This document shows, in pieces, positions 1 to 53,567 of a stretch of DNA of 53,567 bases. The notes beneath the pieces are model-generated. The model ran no database searches, had not been told where the DNA came from, and saw only the letters and a program-made list of their open reading frames with translations. This stretch comes from Syntrophomonadaceae bacterium (GTDB lineage Bacteria; Bacillota; PH28-bin88): the NCBI GenBank assembly GCA_018333865.1, contig JAGXSE010000067.1, positions 1 to 53,567 of the forward strand, given 5' to 3'. How positions within the stretch are numbered: the stretch's first letter is position 1; every line of letters starts with the position of its first letter. A program made the position numbers and the translations under genes.

Positions 1-231
1 TTTGCGAATACGCCTCATGGTGCGAAGGCCAGCGCCACGATTTATAGCATCGTCGAAACGGCCAAGGAAAATGGCTTAAACCCCTTCACCTACCTGATCT
101 ACTTGTTCGAACAGATGCCTAATATGGATGTCAAAGATCGAGATGCCTTAGACAAACTGCTTCCATGGTCCAACAGCTTGCCGGCCAGGTGCCGGATCAG
201 GAAAATAAGTGACGAAATGCCCGCCTCCTAA
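1..231 (+). CDS. IS66-family transposase, C-terminal fragment
   Basis: Reading frame 1 is open from the first base to a TAA at 229-231 and encodes about 76 residues, so the gene is cut by the window edge. The peptide carries the conserved C-terminal signature of IS66 transposases: an NTPHGAKASATIYSIVETAK stretch, then NGLNPFTYLIYLF and a LLPW motif near the end. IS66 transposases (TnpC) are DDE enzymes that move the element; this part is the helical tail after the catalytic core. An intrinsic terminator overlaps the stop codon. It lies at the leader-distal, oldest end of the CRISPR array, so the element may have truncated or bordered the array. Completeness cannot be judged from here. Confidence 0.85.
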   Translation, partial: FANTPHGAKASATIYSIVETAKENGLNPFTYLIYLFEQMPNMDVKDRDALDKLLPWSNSLPARCRIRKISDEMPAS

Positions 232-248
232 AAAGGCGGGTTATTTTA
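220..248 (+). terminator. Intrinsic terminator of the IS66 transposase gene
   Basis: Inverted arms CCCGCCT (220-226) and AGGCGGG (234-240) are followed by TTATTTT. The hairpin overlaps the transposase stop codon. The remaining ~95 bases before the CRISPR array hold no gene that I can see. Confidence 0.7.
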
Positions 249-342
249 CGCCCACAGACCTGACTCCGCCATTACATTAGGTGGGGAAAGTTTGACGCTC
301 ACGGCGACTTGCCAAAATAGTGCCACGGCTAAAACCATTTAT

Positions 343-3300
343 GTTTCAACCCACGCCCCCGTGTGGGGGGCGACAAGCTCCGCAGACTCAGCTACTTACT
401 CCGCAATTAGTTTCAACCCACGCCCCCGTGTGGGGGGCGACCTGACGCTGGGGCAGGCTTAGTGGTAGTTAACGTTGTTTCAACCCACGCCCCCGTGTGG
501 GGGGCGACTGATTTCGGCAGCTCTCTGCAGTCGCGCATCATTGTTTCAACCCACGCCCCCGTGTGGGGGGCGACGTACCGGGATATGAGGAAATGAAAAA
601 GATGATTGTTTCAACCCACGCCCCCGTGTGGGGGGCGACATTGGTGTTTCGTTTGAATGGGACTCCTACGCGCTGTTTCAACCCACGCCCCCGTGTGGGG
701 GGCGACCAATATACGAATATCTTGCTTGGCTGTCATAGGGGTTTCAACCCACGCCCCCGTGTGGGGGGCGACTCGGGAAATCCTCTATCAGTCAATACCT
801 GTCCGGGTTTCAACCCACGCCCCCGTGTGGGGGGCGACGTTATAAGAATTATATATATAACCATATAATTCCTGTTTCAACCCACGCCCCCGTGTGGGTG
901 GCGACCCCGCTAATCATTGAGATTACCGGGCCGGTGACGTTTCAACCCACGCCCCCGTGTGGGGGGCGACGCATAAGTCAGTCGTTTCCGCGAAGTCATT
1001 GCCAGTTTCAACCCACGCCCCCGTGTGGGGGGCGACGTCAAAGCGTGATGCGGCCCGTTATCGTGCCGGTGTTTCAACCCACGCCCCCGTGTGGGGGGCG
1101 ACGTAATGCGCACTCGACCAGAACAGCCCACGGTACTGTTTCAACCCACGCCCCCGTGTGGGGGGCGACTCAAACCCCCGTTCATTAAGTTCAAATTTCA
1201 AATGTTTCAACCCACGCCCCCGTGTGGGGGGCGACGGACGGGCATACTCAATTGACCGGCAGCGGGCTTGTTTCAACCCACGCCCCCGTGTGGGGGGCGA
1301 CCGCAGTTTTAGTGCTGTTTGGCAAGACAGGCACAGTTTCAACCCACGCCCCCGTGTGGGGGGCGACACTTCCGGCACGATGTCCATCAGCGGGAATTCG
1401 TTGTTTCAACCCACGCCCCCGTGTGGGGGGCGACGGAAACGTGTTGATTATCTTTATAATGTATGTCAGTTTCAACCCACGCCCCCGTGTGGGGGGCGAC
1501 CGTCAACGAGGTCAATTGTTTGAGCAACTTCATTGTTTCAACCCACGCCCCCGTGTGGGGGGCGACGTCAAGGGACTTGCAGACGGAGCTAAAGGACGTT
1601 GTTTCAACCCACGCCCCCGTGTGGGGGGCGACGCGGAGCAACAGTTATCGTCTATATAACGACAAATTGTTTCAACCCACGCCCCCGTGTGGGGGGCGAC
1701 CCTAACTTTTCAAGCGTCTGGATCTGCTTATCAGTTTCAACCCACGCCCCCGTGTGAGGGGCGACCCGTTACCGGCCCGGAATACGACCAGGCAGTAGCC
1801 GTTTCAACCCACGCCCCCGTGTGGGGGGCGACCCAGTGCAATCGTGTTCCACTGCCCAATTGCTAAGTTTCAACCCACGCCCCCGTGTGGGGGGCGACGT
1901 TGTTGAGTTGCCTAACGCTGACTACCTGACCCGTTTCAACCCACGCCCCCGTGTGGGGGGCGACCCGCTGCAGCAACCCGTTCGCCGTGGGCACTTGGGT
2001 TTCAACCCACGCCCCCGTGTGGGGGGCGACGTCGCAGTTTTAGTGCTGTTTGGCAAGACAGGCACAGTTTCAACCCACGCCCCCGTGTGGGGGGCGACTT
2101 GTAGGTGTAACTCCTGCGACGCTTGCGTTGGTGTTTCAACCCACGCCCCCGTGTGGGGGGCGACGCGGAGGCATTTACGTAGCCCTCGCTGCACAGATTG
2201 GTTTCAACCCACGCCCCCGTGTGGGGGGCGACACCAACCCTTGTATGAATTGATTGAACACCATTCTGTTTCAACCCACGCCCCCGTGTGGGGGGCGACG
2301 GCATTTGGAATCTACCAGGGGGTTTGTAATTTGAGTTTCAACCCACGCCCCCGTGTGGGGGGCGACTATTGCCCATTGACAAATGCGGTCAGGAAAGTAA
2401 GGTTTCAACCCACGCCCCCGTGTGGGGGGCGACCTGTAAAAGGTCAGGACTGCTTGCCCATATTATTGTTTCAACCCACGCCCCCGTGTGGGGGGCGACA
2501 TTCTGTATCATGGAACTTTCATCAAGCATCAGTGTTTCAACCCACGCCCCCGTGTGGGGGGCGACCGCCGGGATTATACGGATGCTTTATTTGATGCTTA
2601 TGTTTCAACCCACGCCCCCGTGTGGGGGGCGACACCAATATCATCACCAAGGTTTGCAAGCTTGCCGTTTCAACCCACGCCCCCGTGTGGGGGGCGACCT
2701 CCGTGCTCGTGGCTGTATAAATCATCAAAGAATGTTTCAACCCACGCCCCCGTGTGGGGGGCGACCAATATCGACAGCTCCGTCAGGCACACAGTTTCTG
2801 TTTCAACCCACGCCCCCGTGTGGGGGGCGACCGGCGGAGCTTGGTAAAAGATTGCCGGTGATATAGTTTCAACCCACGCCCCCGTGTGGGGGGCGACCTG
2901 AACAAACATGATTTTGCCGTTCAGCTTCTTTGTTTCAACCCACGCCCCCGTGTGGGGGGCGACTTTAATGGTTAATTGCGTGTTCCCGGTTACAATGGTT
3001 TCAACCCACGCCCCCGTGTGGGGGGCGACCGCTTTTGACCGCATTCGGTTCTTCAATCCATTTTGTTTCAACCCACGCCCCCGTGTGGGGGGCGACGTAC
3101 AGCTTCCCTTTTCGTGGAATGGGTATTTGGTTTCAACCCACGCCCCCGTGTGGGGGGCGACAGGCTTTGTTCCGTAAAATCGGCAAGGATGCTTATGTTT
3201 CAACCCACGCCCCCGTGTGGGGGGCGACTTCGAATTCGAAGTGGAATTGTTCACATTAAGATAGTTTCAACCCACGCCCCCGTGTGGGGGGCGACTCCAA

Positions 3301-6300
3301 GGATTAAGGATAAGACAGGTGCAGTTCAAAGTTTCAACCCACGCCCCCGTGTGGGGGGCGACATGACCCTTCTGCATTGTTTTGTGGATTGGTTGATGTT
3401 TCAACCCACGCCCCCGTGTGGGGGGCGACGGCAGCATCGAAGCCATTGGTGAAACCAGGAAGCTGTTTCAACCCACGCCCCCGTGTGGGGGGCGACTAAC
3501 CAGCTTCTTGAATATTGCTGCATTGGCAATGTTTCAACCCACGCCCCCGTGTGGGGGGCGACTTGAGGGAGCATGTGGTGATACGCATCAGTGCAGAGTT
3601 TCAACCCACGCCCCCGTGTGGGGGGCGACAAAATAGCGGAAAAAATAATGCTTGCAATGCAAAAGTTTCAACCCACGCCCCCGTGTGGGGGGCGACCTGC
3701 CCAGAACTCCGAGTGTGGTACTGTGCTAATGTTTCAACCCACGCCCCCGTGTGGGGGGCGACCCGAGAAAATGCTATTCGACATCACAATAGACACGTTT
3801 CAACCCACGCCCCCGTGTGGGGGGCGACCATGTCTTTTACTGGTCTATATGTAGTTTTCAAAGTTTCAACCCACGCCCCCGTGTGGGGGGCGACCCCATC
3901 TTGAACCAACTTGAACCGCAAATAAAAGGTTTCAACCCACGCCCCCGTGTGGGGGGCGACATTATGTGACTTGTTTTTATGTCCTGATAAAGTTGTTTCA
4001 ACCCACGCCCCCGTGTGGGGGGCGACTCATAGTAGAAATTATCGTTGCTCTTCTGGATTGTTTCAACCCACGCCCCCGTGTGGGGGGCGACGTTGTCAAC
4101 ACAATAATGTGTACTTGCTCTCCTAGTTTCAACCCACGCCCCCGTGTGGGGGGCGACTAAGTCATTATGTAAATGGGGGTTCATATGCCAAGTTTCAACC
4201 CACGCCCCCGTGTGGGGGGCGACGGATGGAGATCTGCACCACCTAGACCATGCCGCAGTTTCAACCCACGCCCCCGTGTGGGGGGCGACATATTTCACAT
4301 ACTGCATGGGGTTGTCCTTAATGTTTCAACCCACGCCCCCGTGTGGGGGGCGACATGTGGAAAACCCAAGCAGCACCCACATGATTGTTGTTTCAACCCA
4401 CGCCCCCGTGTGGGGGGCGACTGTTATCCACCAGGACCATCCAATCTGAATCAGTGTTTCAACCCACGCCCCCGTGTGGGGGGCGACCAGTGGGAAAACC
4501 TGCGGTCACCTTATGTGGTTGGTTTCAACCCACGCCCCCGTGTGGGGGGCGACGTTGGGAAACTGAATGGGGCATCACCAGGGTTTATGTTTCAACCCAC
4601 GCCCCCGTGTGGGGGGCGACAACTACAGGTAATTATGACGTCGCAAATAACACGTTTCAACCCACGCCCCCGTGTGGGGGGCGACTTCATTGAACAGTCC
4701 TTGTTTACCACCTGCAATTGTTTCAACCCACGCCCCCGTGTGGGGGGCGACGGGTTCAACATGGGTTCAAGATAAAGTTCAAGATGTTTCAACCCACGCC
4801 CCCGTGTGGGGGGCGACGTGACAGCATAGGCATAAGCCTAACGGGTAACTTTGTTTCAACCCACGCCCCCGTGTGGGGGGCGACTCATTTTGACCATCAA
4901 CATAAACACCATCTTTATGTTTCAACCCACGCCCCCGTGTGGGGGGCGACGACCACACCCCAGACGGAATTCACGACCTTAACGGTTTCAACCCACGCCC
5001 CCGTGTGGGGGGCGACCATACGGCCCAGAACACTGCACCTGCCCAGTAGGCGTTTCAACCCACGCCCCCGTGTGGGGGGCGACCAAAGTGTTCGACCGGG
5101 CAGGAATCGTATTCAAGGTTTCAACCCACGCCCCCGTGTGGGGGGCGACGCCGAAGTGGAGGGATATACGGGATGTCACAATTGTTTCAACCCACGCCCC
5201 CGTGTGGGGGGCGACATATATCTTCTGTCCTGTTGGTTTGTATGTCATTTGTTTCAACCCACGCCCCCGTGTGGGGGGCGACGCCAACCACAGAACCAGA
5301 ACCAGAACCAGAACCAGTTTCAACCCACGCCCCCGTGTGGGGGGCGACTTTCAGGGCAGTAAACAGTGAATACACACCACAAGTTTCAACCCACGCCCCC
5401 GTGTGGGGGGCGACGTTTCCGGTCCAGACTGTTAAATTCAAGTTCACGGTTTCAACCCACGCCCCCGTGTGGGGGGCGACAACAGAGCGCGCCCAGCGGC
5501 GGCGCTGTATGTCCTGTTTCAACCCACGCCCCCGTGTGGGGGGCGACGTCAATGAACGCCTGGCGTTCTTCGTCGAATCCTTGTTTCAACCCACGCCCCC
5601 GTGTGGGGGGCGACCTCACAAAATCTGTATTGGGTTACTGCGATACAGTTTCAACCCACGCCCCCGTGTGGGGGGCGACCCGGCGGGGCGCGGCTCAGGC
5701 TTGGCTACTGTGAGTTTCAACCCACGCCCCCGTGTGGGGGGCGACGGCGATGCCGGTTGAGGGGGTGCAAGGCGCAGCCGTTTCAACCCACGCCCCCGTG
5801 TGGGGGGCGACCTCGCTGCCACCGACCATGCGCCCTGTCGAAAACGTTTCAACCCACGCCCCCGTGTGGGGGGCGACCTGCCGCTGGATATCGCTCTCAA
5901 CCGGGTCGCCGGGGTTTCAACCCACGCCCCCGTGTGGGGGGCGACGAAGGTGAATCAACTAAAGAAGTTGAAGCACCTGTTTCAACCCACGCCCCCGTGT
6001 GGGGGGCGACAGTCTCCCGCTACGAGCTACACTAGCGCGTCCGTATGTTTCAACCCACGCCCCCGTGTGGGGGGCGACCTCCGCAAATACCGATGAGCGT
6101 AGGCAACACCGAGTTTCAACCCACGCCCCCGTGTGGGGGGCGACTTCATTAAGACATACCCATGCAACAACCCTGATTGTTTCAACCCACGCCCCCGTGT
6201 GGGGGGCGACCAAAAAGCAATATGTTTCGCTTCACCCGCTGATGTTTCAACCCACGCCCCCGTGTGGGGGGCGACCTGGTGGCTGATGGCTTTGCTGATG

Positions 6301-6409
6301 TGATTGTATCGGTTTCAACCCACGCCCCCGTGTGGGGGGCGACGCCTGCCAGAACCGTTCCGCAAGCTGCCATGAGCGTTTCAACCCACGCCCCCGTGTG
6401 GGGGGCGAC
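343..6409 (-). CRISPR. Type I-C CRISPR array, 92 repeats and 91 spacers
   Basis: I counted 92 copies of a 32-bp repeat with a period of 65-68 bp, so spacers are 33-36 bp. On the plus strand each repeat begins GTTTCAACCCACGCCCCC and ends GTGTGGGGGGCGAC. The reverse complement ends in GTTGAAAC, as in type I-C repeats, so crRNA is read from the minus strand. In that RNA CGCCCCC and GGGGGCG form a 7-bp stem around CACAC, and cleavage at the stem base would leave the 11-nt handle TGGGTTGAAAC typical of Cas5d processing. The leader and newest spacers are therefore at the right end, next to cas7. Only two repeats differ: 874-905 (position 26, G to T) and 1734-1765 (position 24, G to A), both in the old half. 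One spacer occurs twice (1302-1335 and 2031-2066). Many short frames across the array are artefacts of the 33/66-bp period. Confidence 0.98.
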
Positions 6410-6602
6410 AGTATACACTTATAACCAATTGATTCCAATAGGTTTATGGAATATTTTTGCGAACCTCCGATTCCCATTGCCTTGGCTACGGCATTTAATT
6501 GCCTTAACGCCCGTCAAAAACAGGCGTGAGGCCGGTTGCGATACACCTGGGAATTTATTGCTCGCTTGGGGTTCGCAAATTTAAACTGTCCCGATTTCTC
6601 TA
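6410..6602 (-). promoter_or_regulatory. CRISPR leader and array promoter
   Basis: This AT-rich gap of 193 bp separates the cas7 stop from the first (newest) repeat. Read on the minus strand it contains TTGGAA (6433-6438), a 17-bp spacer and TATACT (6410-6415), a good sigma-A-type promoter whose -10 box abuts the first repeat. A 10-bp inverted repeat, TTTGCGAACC (6456-6465) against GGTTCGCAAA (6570-6579), encloses most of the leader, and a smaller hairpin lies at about 6508-6528. Such structures may guide spacer integration, but no integration-host-factor role can be shown by eye. Confidence 0.7.
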
Positions 6603-7514
6603 TTATATCTCAATAATTGACACAGCTTCTGGTATCTTATCTTTATTCACAGAAATCGAGTAATCACTGAAATCTCTTGCCGGCTTACTTTCATTTTTTC
6701 GCTTTATAGTAACTGCCTCAAAAAGTTTCTGTACCGGTGCGTCACCCATTTTAGAAGTATGTTCAAAGATAATCAGTTTTCTGGTTCCCATCAACCCGCG
6801 AGCAGCAGAACGGTCATGCTCAAACATGTTTTCAAGCGCCTCCCAGAGAAGCTCTAAATCTCCCTGAGAAAAGCCGGTCTGATTAGCAAAAGGCGCTGAA
6901 ATAAATCCGTGTGCGCGATAGAGCCCGTAAGGAATGGTAAACTTCCTGCCCATCGTGCGGTTATCCCCACCCTGCTCTTCTGCTTCGGTTTTTGTTGTAA
7001 CTGCCATGCGGGTTATGCTGTGCTCAAGGGATACAATAGGGTCTACCGAACGCGCAAATGTAAACTGCACCGGGCCGCGCACCTGCCCTGCATTGGCACC
7101 TGTTGACAAGACGGCTCCAAACGTTCTAATGTCATAAAAATTCTGGCATAAAAACTGCTTTGCTTGATCAATTTCCTTGCCTTGTCCTTGTCCTTTCTTA
7201 TTTCTTTTTTTGCCATCTTCCGGATCGGCAGGAGTTTCTTGCAAATCAATCTTCAGGCTAATGTATGCCTGCTCGATGGTGTCATTTAAAACCGATTTTT
7301 CTTTAATAAAAATACCATAAGGCGGCTGCCCATCTTTTTTTAGACCGATATAATTTCTTATCTTCCTTTTTATGCAAACATCTGTAACTAGCCCGTGTCC
7401 TGTTTCGGCATCCACGCGGGGCAAATTTCCAGCATCCGGGTCCCCATTAGGATTACCGTCTTTTACATCAAAGAAAAACACAAAATCATAGCGCTTCTGG
7501 ATAGAATTATTCAT
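6603..7514 (-). CDS. cas7: Cas7c (Csd2), type I-C Cascade backbone
   Basis: The 303-aa protein has the Csd2/Cas7 N-terminal signature [20 protein letters not shown] followed by [20 protein letters not shown]. Cas7 is the repeated backbone subunit that binds the crRNA spacer in the type I-C Cascade complex; it is expected in six to seven copies. The length is normal for the family. It is the last gene of the cas operon, 25 bp after cas8c, and its stop codon lies 193 bp from the first repeat. The ATG at 7514 has an AAGGG-like ribosome site about ten bases upstream. No missing or broken segment is visible. Confidence 0.96.
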
Positions 7515-7539
7515 TTATTACTTGCACCCTTTCTTATTC

Positions 7540-9285
7540 TTATTCTTCTTTTTTAGCAAAAAATTTCTGCCTTTGATGGTAGTATCCGATAGCAAACCTC
7601 CCTTGTTCATGCAATTCAAGATGTGCAGGAAAATCTTTAAGATTGCTCATAATCTCACCCAACAGCCGCTCAAAATTGACTACTCTGCCCTTGTTTTCAA
7701 TTTTTGCCAGATGGTAGTTCTTTAAACGAAACAAATTAGTGAATACGGTTACCGGGGTTGTACATGCGGCACCGTAAAAACGTTCCCGGATAGTGGCGTT
7801 AATACCCGGATTAGCCTCCTCCTGAATCTTTTCAAGCACAGCAAACAATCTCCCAAGTTGATACCCTGTAGAAGGTTGAGAAATATCCAATTCCACACTC
7901 ATCTCCTTTTGATTTATATCTTGATTAAACCTATGGTAACGGTTTAAATAAGCCTTAATCAGTGCCGCTCTAATTGGCTTGACCCTGCTCTCTGTATCGC
8001 TGCGAATGCGCCGAAGCGCTGCCTGAAGTAACGTTGCCGGATAAGGGGTGCCGTTTAGGATAGACTTCATGAAATCGCCCGCCAGATTTGGAGGGATATT
8101 CTCGGTTTTGTCCTGGGTGGCGATATTTACCAGAATACGCCAAATCGAGTAGTACTCCGGCTCTTTTGGCGGTTTAACTATGACAAAATCTTCAAAATAC
8201 TGCTTGATCCGGGTTGCAAACTCAGAGATTGTGCCAACTTGCCAAAACCGGACAGAAATCCGGGCCGCATTTGGGGCAAGCCCTAAGACATAAAATCTGG
8301 TCTTGCCGTCATCTTCATAATAAGCGCCGCTATTCACCGATTCGAAAAGTGCCTTTACTTTTCTCGCTCCTTCATCGGGATTATCTTTTTCAGGCTCCTT
8401 AAAAAATGATGAAAAATCTGACTCAAAAGATGATTCTTTTGCAGACCAGAAAACAGTTGAGGTATCACCGATCAAAAGACGCTGAGATCTTGATTTGAGC
8501 AAGGTATTTAATGCTGTCACATAAGCAAATTCAGATGACTTTATCACCGGAGCATTATAGCCCTGTTCTTTTCCATATGAGTCGTATCCGCTATTCCTTT
8601 GAATCCCTACCAGGCTCTTTGAATCTTTGTTGATTGGTGTGTTACCATGTATTCTTGCGATTACGCCAAATTCACCAGTAACTAAACAAATGCCTGTTCT
8701 TATACTGCTATCTGATCCCTCATCTTCTTCATTTTTATTTAATGAGTCTAAATTGCGGCTGACAAATTCCTGTACTTTTTTTCGACATGGCACTGGAACA
8801 TCTGATACTACCTGAAAGGACATGTTGCGTTGAGTCGATTTTAAGCATTCTTGAATACATGGACTTGCAATAGCCTTTGCCACACCCCCTTTTTCATAAA
8901 ACTGAACAACAGCATTCACACCAACATCTTCCAGCAATTCGTCGGGAAGATTTTTTAGTTCATTAAGCCAAGTATGATGCTGCTTTGCTGATTTCTCATC
9001 TTCAACAGGAAGTCCCAATAAATATCCGATATGGTCCCACAGCAAAAAAGTGGTTTCGTAACTCCTGCTACCCGATCTGACTTTTGACCTCGGAAGCAAA
9101 AATGTTTTGGCAACCAGCTTGTTTCCAATTTTTTCTCTCGTATCTTCGATATTGATGAATTCACCCTTATCATTAATAATTATTAGAAACTGCAACTCTT
9201 TTCTTTCAAAACCCTCCGGGGCAATTTCGCTTTCAGTGTCGGCGATTTTCCTGTCGTAATACTCTTTTAACGCCTGCAATATCAT
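7540..9285 (-). CDS. cas8c: Cas8c (Csd1), type I-C large subunit
   Basis: A 581-aa Csd1-type protein that starts MILQALKEYYDRK and has a KTFLLPRSKVRSGSR region and an SYETTFLLWDHIGYLLGLP-like segment, all usual for Cas8c. Cas8c recognises the PAM and helps recruit Cas3; in several I-C systems an internal start also yields a small Cas11 from the 3' part of this gene. Such an internal start was not identified here. The ATG overlaps the cas5 stop in an ATGA, so the two genes are translationally coupled. The length matches the family and there is no frameshift. Confidence 0.95.
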   Translation of the reverse strand: MILQALKEYYDRKIADTESEIAPEGFERKELQFLIIINDKGEFINIEDTREKIGNKLVAKTFLLPRSKVRSGSRSYETTFLLWDHIGYLLGLPVEDEKSAKQHHTWLNELKNLPDELLEDVGVNAVVQFYEKGGVAKAIASPCIQECLKSTQRNMSFQVVSDVPVPCRKKVQEFVSRNLDSLNKNEEDEGSDSSIRTGICLVTGEFGVIARIHGNTPINKDSKSLVGIQRNSGYDSYGKEQGYNAPVIKSSEFAYVTALNTLLKSRSQRLLIGDTSTVFWSAKESSFESDFSSFFKEPEKDNPDEGARKVKALFESVNSGAYYEDDGKTRFYVLGLAPNAARISVRFWQVGTISEFATRIKQYFEDFVIVKPPKEPEYYSIWRILVNIATQDKTENIPPNLAGDFMKSILNGTPYPATLLQAALRRIRSDTESRVKPIRAALIKAYLNRYHRFNQDINQKEMSVELDISQPSTGYQLGRLFAVLEKIQEEANPGINATIRERFYGAACTTPVTVFTNLFRLKNYHLAKIENKGRVVNFERLLGEIMSNLKDFPAHLELHEQGRFAIGYYHQRQKFFAKKEE

Positions 9286-10016
9286 CCTCTCACCTCAATT
9301 TCCCTACGATCTGTATTTATTGCGCCATTATCGATAATCGCCCTAAAAAACTTCGGTACCGGGTCATTTTCATTTTGTTCATAGTCCATATCGTACAACA
9401 TGAACCCCAAATCACGCGTTTCGTCAATCAAGAGTGCCGGTTCAGCTTTTGAATCCACCAGCTTGAAATCACACGCGAATTCCCGGCAGCCTAAATATGG
9501 ACGATGAAAGCACTGGCCTTTTTTTGCCCGCCGCTCAAACATTGCCGCATATTTTGCTTCAGTTTCATCCATCCGGGTTATCATTGCCGTTTCATGTCCG
9601 TCCGCCCAGAATTCAGTTGAAACAGAGCGGTTTGATTTTCTTTTTTCCAGTGGAATAAAATCAAAATAACCGCGAATCCGATACCTGACATCCCTTAAAA
9701 AAAGCCCTGCCCGTTGTTGACGCGCATCTTCAATAAAAATACCCATCGGCTCATCGCGTTCCCCTGAAAGTTGTTTAGCTGTGGGACCAGGCACCGTTTT
9801 CCCTACTTCATTGCGGCGAACGGATATCCATCTGACCGGATTTAGGACTTCAATTCTTGTTATATTCCAACGGATGGCCGGTTTCCATAAAATGGCCTCA
9901 AAAATAGCCCTGGCCGCCGATGGGGTCATCACATCGTAACTCACTCGCTCTACTTTCATTTCCGGACGTGTAAAACAGGCGTAATCACCCCATACTTCCA
10001 AACACCAATCTCGCAT
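9282..10016 (-). CDS. cas5: Cas5c/Cas5d, pre-crRNA endonuclease of type I-C
   Basis: The 244-aa protein begins MRDWCLEVWGDYACFTRPEM and continues with VERVSYDVMTPSAARAIFEA, the standard start of Cas5d, with the WISVRRNEVG segment further on. In type I-C, which lacks Cas6, Cas5d cuts the pre-crRNA at the 3' base of the repeat hairpin and then holds the 5' handle in Cascade. This fits the repeat hairpin and predicted 11-nt handle seen in the adjacent array. A good ribosome site (AGGGGAGG) precedes the ATG. It lies 17 bp after cas3 and overlaps cas8c by 4 bp. Confidence 0.95.
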   Translation of the reverse strand: MRDWCLEVWGDYACFTRPEMKVERVSYDVMTPSAARAIFEAILWKPAIRWNITRIEVLNPVRWISVRRNEVGKTVPGPTAKQLSGERDEPMGIFIEDARQQRAGLFLRDVRYRIRGYFDFIPLEKRKSNRSVSTEFWADGHETAMITRMDETEAKYAAMFERRAKKGQCFHRPYLGCREFACDFKLVDSKAEPALLIDETRDLGFMLYDMDYEQNENDPVPKFFRAIIDNGAINTDRREIEVRG

Positions 10017-10033
10017 TTTTTGCCTCCCCTTTT

Positions 10034-12265
10034 TTATAAAATAAATTGTTCCGGGTTATAATCAGTGTCGCTGACGAGAAGCCCAACCTCTGCCGAATAA
10101 TCAAAGTCGGTTACAACGGCATAAATATTTGGTTGCACTTCTTCAACAGCGCCCCGCTTACGCATTTCTTTGAAATCGTAATCATATATATTTACTGTGT
10201 ATCTCTGAAGTTTTCGTAATAACCACCGTTTTGGCCCCTCTGATTTTAATAAATCAATCAAACTTTTGCCTTCGCCGTAACTGACCAAAACCGTTTTTTG
10301 CATAGAGTCGTCAATGATCCGGAATCTTTCTGCGGCTGTCCGAAAAAAAATGCTGCATTCGGACTTCTCCGGGTTCAGCAAAGAAATTATCTCTTTTAAA
10401 TCCAACGAATTGGCTCTCCAGTACAATTCCGCAAAAAATTTCTCAAATAGGTTATAATTTAGCGGGTCATCACATTGAGTTGAAAAAATGCCGCGGGTAG
10501 TGTCTGCCGCCTTTCGGAGGATACCTGGAGGAGCTTTTCTGGGTGCGTTGAAAATAACAACCTTGCCCAATCCGGGCAATTTTCCTTCTCTGTTGCAACG
10601 GCCGGCAGCCTGGGCAATAGAGTCAAGACCGGCAAACACTCTGTAGACAACAGGAAAATCAAAGTCAACACCGGCCTCTACCAGTTGGGTACTGATAACC
10701 CGGACCTCTTCTTTGTTTTTCAGCTTCTGCTTTATTTTTTCAATAATTTCACTGCGGTGCTGGCCGCACATTAGGGCTGACAAATGAAATGTCCCCTCAG
10801 GCATCAAACGATATAGCTCACGGCAACTTTTCCGATCGGAAACGATACACAGAACCTGTTCGTGCTGAATCAGATCTTCCGCAATTTCATCCCATGTAGT
10901 TACGGCATGAATGTCTTCAGGCAGTTGAACATTTACCCGTTTTAAAGAATCATACAGTGCCCCCACATTATCACCCATTATCTCGGTGATTTTTTTCAAA
11001 CCTGTAAACTGTTTTCCATCCACAAAACGGTCTTTAAATGCCGGCTGAGTTGCGGTTGAAATTACAAAACTTACATGATAATGGTCAGTAAGAAGCTGCA
11101 TTGTTTCTAATATCGGCTTTAAATATTCAACCGGGACTAACTGTGCTTCATCCAAAATGACCACCGATCGCGCAATATTGTGCAGCTTGCGGCACCGGCT
11201 GGATTTTGCGGCAAAAAGAGACTCAAAAAACTGCACTGTAGTAGTGACAATAACCGGGGCATCCCAATTTTCCGAGGCCAGGCGAGATTTCACCGTAGAG
11301 TCATCTTCATCCAAACTTGAATGATGCTCCACAATCTGGTCTTCCCCAACTGCCAAACGGAATACATCTGCATTTTGCTCAATAATGCTGGTATAAGGGA
11401 TTACGTAAATAATGCGGTCCAGACCGTGATGCACTGCGTGTTCAAGGCCAAATGCAAGGCTTGACAGTGTTTTTCCTCCGCCTGTAGGCACTGAAAGAGA
11501 AAAGATGCCTTGAGGCTCTTTTGCCATCTGGACACACTTTGCCCGAACATCTCTTCTGATTTTATTTACCGATGTATCTGCTGATGTTTCTTCCAATCGC
11601 TTATTATACCTGTTAAGCCGCTCAAGGAGTTCCGCCATAGAACAATAACCACCCCTGGCAGCCGTCCGTTCAGGGTCCATGTATGCTTCTGTGTCTAAGA
11701 AATCTGCATCCACAAGACACGAAAACAGCATCCTAATCCATAAAGACAAATCCAAACCATGGGCAAATTTCCATGGTGGATGCTCTGGTTTTGATGACAT
11801 TATTCTGTCTCTAATCAGATTATCGATATCTTTCAAATCTTTGACTTGTGAAGCCTGAAACTGCAGCGAGGATTGTCCGGCGCCCTCGGAACTGGACCAA
11901 TCCGGCAGACCCGCGTGGTGTCCTGCAATAGTATAGGCCAAAAACCTCCCTATCACTTTACCAAACAATTCCTCGGCTAGTTTGGCACCATGAATGGCAT
12001 GAAGGACCTTTCCGGATTTATTCTCAAGATGAGCTTCTTCATCATAATAGCCGCTTTTGCGCTGAATATAACCATACCACACCAACCTGGCTTTTCCTGT
12101 ATCATGGAACGCCCCGGCGGCTTTTCCCCATGAGCCGGATTGGAATTTGGCAGCGTTTTTTTCTGCAATTAAAGCGGTTTTTTCTAAATGATCCAATAGC
12201 ATATGGGGCGGCGCCCAGGTGCCGTCATCATTTTTTCTTACGTGCGCAATGAATTTACCACTCAT
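10034..12265 (-). CDS. cas3: Cas3, HD nuclease-helicase
   Basis: A 743-aa protein with the HD nuclease domain first (AFHDTGK at about residues 52-58, AGHHAGLPDW near 130) and a superfamily 2 helicase after it. The helicase shows SVPTGGGKT (Walker A), VVILDEAQ (motif II), ISTATQ (motif III) and QAAGRCNREG (motif VI). Cas3 is recruited by Cascade to an R-loop and degrades the non-target strand. Domain order and length are those of type I-C Cas3. The start ATG overlaps the cas2 stop, so cas2 and cas3 are likely coupled; this junction of adaptation and interference modules is unusual for I-C, where cas3 normally comes first. Confidence 0.96.
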   Translation of the reverse strand: MSGKFIAHVRKNDDGTWAPPHMLLDHLEKTALIAEKNAAKFQSGSWGKAAGAFHDTGKARLVWYGYIQRKSGYYDEEAHLENKSGKVLHAIHGAKLAEELFGKVIGRFLAYTIAGHHAGLPDWSSSEGAGQSSLQFQASQVKDLKDIDNLIRDRIMSSKPEHPPWKFAHGLDLSLWIRMLFSCLVDADFLDTEAYMDPERTAARGGYCSMAELLERLNRYNKRLEETSADTSVNKIRRDVRAKCVQMAKEPQGIFSLSVPTGGGKTLSSLAFGLEHAVHHGLDRIIYVIPYTSIIEQNADVFRLAVGEDQIVEHHSSLDEDDSTVKSRLASENWDAPVIVTTTVQFFESLFAAKSSRCRKLHNIARSVVILDEAQLVPVEYLKPILETMQLLTDHYHVSFVISTATQPAFKDRFVDGKQFTGLKKITEIMGDNVGALYDSLKRVNVQLPEDIHAVTTWDEIAEDLIQHEQVLCIVSDRKSCRELYRLMPEGTFHLSALMCGQHRSEIIEKIKQKLKNKEEVRVISTQLVEAGVDFDFPVVYRVFAGLDSIAQAAGRCNREGKLPGLGKVVIFNAPRKAPPGILRKAADTTRGIFSTQCDDPLNYNLFEKFFAELYWRANSLDLKEIISLLNPEKSECSIFFRTAAERFRIIDDSMQKTVLVSYGEGKSLIDLLKSEGPKRWLLRKLQRYTVNIYDYDFKEMRKRGAVEEVQPNIYAVVTDFDYSAEVGLLVSDTDYNPEQFIL

Positions 12266-12552
12266 ACAATCATCGTCCCTTCAGGGTCGAAGGCCTGTTT
12301 CGCCCCCACATGCTCGACCCTTCTCTTCCAGTTGCTGCCGAGAAAATAATAACGCAAGCTATCTTTCTCAGGATCGATAATCCCCTCAAGCCTGTTTTTC
12401 AGCGCAGCAAACTGGGCCGGTTCCAGCAGGCATTCAAAAACAGAGTTTTGCACCCGCTGGCCGTGGTTAACACATTGTTTGGCCACATGGCGCAGCCTTT
12501 TTTTACCTGCCTCAGTGGTAGTATTTACGTCATATGTGATAAGCACCATCAT
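12262..12552 (-). CDS. cas2: Cas2, adaptation endoribonuclease-fold subunit
   Basis: A 96-aa ferredoxin-fold protein. The first strand contains the ITYDVNT motif with the conserved Asp, then GKKRLRHVAKQCVNHGQRVQ and NSVFECLL, the usual type I-C Cas2 pattern. Cas2 dimerises and bridges two Cas1 dimers to form the spacer integrase. It sits 16 bp after cas1 and overlaps cas3 by 4 bp. The start is ATGATG; either Met is possible, with GGGGAG upstream. Confidence 0.95.
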   Translation of the reverse strand: MMVLITYDVNTTTEAGKKRLRHVAKQCVNHGQRVQNSVFECLLEPAQFAALKNRLEGIIDPEKDSLRYYFLGSNWKRRVEHVGAKQAFDPEGTMIV

Positions 12553-12568
12553 AACTTTTTTCTCCCCT

Positions 12569-13624
12569 TTACTTCCAGATAAAAGGGGGATAACTATCCA
12601 AATCTCCCCTCAAATGCCTGGCCAATAGCAAAGCCTGGGCATACGGCATAAGTCCCACAGGAATTTTTTCCTCCAGAAACGGGTGGGTTATTTCTTCTCT
12701 TTTCCTGTTTTGCCAGGCTTCAATTACTGTCTTTCTGGCAGTGTCTTTCATTATCACTCCACCCGGTTCTTTCTTGATAAAATCGTCTCCTTTAACTTGC
12801 CGCCTGTTGATCAGACTCAGCGCCAGCCTGTCCGCCATGTAAGGCCGGAACTCCTCCATCAGGTCAAGTGCCAGACCGGCCCTGCCCGGCCGGTCCCGGT
12901 GGAGAAATCCCACGTATGGATCCAGGCCCACCGACTCCAGCGCCGCTCTGGTTTCATGCAAAAGCATGCTGTAAAGAAATGATAGCAAAGCGTTCATATT
13001 GTCCAGAGGAGGCCGCCGGCTTCTCTGGCGCATGTAGAAATGATCCTTCTGGCTCACAATCAGCCTGTCCAGCACGGAAAAATAATGTCTGGCTGTTTCA
13101 CCTTCTATTCCCCTCACCTCGTCCAGCCCTGGCTCTTTTCCCAGACGAAGGACATTCCGGGCCATTATCTTGATTGCTTCCTCTATCTCCCCGGTTTCAG
13201 CTTTCTCACCAAAATCACTTATATACCGCCTTAATACTGTTCTGCAATTGGCGATTTTGCCTATTATGAACATTGAGGCCAGATTTGCTGAAGCCGGCTC
13301 GGAATCGGCCAACCGGTATTGTTTTCTCCTTAACAGCACATTCCCCTTGGGTGAGCCGTGTACGGTGGCCATATGTCTGCCGCTGCCGGTGAGGAAGCTG
13401 ACGGCAACCCCTTTTTCAACACACATCCCTAAAAGCGCCGGGCTGGCACCCAAATGGCCGAAGGTTACTATTCCCTCCAGGTAGTGAATAGGGGTCCGGA
13501 AAATCTCATCCTCCTGCACCCTCACTACAAGGTTTTCGCCGTCTTTTGCCAAATAGGCCTCGGTGTTGGTAACGTATAGAACATTCAGCATTTTCCTCAT
13601 GCCTTTGTTTTCCTCGTCATTCAT
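12569..13624 (-). CDS. cas1: Cas1, CRISPR integrase
   Basis: A 351-aa type I-C Cas1. The N-terminal beta domain has LYVTNTEAYLAKDGENLVVR, and the catalytic helical domain has IEGETARHYF, FLHRDRPGRAGLALDLMEEF and a following ADRLALSLINRRQ. These supply the conserved Glu, His and Asp of the metal site. Cas1 with Cas2 inserts new spacers at the leader end. The annotated ATG overlaps the 3' end of cas4 by 8 bp; Met9 or Met12 are also possible starts and give a better match to the family N-terminus. There is no sign of decay, and the nearly uniform repeats suggest the array has been active. Confidence 0.95.
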   Translation of the reverse strand: MNDEENKGMRKMLNVLYVTNTEAYLAKDGENLVVRVQEDEIFRTPIHYLEGIVTFGHLGASPALLGMCVEKGVAVSFLTGSGRHMATVHGSPKGNVLLRRKQYRLADSEPASANLASMFIIGKIANCRTVLRRYISDFGEKAETGEIEEAIKIMARNVLRLGKEPGLDEVRGIEGETARHYFSVLDRLIVSQKDHFYMRQRSRRPPLDNMNALLSFLYSMLLHETRAALESVGLDPYVGFLHRDRPGRAGLALDLMEEFRPYMADRLALSLINRRQVKGDDFIKKEPGGVIMKDTARKTVIEAWQNRKREEITHPFLEEKIPVGLMPYAQALLLARHLRGDLDSYPPFIWK

Positions 13625-14273
13625 TTTTCATTTCATTTAATATTTTATCCAGGTACAATTTTGCCTTATTTTTGCTAATCGCGAGTTTGGGGACGCAGAT
13701 ATCAATCAATGAACAGTTTTTGCAGTGTTTGCCCTTTGTAGCCGGTGGGGTTTCACCCTTGGCATGGAGTTCGTGCATCCTTCTTGCCAGTTCTTTGACC
13801 TTGCCCCTCAGTGGCTCATCAAATAAAACTCTATGTCTATGTTTTGTCTCGCCATAGTACATGTACCCGTAATCAAGTCTTATACTCAGCATTTCCTCCA
13901 GACAAAGGGCCTGGGCGCACAACTGCACATCATCCCTTTCATCGGGCTTAGGCTTTCCCCGCTTGTATTCTACAATGCTGTACCTGATGCCGGAGCCTTC
14001 CCCGGGGGTTTTTAATATTTCAATTACATCGGCCACACCAAAGAGACCCAGTTTTCTTGATACCAGGGGGACCGACCTTATTGTCCTGATATCGCCTCGC
14101 GATTCTGTATAATACGGATCATCGACCCGTTGGTGAAGCAGCCTGCCTTCCGCTGTACGAAGATTCTCGACCCATTGGCTTTCCACATGGATCAGTCCCC
14201 ATTGTCTTTCACAGAAGGCAAAATGCTGGATGCCCGATAGAGGCAGCAGTTCGTCCTCTGAATAATCATGCAT
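13617..14273 (-). CDS. cas4: Cas4, iron-sulfur exonuclease for spacer processing
   Basis: About 218 aa. A RecB-like nuclease core is shown by GVADVIEIL and YSIVEYKRGKPKP (metal and catalytic residues), with one cluster cysteine in FCERQW near the N-terminus and three in CKNCSLIDIC near the C-terminus, expected to hold a 4Fe-4S cluster. Cas4 trims prespacers and selects PAM-bearing ends with Cas1-Cas2. I chose the ATG at 14273, preceded at good distance by GCGGGGTG; an in-frame GTG at 14282 would add three residues. It is the first gene of the cas operon, so its upstream region 14283-14371 should hold the cas promoter. I see only a GATAAT-like -10 box there, without a convincing -35. Confidence 0.93.
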   Translation of the reverse strand: MHDYSEDELLPLSGIQHFAFCERQWGLIHVESQWVENLRTAEGRLLHQRVDDPYYTESRGDIRTIRSVPLVSRKLGLFGVADVIEILKTPGEGSGIRYSIVEYKRGKPKPDERDDVQLCAQALCLEEMLSIRLDYGYMYYGETKHRHRVLFDEPLRGKVKELARRMHELHAKGETPPATKGKHCKNCSLIDICVPKLAISKNKAKLYLDKILNEMKNE

Positions 14274-14677
14274 CAAAAACACCCCGCTTAGAGGCCGTTA
14301 ATTATCTCGGGCACCAATTCGGTTTAGTCGGCATCAGGCCGCAAAACTGCATGGTCGCCCCTGGCAGCACAACCAAAACAATCCATGTTATGTAATAATT
14401 TGTTATAATTTCGCAGAATCCTCCATGGATATAAAAAAAACCGCACATCTGATAATCGGCATGGGCTTGACAATCCAACAACTAAGGCATTCGGCCGAGT
14501 TTCTTGTGCGATGTATGGAAGGAAGTATATGCCGGGAAGGATACAGGATCCTTTGCATGAAAAATACCGGAATTTCGGGCCTTTTCAGTTATTATGCAAG
14601 ATAATTTGGTAATATATGTAAAGGTATTGACCCTATTATAACGAAATTATTGAGTAAAATTGAAAGGAGGTGAATTT

Positions 14678-14914
14678 ATGTCAGATAATCCAGAAGTAAT
14701 CGGGGAAGAAGCCGCCGTAATGGAATGCGCTGAGAGTGCTGAACCTGAAGCTGCCGTGGAAGAACAAGCTCAGGAATGCTCTGAGGCAGCTGAACCCGAA
14801 GCGGCAGTAGATGAGCAATCTCAGGAAAGTCCTGAGGCACCTGAAGAGGAAGAAATCCAGGAAAGTTCCGAAGAAAACAGCGAGGACGCTGATAATTCTG
14901 ATAAAGACAGCTAA
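14678..14914 (+). CDS. Small highly acidic protein, copy 1
   Basis: A 78-aa protein of unknown function, not recognised from any family. It starts at an ATG seven bases after a very strong ribosome site (AAAGGAGGTGA). About 30 of 78 residues are Glu or Asp, with a single Lys and no Arg or His, so it is strongly anionic. The middle is built from imperfect ~17-residue repeats (ECAESAEPEAAVEEQAQ, ECSEAAEPEAAVDEQSQ, then a shorter ESPEAPEEEEIQ). Two cysteines are present. No membrane segment or signal peptide is seen; it is probably disordered and cytosolic. An intrinsic terminator follows, so it is a single-gene unit. DNA mimicry or metal binding are conceivable but untested. Copy 2 differs mainly in the first eight residues. 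Confidence 0.7.
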   Translation: MSDNPEVIGEEAAVMECAESAEPEAAVEEQAQECSEAAEPEAAVDEQSQESPEAPEEEEIQESSEENSEDADNSDKDS

Positions 14915-14937
14915 ATTTGTTATTAGATGCTGTAAAG

Positions 14938-14960
14938 GAGCCCGCGGGCTCATTTTTTTG
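14938..14960 (+). terminator. Intrinsic terminator after acidic-protein gene, copy 1
   Basis: A perfect palindrome GAGCCCGCGGGCTC (14938-14951) is followed by ATTTTTTTT. The same structure ends copy 2. Confidence 0.85.
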
Positions 14961-15059
14961 GGGAAATTCCGCCTTGCTCATCGTCTCACCCATCCTTCGA
15001 TTTCCGCGCGAACCTGTCGGAAATCCCGACAGGTTGTCTCGGTAATCAATTCTACTAGT

Positions 15060-16076
15060 TTACTCATTTGCATTGCCCCCCTTCTCCAGGAGACGATTCA
15101 CTTCCTTATCGAAATCGGAGGAGATCTTCTGGGTCTTGTTGAACTCCCCGTATTCCGCCTCAGCCTTTGCTGTGGCCGTCTGCTTTGAGATAGTGCCCTT
15201 ATCTGTCAGGATTTTATACTTTCGAAAAGCCAAAAACGCGTTGATGCTGGTGGCAAAGTCCTCCATGGTAAAGGTGTTTTCCCGCTCGATTAAGTCTTCA
15301 ATATAATCAAAATAGCCGGTTACGGTTCTTTCCAATTGCCGGATCTGCATCTCGCCCAGATAGTTCTTTGCAACGGTGACATCCGATTTTAGGATGCGTC
15401 CATCTGGTGCGTTTTTCCATGTGGTCAATCCCATATTTTCTTTGTTTCGATCCGATTTCGAATAGATGATTTCTGCTGCCGTCTGTCCGGTAATGGCATA
15501 ATGAAATTTGTTTTGTACCATGGCATAAAAATCGTGCGTCACTGGAGAGTCCTTGTCATAGTCGATGCTGCACTCGGCGAATATATCTGTGATCTGCTGC
15601 CAGATACGGCGCTCGCTGGCCCTGATAGATCGGACGCGCTCCAGTAATTCTCTGAAATAGTCTTTTCCGAAGGCTGTTTTCCCCTGCTTCAGGCGCTCGT
15701 CATCAAGGGCAAAGCCTTTTGTCATATACTCTTTCAATACGCCGGTAGCCCAGATGCGAAAATGTGTAGCTCTTCTGGAATTCACACGGTAACCTACTGA
15801 AATGATAGCGTCAAGATTGTAGAATTTTCTGCTCCGGGCAACCTCTCTGCCACCTTCTTGTTGAACTACCGAGAATTCCTCGGTCGTTGCCTGCTCATTC
15901 AATTCGTTTTCTGAATATATATTTTTTAAATGTAAGGAAACATTGTCAGCTGAGCAGTCGAACAATTCCGCCATGGCCTTTTGTGTCAGCCAAATTGTTT
16001 CGTCCTTAATAACCGCCTTTACTGACACTCCTTCTCCGGCGGAACGATATACTAAAAAATGAAAGTCCTGATTCAT
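15060..16076 (-). CDS. rhuM: RhuM-family protein
   Basis: A 338-aa protein matching the RhuM (virulence protein RhuM) family. Its N-terminal part contains [20 protein letters not shown] followed by [12 protein letters not shown], and then [20 protein letters not shown] and [20 protein letters not shown]. These are hallmarks of RhuM, which pairs a winged or Bro-N-like putative DNA-binding N-terminus with a helical C-terminus. RhuM genes often sit inside type I restriction-modification operons between hsdM and hsdS; their exact role is not established. Here the ATG overlaps the end of the hsdM remnant by 4 bp, the arrangement expected in such an operon, but no hsdS or hsdR follows. The gene appears intact although its partner is broken. 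Confidence 0.9.
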
Positions 16077-16467
16077 GCGCCCACCTCGATTTCAGCTATA
16101 ATCCTGGCAATCTCGTCACGCAGAACTTGTTCCCGCGCCACGATTCTTTCTATCTCGGCATTGAGAGCGACGATATCAACTTTTTCCCGCGTGTCTTTCT
16201 GCTCCACCATAGAAAGGCTGTGCATGATGAATGCAAGGTCTGCCTTTGATTTTGGCGCGAGCACCCCTGCCGGAGAGAATCTTGGGTCGTTGATCAAAAG
16301 CGGGTTAGCATCTCCGTCCCACTTGATGGAGTATGGAGGATTGGAACAATGCCGAGGACATACTGCTTGAAGTCCCATCCGTCTACGCTGCCGCGGAGGT
16401 CATTGGCAATATTCCAGATGGTGCGGTGCAGCTCTGCGCGTTCCTGCTCTTTTCTGTTATCAGTCAT
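16073..16467 (-). pseudogene. hsdM: hsdM remnant, type I DNA methyltransferase with two large deletions
   Basis: The N-terminus MTDNRKEQERAELHRTIWNI runs through a [10 protein letters not shown] motif typical of HsdM, then jumps in another frame to [11 protein letters not shown], the motif IV region normally found about 250 residues later. The DPxxGSG AdoMet-binding motif is therefore lost. A second in-frame jump follows at [14 protein letters not shown], joining the middle of the methylase to its C-terminal coiled coil ([20 protein letters not shown]). About 130 codons remain of an expected ~500. It cannot be an active methylase. It is preceded by AAGGAAG as ribosome site and coupled to rhuM downstream. 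Confidence 0.88.
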
Positions 16468-16579
16468 TGTTGTGCTTCCTTTCTTGAACATTGTCCGGCA
16501 CGAATTCCATCATGTCGCATATATCGCAATTTAAAGGGTGCATATTTTTTGCAGTATTTCCGTGGAGCCTGAATAACAT
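16460..16579 (-). CDS. Possible small CxxC protein upstream of hsdM remnant
   Basis: A 39-codon frame starting ATG at 16579 ends with a TGA that overlaps the hsdM start (AATGACTGA). The peptide includes NCDICDMMEFVPDNVQERK. The overlap suggests translational coupling to hsdM, but no ribosome site was identified for its own start and I do not recognise a family. It may be a leader peptide gene, the tail of a deleted gene, or not coding. Confidence 0.3.
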   Translation of the reverse strand: MLFRLHGNTAKNMHPLNCDICDMMEFVPDNVQERKHNND

Positions 16580-16930
16580 TTTCGCATTTAAACCCCTCGA
16601 AATCGAGGTGTTTAAAATACCAAAACAATCCATGATATGTAATAATTTATTATAATTTCGCAGATTCCTCCATGGATATAAAAAAAACCGCACATCTGAT
16701 AATCGGCATGGGGGGGCTCACAATCCAACAACCAAGGCATTCGGCCGAGTTTCTTGTGCGATGTATGGTAGGAAGTTTATGCCGGGGAGGATACAGGATC
16801 CTTTGCATGAAAAATACCGTAATTTCGGGGCTTTTCAGTTATTATGCAAGATAATTTGGTAATATATGTAAAGGTATTGACTCTTTTATAGCGAATTATT
16901 TTTAAGTAAAAAATGAAAGGAGGTGAATCT

Positions 16931-17167
16931 ATGTTAGATACTCCTGTAGGAAACGGGGAAGAAGCCGCCGTAATGGAATGCGCTGAGAGTGCTGAACCTG
17001 AAGCTGCCGTGGAAGAACAAGCTCAGGAATGCTCTGAGGCAGCTGAACCCGAAGCGGCAGTAGATGAGCAATCTCAGGAAAGTCCTGAGGCACCTGAAGA
17101 GGAAGAAATCCAGGAAAGTTCCGAAGAAAACAGCGAGGACGCTGATGATTCTGATAAAGACAGCTAA
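16931..17167 (+). CDS. Small highly acidic protein, copy 2
   Basis: A 78-aa paralogue of the protein at 14678-14914. From residue 9 on it is identical except for one Asn to Asp change; the first residues (MLDTPVGN) differ. The strong AAAGGAGGTGA ribosome site, conserved leader and terminator are all retained. The near identity of the coding part against a more diverged leader suggests gene conversion or selection on the protein. Function is unknown. It is transcribed towards the convergent addA gene. Confidence 0.7.
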   Translation: MLDTPVGNGEEAAVMECAESAEPEAAVEEQAQECSEAAEPEAAVDEQSQESPEAPEEEEIQESSEENSEDADDSDKDS

Positions 17168-17190
17168 ATTTGTTATGAGATGCTGTATAT

Positions 17191-17212
17191 GAGCCTGCGG
17201 GCTCTTTTTTTT
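17191..17212 (+). terminator. Intrinsic terminator after acidic-protein gene, copy 2
   Basis: GAGCC (17191-17195) and GGGCTC (17199-17204) form a stem followed by eight T. It also separates this unit from the convergent addA gene. Confidence 0.85.
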
Positions 17213-17279
17213 GGGGAAATTCCGCGTTAGGTTGCATCATAGCGGCGCACTTAGGGCAATTTGTTACCCATTAATCCTC

Positions 17280-20200
17280 TTAAAGTTTTATCTCCTGGCC
17301 GTTTAACAACAAAAACAGGTATTTTTCTTTCACCGGCCGCCGGAGAATTATTTCTACCGCCTGGGCATACAGGTCGAGCTGTCCGTCATAGCGCGCTGCC
17401 AGAGGTTCCAACCGGCAGGGGTCAGCCTGGTCGGTCTTCCAATCTATCAGCACAAAGCCGTCTTCCTCCCAGAACAGACAATCAATTACCCCCTGCACCA
17501 GCACATTTTCACTTGCTAAATCCGGATAAATTGTTCCGGCAGGCAAGACCAGACTGAAGGGGATCTCCCGCCTTACTTCGGGCGAGCTTAACAGGCGCCG
17601 TCCTAAAGATCCGGCGAAAAAACGGGCCAGGTTTTCCGGATCAACTGCCTGGGCTTGTTCCTCAGCCAGCATTTCCCGGCGAGTCATTTCCTGAACTTGC
17701 ACCCGGATGTTTTCCAGGCTCAAACTGCCCTGTAAATCCAGATGCTGCATCACCAGGTGATAAGCCAAACCCCGTTCGATGGTTGAAAAACCCTTTGGTG
17801 CTACGAAGTTTGGGCTCAGAGCATCAACAGGAATGAAAGACCTGGGGAAGACCTGTTTCGCTTCTTCATGTTCAGGGTTAAACCGCCGCTTGATCTCGGT
17901 CACTGTAACTTTTGCTGCCTTCCCCAGGGTTGAGTTATAAGGATAAGTCCAACTTAGCCTCTTTTCCACCCGGGCCTGGTCTTCCGGCAGGATATCCAGG
18001 GGTTTTAGGTTTTTCAATTTCTTGAACAGTTCCCCAGCCTCCTTTTCGGTTGGGGTTAGTTGGCAGTGGCCTGGTTCCCATAAGAAAACTGACCATCGGG
18101 AAGAATCCTGCCCTGCTTCGGTCGCGAAATTAACCTCAGCCTGCAGAAAACGTCTTAAAGGTACGGCATCTGGGTGGCGAAGGAGTGCGGGCCCCAACCA
18201 GTCTAAGCACGCATTAGCTCCCACCAGGGCACTATCAGGCAAGCTCCATTTTTCAACATTGATATACAGGCTCCACTCCTCCAACCTGGTCCTGAGTTTT
18301 TTGGTTGCAGCCACCAGAATCAGTTTTTCTCTGGCCCGGGTCATGGCAACGTACAGAATCCTCATTTCTTCAGCCAGGGCCTCCAGTTTGAGCTTTTCTC
18401 TGATCGCTATTTTTGCAATACTTGGGTATTTGACCCGCTTGGCCAAATCTACCACATCCAGGCCGATGCCCAAGTCTTTGTGCAAAAGGGTGTGCTCTTT
18501 AGCATCCCGCAGGTTAAACTGTTTTCCGAGCCCGGCCACGAATACCACTGGAAACTCCAGTCCCTTGCTTTTATGAACGCTCATGATCCTTACCACGTCT
18601 TCGTTTTCTCCCAAAGCCCGTGCTGTCCCCATATCGCTCCCGCTCTCCTGCAGCCGTTTAATAAACCGCAGGAAATAAAACAGGCCTCTGAACATGGTAG
18701 TTTCATACTGTCTTGCCCTGTCCTGCAGTGCCCGTAAATTAGCCTGACGCTGCCTTCCGCCCGGCAGGCCTCCCACGAAGTCATAATAACCCGTATCCCG
18801 GTAAACCTGCCAGATCAACTCACTCAGGCTGCCCTGGCGGGCAAGTGTGCGCCATTGCTCCAGCCGTGCTAAAAATCCTGCAACCTTTTGGGCCAGCTCT
18901 CCTTGTTCAGCTGTGGCATAAGCCTTCAGGGCCTGGTACAGGTTTCCCTCCGGGCAGGCTAAACGAATATGGATAAACTCTTCCGCCGACAAACCCACGG
19001 GAGGGACACGCAGGGCCGCAGCCAGAGGAATGTCTTGCTGGGGATTGTCGATTATCTTTAAAAGAGACAGGGCAGCCTCTACTTCAATAGCTGCAAAATA
19101 ACCTGTGCCCAGTTCGGCATACGCGGGGATGCCGGCCAGGCGAAACTCTTCCAACAATGTATTGGCAGCTCCCCTGGTGGCCCGCAGGAGCACCACCATA
19201 TCCCGGTAGTTTAAGGGGCGGTAACCGAAACTCTTATCATATACCAGGTAGGGCCGGGAAGTTTTCCGGCAGCCCTGCATCAGTTCCATAATCCGCCGGG
19301 CAATGATCCTGGCCTCCATTTGCATTGCTTCCAGGTCTTCGCCCTCGCCCTCCGGCGACGGGGTTGTTTCCTCTTCTTGTTCTTCCTGCGGCAAATCTTC
19401 CAGGGGCAAATCTTCCAGGGGCAGCGGGTCTTGGTCCCCATTCCGCTCTATCAGATGGAATTCCACTGGTGCAGCCAGGGCAAGCCCCTGGTTTTCCTTA
19501 ACTTCAGGGTAGCAAGCCCCCAAGACCAGTTCCGCCGCTCGGTCGTAGGCTACCTCTCCCATTCCCTCGGTCATGATTTGCCGGAAAATGAAGTTGACTG
19601 CATCTACCACTTCCCGACGGCAACGAAAGTTATTTGCCAGATCAATCCGGCGTTCCAATCCGCCTGCAACAGGGGGAAAACTGCGATATTTACCGAGAAA
19701 AAGCATCGGTTCAGCCAGGCGGAAGCGGTAAATGCTTTGCTTTACATCTCCCACCATAAACAGGTTTGGACGGCTTTCCCCCTGCCGGGAGACCAGCTGC
19801 AGAATAGTCTCTTGCACCGGGTTGATATCCTGGTACTCATCCACCAACACCTCGGTGAACCGCCGCCTGAATTCCCACGCTATATCAGAAGGGATAATTT
19901 CCCCGGGAGGGGATCCGGGAGCAGTCAAAAGGACCAGGCAAAAATGCTCCAAGTCGTTAAAGTCAATAATGGCCTGAGAACGCTTAGCTTTTCTATAAAA
20001 TTCCTCAAAGGCCATCACCAGATGGATTAGGGTCTGTCCGAAGGGAGCCAAAAACTGTAAGTCTTCCAGGTGTTCCATGTCCGGGCGGGAAAAAACTTCC
20101 GCCAAAGAAGCCAAATCTTTTTTAACTCCATCGCGGATCTTCTTCACCCGCTCTTTTTGGGCTTCATCCACGTCTTTGGAACAGGGCTTAAGTTTCTCCC

Positions 20201-21053
20201 ATTTCAGATTGTAAAACATATCCTGCATGGACTCCCAGGAACCCTTGCAGGCTCCTTGTAAGTCCTGCACCATAGCCAGGTCAGCCTTCAGGGCTCCTTG
20301 ATAAGCCTGAGGCCCCCCAGGCCTGCTGCATAACCGCCAGGCTTGTTCCAACCGGGAAAGGGCGCCTTCCAGTGTAATAGCTGCCGATTGCAGCAAACTC
20401 CTGCCCCAGAGGGAATCTTCAATTGGCACGTCCTTTTGTAACTGAAGATTACTTAAAGCCTCCTCCAGCCATTTCGCCGGCCAGGGGTTGCTGCGGGAAA
20501 AGCGATGCAAATTGAGGATTAGCTCTTGCAGCCGGGTGTCTTCCCGGTCTCCCCCATAACAATCTACCAAATTTAGAAAGCTCTGGTCACCCGTTGTATA
20601 GTGGTCCTCCAGCAATTCTTCCAGGACGCGCAGTTTTAATAAGGCAACCTCGGTCTCATCAGCAATCCGGAAAGCCGGGTCCAGGTCAAGGCGAAAATAA
20701 TGCTGACGCAAAACCTCCATGCAAAAGGAGTGCAGGGTTGTGATGGCAGCCATCGGCAGCAAGGCCAGCTGGCGCTCCAGATGCTGTTGGCCGTGGTCCT
20801 GATTAATTTTTGCGGCAATAGCCTGGCCGATGCGTTCCCGCATTTCGGCTGCGGCAGCATTAGTAAAAGTAACTACCAGCAACCGGTCAACATCAACTGG
20901 TTCCAGCGGGTCAACGATCCGGCGCAGGATCCTCTCTACTAAGACTGCGGTTTTGCCTGCACCGGCTGCGGCAGCAACCAGGAGGTTGCAGTCCCTGCCC
21001 GTAATAGCTGCCAGCTGAGCCTCGGTCCACTGTTGTTCAGACACCACCTTCAC
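17280..21053 (-). CDS. addA: AddA, helicase-nuclease subunit of AddAB
   Basis: About 1257 aa, the usual AddA length. UvrD-like superfamily 1 helicase motifs are present: AAAAGAGKT (Walker A, residues 27-35), LLVVTFTNAAAAEMRERI, LVDEYQDINPVQ (motif II), and VRIMSVHKSKGLEFPVVFVA, then LYVAMTRAREKL. The C-terminal RecB-type nuclease domain has VQGVIDCLFWEEDGFVLIDW and then KTDQ, with the metal-binding Asp and DxK residues. AddAB resects double-strand breaks for recombination and, in CRISPR hosts, can supply DNA ends for spacer acquisition. The first GTG (21053) lies inside the ribosome site GGGAGGTG; GTG at 21047 or 21044 is the more likely start. It overlaps addB. Confidence 0.95.
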   Translation of the reverse strand: MKVVSEQQWTEAQLAAITGRDCNLLVAAAAGAGKTAVLVERILRRIVDPLEPVDVDRLLVVTFTNAAAAEMRERIGQAIAAKINQDHGQQHLERQLALLPMAAITTLHSFCMEVLRQHYFRLDLDPAFRIADETEVALLKLRVLEELLEDHYTTGDQSFLNLVDCYGGDREDTRLQELILNLHRFSRSNPWPAKWLEEALSNLQLQKDVPIEDSLWGRSLLQSAAITLEGALSRLEQAWRLCSRPGGPQAYQGALKADLAMVQDLQGACKGSWESMQDMFYNLKWEKLKPCSKDVDEAQKERVKKIRDGVKKDLASLAEVFSRPDMEHLEDLQFLAPFGQTLIHLVMAFEEFYRKAKRSQAIIDFNDLEHFCLVLLTAPGSPPGEIIPSDIAWEFRRRFTEVLVDEYQDINPVQETILQLVSRQGESRPNLFMVGDVKQSIYRFRLAEPMLFLGKYRSFPPVAGGLERRIDLANNFRCRREVVDAVNFIFRQIMTEGMGEVAYDRAAELVLGACYPEVKENQGLALAAPVEFHLIERNGDQDPLPLEDLPLEDLPQEEQEEETTPSPEGEGEDLEAMQMEARIIARRIMELMQGCRKTSRPYLVYDKSFGYRPLNYRDMVVLLRATRGAANTLLEEFRLAGIPAYAELGTGYFAAIEVEAALSLLKIIDNPQQDIPLAAALRVPPVGLSAEEFIHIRLACPEGNLYQALKAYATAEQGELAQKVAGFLARLEQWRTLARQGSLSELIWQVYRDTGYYDFVGGLPGGRQRQANLRALQDRARQYETTMFRGLFYFLRFIKRLQESGSDMGTARALGENEDVVRIMSVHKSKGLEFPVVFVAGLGKQFNLRDAKEHTLLHKDLGIGLDVVDLAKRVKYPSIAKIAIREKLKLEALAEEMRILYVAMTRAREKLILVAATKKLRTRLEEWSLYINVEKWSLPDSALVGANACLDWLGPALLRHPDAVPLRRFLQAEVNFATEAGQDSSRWSVFLWEPGHCQLTPTEKEAGELFKKLKNLKPLDILPEDQARVEKRLSWTYPYNSTLGKAAKVTVTEIKRRFNPEHEEAKQVFPRSFIPVDALSPNFVAPKGFSTIERGLAYHLVMQHLDLQGSLSLENIRVQVQEMTRREMLAEEQAQAVDPENLARFFAGSLGRRLLSSPEVRREIPFSLVLPAGTIYPDLASENVLVQGVIDCLFWEEDGFVLIDWKTDQADPCRLEPLAARYDGQLDLYAQAVEIILRRPVKEKYLFLLLNGQEIKL

Positions 21054-24000
21054 CTCCCTTTCCAGCCTGGTTCAGTTTAAACCAGAAAACCTCCTTAGCC
21101 TCCTCTTTGATTAACCGGAAACCATTGCCCTCCAACAACGGGTCATGCTGGCATACCGGCTTATAACTACAGTAACGGCACGGAGCAAAATTCTTTTTCC
21201 GGTAAGGGTCAATCGCAACATCTCCAGCCAGGATTCTCTCTGCCGCCCCTGCGAGCACCAGCCGCAGATGCCTGCGAAGAGCGGCAAACTGGGCCTCATC
21301 TATGACAGAACTGTCTTTATAAAACCCTCCGTCTTGCTTTAAGGCTACAGGCAGCAGTTCTGAGCGGCCGTTAAGGCAGTGGCTGTCCATCATCCTGACC
21401 ACTCCTGCATCAGCCAAAACCAGTCCTTTTGTTTTCAAATAGGCCAATACCCGTCGTTCAGCCTCCGCCGGATCAACTGGCCCTTGGGCAGTGATCAGGG
21501 GGTCCTGTAAGGAAAAGTATAGGATGGCCCCAGGCAAGGCCGGGCCACCTGCCAGGAGAGGAGCATGGGTTAAGGCCACATCAAGGTAGGTCAACAGCTG
21601 GATCTCCAGCCCGTGATAGATACCGGCAAGGCTAAGGCCTGCCCTGCCAGATTTATAGTCTATAACCCGCAGGTATTTATGGCCTCCCTCAAGAACTCCC
21701 AGGTCAATCCGGTCAATCCGGCCATGCACCTCCAGGGTGCCGCCACCAACCGTATTTAATGCAAGGGGAGGAAGATCTTGCCCCCTGCCAAACCCCACCT
21801 CCAGCCCAATCGGGCGAAAAATCCCCCGGCGGGCATGTTCCGCCAGGACCCCAACGGAGCGCTCCAGGGTACGGCGGAGCTTGTTCTGGATATACCTGTA
21901 ACGGGCCGTGCTGAAGAGGATCTCATTTTGCAGCTCCGGGGCAAGTTCTTCCGTTACAGCTCCCACCAAATCCCGGCACTGTTCTTTAGAGATGGTTCCC
22001 CAATCCAGCCCTGTTGTCGCTATTCGATCGCCAACTTTTTTTAAGGCTGCATGAAAAAACTGGCCCAGGTCCGGGGCTGCCAGTTTATATTGAGTCCTGT
22101 CTTTAAGTTCTAAACCATAGGCCATAAAATGGGCAAAGGGACAGGAGTTAAATTTTTCTATGCGGGAAACGCTCACCTGCATCCGTTGGCCATAAAGCTT
22201 CCGGGCCAGGCTGGGAACCGGCTTTTCCTGGTTTACATGGTACAATCCCCCGATAATCTCTTTTAATGCTGCCAGATGCCGGGGGCAAGACAAAGCCCAG
22301 TTATACACTCCTAACCAGAGGGCGGGAATTGGGATGCCGGCTTTGGCCTCTCTCAGCTTGACGCCAAGATGGGATAATGCCCGGCCTGGGTGCCCGATGA
22401 ATTCCAGATCCCCTGCCGGGACGCCAGGAGGTTCAACCGGCAGGACCCGCTGCTGCAAGCCTGGCAGAACCTCTTTTAATCTGGCTATAACGGTAGAGGG
22501 CATCATGGCCCGGCCTTCCCCGTCCGCCACGGGATAGCTGACCCAAAGGTATTCGCTGCTTCTTGTCAGTGCGGTATAAACCAGGTATTGTTCTTCCAAC
22601 AGCCTGCGGCGTCCGTCAGGAGCCAGGTTAAGACCTGCCGCTTGCAGCCGTTCCCGCTCAGGCTCGGAAAAAAAGCCCTCTCCTCCGGGGCGAGCAGGAA
22701 ATATCCCATCGCTTACCCCCAGCACAAAAGCTGCCCGCAAGGCAGGATTGCGGGACCGGTCCAGGGACCCTACCAGAACCTGGTCCAGCCCAGGTGGTAT
22801 TAAGCCGAGCTGCAGGCTCTCCAACCCTGCCAACAGCACATTGGCATATTCTTCCAGCGACATGGCTTCCTCGCCAAGGGCTTCCACCATCTGATCCAGC
22901 AAATCTACGATACCCTTCCAAACCTGGGCATGCTCCCTGGCCGCCTCCAAGCGGCCCTTTTCTTCCGCTTCCCTGCTCCATTGTTCCAGGGAATGGGCAA
23001 CCGCCAAATCCTCCAAGAGGTGAAACAAAGCCAGGGTTACTTCTCTGACAGTGGCTGCTGTCTTGGCGGATCTTTCGAAATCTGCCAATTCCTTAACCGC
23101 TTTGGTCCGGGACTGGTTGACCTGCGCCAGTTGATTGGCTTCCCAAGGCTTCAGGCCTTCGTCCTCTCCCAGTGTATAACGCCGGCGAAAATTCCAGGGC
23201 TGGCCATTGGTCCAGTGGCCGCCGCGAATTCCGTGGGCCAAAACGTAATTCTCCAGCTGGTCTACTTCCTCCCTGGAAAGGGGGGTTAAATCGGTTTTCA
23301 GGTAACGGAAAACCGGATCATAGGCCCAGTTTTCCAGCACTACTTCCAAAGCAGAACGGATCAGTTCCACCAGCGGGTGAAACATTACGGTCCGTTTTAC
23401 ATCGATAAAGAAGGCAATTCCGTAGTCGGCAAATACTGAATTGATCAGATCCCGGTAGCCCTCCACATCCCGCAAGACCACCCCAATTTCCCGCCACCGG
23501 TACCCTTCATCGCGGCAAAGCCGGATCACCTCCCGGGCCACACCTTCTACTTCAGCCCGCCGGTTCGCCGCTGCCACGAGTCTGATCCCGGCAACATCCT
23601 TTTCCCATACTCTGGTTGGCCGCTGGAAAAATGCTGTTTCCAGGTGACTGATTACAGGAGCAGAAACAAAGCGCCAAGGTACGGCCTGTTCAAGAACCGT
23701 GGGGTTCTCGACCGGCACTCCCAGCTCCCCTGCTAAAGACATTAATTTTTCCATGGTCTGGCGAGGTGAAAAAAAGATATCTGTTTCCCTGGCCGGGCTG
23801 AGCAGTTGGCGGCTATCCAGGCACAAAGCCACACTTACCCTTTCCGCTTTTAGTAAAATTGCTGCCAAAACCTGATACTCTTGCGGCGTAAAACCGGTAA
23901 AACTGTCAATCCACACCTGGGCTCCATTGAAAGCAGTTGAAAGATTTATCCGTTCTGCCAGCAAACCGAGATAATCATCAGCATGAATGTATCTCCCTGC

Positions 24001-24522
24001 GAGGTATTCCTCCAGATCACAATATAAATGGGCCAAATCCGCCAGTTTATCCGCCAGGCGCCCGGCATCCTCCCTGTCTTTTATGATGCTGATTTTTTCC
24101 TGCAAGGTCTCCGGGGTAATACAATACAGTTTCAGTTCCGAGATTGTTTTGGCTAAGACGTCAGTAAATCCGGACTGATTAGCGGCCCGGTGAAAAACCT
24201 GTAATTGGTTCTTCCGCCGCTCAAGGAGCCGGCGCAAGACCATCCGCTGGCCCAATTCTCCTAAAGGTATCCGGGAAAGACCACCAACCTCAAGAAACAC
24301 CCGGTATGCAAGGCGGCGAAAGCTTAAGACCTGCGCCCGCATCATGCCGCCTAAATTTGGGGCGGAGGCCAGAGCATATTCCGTTTGAAATGTGGCCTGT
24401 TCAGGCACCAGCAAAACAAGAGAATTGCCCGCAGGGGACTCCTGCAAGAGCTGCCTTATTTCTGCCAGGCAAGTTGTGGTCTTGCCAGACCCAGCCCTGC
24501 CGAAAATAAACCTCAGGCTCAT
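21037..24522 (-). CDS. addB: AddB, nuclease subunit of AddAB
   Basis: About 1161 aa starting MSLRFIFGRAGSGKTT, which contains the Walker A motif. The C-terminal nuclease domain has LRVIDYKSGRAG with the active-site residues. Iron-sulfur cluster cysteines are seen in FNSCPFAHFM and in the CRYCSYKPVC stretch (CX2CX5C), as in Bacillus AddB. AddB contributes the second nuclease and chi recognition to the heterodimer. I chose the ATG at 24522, which has GAGGTG at good spacing; an in-frame GTG three codons earlier lies within that site. The 3' end overlaps addA by up to 17 bp, so the pair is translationally coupled in the order addB-addA. Confidence 0.95.
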   Translation of the reverse strand: MSLRFIFGRAGSGKTTTCLAEIRQLLQESPAGNSLVLLVPEQATFQTEYALASAPNLGGMMRAQVLSFRRLAYRVFLEVGGLSRIPLGELGQRMVLRRLLERRKNQLQVFHRAANQSGFTDVLAKTISELKLYCITPETLQEKISIIKDREDAGRLADKLADLAHLYCDLEEYLAGRYIHADDYLGLLAERINLSTAFNGAQVWIDSFTGFTPQEYQVLAAILLKAERVSVALCLDSRQLLSPARETDIFFSPRQTMEKLMSLAGELGVPVENPTVLEQAVPWRFVSAPVISHLETAFFQRPTRVWEKDVAGIRLVAAANRRAEVEGVAREVIRLCRDEGYRWREIGVVLRDVEGYRDLINSVFADYGIAFFIDVKRTVMFHPLVELIRSALEVVLENWAYDPVFRYLKTDLTPLSREEVDQLENYVLAHGIRGGHWTNGQPWNFRRRYTLGEDEGLKPWEANQLAQVNQSRTKAVKELADFERSAKTAATVREVTLALFHLLEDLAVAHSLEQWSREAEEKGRLEAAREHAQVWKGIVDLLDQMVEALGEEAMSLEEYANVLLAGLESLQLGLIPPGLDQVLVGSLDRSRNPALRAAFVLGVSDGIFPARPGGEGFFSEPERERLQAAGLNLAPDGRRRLLEEQYLVYTALTRSSEYLWVSYPVADGEGRAMMPSTVIARLKEVLPGLQQRVLPVEPPGVPAGDLEFIGHPGRALSHLGVKLREAKAGIPIPALWLGVYNWALSCPRHLAALKEIIGGLYHVNQEKPVPSLARKLYGQRMQVSVSRIEKFNSCPFAHFMAYGLELKDRTQYKLAAPDLGQFFHAALKKVGDRIATTGLDWGTISKEQCRDLVGAVTEELAPELQNEILFSTARYRYIQNKLRRTLERSVGVLAEHARRGIFRPIGLEVGFGRGQDLPPLALNTVGGGTLEVHGRIDRIDLGVLEGGHKYLRVIDYKSGRAGLSLAGIYHGLEIQLLTYLDVALTHAPLLAGGPALPGAILYFSLQDPLITAQGPVDPAEAERRVLAYLKTKGLVLADAGVVRMMDSHCLNGRSELLPVALKQDGGFYKDSSVIDEAQFAALRRHLRLVLAGAAERILAGDVAIDPYRKKNFAPCRYCSYKPVCQHDPLLEGNGFRLIKEEAKEVFWFKLNQAGKGGEGGV

Positions 24523-24649
24523 CCTGCCCACCTCTTTTTCTGCTGCTTTTCTTCATTAAAATATATTTGCCCTTGCTGCTGGGATATCCTGCTGGAAGGC
24601 ATGCCAAAAAACAAACTTATCCATGGGCCTGATAGTTTGAGATTCCACC

Positions 24650-24678
24650 TTGCCCCCTTAAGCATTATTGGATATAAT
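24650..24678 (+). promoter_or_regulatory. Likely sigma-A promoter of the HAD phosphatase gene
   Basis: TTGCCC (24650-24655), a 17-bp spacer and a perfect TATAAT (24673-24678). The ~140-nt leader that would follow has two inverted repeats: CAGGCCAC (24683-24690) with GTGGCCTG (24710-24717), and ATGCTCGG (24730-24737) with CCGAGCAT (24779-24786). Neither has a T tail. The 24523-24819 gap otherwise holds nothing recognisable. Confidence 0.55.
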
Positions 24679-24819
24679 GAGCCAGGCCACAAATTTACAT
24701 TAATTTAACGTGGCCTGAAAGCGAATTTCATGCTCGGCTTCATTGACTTAATCAAATTTTATACCTTGCCGAGCATTTAATTAATTTGGTTTCAAAAAAT
24801 AAATATTGAGGTAGACAAC

Positions 24820-25473
24820 ATGAACAAATACATTCTCTTTGACCTTGACGGAACACTGATCGATTCCTTGCCCCTCATTCGCCAGACCTTTGAACATGTT
24901 TTCAGGGAGATGAATCTCCCATGGGAAGCAGAACAGACTATAGATACGGTTGGCCTCCCTCTAATCGAGGTCTGCAGGCGTTTTGGCGGGGAAAGACAGC
25001 AGGAGATGTTTGACAGGTATTTGCGCCATCAAGAAACCCTGCATGACCACATGATCCGCGGGTTCCCCGGCGCGGTAGCATGCCTGACTGAGCTTAGAAG
25101 AAAAGGCCTCTCATTGGGTGTTGTAACGGCAAAGCGCCGCCAAATGGCCCTCCGGGGCTTGCAGCTGGCAGGCATGGCAGAGTTCTTCAGCACTGTTGTG
25201 GCAATGGAAGATACTGCCAAGCATAAACCGGATCCAGAACCGGTGTTAAAAGCTATGGAGGGCTTAAAGGCCGACCCGGCCCTGACGGTTTTCATCGGGG
25301 ACAGCCCTTTCGATATTTTAGCTGGTAAAAATGCCGGGATCAAAACTATCGGCGCAACCTGGGGCATGGCTGCTGCAGAGCGGCTTTTAGCCCACCAGCC
25401 TGACTTTTTAGTGGAGGACTGGGACCAGCTGCTCCAGTATTTGCTGCCGGTTAGCAGCATTCCTGCCTGTTAA
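24820..25473 (+). CDS. HAD-superfamily phosphatase, PpaX/Gph-like
   Basis: A 217-aa haloacid-dehalogenase hydrolase. Motif I is FDLDGTLIDS (nucleophile Asp), motif II lies in VVTAKRR, motif III in KHKPDPEPVLKAM, and motif IV in FIGDSPFDILAGKNAG. The cap is the helical type found in phosphoglycolate phosphatases and in PpaX, the pyrophosphatase of Gram-positive bacteria, which has the same length and a similar PDPEPVL stretch. The exact substrate cannot be assigned. The ATG follows GAGGTAGACAAC. It stands alone, with its own promoter and a strong terminator shared with the convergent pxpBC gene. Confidence 0.88.
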   Translation: MNKYILFDLDGTLIDSLPLIRQTFEHVFREMNLPWEAEQTIDTVGLPLIEVCRRFGGERQQEMFDRYLRHQETLHDHMIRGFPGAVACLTELRRKGLSLGVVTAKRRQMALRGLQLAGMAEFFSTVVAMEDTAKHKPDPEPVLKAMEGLKADPALTVFIGDSPFDILAGKNAGIKTIGATWGMAAAERLLAHQPDFLVEDWDQLLQYLLPVSSIPAC

Positions 25474-25487
25474 TTAACATGCGATTC

Positions 25488-25530
25488 AAAAAGGGGGTTA
25501 ACCCAATCTGCCTATTGGTTAACCCCTTTT
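25488..25530. terminator. Bidirectional intrinsic terminator
   Basis: AAAAGGGGGTTAACC and GGTTAACCCCTTTT form a long stem with one bulged G, with A and T tracts on either side. It lies between two convergent genes and can end both transcripts. Confidence 0.88.
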
Positions 25531-25531
25531 G

Positions 25532-27208
25532 CTAATCATATCCGACAAGTTGTTTGATCTGGGCTATGGCCTTTTCTTGCTGGCAATACAATAAATTGGC
25601 TTCTTCCACCGAAACCTGCCGGAAAACCAGCCTGTCTCCCGGCTTGGCTTGGGCCAGTTTCCCGATATCCGGCGAAATAACCGTGGCAATTTTAGGGTAG
25701 CCGCCAGTTGTTTGCCGGTCTGCCAGCAAGATAATGGGAACACCGTCGGCAGGCACTTGAATGGCTCCCAAGGGTATCCCATCGGAAATAATATCTGCCT
25801 CTTTTGGTTTTACCAGTGGTCCCTCCAGCCGGTAACCCATCCGGTCGGATTCAGGCTTAATCAGATACTCTGAGCTAAGAAAAGTACGGATTGCCTCCTT
25901 GTCAAAATAGTCATCCTGAGGGCCAAATACTACCCGGATTTCCCCTGGTTCACCTGATGGAAAAAGCAAATTCCTGGGGACACCACCCCTTTTAGCCCAT
26001 TCCATCTTTATCCGCGGAGGCCCTGTCCGAAGCAAATCCCCTGCCTGGAGCAGACGGCCGTTAAAGCCGCCAAATTTTCCTCTGAGATAAGTCGATTTGC
26101 TGCCCATTATTTCCGGAACAGCAATCCCTCCTGCCACCGCCAGGTAAGATCGGCAACCCTGCCTTGGGCCGGCAAAAGAAATTACGCTTCCCGCCTTTAC
26201 CGGCACCGCCTCCCACTGGGGCATAGCTTTTCCGTCCAAGATCGCCCCCAGATCTCCTCCGGTAACAGCCACTATCCCATCACAAGCTACCTTCAGCCGG
26301 GGACCGGAAACCGTTATTTCCAGGGCAGCTTCTTCTTCCGGATTACCTACCAAAATATTAGCGATCCGGAGGGAAAACCGATCCATCGCCCCTGCCACAG
26401 GAACGCCTTCTGCCTGGTAGCCCACTCTGCCCAAATCCTGCACTGTTGTCAGAAGTCCCGGGCGGATTACTTCAAAAAATGGGGTTCCGCCAGCAGCGGC
26501 AGTTTCAGATAGCTGAGCCGTTTTGCTTTCTTCCGCCTCCTTAAGCTCTTGATACCTTTCTTCAGTTACAGGCACAAAACGAATTGTGTCGCCACTTTGT
26601 ACCAGTACCGGAGGCTGACGCAAGGGGTCAAAGAGTTTTATCGGAGTACGGCCAATAATTCGCCATCCTCCCGGGCTGGTCACCGGGTAAATCCCGGTCT
26701 GATTTCCGGCAATCCCTACTGAACCCGCCGGCGTTTCGGTTCTAGGCGTTTTCAGACGGGGTACGGCAATTTTCGGGTCCATTCCCCCCAGGTAAGGGTA
26801 ACCGGGTGTAAAGCCCAGCATATACACCCGGTACTCTCCTTCGCTGTGCAAGTCAATAACTTCTTCTGGCTTTAAACCACAGTAGAGAGCTGCTTCCGCC
26901 AGATCGGGCCCGGCTGCGCCGCCGTAAAGGGTAGGGATCTCCCAGTACCTGCCCTCTGGTCCGGCCAACTCCAAAACCGCATCTTCCATCTCTTGCAGCA
27001 ACAGCTGCCAGGACAGCACGTCTGGTCGGTAATAAACCAGTAATGACCGGTAGGAAGGAACCATCTCAATGATGCCGGGTACTCTTTTTTTATGTAGAGC
27101 CGACAGCAGGCCATAGACCTTGCGATTAATATCGATACAGATTTGATTGCCGAATTCCACCACAACAGCCTGGTCGCCAGCAGGCAAGTATCGGGGTTTA
27201 GTATGCAT
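25532..27208 (-). CDS. pxpBC: 5-oxoprolinase subunits B and C fused (PxpB-PxpC)
   Basis: A 558-aa fusion. Residues 1 to about 235 are PxpB/KipI-like (DQAVVVEFGNQI near the start, MLGFTPGYPYLGGMD, SVGIAGNQTGIYPVTSPGGW). Residues from about 245 are PxpC/KipA-like (VIRPGLLTTVQDLGRVGYQ, VPVAGAMDRFSLRIAN, then SDGIPLGAIQVPADGVPII). With PxpA these subunits hydrolyse 5-oxo-L-proline to glutamate at the cost of ATP. In Bacillus the separate KipI and KipA also act on a sporulation kinase, so a role there is possible. The genes are usually separate; a fusion fixes a 1:1 ratio. It is last in the pxp operon. Confidence 0.92.
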   Translation of the reverse strand: MHTKPRYLPAGDQAVVVEFGNQICIDINRKVYGLLSALHKKRVPGIIEMVPSYRSLLVYYRPDVLSWQLLLQEMEDAVLELAGPEGRYWEIPTLYGGAAGPDLAEAALYCGLKPEEVIDLHSEGEYRVYMLGFTPGYPYLGGMDPKIAVPRLKTPRTETPAGSVGIAGNQTGIYPVTSPGGWRIIGRTPIKLFDPLRQPPVLVQSGDTIRFVPVTEERYQELKEAEESKTAQLSETAAAGGTPFFEVIRPGLLTTVQDLGRVGYQAEGVPVAGAMDRFSLRIANILVGNPEEEAALEITVSGPRLKVACDGIVAVTGGDLGAILDGKAMPQWEAVPVKAGSVISFAGPRQGCRSYLAVAGGIAVPEIMGSKSTYLRGKFGGFNGRLLQAGDLLRTGPPRIKMEWAKRGGVPRNLLFPSGEPGEIRVVFGPQDDYFDKEAIRTFLSSEYLIKPESDRMGYRLEGPLVKPKEADIISDGIPLGAIQVPADGVPIILLADRQTTGGYPKIATVISPDIGKLAQAKPGDRLVFRQVSVEEANLLYCQQEKAIAQIKQLVGYD

Positions 27209-27255
27209 GGTTTCCTCTTTCTGCTAAGTTCTATTACAGCACACCCAAACCAATT

Positions 27256-28515
27256 TTAGGGCCAGATTTTTAAAGCCCGCAAAATCATTCTTACACCAAG
27301 CAATAAGGTAACCAGAACAACTCCTGAACCAAGGACGTTTTGCAGAGAGCTGTTCACAAATTTCTGCATGATCCGCCTCTTGTTCATCACAACCAGCAAG
27401 AATATGGCGGAAATCGGCAGCAAAATACCATTTGTCCCCTGCGCGAATAAAATAATTTGCACTGGACTTACACCACTAAAAGAAATTGCAGCTCCAGCGC
27501 CCAACACAGCAATCCAGATGGCCCGGAAACGGCTGGATTTCATGTCTGTGCTCCAGCCAACTATAGCCGTTATAGCATAGGAAGCTGCCAGGGGAGCTGT
27601 TATCGCTGAAGTTGTTCCTGCCGCAAACAAGCCGGTCGCAAAGAACCATTTTGCCCATGGGCCCAAGAGGGGTTCCAGCTGTCTGGCCATATCCGCCGCA
27701 TTCTTAACCGCGCCGGTTCCATGCATTGCTGCCGCCGTAATGATAATCGCCATGGAAATAAAGCCGCCTAAGCCGATGGATACCAAGATATCAAGGTTAC
27801 TGTTTTTGATACTTTCTTTCTTATCAATGGCTTTTCCCCACCGTTCGGCTGCAACTGCAGAATGGAGGTACAGGTTATACGGCACAACAGTTGTGCCAAT
27901 TAGCCCAAGAGTTAGAAACAAGGCCCCTGCAGGGATGTAAGGGACAAACAGGCCCTGCAGCATTGCGGAAAAATCTGGGCGGACAACTACTGCTGTAGCG
28001 ATAAAAACCAGGCTCATCAAGACAACCATGGCTATCAAAACCTTTTCCAGCACCTTGTAACTGCCGGTCCATAAGAGGCCAAATGCAACTAAAGCTATGA
28101 TGACTGCCCAGGTCTGTCTTGTCAAGCCAAATAATACTTCCAAGCCCATGGAAGCGCCGGTAATATTGCCAGCCTGGAAAGCCGAATTACCAATTCCCAA
28201 GGCGCTGACTATCAATAATGCTGCCAAAACCTTACCCGCGGGCTGTTGAAAGGTTTCCCTGATTGCTGCCCCCAGTCCTTGCCCAGTGACTATACCTATC
28301 CTGGCCGACATTTCCTGGAGCAACATAGTTGCTAATGTAGAAAAAAGCATCGCCCAAAGCAAGGCATACTGGTAGTTAACCCCGGCCAGGGTGGCTGTGG
28401 TAACTGTCCCTGGCCCGATAAAAGCTGCGGTAATTACCGCTGCCGGACCGACATTTTTTAATTTCATCCAGAGACTGGGCTTGTTATCAATGCCGTTTTT
28501 GATTTCAGTTTTCAT
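27256..28515 (-). CDS. Nramp-family-like transporter, YcsG type
   Basis: A 419-aa membrane protein with about eleven hydrophobic segments. It has the Nramp fold signature but not its metal ligands: the TM1 motif DPGN is GPGT (AAFIGPGTVTTATLAGVNYQ) and the TM6 motif MPHN is VPYN (TTVVPYNLYLHSAVAAERWG). Those substitutions remove the Asp, Asn and Met that bind Mn2+ in classical Nramp proteins. The same divergent type is found as YcsG in the Bacillus kipI/pxp operon. Position between ycsI-like and pxpBC suggests that it imports a substrate linked to oxoproline metabolism; this is inference. Start ATG has AGGAAGGGG upstream. Confidence 0.85.
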   Translation of the reverse strand: MKTEIKNGIDNKPSLWMKLKNVGPAAVITAAFIGPGTVTTATLAGVNYQYALLWAMLFSTLATMLLQEMSARIGIVTGQGLGAAIRETFQQPAGKVLAALLIVSALGIGNSAFQAGNITGASMGLEVLFGLTRQTWAVIIALVAFGLLWTGSYKVLEKVLIAMVVLMSLVFIATAVVVRPDFSAMLQGLFVPYIPAGALFLTLGLIGTTVVPYNLYLHSAVAAERWGKAIDKKESIKNSNLDILVSIGLGGFISMAIIITAAAMHGTGAVKNAADMARQLEPLLGPWAKWFFATGLFAAGTTSAITAPLAASYAITAIVGWSTDMKSSRFRAIWIAVLGAGAAISFSGVSPVQIILFAQGTNGILLPISAIFLLVVMNKRRIMQKFVNSSLQNVLGSGVVLVTLLLGVRMILRALKIWP

Positions 28516-28556
28516 TTACCCCTTCCTCCATTCTTTTTTTCTAGCGGGAAATCTTT

Positions 28557-29336
28557 TTAGCGCAAAACAGATACCAAGTCTTCATCCTTAATATCGGTGA
28601 TAAACATATGCCCTGGTGCATGGGTGATCATCAATTCAGGTTTTGCTGCCATTGCCACCGCCTGAGGAGTAACCCCGCAGGCCCAGAAAACCGGCGTTTC
28701 GCCAAGGTTTACTGTAACAGCCTCCCCAAAATCCGGTTTTGCGAGATTGGCGATGCCCAATTCATACGGGTCGCCTATGTGAACCGGCGCCCCATGAACA
28801 GCCGGGTACCGGGCAGTTATTTCGACCGCCTTTTGCACCTGTTCCTTGGGGATAGGCCGCATGCTTACCACTAAAGGACCATGAAAAAGACCCCGAGGAA
28901 CGCACTGGCGGCTGGTAATATACATGGGAACATTCCTATTTTCAGTTATATGCCGCACAGGCAGGCCTTCTGCTATTAAGGCTCTTTCAAAGGTAAAACT
29001 GCAACCGATCAGAAAAGCCACCAGGTCCTCTCGCCACCAATGGGTTATATCTGTTGCTTCAGCCTCCAGCTGACCATGCCGGTATACCCTGTACCGGGGC
29101 AGGTCTGTGCGCAAATCTGCGTTTTTAGCCATAATTGCCGGATAGGGTACTCCCGGAGGCAAAACCTCCAGTACGGGGCAGGCCTTGGCATTTGCCTCGC
29201 AAAACATTTGAAAATCCGAGGCCAGCGCCTCAGGCAGCATAACCAGGTTGGCCTGGGTATAGCCTGGCGCCAAACCCGAGGTTGGTCCGGCCAACTCCCC
29301 CCTCCTCATGGCCAAACGAAGTTCCTGGGGATCCAT
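28557..29336 (-). CDS. YcsI-like (DUF1445) hydro-lyase-family protein
   Basis: About 259 aa, recognised as the DUF1445/YcsI family: TSGLAPGYTQANLVMLPEAL near the start, then WWREDLVAFLIGCSFTFERA, MYITSRQC, GPLVVSMRPIP, VFWACGVTPQAV and a final THAPGHMFITD motif. Members are called putative hydro-lyases; some eukaryotic relatives are D-glutamate cyclases, which would produce 5-oxo-D-proline and fits this operon. A longer open frame extends upstream into pxpA, but the ATG at 29336 has GGGAGTG at good spacing and matches the family start. It begins 8 bp after the pxpA stop. Confidence 0.88.
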   Translation of the reverse strand: MDPQELRLAMRRGELAGPTSGLAPGYTQANLVMLPEALASDFQMFCEANAKACPVLEVLPPGVPYPAIMAKNADLRTDLPRYRVYRHGQLEAEATDITHWWREDLVAFLIGCSFTFERALIAEGLPVRHITENRNVPMYITSRQCVPRGLFHGPLVVSMRPIPKEQVQKAVEITARYPAVHGAPVHIGDPYELGIANLAKPDFGEAVTVNLGETPVFWACGVTPQAVAMAAKPELMITHAPGHMFITDIKDEDLVSVLR

Positions 29337-29344
29337 AACAAAAA

Positions 29345-30139
29345 TCACTCCCTTGCCGTGGCGATTTTGCGGCCCATTGGAATTACTTCGATGCCGGCAG
29401 CAACCAGTTGCTGCTTTACCTTGCCGGCAAATAAAACGGCATCCGGCGAATCTCCATGGATACATACCGTATCTGCTTCTACATCCACTTCCTCGCCGGT
29501 AATGGCTGTTACCTTCCCTTCCGTCACCATCCGGTGCACCCGCAGGGCAGCAACCGCGGGATCTTTAATCATTGCGCCTGGTTTCCCCCGCGGCACCAGA
29601 CTTCCATCCGCGGCATAGGCCCGGTCGGCGAACACCTCACCTGCCACCTTGAGGCCCGCCTCTTTCCCAGCCCGGTAAAGCTCAGAGCCTGCCAAAGCCA
29701 CCAGAATCAGATCCCTGTCGACCAAAGAAATGCCTTTTACAATCGCCTGGGCCAGTTCAGGCATCTTTGCGGCCATGTTATATAGGGCTCCATGGGGTTT
29801 AACATGCTGCAAGAGACCACCGGCTGCGGTAGCAAATGCCCCGAGGGCACCAATCTGGTAGATAATATAGGCAGTTGCCTCAGCCGGAGCAATCTGCATT
29901 TCTCTCCTGCCAAAACCCAAAAGATCCGGAAACCCGGGGTGAGCTCCCAGGGCAACCCCCTGCTTAACTGCCAAATTGACAGTTTTCTGCATGGTGACGG
30001 GATCGCCGGCATGGAAACCGCAGGCTATGTTGGCCGAAGTAATATGTTGCATTACTTCTTCGTCCAACCCCAAAACATACGAACCAAAGCTTTCTCCCAG
30101 ATCACAGTTCAGATCAACAGCTCTCGTATCATGCACCAC
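29345..30139 (-). CDS. pxpA: 5-oxoprolinase subunit A (PxpA, LamB/YcsF family)
   Basis: A 264-aa protein with the LamB/YcsF signature VDLNCDLGESFG, then SANIACGFHAGDPVTMQKTV, ALGAHPGFPDLLGFGRREM and VKPHGALYN. PxpA is the subunit that, with PxpB and PxpC, cleaves 5-oxoproline. It is the first gene of a four-gene operon (pxpA, ycsI-like, ycsG-like, pxpBC), the order known from Bacillus except that the kipR regulator is absent. The first codons are GTG GTG with AAGGG upstream, so the start is uncertain by one residue. Confidence 0.93.
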   Translation of the reverse strand: MVHDTRAVDLNCDLGESFGSYVLGLDEEVMQHITSANIACGFHAGDPVTMQKTVNLAVKQGVALGAHPGFPDLLGFGRREMQIAPAEATAYIIYQIGALGAFATAAGGLLQHVKPHGALYNMAAKMPELAQAIVKGISLVDRDLILVALAGSELYRAGKEAGLKVAGEVFADRAYAADGSLVPRGKPGAMIKDPAVAALRVHRMVTEGKVTAITGEEVDVEADTVCIHGDSPDAVLFAGKVKQQLVAAGIEVIPMGRKIATARE

Positions 30140-30305
30140 CCTTCCATGCTAATCTCCGGCCTTATTTCCCTCGCTCACCTCCCGAAAAGCTATTCCTATA
30201 TCCCATTTTTTTCCGAAACGACAGCTTATTAATAAATAGAATTATTCATTTTTCTCTAAATGTTTCCAAAATCCTTCTGCTCAGGCATAATATGGTCCTA
30301 AAATT

Positions 30306-30351
30306 TAAAAAAAGAAGAGCCCATGGCATTTAAATATACTGCCAAGGGCTC
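30306..30351 (-). terminator. Intrinsic terminator of the spoVAD-spoVAE-yhcN operon
   Basis: GAGCCCATGGCA (30317-30328) pairs with TGCCAAGGGCTC (30340-30351), and the minus strand then reads TTCTTTTTTT. It follows the yhcN-like gene by 32 bp. The rest of 30140-30305 is AT-rich and presumably contains the pxpA promoter, which I could not place. Confidence 0.85.
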
Positions 30352-30383
30352 CTTTTATCCCGGTTTCCGCACTCTGGTGGGAG

Positions 30384-30839
30384 TTAGCCATGCATTTTTT
30401 TATTTATTTTGTCCAGACGTTTTTTAATCTGCTGAAGTGACTGCCCGCCTTGGGGAGCCAACACCTCTTGCTCCAACTCTTTCAATAGCTTAAAGATCTT
30501 TTTGTCGGTAGAGATATGAATTTTATGTTCCCCGGTAAGCTGTTTTACTTTTTCATGGATTTCTTCTCTGATGGATTTCAGACGCAGCCGGTCAAATCCT
30601 GATACCGTTACAGCAATGGAGATATCTTTATTCACCACCACAGCCGTACTGGCATCAACACCCCTGACATCCAGGACAATGGCCTTGACTTTTTCCGCCA
30701 AAACAGGATCGACATCCACTACCTCTTGCACCTGTTTACCCTGTTGCTCTGGCTGAGGTTTTTTCGCAGGCCCGCCAGCCAGCGTACATCCCACTAAAAA
30801 CATAGCCAGGATCAAGGGAGTTATGAGTTTAATAACCAT
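30384..30839 (-). CDS. YhcN/YlaJ-family sporulation lipoprotein
   Basis: A 151-aa lipoprotein precursor. A short signal peptide ends in the lipobox LVGC (Cys18), followed by a charged linker. The remaining domain has VLAEKVKAIVLDVRGVDAST, AVVVNKDISIAVTVSG and a KIHISTDKKIFKLL segment, the pattern of the YhcN/YlaJ spore lipoproteins. These are made in the forespore and contribute to germination or the spore membrane. It follows spoVAE by 16 bp and is probably in the same operon, consistent with forespore expression. Confidence 0.85.
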   Translation of the reverse strand: MVIKLITPLILAMFLVGCTLAGGPAKKPQPEQQGKQVQEVVDVDPVLAEKVKAIVLDVRGVDASTAVVVNKDISIAVTVSGFDRLRLKSIREEIHEKVKQLTGEHKIHISTDKKIFKLLKELEQEVLAPQGGQSLQQIKKRLDKINKKMHG

Positions 30840-30855
30840 TTTCCTTTCACCTCTA

Positions 30856-31209
30856 TTAGCCTTTTGACTTAAAAAACAAGGCGGCTATAAAGCCAAAAAT
30901 AATAGCGGCAGAAATACCTGCACTGGTTACTTCAAAAATACCGGTGATTATTCCGACTAATCCCGTGCGCTGAGCCTCAGCCATGGCCCCATGGACAAGG
31001 GCATTGCCAAAACTGGTAATCGGGACGGTAGCGCCGGCGCCGGCAAAATCGATCAGCGGATCATAGAGGCCGAGGCCATCCAAAACCGCGCCTGATACTA
31101 CCAGAATGCTCATGGTATGAGCTGGGGTAAACCTGCCGACATCGAGAAGCAATTGGCCGATTACGCAGATCAATCCGCCAACCACAAAGGCCCAAAAATA
31201 GCTTTCCAA
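30856..31209 (-). CDS. spoVAE: SpoVAE, stage V sporulation membrane protein
   Basis: A 117-aa protein with four hydrophobic segments and the SpoVAE/SpoVAC-type motifs [53 protein letters not shown] and [18 protein letters not shown]. SpoVA proteins form the channel that loads dipicolinic acid into the spore and releases it on germination. It begins 12 bp after spoVAD. The usual partner spoVAC is not in this window. Confidence 0.92.
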
Positions 31210-31221
31210 GAAGTATCACTC

Positions 31222-32229
31222 CTAATGGTCATACTCAATCGAAACTGCGTGAGCTACACAGGGAATGCTTTCGTTTTGCTGAAAGGAAAGAGGTGATAGC
31301 AATGCGCCGGTTGCCACAACCAGGATTTTTTTCAGCTCACCTTTATGCATCCTGTTTAGAAGGTGCCCGTAGGTGACAACAGCTGAACAGCCGCACCCGC
31401 TGCCTCCTGAGAAAACCGGCTGGTCTTCCCGGTAAATCAAGAGACCGCAATCAGTCAAAATCTCCGGTGGGATTTTTATGCCATGCTTGATCAACAGGTC
31501 TTTTGCGTTGTGGTGGCCAACCCGGCCCAGATCCCCGGTCGCGATCAGGTCATATTCGTCAGGAGTAATACCCAAATCTCTGAAGTGGGCCGTGATAGTG
31601 TCCACGGCTGCAGGAGCCATGGCAGATCCCATGTTGAACGGATCGCTGATGCCCATGTCCACTACCCGTCCGATGGTAGCAGAGGTTATCCTGGGCCCGT
31701 TTCCTTCGAAGCAAACTATGGCAGCGCCAGCCCCGGTTACTGTCCACTGAGCGGTGGGCGGCTTTTGGGAACCGTACTCTGTTGGATAACGGAACTGCTT
31801 TTCCACGGTCGCATTGTGGCTAGCTGTTGCACAAAGCACATTGCGCGCTGCCTGGCTATTAACAAGCAGTGCCCCCAGTGCTAAGCCCTCCATTGATGTT
31901 GAACAAGCCCCAAAAAGTCCGATATATGGCACTGCCAGGGTCCTGGCAGTAAAACTGCTGGAGATAATCTGGTTCATCAAGTCACCGCTTAAATAAAACT
32001 GAATATCTTTTTTTTGCAGCCCAGCCTTTTCAATGGCCCTTTCACATGCTTCTTCCAGCATTTTCTTCTCAGCTTTTTCGTAACTTGGCTGGTTAAGCCA
32101 CAAGTCCCCGTGCAAAAGGTCGAAGTCATTGGCCAGCGGACCCTGGGCCTCAAAAGGCCCCACAACGGTACCGGTAGCAATTATCTTGGGTTTGTTGGCA
32201 AACACCCAGGTCTGGTGTCCTTGCAGCAT
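31222..32229 (-). CDS. spoVAD: SpoVAD, dipicolinic-acid-binding spore protein
   Basis: A 335-aa protein with a thiolase-like fold. It shows GTGTVVGPFEAQGPLA-type and DLWLNQPSYEKAEKKMLEEA segments, LFGACSTSMEGLALGALL (the thiolase-like nucleophile region), and GSGCGCSAVVTYGHLLNRM. SpoVAD binds dipicolinic acid on the outer face of the spore inner membrane. The ATG at 32229 has AGGGGG nine bases upstream. A sigma-G-like promoter lies about 50 bp further. It leads the operon spoVAD-spoVAE-yhcN, whereas in most spore formers spoVAC precedes it. Confidence 0.94.
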   Translation of the reverse strand: MLQGHQTWVFANKPKIIATGTVVGPFEAQGPLANDFDLLHGDLWLNQPSYEKAEKKMLEEACERAIEKAGLQKKDIQFYLSGDLMNQIISSSFTARTLAVPYIGLFGACSTSMEGLALGALLVNSQAARNVLCATASHNATVEKQFRYPTEYGSQKPPTAQWTVTGAGAAIVCFEGNGPRITSATIGRVVDMGISDPFNMGSAMAPAAVDTITAHFRDLGITPDEYDLIATGDLGRVGHHNAKDLLIKHGIKIPPEILTDCGLLIYREDQPVFSGGSGCGCSAVVTYGHLLNRMHKGELKKILVVATGALLSPLSFQQNESIPCVAHAVSIEYDH

Positions 32230-32277
32230 CTCTTATTGCCCCCTGACACAAAAAAGGTTATTCCGAGGCTCAAGCAT

Positions 32278-32306
32278 TATTTTGCGCCGCAATACCTTTT
32301 GTATAC
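32278..32306 (-). promoter_or_regulatory. Probable sigma-G promoter of the spoVAD operon
   Basis: On the minus strand GTATA (32306-32302), 17 bp, then CAAAATA (32284-32278). This fits the sigma-G -35 consensus (gHATR) fully and the -10 consensus (CATWHTA) at six of seven positions, and lies about 50 bp upstream of spoVAD, a sigma-G regulon gene in Bacillus. Confidence 0.6.
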
Positions 32307-32435
32307 GGGAAAAAAAACAAGAAAAAGTTTCAACGGTCTTAACTTTTTACGGGGGATTGCTAACCCTGCACATGCTTAGCGCTAGGCTGACCTATTCCTT
32401 TTGGCAGTCTGAAACTGCAATTCGTTGTTTGATAT

Positions 32436-32475
32436 AAAAAAGAGGCTGTTGCCCAACATAATGGTCAACAGCCTC
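32436..32475 (-). terminator. Intrinsic terminator of the TRAP operon
   Basis: GAGGCTGTTG (32442-32451) and CAACAGCCTC (32466-32475) form a 10-bp stem; on the minus strand it is followed by TTTTTTATA. It lies just after the TAXI protein gene. Confidence 0.88.
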
Positions 32476-32516
32476 AATGTAAAACCTTAGAAAATTATCC
32501 GTTCACGATTTACAGC

Positions 32517-33749
32517 CTATTTGGCTATTCCTTGTTCCCTATAGTACTTTAAGGCGCCAGGATGCACAGGAATAGGCAAGCCGTCCAGGGCCAGTGGCAA
32601 ATTAATACTCGAACCCCTAGGATGAGCCTTGATAATATCGTCTCGTTTCTCAAAGAGAGTTCTGGTGAGATTATAGACCAGATCTTCGGGCAGGTCTTCT
32701 CTAACCGCTATCATTACCTTTGCCCCGGTGGTAATTACATCGTAATCAACACCCCTGTATGTCCCAGCCGGGATTCTAATGGCTTCAGAGAAAAATGGGT
32801 ACTTTTGCCTAATCTGGTTGATTTTATCCTGTGGAATAGAAAGGATTCGGATCCTATGCTGGCTGGCGATGTCGATAATAGCAGAGTTCGGAGCGCCAGC
32901 GTCCACCATTACAGCATGCAGTTTATCGTCTTTCAATAGCTGCATCGCTTCACCAAAGCTCAGATATTCAGGCTTGATATCCCTCAAGGATAAACCATAT
33001 TGCTCGAGGACATAGAGAATGTTCAGGGCAGAGGTGCTTCCCTGGATGCCAACGCCAACCCGCCGACCAGCCAGGTCAGGCCAATCTCTTATTCCAGAAT
33101 TTTCTTTAACTACCAACTGAATGGTATTGGGGTAAAGGGAAATCAATCCCCTGATATTGGTTATCCTTCTACCGGAAAACATCTGTTCGCCATTATATGC
33201 CCAGGATGCCGCGCCTGTTTCGGTAAAACCCAGTTCAGCTCTCCTACCGCCCATCAGGCGCAGGTTTTCAAGGGAACCGCCGGTTGATTCCGCAGTAACG
33301 TTTACGCCGATATTAGCGCTGTTAAAGGCGCTGGCAATCCCTACCCCAAGTGGAAAGAAGGTGCCAGTTGTTGCCCCGGTACCAAAGGACATGTTCACTG
33401 TTCTTGCCGGAGCTGGCGCCGGTGTCGGGGCCGGGGCCGGCGTTTGGGGTTTAGCCGGGGCCGGGACTGGCGCTTGGGGCTTAACCTGGGCCGGAGCTGT
33501 CGCTTGGGGTTTAACCTGGGCCGGAGCCGGAGCAGGTACCGGAGCTGGTGTCGGAGCAGGTGCCGGAGCTGGCGCCGGGGCCGGTGCCGGTGCAGGAGCA
33601 GGTGCCGGTGCCGGTGCAGGAGCCGGTGCTGGTGCAGGAGCCGGGACCGGAGCTTGCGTAGTCTGCTGACCTCCACATCCCCCTATTAGAGCCGCAATCA
33701 AAAAGGCCACCAATACAAAGGTAAGCATACGACCAGTTTTTTTCGACAT
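32517..33749 (-). CDS. TAXI-type TRAP transporter substrate-binding lipoprotein with Pro-Ala linker
   Basis: A 410-aa protein. Residues 1-24 are a signal peptide and the lipobox ends IGGC (Cys25). Residues ~32 to ~117 are a tandem Pro-Ala linker with occasional Val, Thr, Gln and Lys, encoded by GC-rich repeats at about 33400-33660. The TAXI domain follows: MSFGTGATTGTFFPLGVGIA, LRLMGGRRAELGFTETGAAS, VGIQGSTSALNILYVLEQYG. Such proteins bind a carboxylate (often glutamate or 2-oxoglutarate) and pass it to a TRAP permease, here encoded just upstream. The linker probably tethers the binding domain away from the membrane and is unusually long. Substrate unknown. Confidence 0.92.
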   Translation of the reverse strand: MSKKTGRMLTFVLVAFLIAALIGGCGGQQTTQAPVPAPAPAPAPAPAPAPAPAPAPAPAPAPAPAPTPAPVPAPAPAQVKPQATAPAQVKPQAPVPAPAKPQTPAPAPTPAPAPARTVNMSFGTGATTGTFFPLGVGIASAFNSANIGVNVTAESTGGSLENLRLMGGRRAELGFTETGAASWAYNGEQMFSGRRITNIRGLISLYPNTIQLVVKENSGIRDWPDLAGRRVGVGIQGSTSALNILYVLEQYGLSLRDIKPEYLSFGEAMQLLKDDKLHAVMVDAGAPNSAIIDIASQHRIRILSIPQDKINQIRQKYPFFSEAIRIPAGTYRGVDYDVITTGAKVMIAVREDLPEDLVYNLTRTLFEKRDDIIKAHPRGSSINLPLALDGLPIPVHPGALKYYREQGIAK

Positions 33750-33859
33750 AAGTTTACCCCCCTCTAGTCTCTAAAATTTACGCCTAAGACAACCCGGAAA
33801 AGCCTGTTTCCCACCCCCTTTTTCCACCTGTTGTCAATTGCAGGAAGGGTCTCAGTCTG

Positions 33860-35719
33860 CTACATCTTCTGCGAAACTTTGGCCCTCACTCCGGAATAGC
33901 GCTGCAGCAAATAAACCAGCACCAGGATTGCTCCGCCAATCAAGTCTGTTTTTCCTTCAGGAACCAGGAGCATTGCGCCGCCCACACATAGGACTAACCG
34001 TTCCCACATGGAACACTCCCGGTGCAAAAGGCCAACTAACCCGCCGGAAAGAGCAATTACTGCAAGGATGGCTGTAAGAACGGCAACCGCCACTTCAACA
34101 GGTGGCGCATTACCCAAAAGGGCAGGAAAATATACAAACAGGAATGGCATCAGGAAGCCAACAATAACACTCCTGGTAGCCAGAAGGCCGGTTTTCATTG
34201 GATCGCCCCGGGATATGCCGGCAGCTGCATAAGCCGCCAAGGCTACGGGAGGGGTGATGTCAGCGAATACACCAAAATAGAGCACAAACAGGTGGGCAGT
34301 TATGACAGGAACACCCATCTCAATCAGTACCGGCGCCGTAATTGCCGCCTGCACAATATAGTTTGCAGTGGTCGGCAAGGCCATTCCCAATATGATAGAC
34401 GCCACCATTGTCAGGAAAAGCGCAGGAAAAATCATACCAGCTGCTATTTGATTAATCACGGTGGAGAACTTTAAGGCCAGGCCTGTCATGTTTACTATGC
34501 CAACAATTATCCCTGCACAGGCAGTAGCAGCCACAATTGAAACAGCCGTCTCAGAGCCTTCTCTGAGGGCTTGCAAGATGGTACGGAAGCCCATTCTGGT
34601 AGCTGGCTTAAACATGCTAACCAATATCAGAATAGCAATGGCGGTATATGCAGCCTTAGTAGGGCTAAACCCATAAATTAAAGTTCCGATAATAGCCGCC
34701 AAAGGAATCAGGTAGTGCCAGCCTTCTTTAAGAACTTTGCTGATTTTTGGCACCTCAGAATGATCCATTCCCCTTAGGCCTTGTTTCACTGCCACAAGAT
34801 GGACATTCATGTAGAGGCTGAAATAATATAAAACGGCTGGAATAAGGGCGGCCCCGATAATGGTTATATATGGAATACCAGTAAATTCAGCCATAATAAA
34901 AGCGGCAGCACCCATGATGGGGGGCATAATCTGGCCGCCAGTAGATGCTGCTGCTTCAACTGCACCCGCAAATTCAGGGCGATATCCTGCTCTTTTCATC
35001 AGGGGAATGGTAAAAGTACCTGTAGTAACAACATTTGCGATTGAGCTGCCAGAAATTGTACCTAAAAAACCACTGGCAAAAACGGCAATCTTGGCAGGAC
35101 CACCCACTGCACGGCCGGCTAAAGAAATGGCAAAGTTGATGAAAAAGTTACCGCCGCCGCTCTGATTGAGGAAAGCGCCAAAGAGCACAAACAAGAACAC
35201 AATGGATGTCATAACACCGAGAGGAACACCAAATATTCCTTCAGTAGTCAGGTACATCTGGTTTATAATTCGCTCCAGATCATACCCCCGGTGGCCAAAG
35301 GTTCCGGGCAAATGTTGTCCGAACAGGCTATAAATTATGAATAATCCGGTGACAATGGGCAGGGGCCAGCCAATAGATCGGCGGGTAGCCTCAAGAGTCA
35401 CCAGAATTGCCAGTCCTCCCAAAATAAGGTCTAGATGGTTTGGCATTCCCATTCTGTTAACAAGGGTGTCAAAGAAGACTAAAACATAGAATCCGGTTCC
35501 AAAACCCACAACTGCCATTACAGTGTCAAACCAGGAGGATTTGGCATTTTTCCGGAAGGGTATGGTCAGGAATATGATGCAAAAACTGATCATCAAGACA
35601 ACCGCCCGTTGGCGCATGGCTACCAAAGGACCCTCCACCGCAGTGTACAGGATAAATATTGACAACCCGATTAATAGTGCTTCAACCAGATAGCGGCGAA
35701 TGTTTGCCAATAACTGCAC
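33860..35719 (-). CDS. TRAP transporter fused permease (DctQ-DctM)
   Basis: A 619-aa integral membrane protein with the small DctQ-like part at the N-terminus and the large DctM-like part after it. Typical segments are FGAFLNQSGGGNFFINFAIS, GGPAKIAVFASGFLGTISGS, AAASTGGQIMPPIMGAAAFI and GMALPTTANYIVQAA. It moves the ligand carried by the TAXI protein, driven by an ion gradient. The listed GTG start lies within the AGGAGGTG ribosome site; TTG at 35710 has ideal spacing and is more likely. The binding protein gene follows after 110 bp and an iclR gene precedes it by 76 bp. Confidence 0.92.
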   Translation of the reverse strand: MQLLANIRRYLVEALLIGLSIFILYTAVEGPLVAMRQRAVVLMISFCIIFLTIPFRKNAKSSWFDTVMAVVGFGTGFYVLVFFDTLVNRMGMPNHLDLILGGLAILVTLEATRRSIGWPLPIVTGLFIIYSLFGQHLPGTFGHRGYDLERIINQMYLTTEGIFGVPLGVMTSIVFLFVLFGAFLNQSGGGNFFINFAISLAGRAVGGPAKIAVFASGFLGTISGSSIANVVTTGTFTIPLMKRAGYRPEFAGAVEAAASTGGQIMPPIMGAAAFIMAEFTGIPYITIIGAALIPAVLYYFSLYMNVHLVAVKQGLRGMDHSEVPKISKVLKEGWHYLIPLAAIIGTLIYGFSPTKAAYTAIAILILVSMFKPATRMGFRTILQALREGSETAVSIVAATACAGIIVGIVNMTGLALKFSTVINQIAAGMIFPALFLTMVASIILGMALPTTANYIVQAAITAPVLIEMGVPVITAHLFVLYFGVFADITPPVALAAYAAAGISRGDPMKTGLLATRSVIVGFLMPFLFVYFPALLGNAPPVEVAVAVLTAILAVIALSGGLVGLLHRECSMWERLVLCVGGAMLLVPEGKTDLIGGAILVLVYLLQRYSGVRAKVSQKM

Positions 35720-35795
35720 CTCCTGTTAATTCTGAAAGTCCAACAAGTACGATAATCCGCCTGCCTCCCAAACCTCCCTTGTTATTAGTTCGATA

Positions 35796-36569
35796 TCAAG
35801 TAGATTGTCTGGTTTTTCGTCGACACCCCAACTGACGCGAAATATCTTCCGCAGCCAGGCGCACTTTTTTCAAATACTCCGGCAATTTGTCTGCCCGCTG
35901 TTCAGGACATGAAACAGCAACTCCTGCAATAACTTTGTTTTCTTTATCCCAGACCGGAAAGGCTACTGCCACCACCCCCGCAACACTTTCTCCGAAACTG
36001 ATGGCATATCCATCTTCCCGCACCTTTGCCAGCACTTTACTTAGGGCCAAGGGGCAAGTAATCGTCCGGCTGGTAAAAGGCGTTAGTTCTCCAGCCAGAA
36101 CCTGTTCCAATTCATAGGGCTCCATGAAAGCCAGTAGCACACGGGAATCCGCGCCGGCGTGCAAAGGGGACCGCTGGCCGACAGGAACAATAGTCCTGAG
36201 GCTTTTGTTGCTTTCAAAGGACAAGATGCATACCCGGTTGCCTTCCTGCAGCACATCCAGGTAAGATGTCTCCCCTGTTTCATCTCGCAGTCTCCTGATT
36301 ACTGGAGCAGCCACCTGGGCTAGATCCACCCGCGGCTCCACCAGTGTTCCCAAGTGGAACAGCTTGATGCCCAAACGGTATTTTCCGCTCGAGGGGTTTT
36401 TTTCCAGATAACCGGTATATGCAAGGGTGTTTACCAGGCGGCTGACGGTGGGCCGCGGCAGCTTAACTAATGCGGCAATTTCCGCAATCCCAAGCTCCGG
36501 TCTTGTATCTTCAAAAACCTCCAGGATCGCCAATGATTTTGCAACCGAATTAACAATATTTCGACTCAT
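35796..36569 (-). CDS. IclR-family transcriptional regulator
   Basis: A 257-aa IclR protein. The winged helix-turn-helix covers about residues 5-65 (SVAKSLAILEVFEDTRPELG, IAALVKLPRPTVSRLVNTLA), followed by the effector domain with RRLRDETGETSYLDVLQEGN and a GYAISFGESVAGVVAVAFPV segment. It is transcribed in the same direction as the TRAP genes and close enough to be their regulator or first operon gene. The pxp operon nearby lacks its own kipR (also IclR family), so control of that operon in trans is an alternative. The effector is unknown. ATG start with only a weak ribosome site. Confidence 0.92.
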   Translation of the reverse strand: MSRNIVNSVAKSLAILEVFEDTRPELGIAEIAALVKLPRPTVSRLVNTLAYTGYLEKNPSSGKYRLGIKLFHLGTLVEPRVDLAQVAAPVIRRLRDETGETSYLDVLQEGNRVCILSFESNKSLRTIVPVGQRSPLHAGADSRVLLAFMEPYELEQVLAGELTPFTSRTITCPLALSKVLAKVREDGYAISFGESVAGVVAVAFPVWDKENKVIAGVAVSCPEQRADKLPEYLKKVRLAAEDISRQLGCRRKTRQST

Positions 36570-36728
36570 TAGAAAAAAATCACGCTCGTTCAGATTATGT
36601 CATCTATTCAGTAATATCAAATAATTCTCATCTTTATCTACAGTTCACGATGCGAACCTGTGTCCACAATATAATCATAATACAACTTTAGCATAGCAGG
36701 ATAAAAATTACAACAGACAAAAAAGCGC

Positions 36729-36760
36729 AAAAAAAAAACTTAGCCTGTATTGTTGCTAAG
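36729..36760 (-). terminator. Intrinsic terminator downstream of the DUF3243 gene
   Basis: On the minus strand CTTAGC and GCTAAG (arms at 36739-36744 and 36755-36760) are followed by ten T. It lies ~90 bp past the DUF3243 stop and before the iclR promoter region. I saw no gene in 36570-36847. Confidence 0.8.
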
Positions 36761-36847
36761 TTGTGGTTACGCGTCATCTCCGCTACAGGTTTTGGTACCC
36801 TGCAAGATGAGCGGGGCTGCCGGCTCCGGAATGTGTTCCAAAGGGGT

Positions 36848-37156
36848 TTAGTGTTTATTTTTATCATTCGCATGGTCCAGCAGCTTTTCTCGCCGGTCAT
36901 CCCGGTTTAGCAGCTTAACCATCATCGAAACAAGGGCCCGCCGCTCCTCTTCGGTTGCCTCCAGCCAAAGATCCCGCAGCAAGCGCTGCTCCGGATTACC
37001 AGCATCAATATGGCCGGCAAAAAATCCGCCAAAACGGTAAGCCGCTCCTTTAATCCGGTCTTCGGACAACCCCATAAATTCGCCGGTGTTCATCGCCGTA
37101 CGCAGGAGTTCTTTCCACTTTTCCCACGATATGTTTGTTTCCAATTGCTCTGTCAC
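36848..37156 (-). CDS. DUF3243 (YmfJ-like) protein
   Basis: A 102-aa soluble helical protein resembling the DUF3243/YmfJ family: SWEKWKELLRTAMNTGEFMG, IKGAAYRFGGFFAGHIDAGN, PEQRLLRDLWLEATEEERRA and LVSMMVKLLNR. The family's function is not known; the Bacillus member is a small conserved cytosolic protein. The GTG start overlaps the ribosome site AAGAGGTG, so a TTG five codons later is an alternative. It lies 49 bp after selenoprotein gene 1, in the same direction, and may be the last gene of the mutase operon. Confidence 0.8.
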   Translation of the reverse strand: MTEQLETNISWEKWKELLRTAMNTGEFMGLSEDRIKGAAYRFGGFFAGHIDAGNPEQRLLRDLWLEATEEERRALVSMMVKLLNRDDRREKLLDHANDKNKH

Positions 37157-37205
37157 CTCTTTTTTAGTTTGGCTTTCTTGTCGGATGATTATTCGGGTGA
37201 CTTAA

Positions 37206-37511
37206 TCATTGACACCGATATCCGCGAATCTCTAAATCACGAAAAAAGAGAATTCCGCTAACAAATAAACGGGGGGTCTGCCCGGTCGGTATTAATGAAG
37301 GAGACAGGTAAACCCTGACATCTTCAAATTGCAGGAGGTGATAATCTTCCTTGCCTTTTTCCGGTTCGCCTACAGTCACGGTAGGCATAAATAACCCTCC
37401 GCATCAGCCGCGGCCCATGGTGATGCACTTGACAGTGACCACTCCGCCAATCTTTCTGATGAAGCCTTTTGCTTTTTCATCTAACTGTACTATTTGTGAC
37501 CACTCCTTCAA
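37206..37511 (-). CDS. Putative selenoprotein 1, small CC/Se-motif (HesB-like) protein
   Basis: The frame reads through TGA at 37404-37406, followed at once by TGC, giving a Sec-Cys pair: [12 protein letters not shown], then [20 protein letters not shown] and a C-terminal GYRCQ. Without recoding only a 60-codon frame from an internal ATG would be seen. The paralogue at 42688-42972 has TGA-TGC at the same place, and both are followed by a 6-bp hairpin. The family resembles HesB/IscA-like proteins known with either Cys-Cys or Sec-Cys. The start is uncertain: TTG at 37511 overlaps the mutase B12-subunit stop; alignment with the paralogue points to ATA/GTA at 37493-37488 behind AAGGAG, so a canonical ATG may be lost. 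A pseudogene is the main alternative. Role unknown; thiol redox or metal/sulfur handling is plausible. Confidence 0.72.
37368..37386 (-). promoter_or_regulatory. Candidate bacterial SECIS hairpin 1
   Basis: On the minus strand, starting 17 nt after the in-frame TGA, GCCTAC and GTAGGC pair around the loop CGTGACT. Stem length, the ~23-nt distance from TGA to loop, and a G in the first two loop positions meet the usual description of bacterial SECIS elements, which bind SelB. Confidence 0.6.
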
Positions 37512-37969
37512 CTAAGTTTGTTGGGTTCAACAGTGTCCCCTTTTACATGCTGGAACCAGGCCGTTTTTTCTCGCACTGCCTCGCGGATCCACCTGACAAT
37601 TTCTCCAGTGCCTGCGCCGGGGCCAAATAAGGCTTTGGCATAACCCTGATCGATCAATTCCTTGATGTCTTCCTCAGGGATAATTCCGCCCCCCATCACC
37701 AATATATCCTCGGCTCCCTTTTCTTTGAGCAGCTCGTTAATCCTGGGAAATATTGTCATATGGGCGCCGGAGAGGATGCTAAGCCCGATCATATCCACGT
37801 CTTCCTGGATAGCTGCCTCCACTATCTGTTCCGGTGTCTGGTGCAGTCCCGAATAGATCACTTCCATCCCCGCATCCCGCAAGGCGCGGGCCACCAGCCT
37901 GGCACCCCGGTCGTGGCCGTCCAAACCCGGTTTGGCCACCAGCACCCGGATTATGTGTTCTTTATTCAT
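37508..37969 (-). CDS. Acyl-CoA (methylmalonyl-CoA-type) mutase, B12-binding subunit
   Basis: A 153-aa cobalamin-binding protein. It has the base-off B12 signature: [20 protein letters not shown] with the DxHxxG histidine that ligates cobalt, [10 protein letters not shown], and [12 protein letters not shown]. It supplies the adenosylcobalamin domain to the large subunit encoded 16 bp upstream. A longer open frame extends into that gene, but the ATG at 37969 follows GGGAG and gives the exact family start. Its stop codon overlaps the putative TTG start of selenoprotein 1, so the two are probably co-translated. Confidence 0.94.
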
Positions 37970-37985
37970 CCCTTCTCCCTCCCCT

Positions 37986-39650
37986 TTAAAACACCGGTTT
38001 TTCCTTATACTCGCCAAACACTTCACGCAATACCTGGATGATTTCCCCTTCGGTGGCGTAAGCCTTGGCACATGCGAGGATATGCGGGACCAGGTTATCC
38101 CTGGTGCCCGCCGCCAGGCGCAGCCTCTCCAGGCCGTTTTGGCAAGCAAGGTTATCTCGCTTTTCCCGGACAGCCTGCAGGCGTTTTTTCTGCTCTTCTT
38201 CAACTTGGGGAGAGATTCTAAGCAGCTCAACCTGCATGGGCTCATTCTGCTGATACTCATTAACGCCAACGATGATCCGTTCTTTTTTTTCGATTTCCTG
38301 CTGGTAATGGTAGGCAGCATCGGCAATTTCCTGCTGAAAGAAGCCCTTGTCAATGGCAGCTAAAACCCCGCCTAACTCTTCAATCCGCTGAAAATACTTT
38401 TCCGCCTCCGCCTCCATCTGGTTGGTCAAAGCCTCAACAAAGTAAGAACCGGCCAAGGGATCGATAGTGTTAATAACCCCGGTTTCCTCAGCGATAATCT
38501 GCTGGGTGCGCAAGGCAATGCGCACCGCTTTTTCCGTCGGCAAAGCCAGGACCTCGTCCATGGAATTGGTGTGCAGCGATTGAGTCCCCCCCAGTACGGC
38601 CGCCATGGCCTCGAAGGCGGTGCGGACGATGTTGTTCTCCGGCTGCTGGGCAGTCAGAGAACAACCGGCAGTCTGGGTATGGAACCGAAGTAGCATCGAG
38701 CGAGGATCTCTTGCGCCGTATTTATCTCTCATGCGGCAGGCCCAGATGCGCCGTGCCGCCCGGTACTTGGCAATCTCCTCGAAGAAATCGATATGGGCAT
38801 TAAAGAAAAAGGAGATCCGGGGAGCAAAGTCATCTACATTAAGGCCCGCCTTAATCCCCGCTTCTACATAGGCAAAGCCGTCGGCCAGGGTAAAGGCCAG
38901 TTCCTGCACTGCGGTTGAACCTGCTTCCCGGATATGATAACCGGAAACGCTCACGGTATTCCACCTGGGTACGTGCTGGCCGGCGAAAGCAAAGATGTCG
39001 GTGATAAGCCTCATTGACGGTTCCGGGGGAAAGATCCATGACTTTTGGGCAATGTATTCCTTCAGGATATCGTTTTGAATTGTGCCGCCCAATTTAAAAA
39101 ACGGCACACCCTGCTTTTCAGCCGTGGCTAGATACATGGCCCAGATGACGGCTGCCGGCGCGTTGATAGTCATGGAAGTAGTAATTTTGTCCAGCGGGAT
39201 GCCCTCAAAAAGGGTCATCATGTCCTCCAGAGAGTCGATGGCCACGCCGACGCGGCCCACCTCCCCCAAAGCACGGGGATGGTCGGAATCGTAACCCATG
39301 ATTGTCGGCATATCGAAGGCCACCGAAAGACCCGTTTGCCCCTGGTTAAGCAGGTATTTATATCGTCCGTTGGACTCTTTGGCTGTGGCAAATCCGGCAA
39401 ACTGGCGCATTGTCCAGAGGCGCCCACGGTACATGTTGGCCTGGATACCGCGGGTGTACGGGTAACAACCCGGATAGCCCAGTTCCCGCGAATAGTCCAG
39501 GTCCTCAACGTCCTCCGGGGTATAGAGGGACTTGATGGGGACAGAGGACACGGAAACAAACTTTTTCGGACGCTCCTTCAGCTTAGCCTCCTCCAATTCC
39601 CATTCTTTTCTCCCCTGACTGATCTCAGCCATGGTCTCATTGATGCCCAC
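37986..39650 (-). CDS. Acyl-CoA mutase large subunit (methylmalonyl-CoA mutase family)
   Basis: A 554-aa TIM-barrel subunit without its own B12 domain. Diagnostic segments are [67 protein letters not shown] and [20 protein letters not shown]. It performs a radical carbon-skeleton rearrangement of an acyl-CoA. The Arg of PSMRLITD, which contacts the carboxylate of methylmalonyl-CoA, and the active-site His are kept, but the position of Tyr89 of the Propionibacterium enzyme is Gln (GIQ in place of GPY). The substrate may therefore be methylmalonyl-CoA or a related acyl-CoA. The start is GTG at 39650; ATG six codons later is possible. Confidence 0.9.
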
Positions 39651-39701
39651 CGACCAAAAACCCCCTTTATGATCACTTTTTCCTTCATCTTTAAAAATCT
39701 C

Positions 39702-40886
39702 CTACTTTTCCAGCCGGATAATTGTTGCCTCACCCTGGGCCGCACCACTGCAGATGGCTGCCATGCCCAGTAAACCGCTGCGCCGCTTAAGCTCCGCCAA
39801 TAATGTCATCAAAATTCTGCCGCCGCTTGCGCCAATAGGGTGGCCAAAGGCAATGGCTCCTCCATTGACATTAACCTTATCAGGTTCCCAGCCACCGAGC
39901 TTGATGGAGGTAAGCGCCACAGCAGCAAAAGCTTCGTTTACTTCAATCAGGTCCAGGTCAGCCGCTGTCAGTCCTGCTTTTTCCAGGGCCTTGTTGCCGG
40001 CAAGCGCCGGAACGGTAGCGATATACGGAGCCGGAGCCGACACTGATCCCTGAGAGACAATAGTGGCTATTGGCCTGATTCCCATGGCCCCGGCCTTCGA
40101 TCTATCCATCAATACCAGGGCAGAGGCGCCGTCGGAAATTGGTGGCGCGTTTCCCGCCGTAATACTGGCGCCTGCTTTAAAAACCGGCCTTAGCTTGGCC
40201 AGGGCTTCCAGGCTGGTATCCCGTCGCGGCAGTTCATCCGCCTCAAAGAGGTCCGGGCCGCCTTTCTTGTGCGGGATTGGTACAGGAACAATCTCTTCGC
40301 GCAACAGGCCGGTATCGTTTGCTTTGATTGCCAACCGGTGGCTGTGGAAGGCCCAGCGGTCCTGCTCCTCGCGGGTAATACCAAACTCCTCGGCCACGTC
40401 ACCGCCATGCACCCCCATGTGGACATCGTGGAACGCGCACCAAAGCCCATCCCGGATCATGGCATCGACTACCTGCCCGTGGCCCATGCGGTAACCGGTC
40501 CTGGCCCTCTCCAAAAGATACGGGGCATTGGACATGCTCTCCATCCCGCCGGCGACCACCACATCTGCCTCGCCGGCTCTGATCAGGGTATCGGCAAGAT
40601 TTACAGCCCGGAGGCTGGAGGCACACACCTTGGAGATGGTATCTGACGGTACCTCCACCGGCAGCCCGGCCTTGATTGTCGCCTGCCGGGATGGGATCTG
40701 CCCTGCTCCGGCTTGCACCACCATACCCATCAGGCAATAGTCTACCTTTTCCCCCGGAACCGTGGCCCGGACTAATGCTTCCCGGATTGCCAAAGCCCCC
40801 AGGTCAACAGCTGAAAAATCTTTCAGGGAACCCAGGAAACCTCCAAATGGCGTCCGGGCAAAGCTGACAATAACCGTTTCCCTCAT
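39702..40886 (-). CDS. Thiolase (acetyl-CoA acetyltransferase family)
   Basis: A 394-aa thiolase. The nucleophile Cys88 lies in SKVCASSLRAVNLA, the NEAF motif in LIEVNEAFAAVA, and the GHP motif in GGAIAFGHPIGASG. The second catalytic Cys is in CSGAAQGEA, where CxGGGQG is more common; the change of two Gly to Ala is mild. It joins or cleaves acetyl-CoA units. The ATG overlaps the stop of the transporter gene, and the mutase large subunit follows after 51 bp, so a pathway linking beta-ketoacyl-CoA chemistry and skeleton rearrangement is likely. The direction, synthesis or breakdown, cannot be told. Confidence 0.92.
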   Translation of the reverse strand: MRETVIVSFARTPFGGFLGSLKDFSAVDLGALAIREALVRATVPGEKVDYCLMGMVVQAGAGQIPSRQATIKAGLPVEVPSDTISKVCASSLRAVNLADTLIRAGEADVVVAGGMESMSNAPYLLERARTGYRMGHGQVVDAMIRDGLWCAFHDVHMGVHGGDVAEEFGITREEQDRWAFHSHRLAIKANDTGLLREEIVPVPIPHKKGGPDLFEADELPRRDTSLEALAKLRPVFKAGASITAGNAPPISDGASALVLMDRSKAGAMGIRPIATIVSQGSVSAPAPYIATVPALAGNKALEKAGLTAADLDLIEVNEAFAAVALTSIKLGGWEPDKVNVNGGAIAFGHPIGASGGRILMTLLAELKRRSGLLGMAAICSGAAQGEATIIRLEK

Positions 40887-42211
40887 CTTCCCACCCCTTT
40901 GCTCAGTCCGAGGGATTGCTCTTTAACACGCACTTCTTTTTCTGGATAATAGAGAAAAATTATGCCGCCAACCAGCACAAACAACACTGCTATTAGCGGT
41001 GTAAGGCGCACCCCGAGAGGGTCGGCGGCAGTGCTGCCAAGAAATTGCAGCAGCAGACCGGTAGCAAACGTTGAGAGGCCGAGGACCGTTTTTAAGACCA
41101 GTCCTTGTGTCCCAAAGTACATCGCTTCCCGCCTTTGACCCGACAAATCCTCATCCAGGTCGGTGATCGAAGAAAGAATGGCGTCAGGCAGAACAAACAG
41201 GCAGGACAGCGGCAGTCCGGCCAAAGCCAGGATAATATAAGCAAAGGTCACTGGCGCCAGACCAAAGACAGGCTGGCCAAGAAAGAAAAAAAGCGGCAGA
41301 ACGAGCACAAATTGGCTTAGAGCTGCGAACATTACCCTTTTGTGCCCCAGCCTTTTGACTAAGAGGTTAATAATCGGAAAAGCCAAAAAAGCAACTCCGA
41401 AGGTGGCAGCAAAAAAGGCTGAGACGCTCTCCTTTGGCAAACCGAGCAGCACCGTCACATAGAAAGGCAGCGACAGGGTAATAATGTTGAAACCAAACCA
41501 GAAGGTAGCATTTGCGGCCAGATAAATACGGAAAGGCCTGTTCCGAAACGTAGTGGTGACGGCTTCGCGCAGTCCCAGGGTGGCAGGCCGCGCCAGGGCA
41601 TATTCTTTTTCCCGCACAAAAAAAAGCGGCAGGTACATCAGGAAAAGCCCGACCCCAGCCATGCTCCAGAGCATCCCCTTAAAGCCAAGCCAACCAATAA
41701 GCGGGCCGGAGCCAACCAGCGCAACCGCTACTCCCAGCAAGGAAAAAACAGCCCGCAAGGTTGCCAGGTCTACCCGGTCATAAGCCTTGCGTGCCAGCTC
41801 AGGCAACAGTGCCAAGTACGGACAAACGTAAACGGTAAAAAGAAAAAAATACGCTCCCATCATAACCAGCAAATACACCATATTCTGGATGCCGTGCGCA
41901 GGTGCCGGCGGGTGGAATAAAGCTACAAAAACCAGCACATAGGCGATCCCGCCTGCCAGCATAAACGGTGTACGCCGGCCCAAGTTGCTACGACAATTAT
42001 CAGACCAGAAACCAATGAGCGGATCTGTCACCGCATCGACCGCCCGGCCAAAAACCAGGATGGCACCGAAGACTGCCGGCAGCAAAAGCGGGGTCGCACC
42101 TTCCACATAAAAAAACATCAGCCAGGTAACGACCAGACGATCTAACATCGCCCAGCCGGCTGAAGAGGCGGTATAAAGCAGCTTAACGGACATGGGCAAC
42201 TTTTTGCTCAA
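40883..42211 (-). CDS. GPH-family (MFS) cation symporter
   Basis: A 442-aa membrane protein with about twelve segments. It has the glycoside-pentoside-hexuronide family motif GRAVDAVTDPLIGFWSDN followed by GRRTPFMLAG, and DAILSSITDLDEDLSGQRRE later. GPH carriers import sugars or other small organic compounds with Na+ or H+. Embedded in an acyl-CoA operon, it may bring in the pathway's acid substrate, though that is inference. The start is TTG preceded by GGAGGGAGTGAG. Its stop overlaps the thiolase start. Confidence 0.88.
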   Translation of the reverse strand: MSKKLPMSVKLLYTASSAGWAMLDRLVVTWLMFFYVEGATPLLLPAVFGAILVFGRAVDAVTDPLIGFWSDNCRSNLGRRTPFMLAGGIAYVLVFVALFHPPAPAHGIQNMVYLLVMMGAYFFLFTVYVCPYLALLPELARKAYDRVDLATLRAVFSLLGVAVALVGSGPLIGWLGFKGMLWSMAGVGLFLMYLPLFFVREKEYALARPATLGLREAVTTTFRNRPFRIYLAANATFWFGFNIITLSLPFYVTVLLGLPKESVSAFFAATFGVAFLAFPIINLLVKRLGHKRVMFAALSQFVLVLPLFFFLGQPVFGLAPVTFAYIILALAGLPLSCLFVLPDAILSSITDLDEDLSGQRREAMYFGTQGLVLKTVLGLSTFATGLLLQFLGSTAADPLGVRLTPLIAVLFVLVGGIIFLYYPEKEVRVKEQSLGLSKGVGR

Positions 42212-42245
42212 CTCACTCCCTCCTCTGCTCTATACTTAATTTTAA

Positions 42246-42347
42246 GCAAGCGGGTAGCACGCGGGGACGGTTCTTGCTTGCTACCTGAACCCTGGGAGCA
42301 AGCGGGTGTAGCAAGCGGGGACGGTTCTTGCTTGCTACCTGAACCCT
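42246..42347. repeat. Two tandem REP-like units (GGGGACGGTTCTTGCTTGC core)
   Basis: Unit 1 (42246-42293) and unit 2 (42298-42347) share GCAAGCGGG, GCGGGGACGGTTCTTGCTTG and CTACCTGAACCCT. The core with GGGGACGGTTC resembles dispersed REP-like sequences of Firmicutes linked to Y1 (RAYT) transposases. Each unit can fold, since GCAAGC repeats are complementary to GCTTGC. Unit 2 provides the stop codon and last residues of the MoaD-like gene. Confidence 0.75.
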
Positions 42348-42637
42348 AATAGCACCCTGTACGGCCCGGGAATGCCGGCTGGGATAAAGCCAACCCGGTC
42401 CCCAGGCTTTACCTTTCCGTCTTTAATCGGGCTCGCTCTGCCATTAACAAATACCGCTTCGATATTTTCTGTGGGCATTCCCAGGAGTTCTGATAATTCA
42501 ACGGCACTGCATTCTCGATCCAGTTCTACATAACAGGGGAAATCCAACCCCTTTTCGAAAGCCAGCTTTTTCAAAGCGCCTAAAAAACGGATTTCCACTT
42601 TACTTTTACACTGATCTTCTTTTTTCAAGGAATCCAC
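42335..42637 (-). CDS. MoaD/ThiS-like beta-grasp protein
   Basis: A 100-aa ubiquitin-fold protein: KVEIRFLGALKKLAFEKGLD, the ELLGMPTENIEAVFVNGRAS middle and GDRVGFIPAGIPGPYRVLLG end are typical of MoaD/ThiS-like proteins of the type found with tungsten or molybdenum enzymes. Classical MoaD ends in Gly-Gly for adenylation; here the frame runs on to GFR and stops inside a REP-like repeat, so no terminal GG is present, though PAG and GPG lie nearby. It starts at GTG with GGGGGTG upstream. A sulfur-carrier role is possible but unproven. It sits between selenoprotein 2 and the transporter. Confidence 0.8.
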   Translation of the reverse strand: MDSLKKEDQCKSKVEIRFLGALKKLAFEKGLDFPCYVELDRECSAVELSELLGMPTENIEAVFVNGRASPIKDGKVKPGDRVGFIPAGIPGPYRVLLGFR

Positions 42638-42687
42638 GCCGGCACCCCCTATCGGCTCGCAAGATTCTTACTTTCTATTTTCAAGGT

Positions 42688-42972
42688 TTACTGACAACTG
42701 TAACCGAAGATCTCCAGCTGGTGAAAAAACAAAAACTTCTGCAGCCCGATTCGCGGCTTTTGGTCCGTTTGCTGCAGTGAAGGCGGCAAGTAAATCTTGA
42801 CCCCTTCTACATCAAGCAGCGAATAATGCTCTTTGGCTTTTTTCGGCTCGCCTACAGTCACGGCAGGCACAATTGACTTCCCGCATCAGCCGCCGCCAAT
42901 GACCAGACATTTAATATGGATGGTCCCGCCTCTTTTCATAATGTACTCTTTCGCTTTTTGATCAATTTGCAT
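42688..42972 (-). CDS. Putative selenoprotein 2, small CC/Se-motif (HesB-like) protein
   Basis: A 94-aa frame from ATG at 42972 to the stop at 42688 includes TGA at 42886-42888 followed by TGC. Read with selenocysteine the protein begins MQIDQKAKEYIMKRGG and has KCLVIGGG-U-CGK (Sec29, Cys30), then PAVTVGEPKKAKEHYSLLDV, LPPSL and a terminal GYSCQ. GGCGGTGAG precedes the ATG, and a hairpin lies 17 nt after the TGA. It is clearly homologous to the gene at 37206-37511, with TGA at the identical position, which argues strongly against a chance nonsense mutation. Conserved Cys22, Sec29, Cys30 and Cys93 suggest a redox or metal/sulfur site. It is the first recognised gene of the mutase operon. Selenocysteine machinery (SelA/B/C/D) is not encoded in the window. 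Confidence 0.8.
42850..42868 (-). promoter_or_regulatory. Candidate bacterial SECIS hairpin 2
   Basis: On the minus strand GCCTGC and GTAGGC (one G-U pair) enclose CGTGACT, 17 nt after the in-frame TGA. The loop is identical to that of hairpin 1 although flanking bases differ. Part of the likeness may reflect the shared PxVTVGEP peptide, so the RNA role needs testing. Confidence 0.6.
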
Positions 42973-42979
42973 CTTAAAC

Positions 42980-43069
42980 TCACCGCCTAGTGTTAATTTC
43001 TCCGGGGTACATCTCTTTCTGCCCGGAAGCCTTGGCCAGAACTTTTTCCAGAGCGCGCAATTTAATCAC
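42980..43069 (-). CDS. Possible small ORF before selenoprotein 2
   Basis: A 29-codon frame from GTG at 43069 encodes VIKLRALEKVLAKASGQKEM and nine more residues, and stops 7 bp before the selenoprotein 2 ATG; its end overlaps that gene's ribosome site. The composition looks protein-like, but no ribosome site was seen for it and no family is recognised. It could be a coupling leader peptide or the remnant of a lost gene. The rest of 43070-43269 holds only a terminator hairpin and probable promoter sequence. Confidence 0.25.
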   Translation of the reverse strand: MIKLRALEKVLAKASGQKEMYPGEINTRR

Positions 43070-43195
43070 CTTGTTTTGTTCGGCCTAGCCGAAGATGTAA
43101 CAAAGTTTATTCAGAAGACTCTGAGTAGTATTTCAACACTTCTTTGCCCTTTCCTTTTATGATAAAAAGGAATTTGCATTTTACAGCATACCTTG

Positions 43196-43221
43196 ATAAA
43201 GAGGGGCCAAATGCAGGCCCC
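43196..43221 (-). terminator. Intrinsic terminator of the QueG-like gene
   Basis: GGGGCC (43203-43208) and GGCCCC (43216-43221) form a stem; on the minus strand it is followed by TCTTTATC, a modest T tract. Confidence 0.6.
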
Positions 43222-43269
43222 ATTCTAATAATTATGGTGTTATATAAATTGTTCAGGTTGTGTTTTAAT

Positions 43270-44310
43270 TTAAGGAACATTTTTGCTGCTATTCGATGTT
43301 TGCTGCGTGAGTTTGGCCAATGCCCACAGGCTGTGAGCCTTGATAGGCGGATGGGGATGGTTAACAGTCTCCTCTAATAAGGAAACATAGTCAGGATTTC
43401 CTGAATTTCCTGCGGCGATGATTGATGTAGAAAGGATGCGTTGGGCACGGGCGTAATTCTCGCCTACCAGCGCAGCAACTCGCTCTGTGAGGGCCTTCAT
43501 CCCGCTTTTGTGGCTTTGCAGGATCTGCTGAATGTTAAAAAGTGTCAGTTCCTCTATCGGGGCAGTGGTATTCACGCCGCATTTAACATTCTCGGGACAG
43601 CATCGCTGACAGATTTCGCAGCCCAGGATCCGGGGTCCCATGAAAATACGGAATGCTTCCGGGACAATCTCCTCGGACAGCATATATTGGCGCAGGCATT
43701 TTAGCAGATGTACCGTGCCATTTTCCCCAATGGCACCGGTAGGGCAGGCCCGGAGACAGCGGTCGCAGTCACTGCAGCCAGAATAGAACTGTTGTGGCAG
43801 CAAACCTGTCTCATCATAGGGAAATATCGCATTGGTCAAGATGATGTGGAAGGTCATATAGGAGCCGTATTCCGGGTGAATCAAAAGGCCGTTTCTGCCA
43901 AAAGAGCCGATGCCGGCCTGCTGAACGATGGCCTTGATGGGCAAAAGCGGATTAACTGCGGTAAGATAGCCGGCATCCTTCAGAATTCCAGCCAGGCGCT
44001 CCATCTTCTCCCGGCCTTCCGGATAATACCGGTAGTGAGCGCTGAATGTACCCATCCCCGAGGGAAACTTCTGGGGATAAGGTGCATAAGGATAAATTGC
44101 AACCACCAGGCTCATAGCGCCGGGCAATATTTCCCGGGGTTCTAAGCGGATTCCTTTCTGCATCCATGCCTGTTTAGTTTCTGCATCACTTGCCGTCCTT
44201 TGGGCCATTGCTGCCTCAAATAATGGCAGCGGCTCAGCGGGAATAAACTTTAATTCCTTGAATCCCAACTGTTTTCCATAAACCAATATCTTTTCCTTTA
44301 AACTACTCAT
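43270..44310 (-). CDS. QueG-like double 4Fe-4S protein
   Basis: A 346-aa protein similar to epoxyqueuosine reductase QueG. An N-terminal B12-type domain is followed by two ferredoxin-like clusters (CSDCDRCLRACPTGAI and CEICQRCCPENVKC) and a C-terminal HEAT-repeat-like stretch (SGNPDYVSLLEETVNHPHPP, KAHSLWALAKL). QueG uses cobalamin to make queuosine in tRNA; this protein keeps the cluster motifs and overall plan, but members of the wider family exist whose substrates are unknown. It stands alone, transcribed away from mpsC, with GGGGTG before the ATG. Confidence 0.85.
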   Translation of the reverse strand: MSSLKEKILVYGKQLGFKELKFIPAEPLPLFEAAMAQRTASDAETKQAWMQKGIRLEPREILPGAMSLVVAIYPYAPYPQKFPSGMGTFSAHYRYYPEGREKMERLAGILKDAGYLTAVNPLLPIKAIVQQAGIGSFGRNGLLIHPEYGSYMTFHIILTNAIFPYDETGLLPQQFYSGCSDCDRCLRACPTGAIGENGTVHLLKCLRQYMLSEEIVPEAFRIFMGPRILGCEICQRCCPENVKCGVNTTAPIEELTLFNIQQILQSHKSGMKALTERVAALVGENYARAQRILSTSIIAAGNSGNPDYVSLLEETVNHPHPPIKAHSLWALAKLTQQTSNSSKNVP

Positions 44311-44342
44311 ATGCTACACCCCTTCTGGCATCTGGTCCGCTC

Positions 44343-44359
44343 AAGTATACTATATACTT
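44343..44359. promoter_or_regulatory. Perfect inverted repeat in the divergent promoter region
   Basis: AAGTATA, CTA, TATACTT: a 7-bp perfect inverted repeat between the QueG-like gene and the mpsC promoter, 13 bp upstream of the mpsC -35 box. It could be an operator for either gene. Confidence 0.4.
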
Positions 44360-44371
44360 AAAGTGGAAATA

Positions 44372-44400
44372 TTGACATATGCTAGACCAATAAATATGCT
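44372..44400 (+). promoter_or_regulatory. Sigma-A promoter of mpsC-accC
   Basis: A perfect TTGACA (44372-44377), 17-bp spacer and TATGCT (44395-44400). Transcription should begin near 44407, giving a leader of about 230 nt before mpsC. Confidence 0.7.
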
Positions 44401-44418
44401 ATTAATATGGATATAGTT

Positions 44419-44539
44419 ACTGGGTTAGGCAACGGAAGACTTGTCGAAGGGTAGTCTTTCCGGATGAGAGTTCGGGAGGAGGACCAGTCGCAAAGTAAGC
44501 CAACACATCAGCCTTTACCAAGGGAAAGTGTTGGTTTTT
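44419..44539 (+). promoter_or_regulatory. Structured 5' leader with intrinsic terminator (riboswitch-like attenuator)
   Basis: ACTGG (44419-44423) and CCAGT (44484-44488) close a domain containing a hairpin (GGAAGACT with AGTCTTTCC, 44434-44461) and a purine-rich strand GGATGAGAGTTCGGGAGGAG. Directly after it CCAACAC (44500-44506) and GTGTTGG (44528-44534) form a terminator stem with an inner CCTT/AAGG pairing and five T. The terminator lies 100 bp before the start codon, so it must control read-through. I do not recognise a known riboswitch class. Confidence 0.6.
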
Positions 44540-44639
44540 ATTATGCCCAAAAACTGGTATTAGGGGGATTTGTTGATGGATATATTTGACTGCCGGGTAA
44601 AGCGGAGAATTATTTCGTAGCTGGTCTTGGAGGGGAAAT

Positions 44640-45017
44640 ATGATGAAGTTTACCAAAGGACAATTGGAAGCAGAAATCAGCACCAGGATTATCCAGTTTG
44701 AAAAAGAGCATATGGGGCGGGGACCTACCGAAGCTAGAACCTTTATATTAGAAGATATGATCCTGGTGCGTCTTAAGGATGTATTAACTCCTGCCGAACA
44801 TCAGCTTGCCAAAAGCCAGGAAGGCAGAGGCTTGATTAAAAAGATCAGGGCACGGCTTTTTGAAGATTCCCGCGCTATTCTGGAGGAATTGATAGCCACC
44901 GTAACTGGAGCTTCAGTCATCAGCATTCATTCCGATATCAGCACCATCACCGGCGAACGGATGGTCGTATTTATTCTTAACATGCATGCAAAAGAAATAT
45001 TCGGCGACAACAAATAG
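44640..45017 (+). CDS. DUF2294 (MpsC-like) protein
   Basis: A 125-aa soluble protein with the DUF2294 pattern: STRIIQFEKEHMGRGPTEAR, FILEDMILVRLKDVLTPAEH, RARLFEDSRAILEELIATVT and GERMVVFILN. The family has been named MpsC after a staphylococcal Na+-translocating, membrane-potential-generating system, but the biochemical role of this subunit is unclear. GGAGGGGAAAT precedes ATGATG, so the first or second Met starts. It follows the attenuator-like leader and precedes accC by 15 bp, so the two form one unit. Confidence 0.85.
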   Translation: MMKFTKGQLEAEISTRIIQFEKEHMGRGPTEARTFILEDMILVRLKDVLTPAEHQLAKSQEGRGLIKKIRARLFEDSRAILEELIATVTGASVISIHSDISTITGERMVVFILNMHAKEIFGDNK

Positions 45018-45032
45018 AAAGGAGCAACTTCG

Positions 45033-46418
45033 ATGCTGTTTCGCAAAGTACTGATTGCCAACCGTGGCGAAATCGCCCTGCGAGTGATCCGGACATGTCA
45101 ACAAATGGGAATTAAAACAGTAGCCATTTACTCCGAGGCAGATGTTACTTCGCGGCACATAGCTGAAGCAGATGAAGCTTTTTGTGTTGGATCGGCTCCG
45201 GCAGCCGACAGCTACCTTAATATTGATCGGATTCTGGATGTGGCCCAAAAAGCCCGGGTGGACGCCATTCATCCTGGATACGGGTTTCTATCGGAAAATG
45301 ACAATTTTGCAATTGCCTGCAATAAATATGGTATTAAATTCATCGGACCAGCCGGGGAAGTGATCGGGATGATGGGTAAAAAAGTGGTAGCCAGGCAAAC
45401 CGCTCTTGCCCATGGGATTCCGGTAGTACCTGGCAGCTCTGCGGTCATCCGCGGCCTGAAGGAGGCCCTTCGAACAGCTAAAGGCCTGGGTTACCCAGTA
45501 TTGATTAAACCCTCTGCTGGCGGGGGAGGCAAGGGTATCCGGGTAGCAAGAAATGAATACGAATTAAAGGATTGCCTGACATCTTGCGGTCTAGAAGCCG
45601 GTCTTTCTTTTGCCTCAGCCGGAATATTCATGGAAAAGTACCTGGAAAAAGCCCGGCACATTGAAGTTCAGGTTTTAGCCGACCAACATGGCAACATTAT
45701 CCACTTGGGAGAGCGTGACTGCACAATTCAGCGCAGGCATCAGAAACTGACTGAGGAGAGCCCCTCGCCGGCGTTAGACCATAGGCTGCGCGAAAGGATG
45801 GCCGCGGCAGCCCTCAGGCTGGCTGCTGGCATCGGCTATACCAATGCTGGCACGGTAGAATTTGTGCTGGACCAGGAAGGCAACTACTATTTTATCGAAA
45901 TGAATACCCGCATTCAGGTAGAACACCCCGTCACCGAAATGGTCACCGGCATCGACCTGATCAGGCAACAAATCCTTATTGCCGGCGGGGAGAAGTTAAA
46001 CCTCACTCAGGCTGACATTATACCGAGAGGCTGGGCGATCGAGTGTCGTATCAATGCGGAAGATCCGGACCGCAATTTTCTTCCCTGTCCAGGTACAATA
46101 ATACATTACCAAAAGCCCATCGGCGAAGGAATCCGTGTTGACGATTATGTCTATAACGGCTATACTCTCCCATATTATTACGATTCCTTGCTGGGTAAAG
46201 TTATCACTTGGGGCAGTACCCGCGAAGAGGCGATCAAACGGATGCAAAAAGCACTGGATGACTTTAAAATCTCCGGGATTAAAACTACGTTGCCTTTTCA
46301 GCAAAAACTATTAACTCATCCTGCATACTGGCAGGGGGAAGTGCACACTACTTTTGTGCAAGAGATGCTGGGACACGGACGGCCGGTCAGATTAATTGCT
46401 GGCGGGCGGGGGTATTAG
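45033..46418 (+). CDS. accC: Biotin carboxylase (AccC/PycA type)
   Basis: A 461-aa ATP-grasp biotin carboxylase. The N-terminus KVLIANRGEIALRVIRTCQ, the glycine-rich loop KPSAGGGGKGIRVA, HIEVQVLADQHGNIIHLGER, DCTIQRRHQKLTEESPSPAL and EMNTRIQVEHPVTEMVTG carry the ATP, bicarbonate and biotin-binding residues. It carboxylates biotin on a carrier protein for acetyl-CoA, propionyl-CoA or pyruvate carboxylase. No carrier or carboxyltransferase gene is next to it, so its partner must be elsewhere. AAGGAG lies at good spacing before the ATG. Co-transcription with mpsC behind a shared leader is unusual. Confidence 0.92.
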   Translation: MLFRKVLIANRGEIALRVIRTCQQMGIKTVAIYSEADVTSRHIAEADEAFCVGSAPAADSYLNIDRILDVAQKARVDAIHPGYGFLSENDNFAIACNKYGIKFIGPAGEVIGMMGKKVVARQTALAHGIPVVPGSSAVIRGLKEALRTAKGLGYPVLIKPSAGGGGKGIRVARNEYELKDCLTSCGLEAGLSFASAGIFMEKYLEKARHIEVQVLADQHGNIIHLGERDCTIQRRHQKLTEESPSPALDHRLRERMAAAALRLAAGIGYTNAGTVEFVLDQEGNYYFIEMNTRIQVEHPVTEMVTGIDLIRQQILIAGGEKLNLTQADIIPRGWAIECRINAEDPDRNFLPCPGTIIHYQKPIGEGIRVDDYVYNGYTLPYYYDSLLGKVITWGSTREEAIKRMQKALDDFKISGIKTTLPFQQKLLTHPAYWQGEVHTTFVQEMLGHGRPVRLIAGGRGY

Positions 46419-46494
46419 AACAGGAAGCCCGCTTTAATAAATGCTTATGCGGAAAGGTTTCCAGTTCTTTAATTAACTTAAAATGACCTGCAAT

Positions 46495-46530
46495 GGCCCA
46501 CAGGGGTATCCCTGGGGCCTATATTTTTAT
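46495..46530 (+). terminator. Intrinsic terminator of mpsC-accC
   Basis: GGCCCACAGGG and CCCTGGGGCC pair with one bulge around a short GTAT loop region and are followed by TATATTTTTATT. Confidence 0.8.
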
Positions 46531-46668
46531 TAATTTCTCCTTAAAATGACAGGAGATGCAACTGGCATATAGAAATAGATAGATTTAGATAAATTTTTAC
46601 GGCCTGCATTCAAATCCCGTTTTGTTGATCGCCTCTTTTGCTGGGCATATGGTCATGAACGCAAGGGA

Positions 46669-46728
46669 ATGAATAATTTGCGGAATGTCCCCAGTAAGGA
46701 GATAGAAAAGGAGATAACTGTAAAATGA
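46669..46728 (+). CDS. Possible upstream ORF overlapping the P-type ATPase start
   Basis: A 19-codon frame (MNNLRNVPSKEIEKEITVK) starts with ATG at 46669 and its TGA overlaps the ATPase ATG in ATGA. AAGGG lies immediately before, which is too close for a good ribosome site. Its 3' half contains the two AAGGAGATA motifs that serve the ATPase. It could couple translation, or be chance. The rest of 46531-46668 has no recognisable feature. Confidence 0.25.
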   Translation: MNNLRNVPSKEIEKEITVK

Positions 46729-49322
46729 GTGGATTTTACCGGAAATCATCGGCAGAAGTATTGGCGGCTTTAGGAGTAACAGAACAAGGTTTAACTGCGG
46801 CAGAACTCCAAAAAAGGCGGGAGCAGTTTGGCCTAAACGAGCTGCAGGAAGGAAAACGGAAAACCACACTTGAGGTATTTTTCGAACAGTTTGTGGATTT
46901 TTTAGTTATCATCCTGATCGGGGCAGCGGTTGTCTCGGCTTTCCTGGGTAAAATAGCCAGTGCAGGTGTTATTCTGGCTGTTGTCATTATTAATGCTACC
47001 CTTGGCACAATCCAACATGTTAAAGCTGAACAATCTTTGAATAGCCTGAGAGCCCTTTCCTCCCCAACCGCCAAGGTATTAAGAAACGGTCAAAAAACTG
47101 AAATCCCTTCTAAGGAGATTACCGTTGGCGATATCCTGTATTTGGAGGCAGGAGATTTTATCAGCGCTGATGGGCGAATTTTTGAAAATCATAGCCTGCA
47201 AATCAATGAAAGCTCACTTACCGGCGAATCGGTCAGTGTGCTGAAGACCGTCGAAGCAATCGATGAGGACGATGTGCCGATTGGCGACAAGAAAAATATG
47301 GTCTTCTCCGGCAGCTTTGTCACTAATGGCAGGGGAGTTGCTGTCGTCACTGAGATAGGCATGAAAACAGAGATCGGGAAAATCGCCCATCTCTTAGGTA
47401 CAGCCCAGGAAAAGAAAACTCCGCTACAAATTAGCCTGGATATTTTTGGCAAAAAACTGGCCATAGTCATTATCGCCATTGCCGGTGCCATCTTTACTCT
47501 GGATATCATCAGAGGATTGCCCCTCATTGGTTCCTTTATGTTTGCGGTTGCCCTCGCAGTAGCGGCAATCCCGGAGGCACTTAGCTCTATTGTGACAATA
47601 GTTTTAGCAAAAGGCACGCAAAAAATGGCTAAAGAAAACGCTATCATCCGCAAACTGCCCGCTGTTGAAAGCCTGGGCAGTGTGTCAGTGATCTGTTCCG
47701 ATAAAACAGGAACCCTGACCCAAAATAAAATGAAGGTGCAGCAAGTCTATATTGATAATAGAATCATTAAGTATAATGAGTTAAATTTCGACAAGTCAAT
47801 TGAGAAAAGAATTGTCTTAATGTCCCTTTTATGCAACGATTCGGTAACTATCGAAGACAAGGAAATCGGCGATCCTACTGAAATTGCCCTTGTTAACCTG
47901 GGGGCTGATTACGGTCTGGACGAGCTATTTGTGAGAGAATTGTACCCCCGGGTCAGAGAACTCCCCTTTGATTCTGACAGAAAACTAATGAGTACTGTAA
48001 AAAAAATTGACGGCCAGTGTTTGATGTTCACAAAAGGCGCACCAGATGTGCTGCTTTCCAGAATAGTTAAAATCGCAACCTCGGCGGGAGTTGTTGATTT
48101 TACGGAAGAGCGCAGACGAGAAATCGAGCAGGCAAACACTCATTTTTCAACAAATGGACAGCGGGTACTGGGGTTTGCCTATAAAGAAGCAAAAGAGGGC
48201 TATGAAGTCACCTTGCAAGATGAGTGGGACCTGACTTTTGTCGGCCTGATTTCAATGACCGACCCCCCCAGGCCGGAATCAGCTGCTGCGGTTATGGAGT
48301 GCATCCAGGCCGGGATCAAGCCGGTGATGATTACCGGAGACCACAAGATGACCGCTGTGGCTATTGCCAGGCAACTTAAAATTTTAACGGATGAATCTGA
48401 GGCGGTCGAAGGGGCAGAAATTGAAAAATGGAGCGATGAAACGCTTAGAGCAAATATTGAAAAGATATCCGTTTATGCCCGCGTATCTCCAGAGCATAAA
48501 ATAAGAATCGTCCGGGCATGGCAGGATCAAGGCCATGTCGTAGCCATGACAGGAGATGGGGTTAACGATGGACCGGCCCTGAAACAGGCTGATATTGGGG
48601 TCGCAATGGGTATTACCGGCACAGAAGTTGCAAAAGATGCCGCCTCAATGGTATTAACAGATGATAACTTTTCCACCATTGTTAAAGCAATTGCTAACGG
48701 CCGCAGCATCTACGCCAATATTCAAAATGCAATCCGGTTTTTACTGGCAGGAAACACCGGCGGAGTGTTAACTGTTATCTATGCTTCCTTATCGGCTTTG
48801 CCGGTTCCTTTTACCGCCATCCATCTGTTATTTATCAATCTGCTTACCGACAGCTTGCCGGCGGTTGCAATTGGACTTGAGCCCCACAATAAGAACATCA
48901 TGCGAGAAAAACCCCGCAACATTAAAACCCCCTTATTGAACAAAGCGTTTGCCCGCCAAGTCCTCACCGAAGGCTTTATAATTGCGGCCGTCACCCTGAT
49001 TGCTTACCATATCGGGTTAGCATCAGGAAATGCGATGACTGCCAGCACCATGGCTTTTGCTACCCTATGTCTGGCAAGGCTGTTCCACGGTTTTAATTCC
49101 CGGTCTAAGGAATCCATCTTTAAAATAGGGTTATTCACAAATAAAAACTCCTGGTATGCCTTAGTCCTTGGCATTATGCTATTGCACTTAGTATTGCTGG
49201 TACCGCCATTAATGGGGGTATTCGAAATCGCCACACTCGATAAAGCCCAATTCGTCGCAATCTATGGTCTGGCTTTAACGCCGCTAGTGCTGATTCAGCT
49301 TTACCGGCTCTTATCGGCCTGA
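46725..49322 (+). CDS. P-type ATPase, calcium-pump-like (P2A/P2B)
   Basis: An 865-aa cation pump. It shows the actuator loop SSLTGESVSV, phosphorylation motif ICSDKTGTLTQNKMK, nucleotide motif FTKGAPDVL, VMITGDHKMTAVAIA, and VVAMTGDGVNDGPALKQADI. About ten membrane segments are present. Ion-site residues compared with SERCA: Glu of M4 is kept (VAAIPEALSS), the M6 set NLLTDSLPAVAIG keeps Asn, Thr and Asp, but the M5 Glu of site I is Gly (AGNTGGVLTV). This suggests one Ca2+ site, as in plasma-membrane-type pumps. The start has AAAAGGAGATAACTGTAAA upstream. It stands alone between two terminated units. Confidence 0.92.
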   Translation: MSGFYRKSSAEVLAALGVTEQGLTAAELQKRREQFGLNELQEGKRKTTLEVFFEQFVDFLVIILIGAAVVSAFLGKIASAGVILAVVIINATLGTIQHVKAEQSLNSLRALSSPTAKVLRNGQKTEIPSKEITVGDILYLEAGDFISADGRIFENHSLQINESSLTGESVSVLKTVEAIDEDDVPIGDKKNMVFSGSFVTNGRGVAVVTEIGMKTEIGKIAHLLGTAQEKKTPLQISLDIFGKKLAIVIIAIAGAIFTLDIIRGLPLIGSFMFAVALAVAAIPEALSSIVTIVLAKGTQKMAKENAIIRKLPAVESLGSVSVICSDKTGTLTQNKMKVQQVYIDNRIIKYNELNFDKSIEKRIVLMSLLCNDSVTIEDKEIGDPTEIALVNLGADYGLDELFVRELYPRVRELPFDSDRKLMSTVKKIDGQCLMFTKGAPDVLLSRIVKIATSAGVVDFTEERRREIEQANTHFSTNGQRVLGFAYKEAKEGYEVTLQDEWDLTFVGLISMTDPPRPESAAAVMECIQAGIKPVMITGDHKMTAVAIARQLKILTDESEAVEGAEIEKWSDETLRANIEKISVYARVSPEHKIRIVRAWQDQGHVVAMTGDGVNDGPALKQADIGVAMGITGTEVAKDAASMVLTDDNFSTIVKAIANGRSIYANIQNAIRFLLAGNTGGVLTVIYASLSALPVPFTAIHLLFINLLTDSLPAVAIGLEPHNKNIMREKPRNIKTPLLNKAFARQVLTEGFIIAAVTLIAYHIGLASGNAMTASTMAFATLCLARLFHGFNSRSKESIFKIGLFTNKNSWYALVLGIMLLHLVLLVPPLMGVFEIATLDKAQFVAIYGLALTPLVLIQLYRLLSA

Positions 49323-49379
49323 TTGTTGTCTGCCGGAAAGTTTATTTATTCTGATGCAACAGCAAAAATCTTTACCTGA

Positions 49380-49422
49380 TGTGACACGCATCACAACCAT
49401 TAACAATGGGAAATGCTAATAT
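49380..49422 (+). promoter_or_regulatory. HcpR/FNR-type operator and class II promoter of hcp
   Basis: TGTGACACGCATCACA (49380-49395) is a perfect TGTGA-N6-TCACA palindrome, close to the HcpR consensus TTGTGA-N6-TCACAA. TAATAT (49417-49422) is a good -10 box with no -35 box. With a start point near 49429 the palindrome is centred at about -41.5, the position for activation by CRP/FNR-family proteins. Confidence 0.75.
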
Positions 49423-49454
49423 AAAAACAAATCTTGATCAGGAGGGTGATTTTT

Positions 49455-51089
49455 ATGAGTATGTACTGCAACCAGTGCGAGCAGACTGCAAAAGGCGTTG
49501 CCTGCACAACCCACGGCGTATGCGGTAAGGACCCGGAGGTCGCCGCGTTGCTGGACCTGTTGGTTCATGCCCTGCAAGGCTTGTCCCTTTATGCCCGGGA
49601 GGGACGTAAAGTTGGGGCGACAGATCAGGAGGCAAACAATTTCACTGTTCAGGCCCTCTTTATGACACTGACTAATGTGGACTTTGATCCAGCCCGCTAC
49701 CAGGCCGCAATCAATAAAACTGTAGTTTTACGCGAAAGGCTAAAGGAAAAGGTCGCCCAGGCCGGCGGCAAAATTAGCTTTGACCACCCCTCTGCCACCT
49801 TCAAGCCTGCAGCTGATATTCCGGGACTGGTGGAGCAAGGCAAAGCAGTCAGCCTGAACTCGGACCGGGAGACAGACCCCGACATTCAATCGCTGCAAAG
49901 GCTTTTGCTTTTTGGCATCAAAGGCGTGGCGGCCTATACCGATCACGCCCGGATCCTCGGTCAGGAAGATGCCAAGGTATATGCTTACATCCAAGAAGCC
50001 TTAGCTGCCCTGACTGAAAAAGACATCTCCCTCAATGACTGGCTGGGCCTGGTGTTAAAATGCGGGGAAATCAACCTGCGGGCTATGGAGCTGTTGGATG
50101 CCGCCAATACCGGCACTTACGGCCATCCTGTCCCAACAGAAGTACCCCTAGGCCACAAACAGGGAAAATGTATCCTGATATCCGGCCATGACCTGAAAGA
50201 TTTGGCCGCCTTGCTCGAACAAACTGCCGGCAAAGGAATTACTATCTACACCCACGGCGAGATGCTGCCAACCCACGGCTACCCGGAACTCAAGAAACAT
50301 AAGCATTTGTACGGGCATTTCGGCACCGCCTGGCAAAACCAGCAAAAAGAATTTGCTGCCTTCCCCGGGGCCATCCTGATGACCACCAACTGTTTGCAGA
50401 AGCCGCAGCAAACCTACGCCCAAAACATCTTTACCACCGGACAGGTGGGCTGGCCCGGTGTCCAGCATGTATCAGACGGGGAGTTTGGCCCGGTAATTGA
50501 AAAAGCACTGGAGTTGCCAGGATTTCCCGCCGATGAAGACAAGGGTAGCGTCCTGACCGGCTTTGCCCGCCAGACCGTTATTGGCGTAGCGCCAAAGGTA
50601 ATTGAAGCAGTAAAAAGCGGCGCCATCAAACACTTTTTCCTGGTCGGCGGCTGCGACGGAGTCAAACCAGGACGCAACTACTATGCTGAATTCGTTGAGA
50701 AGGCACCGGCAAACACGGTTATTTTGACCTTAGCCTGCGGTAAATTCCGTTTCTTCGACAAGAAACTGGGGGATATTGGCGGTATTCCCAGGCTGCTGGA
50801 TGTAGGGCAATGCAACGACGCCTATTCCGCCATCCGTATTGCCTTAGCACTGGCAGACGCCTTTAAATGCAGTGTCAATGATTTACCCTTAACCCTGATT
50901 CTTTCCTGGTATGAGCAAAAAGCGGTGGCTATCCTGCTTACCCTCTTGCACCTTGGCATGAAGAATATCTTTATCGGCCCCAGTCTTCCCGCTTTCCTCA
51001 CACCCAACGTGTTGAATATCCTGGTGGAAAACTTTAAATTGCGCCCCATCTCCACACCAGAGCGGGACCTGGAAATGATCCTTGGCTAA
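49455..51089 (+). CDS. hcp: Hybrid cluster protein (hydroxylamine reductase)
   Basis: About 544 aa from MSMYCNQCEQTA. The N-terminal cluster motif is CX2CX8CX5C (Cys5, Cys8, Cys17, Cys23). Hybrid-cluster ligands are visible in LKCGEINLRAMELLDA, YTHGEMLPTHGYPEL, TTNCLQKPQQTY, FFLVGGCDGVKPGRNYY, LACGKFRFFDKKLGDIGGIP and DVGQCNDAYSAI. Hcp reduces NO or hydroxylamine and protects anaerobes from nitrosative stress. A longer frame begins at a TTG 21 bp upstream, but the ATG follows AGGAGGGTGATTTTT. It is monocistronic, with a CRP/FNR-type operator upstream and a terminator downstream; no hcr reductase is adjacent. Confidence 0.95.
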   Translation: MSMYCNQCEQTAKGVACTTHGVCGKDPEVAALLDLLVHALQGLSLYAREGRKVGATDQEANNFTVQALFMTLTNVDFDPARYQAAINKTVVLRERLKEKVAQAGGKISFDHPSATFKPAADIPGLVEQGKAVSLNSDRETDPDIQSLQRLLLFGIKGVAAYTDHARILGQEDAKVYAYIQEALAALTEKDISLNDWLGLVLKCGEINLRAMELLDAANTGTYGHPVPTEVPLGHKQGKCILISGHDLKDLAALLEQTAGKGITIYTHGEMLPTHGYPELKKHKHLYGHFGTAWQNQQKEFAAFPGAILMTTNCLQKPQQTYAQNIFTTGQVGWPGVQHVSDGEFGPVIEKALELPGFPADEDKGSVLTGFARQTVIGVAPKVIEAVKSGAIKHFFLVGGCDGVKPGRNYYAEFVEKAPANTVILTLACGKFRFFDKKLGDIGGIPRLLDVGQCNDAYSAIRIALALADAFKCSVNDLPLTLILSWYEQKAVAILLTLLHLGMKNIFIGPSLPAFLTPNVLNILVENFKLRPISTPERDLEMILG

Positions 51090-51098
51090 TAACCGCTG

Positions 51099-51132
51099 CC
51101 GGGAGCCGAAAAATTCGGCTCCCGGTTTGTTT
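51099..51132 (+). terminator. Intrinsic terminator of hcp
   Basis: CCGGGAGCCGAA (51099-51110) and TTCGGCTCCCGG (51114-51125) form a perfect 12-bp stem followed by TTTGTTT. Confidence 0.92.
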
Positions 51133-51232
51133 CGACCAGCAGTATTTTCTCTTAAACTGCCAAGGGCCTATTGCCAAAGGCTACGAGTTGATGTTGATAA
51201 CGAATAGTTTCTGATGACTTCCGTTTTTAATG

Positions 51233-52042
51233 TTATTCTGTTGGCTTCATGCCCTGGATAGAATCCGACAAGCCTTTGCGTTCCTGCTTCAGGCCTTCGG
51301 CAAGGGCCAGGGCCTTTTTCCATGTTTTTTCCGTCTCATACTTGAGAAACTCATAGAGAGAATTCAGGTCCTCGGTTTCATCATACTTTTGCAGGCACTC
51401 GTAATACAGCCACTTATCCTCGTTGTAGATGATGAGGGGCGGGTGGTTATGGATCATGAGATAGTAATTCATCAGTGTCCTGCCGACGCGTCCGTTGCCG
51501 TCCGCGAAGGGATGGGCGTACTCAAACCTGGCGTGAAGATAAGCGGCGACTTTCAAAACATCCTTGCCCTCATACGCGTTTACTTCGGCAATTAGTTCTG
51601 TTAGATCTTTTTCCACATCTTCCGCGGCGGAGCCCACCTCATGGACGCCGGTCACATAATCGTGCTTTTTAAACTCGCCCGGTCGTTCCTCATTGGCGAT
51701 ATACTTACGTTTATCGTAGGTCCCGCCGGTGAGAGCCTTATGAATTTCCTTGACCAGCTCAATGCTGAGAGGCTCCCTTTTTACGATTTTTTCCCTCAAA
51801 AACTCATAGCACAGCTTTTGATTTTGCTGCTCAAACAGGGCGCGGGGACTCCCGGTGTACCCCACAACCCTGCCGTTTTCAAAGATTTCCCTTGTATTGT
51901 GGTAAGTGATTCCCTCATTCTCTATTTTCCCGGAATGAAACGCAAACAGAATGCGGAAGCTATCAAGATATTTATCTAATTCCTCGGAGGACGCGATTTT
52001 GTACGACTGCCACAGTTCAACAGCCTTATTGTATAGATCCAA
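51233..52042 (-). CDS. Fic-domain protein (AMPylator type, class II)
   Basis: About 269 aa. The Fic motif is HPFADGNGRVGR in EYAHPFADGNGRVGRTLMNY, complete with catalytic His and phosphate-binding residues. Upstream, FHSGKIENEGIT contains the inhibitory motif SxxxEN, placing it in class II, where the inhibitory helix is in the same chain before the Fic core. Fic enzymes transfer AMP or similar groups to target proteins. I chose the TTG start at 52042, preceded by AAGGAGG at seven bases; in-frame ATG codons at 52087 and 52063 lack ribosome sites. No antitoxin-like partner is adjacent. Target unknown. Confidence 0.9.
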   Translation of the reverse strand: MDLYNKAVELWQSYKIASSEELDKYLDSFRILFAFHSGKIENEGITYHNTREIFENGRVVGYTGSPRALFEQQNQKLCYEFLREKIVKREPLSIELVKEIHKALTGGTYDKRKYIANEERPGEFKKHDYVTGVHEVGSAAEDVEKDLTELIAEVNAYEGKDVLKVAAYLHARFEYAHPFADGNGRVGRTLMNYYLMIHNHPPLIIYNEDKWLYYECLQKYDETEDLNSLYEFLKYETEKTWKKALALAEGLKQERKGLSDSIQGMKPTE

Positions 52043-52129
52043 AGACACCCCCTCCTTTTTCATAGTTTTTGCTTCATCATACCACAATTATAAGGCCTTT
52101 AGAGAATATTTTGCGGACAGGCTACGGGG

Positions 52130-52156
52130 AAAAAAAAACGGCCTCGGAACAGGCCG
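52130..52156 (-). terminator. Intrinsic terminator of the yjiH-like gene
   Basis: CGGCCT (52139-52144) and AGGCCG (52151-52156) pair; on the minus strand a run of about nine T follows. It lies 30 bp past the gene's stop. Confidence 0.85.
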
Positions 52157-52185
52157 CAGGCCATTACGAGATGAGACAAAACCGG

Positions 52186-53496
52186 TCAAAACAGCATATG
52201 GGCCAAGGGTGCTGCTAAAATTATAGACAGAATGGTTCTTTGCAGCCAGATTACAACTATTTCTGCAACAGAAATTTCGATGTCGGTAGCCATGATGCAA
52301 GGGATGGAAGCGGAGAAGAACAAGATGGAAGAGATACAGGTGACACCAATGACAAACTTGGTCACTACAGGCGCGTTTGCTACCAACAGTGCCGGCAGGA
52401 ACATTTCGGCGATGCCCATGGAAGCAGCCTTGGCTGCCAGCATTGCTTCGGGAAGCTGGAACAAGGCGGTAAAAGGATAGAAAATGAAGGCCAGCACATC
52501 AAAGACAGGGGTAAACTCAGCCAACACCAGGCCGATTAAACCCACAGACATGATGGAAGGCAAGATAGCCATGGCCATCTGGAAACCGTCTTTCAGGGTC
52601 CCCTGGATGTTCTGGACAAGTCCGGGAGCTCTGCTGGTGGCAGCCAGTCCTTCGGCCCAGGCGCTTTTGAAAATATTTTCTTTGTATTCCGGTTCTGGCT
52701 GGCCTACACCATCAAAGTATTTGTCAGTTTTTTTGGAAAGGGGCCAGATCCGGACGGTAATGGCGGTAACAATGAAAGTAATCACCAGGGTGGACCAGAA
52801 AAAAGCAGTCCACATCTCCATCAGCCCAAGGGTCCTGGCTACGACGATCATAAAGGTAGCTGAAACTGTGGAAAAGCCGGTGGCGATAATGGCTGCCTCC
52901 CGGTTGGTATACTTGCTCTCGCGTAGCAGCCTGTTAGTAATGACAAGAGCCACGGAATAGCTGCCGACAAAAGACGCAACAGCATCAATGGCAGAGCGGC
53001 CAGGAAGCTTAAATAGGGGTCGCATCACCGGCCTCATAATAACACCAATAAATTCTAACAGGCCGTAGCCAACCAGGAAGGCCAGAAATATTGCGCCAAT
53101 CGGAACAATTAGCCCAACTGGAATCACCAGGCGTTCAAAAAGAAACGGCCCCATGTTTTTGGCCATCATCCAGGCCGGACCTGCGCCAAAGTAGACCAGG
53201 AACGCAACCACAACTCCAAGCAGTTTCAGGATGGAAAACACGAGGCTGACGGTGTTTTTATTCCAGGTTTTCTTGTAGAAAGGCCAAAAAGCTCCCAAAG
53301 CGATCACAGCCAGGGCGTAGATTTTAGCGGCTGGCAACAGGTTTGCCCTGATTTCCGAGACAATGTGATCTAGCGGGATAGTAGTCCTGGCATTAAAAGT
53401 TATTGGGATGAAGAACATAAAGATACCGATGGCACTGAAAATCAAGAACTTAAGCAAACTAGATGAATTGAACGTGCTCTGTTGTCTGATTTCCAT
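52186..53496 (-). CDS. YjiH-family membrane protein (nucleoside-recognition/Gate domain)
   Basis: A 436-aa integral membrane protein with about ten hydrophobic segments. It resembles the YjiH family, with Gate-type domains: FVGSYSVALVITNRLLRESK, TGFSTVSATFMIVVARTLGL, and late LLVANAPVVTKFVIGVTCIS. Related Gate-domain proteins occur in nucleoside transporters and spore maturation proteins, and some YjiH genes sit in amino-acid utilisation clusters; the substrate is unknown. GGGAGGTAAATTT precedes the ATG. The gene is transcribed leftwards from near the contig end, so its upstream context is missing. Confidence 0.85.
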   Translation of the reverse strand: MEIRQQSTFNSSSLLKFLIFSAIGIFMFFIPITFNARTTIPLDHIVSEIRANLLPAAKIYALAVIALGAFWPFYKKTWNKNTVSLVFSILKLLGVVVAFLVYFGAGPAWMMAKNMGPFLFERLVIPVGLIVPIGAIFLAFLVGYGLLEFIGVIMRPVMRPLFKLPGRSAIDAVASFVGSYSVALVITNRLLRESKYTNREAAIIATGFSTVSATFMIVVARTLGLMEMWTAFFWSTLVITFIVTAITVRIWPLSKKTDKYFDGVGQPEPEYKENIFKSAWAEGLAATSRAPGLVQNIQGTLKDGFQMAMAILPSIMSVGLIGLVLAEFTPVFDVLAFIFYPFTALFQLPEAMLAAKAASMGIAEMFLPALLVANAPVVTKFVIGVTCISSILFFSASIPCIMATDIEISVAEIVVIWLQRTILSIILAAPLAHMLF

Positions 53497-53553
53497 AAAT
53501 TTACCTCCCTATTTTTCTCCAAGGATAGTGCGATCAATACTCTTAAAAGGCCA

Positions 53554-53567
53554 CCCCCCCCCCCCCC
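53554..53567. other. Terminal run of 14 C
   Basis: The window ends in an uninterrupted C tract about 60 bp upstream of the yjiH-like start. A homopolymer at the very end of a sequence is most likely an assembly or sequencing artefact. Confidence 0.7.

Follow-up and report, generated by a model that had tools for sequence, protein, structure and literature searches.

Two predicted selenoprotein genes of the CC/Se motif family at the ends of an acyl-CoA mutase gene cluster

The family catalogued as NF041239, "CC/Se motif family (seleno)protein", is listed among predicted selenoproteins as a "hypothetical protein predicted in Moorella thermoacetica", with no function given (PMC13188914, PMC9312934). 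For the hairpin that directs selenocysteine (Sec) insertion, the bSECIS model has a G within the first two nucleotides of the loop and a U next (PMC13188914). The window analyzed here, a stretch of 53,567 nt from a Syntrophomonadaceae bacterium (contig JAGXSE010000067.1), contains two genes whose products resemble NF041239 in length and in their Sec/Cys site. They differ from the norm of the family in being two Sec-Cys copies that flank an acyl-CoA mutase cluster, and the motif given for the family in review, CxxU, is replaced by G-G-G-U-C-G, with the closest upstream Cys seven residues away. The HesB-like selenoprotein TIGR01911 and the IscA/SufA carriers of PF01521 are probably similar to the window proteins in predicted fold, and Sec29 has a counterpart in them by alignment; in contrast to these, the window proteins have a Sec-Cys pair rather than Sec-x-Gly-Pro, lack the CGC pair, and score below the cut-offs. 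With high confidence, we consider the locus as a whole best explained by an NF041239 selenoprotein with a SECIS-directed Sec29, a predicted IscA/HesB-type fold, and a probable selenol-thiol carrier role, present in two copies that bracket the cluster.

Reading frames, homologues, and Sec machinery

A preliminary description of this DNA had proposed a hidden selenoprotein gene without naming its strand; the gene (copy 1) lies on the minus strand (Table 1). As that description had it, an ATG (42972-42970) follows a ribosome site, the Shine-Dalgarno-like GGCGGTGAG just 5', and the frame holds a single TGA, at codon 29, with TGC (Cys30) next to it. A further 64 codons lead to Gln94 and the stop TAA (42690-42688), for a translation of MQIDQKAKEYIMKRGGTIHIKCLVIGGG-TGA-CGKSIVPAVTVGEP...GYSCQ. 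The expectation that gene callers would cut the gene to its downstream 60 codons was borne out by the mechanical ORF list, which shows copy 1 merely as a 60-residue piece (42688..42870) from GTG 42870. Immediately 5' of copy 1, at 43130..42980 on the minus strand, is a coding-looking remnant (...CYIFG-TAG-AEQNKVIKLRALEKVLAKASGQKEMYPGEINTRR-TGA), possibly a pseudogene fragment.

Table 1. Positions of the features discussed, numbered along the window
Feature	Position	Strand	Basis or remark
CC/Se-family selenoprotein gene (predicted), copy 1; 94 aa, Sec29-Cys30	42688..42972, TAA included	minus	NF041239, 71.4 bits; homologues
Sec codon TGA, codon 29 of copy 1	42886..42888	minus	homologues with TGA or TGC/TGT here
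SECIS hairpin (predicted), copy 1, GCCTGC-CGTGACT-GTAGGC	42850..42868	minus	17 nt past TGA; motif, codon, and covariation tests
CC/Se-family selenoprotein gene (predicted), copy 2; stop is TGA	37206..37493	minus	NF041239, 59.1 bits
Sec codon TGA of copy 2, then TGC	37404..37406	minus	read in frame
SECIS hairpin (predicted), copy 2, GCCTAC-CGTGACT-GTAGGC	37368..37386	minus	G-U pair of copy 1 is A-U here
MoaD/ThiS-like small protein, directly 3' of copy 1	42335..42637	minus	weak Mut7-C ubiquitin match, below cut-off
GPH-type transporter-like protein	40883..42211	minus	TIGR00792, 140 bits, below cut-off
Thiolase (acetyl-CoA C-acetyltransferase)	39702..40886	minus	profile match
Acyl-CoA mutase catalytic subunit	37986..39650	minus	TIGR00641, 795 bits
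Acyl-CoA mutase B12-binding subunit	37508..37969	minus	TIGR00640
Terminator-like hairpin 5' of copy 1	43203..43221	minus	consensus match only; such sites occur near chance frequency

Copy 2 adjoins the far end of the gene cluster, 5 kb from copy 1. The codons after the TGA of copy 1 had been said to match a paralogue; the homology holds, but the paralogous ORF (37388..37206) is itself truncated, with an in-frame TGA-TGC and a homologous N-terminal half upstream, and would be a second selenoprotein gene. The two copies are 53% identical in an ungapped alignment that extends to both sides of the TGA. Their dN/dS is approximately 0.28 before the TGA (dN 0.40, dS 1.45) and approximately 0.20 after it, and purifying selection acts on both sides. 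Copy 2 has no ATG, GTG, or TTG at the expected start, where ATA 37493 or GTA 37490 is in register; the ATA lies 9 nt 3' of AAGGAG. Its start would be a rare AUA, an upstream TTG (37511), or else the sequence contains an error. A third family copy, in Cys-Cys form and above the NF041239 cut-off, is found elsewhere in the genome.

Both window proteins pass the cut-off of the NF041239 profile (40 bits). Across the phylum, 88 of 399 genomes yielded matches, most of them with exactly one TGA, located at the Sec site; a scan of the genome contigs with the single protein gave no match, whereas family searches of whole genomes did detect members. From approximately 10 kb around each match we collected 122 members, in which the site is occupied by Sec-Cys, Sec-Ala, Sec-Gly, others, or Cys-Cys. 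These homologues read in frame through the site, with TGA or a Cys codon there. The N-terminal half is encoded and the frames do not begin after the TGA, the alternative that had been held to count against the gene. A general use of TGA as a sense codon was rejected, since TGA is the stop of copy 2 and of other genes, and the site is specific. Two more members carry TAA or TAG within the match; at locus L089 (G383 contig 13), such copies read as Cys-Cys or Cys-Thr without a start and are for that reason probably decayed.

A lack of Sec machinery had likewise been named as evidence against the gene, but selA, selB, selC, and selD were all found. The genes for SelA (621 bits), SelB (358 bits, one frame), and tRNA-Sec are mutually adjacent on contig C40, and selD (391 bits) carries its own in-frame TGA. 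Because the machinery is complete and selD has this codon, the genome is predicted to decode Sec, and to do so in at least one gene beyond those of the window. On the sequence evidence, copy 1 is a real selenoprotein gene, intact though apparently broken by a stop codon; it belongs to an already catalogued family, and copy 2 is an additional predicted selenoprotein gene found here. The annotation of two genes truncated or missed by ORF callers is thereby corrected.

A predicted coding-region SECIS

In the proposed mechanism, the UGA at codon 29 would be decoded as Sec by SelB and tRNA-Sec under the direction of a coding-region SECIS 17 nt downstream. The hairpin previously placed at this distance is present in copy 1 (42868..42850). 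Its CGTGACT loop, described as conserved, does occur in both window copies, but the exact loop is limited to those two; the family consensus is CGTGNNN within CCT[G/A]C...G[C/T]AGG. In being an in-frame hairpin 17 nt after the UGA, with G within the first two loop positions and then U, the element resembles a bSECIS. It differs in the seven-nucleotide loop CGUGNNN, which is kept across the CC/Se family, other subgroups using GGU-type loops.

We searched downstream of the TGA with a strict pattern, CC[TC][AG][CT][CT]GTGNNN[AG][TC][AG]GG. It was found in 63 of 91 Sec members, 61 of these at the identical distance, and in none of the 24 Cys-Cys members; many of the remaining Sec members have another hairpin, with a GGU-type loop. 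Codon choice was then assessed in 65 Sec members with Pro at +7, a selection made at the protein level. Within the hairpin, Val is encoded by GTG in 61 of 64 cases, compared with about 28% of the Val codons in neighboring genes, and the other hairpin codons are similarly restricted (Pro CCT, 60/65; Ala GCC, 39/39; Thr ACC, 18/18). Across 50 distinct sequences of the six-pair hairpin, 91% of cells are paired, a value that falls to 23-38% when the partner is slid by 1-3 columns. Paired cells in which both bases had changed numbered 34 versus 10.8 in shuffles, with none of 500 shuffles as high; the shuffles ignore relatedness, but their result is matched by the slid control and by codon choice. 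The generic folding energy of the region after the TGA was not distinguishable from that of synonymous shuffles, so the case for a SECIS rests on the specific motif. Synonymous constraint, compensatory changes, and absence from the Cys members together identify the hairpin after the TGA as a predicted SECIS.

Gene neighborhoods and candidate roles

The window cluster runs from copy 1 through the MoaD/ThiS-like, GPH-type transporter, and thiolase genes and the two mutase subunits to copy 2. Copy 1 had been described as standing at the head of an acyl-CoA mutase operon; its position at the head is plausible from the layout, and the terminator-like site would fit a transcript that begins with copy 1. 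The association with the mutase is not conserved among relatives. The closest mutase loci of 12 relatives hold mostly genes that, by their sequence, were named as acyl-CoA dehydrogenase, adenosyltransferase-like, and MeaB-like; a CC/Se gene is missing from these loci apart from one genus, in which it stands at a distance of 7.3 kb. We accordingly dropped the mutase as a functional clue, the link being local to this genome. The MoaD-like neighbor was also dropped as a conserved partner; it occurs only at the window and, farther off, near the third copy. Within the window, the diverged copies 1 and 2, which bracket the acyl-CoA mutase/thiolase/transporter cluster, are presumably co-expressed with it. 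Between the MoaD-like and transporter genes is a 47-nt direct repeat (42254..42354) whose units, at a spacing of 54, are 91% identical; it also shows partial inverted symmetry. A long CRISPR-like array (~1158..6035; repeat FNPRPRVGGD/STHAPVWGAT in two frames) adjoins cas genes at 6603..14282.

Neighbors of the other family members, given here as counts and not as enrichments, are diverse, and no single function is therefore indicated. In seven loci a thioredoxin gene lies directly beside the member, within 160 nt and on the same strand, and in four a CoA-disulfide reductase gene adjoins it. A role as a thiol-disulfide (selenosulfide) oxidoreductase working with thioredoxin is quite possible, as Sec beside Cys is a redox-type pair. 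Against this, the thioredoxin neighbors are confined to a few related lineages, and the pair is not universal, Sec being followed by Ala or Gly in many members. Tungsten aldehyde:ferredoxin oxidoreductase genes stand beside members at L122, L132, L152, L153, and L155.

At four loci a member lies in an ars cluster, in the order ArsR-ACR3-CC-ArsC at L096 and ArsR-UC-ArsC-ACR3 at L120, and with ArsR and ACR3 at L094 and L123; a SaoE/SO_0444-like efflux protein is encoded beside members at L094 and L089. Within the clusters of ArsR, ACR3, and ArsC, the CC/Se gene is in Sec form once. Such a placement points to arsenic binding as a possible role of some family members. Extending it to the window, with a soft-metalloid (arsenic-type) binder acting through Sec-Cys or Cys-Cys and recruited to protect thiol- or cobalamin-dependent acyl-CoA enzymes, is doubtful: the window cluster showed no ars gene, the majority of members are located away from ars genes, and redox-protein neighbors are at least as frequent. 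Thioredoxin-linked redox and arsenic binding are testable proposals for the family.

Predicted fold and the relation to IscA/HesB proteins

AlphaFold2, run with 65 family members, predicts one helix and a beta-sandwich (pLDDT 95.1, pTM 0.82); in the model, strands 17-28 and 31-40 form a beta-hairpin whose tip is made up of residues 29-30. A Foldseek search of the PDB returned IscA/SufA/HesB-type structures as all of the top eight matches, seven with probability 0.99-1.00, although by score the same matches are weak (best E 1.4e-3, all above 0.001; TM 0.38-0.58), and a direct sequence search of the PDB with the protein found no credible match. An hhalign comparison with IscA/HesB sequences of the phylum gave 92.9% and placed GGGUCG over GGCSG, so that Sec29 aligns with the first IscA cysteine and with the Sec of a HesB-like selenoprotein. 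The protein would accordingly fold as a helix plus an IscA/HesB-type beta-sandwich, with Sec29 and Cys30 adjacent at the hairpin tip, in the place of the first cluster cysteine. The earlier label "HesB-like" is probably apt at the level of predicted fold, from both Foldseek and hhalign, but not by Pfam or TIGRFAM membership or by the CGC ligands.

A genuine HesB/IscA A-type Fe-S carrier in which Sec replaces a cluster ligand is, in our estimate, unlikely. Beyond the fold and the hhalign value, 18 of 65 members weakly match PF01521 and nine match IscA_HesB_Se, and at E<=1e-10 no PF01521 protein was found in this genome. The window proteins themselves have no PF01521 or TIGR01911 match and reach 14.9 bits against a cut-off of 85 for NF038090. 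Of the IscA cluster cysteines, the first alone is matched, by Sec29; the C-terminal CGC pair is absent, and the sole C-terminal Cys, Cys93, is not conserved in the family. In the preferred reading, since these two C-terminal ligands are missing, the protein would most likely work through its vicinal selenol-thiol pair, as a carrier in thiol/selenol redox or for soft metal(loids), and not as an Fe-S scaffold. At the same threshold, PF01521 was found in 4 of 61 genomes of the phylum, in which the CC/Se family is common.

A true stop at the TGA, which would leave either the mechanical 60-residue ORF from GTG 42870 as the real protein or a pseudogene that arose by nonsense mutation, is extremely improbable, given the TGA in register in copy 2 and dozens of homologues, the uninterrupted N-terminal frames of the Cys members, the hairpin with its constrained synonymous positions and compensatory changes, the dN/dS before the TGA, and the position of the supposed GTG start at the base of the SECIS stem.

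For the preferred reading, a selenol-thiol carrier, we tentatively extend the model to the family: CC/Se may be an IscA-derived scaffold that has lost its Fe-S ligands and presents a hairpin-tip chalcogen pair (Cys-Cys, Sec-Cys, or Sec-Sec) as a soft metal(loid)/redox carrier for differing client operons, here a mutase cluster flanked by two copies. A previously uncharacterized family gains a predicted fold, a defined candidate SECIS, and a site that corresponds to the first cysteine of IscA.

A subgroup of the family has two TGA codons in tandem as its Sec site; the 11 such genes that we read through come from six genera or more and are homologous on both sides (L175-L183 at ~1580-1600, L143:5067, and L151:5061, gene strand). 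These codons would specify adjacent selenocysteines, Sec-Sec, which we record as a lead. In the table of a 2026 review, adjacent Sec residues are listed for none of the families, and the CC/Se family is entered with a single Sec (PMC13188914); a text search of a collection of papers found no report of a Sec-Sec form of this family. At 16-19 nt past the second TGA, each TGA-TGA gene has a strong hairpin of 7-8 bp whose loop consists of four bases, mostly GGNN, and several of the genes lie beside aldehyde:ferredoxin oxidoreductase genes.
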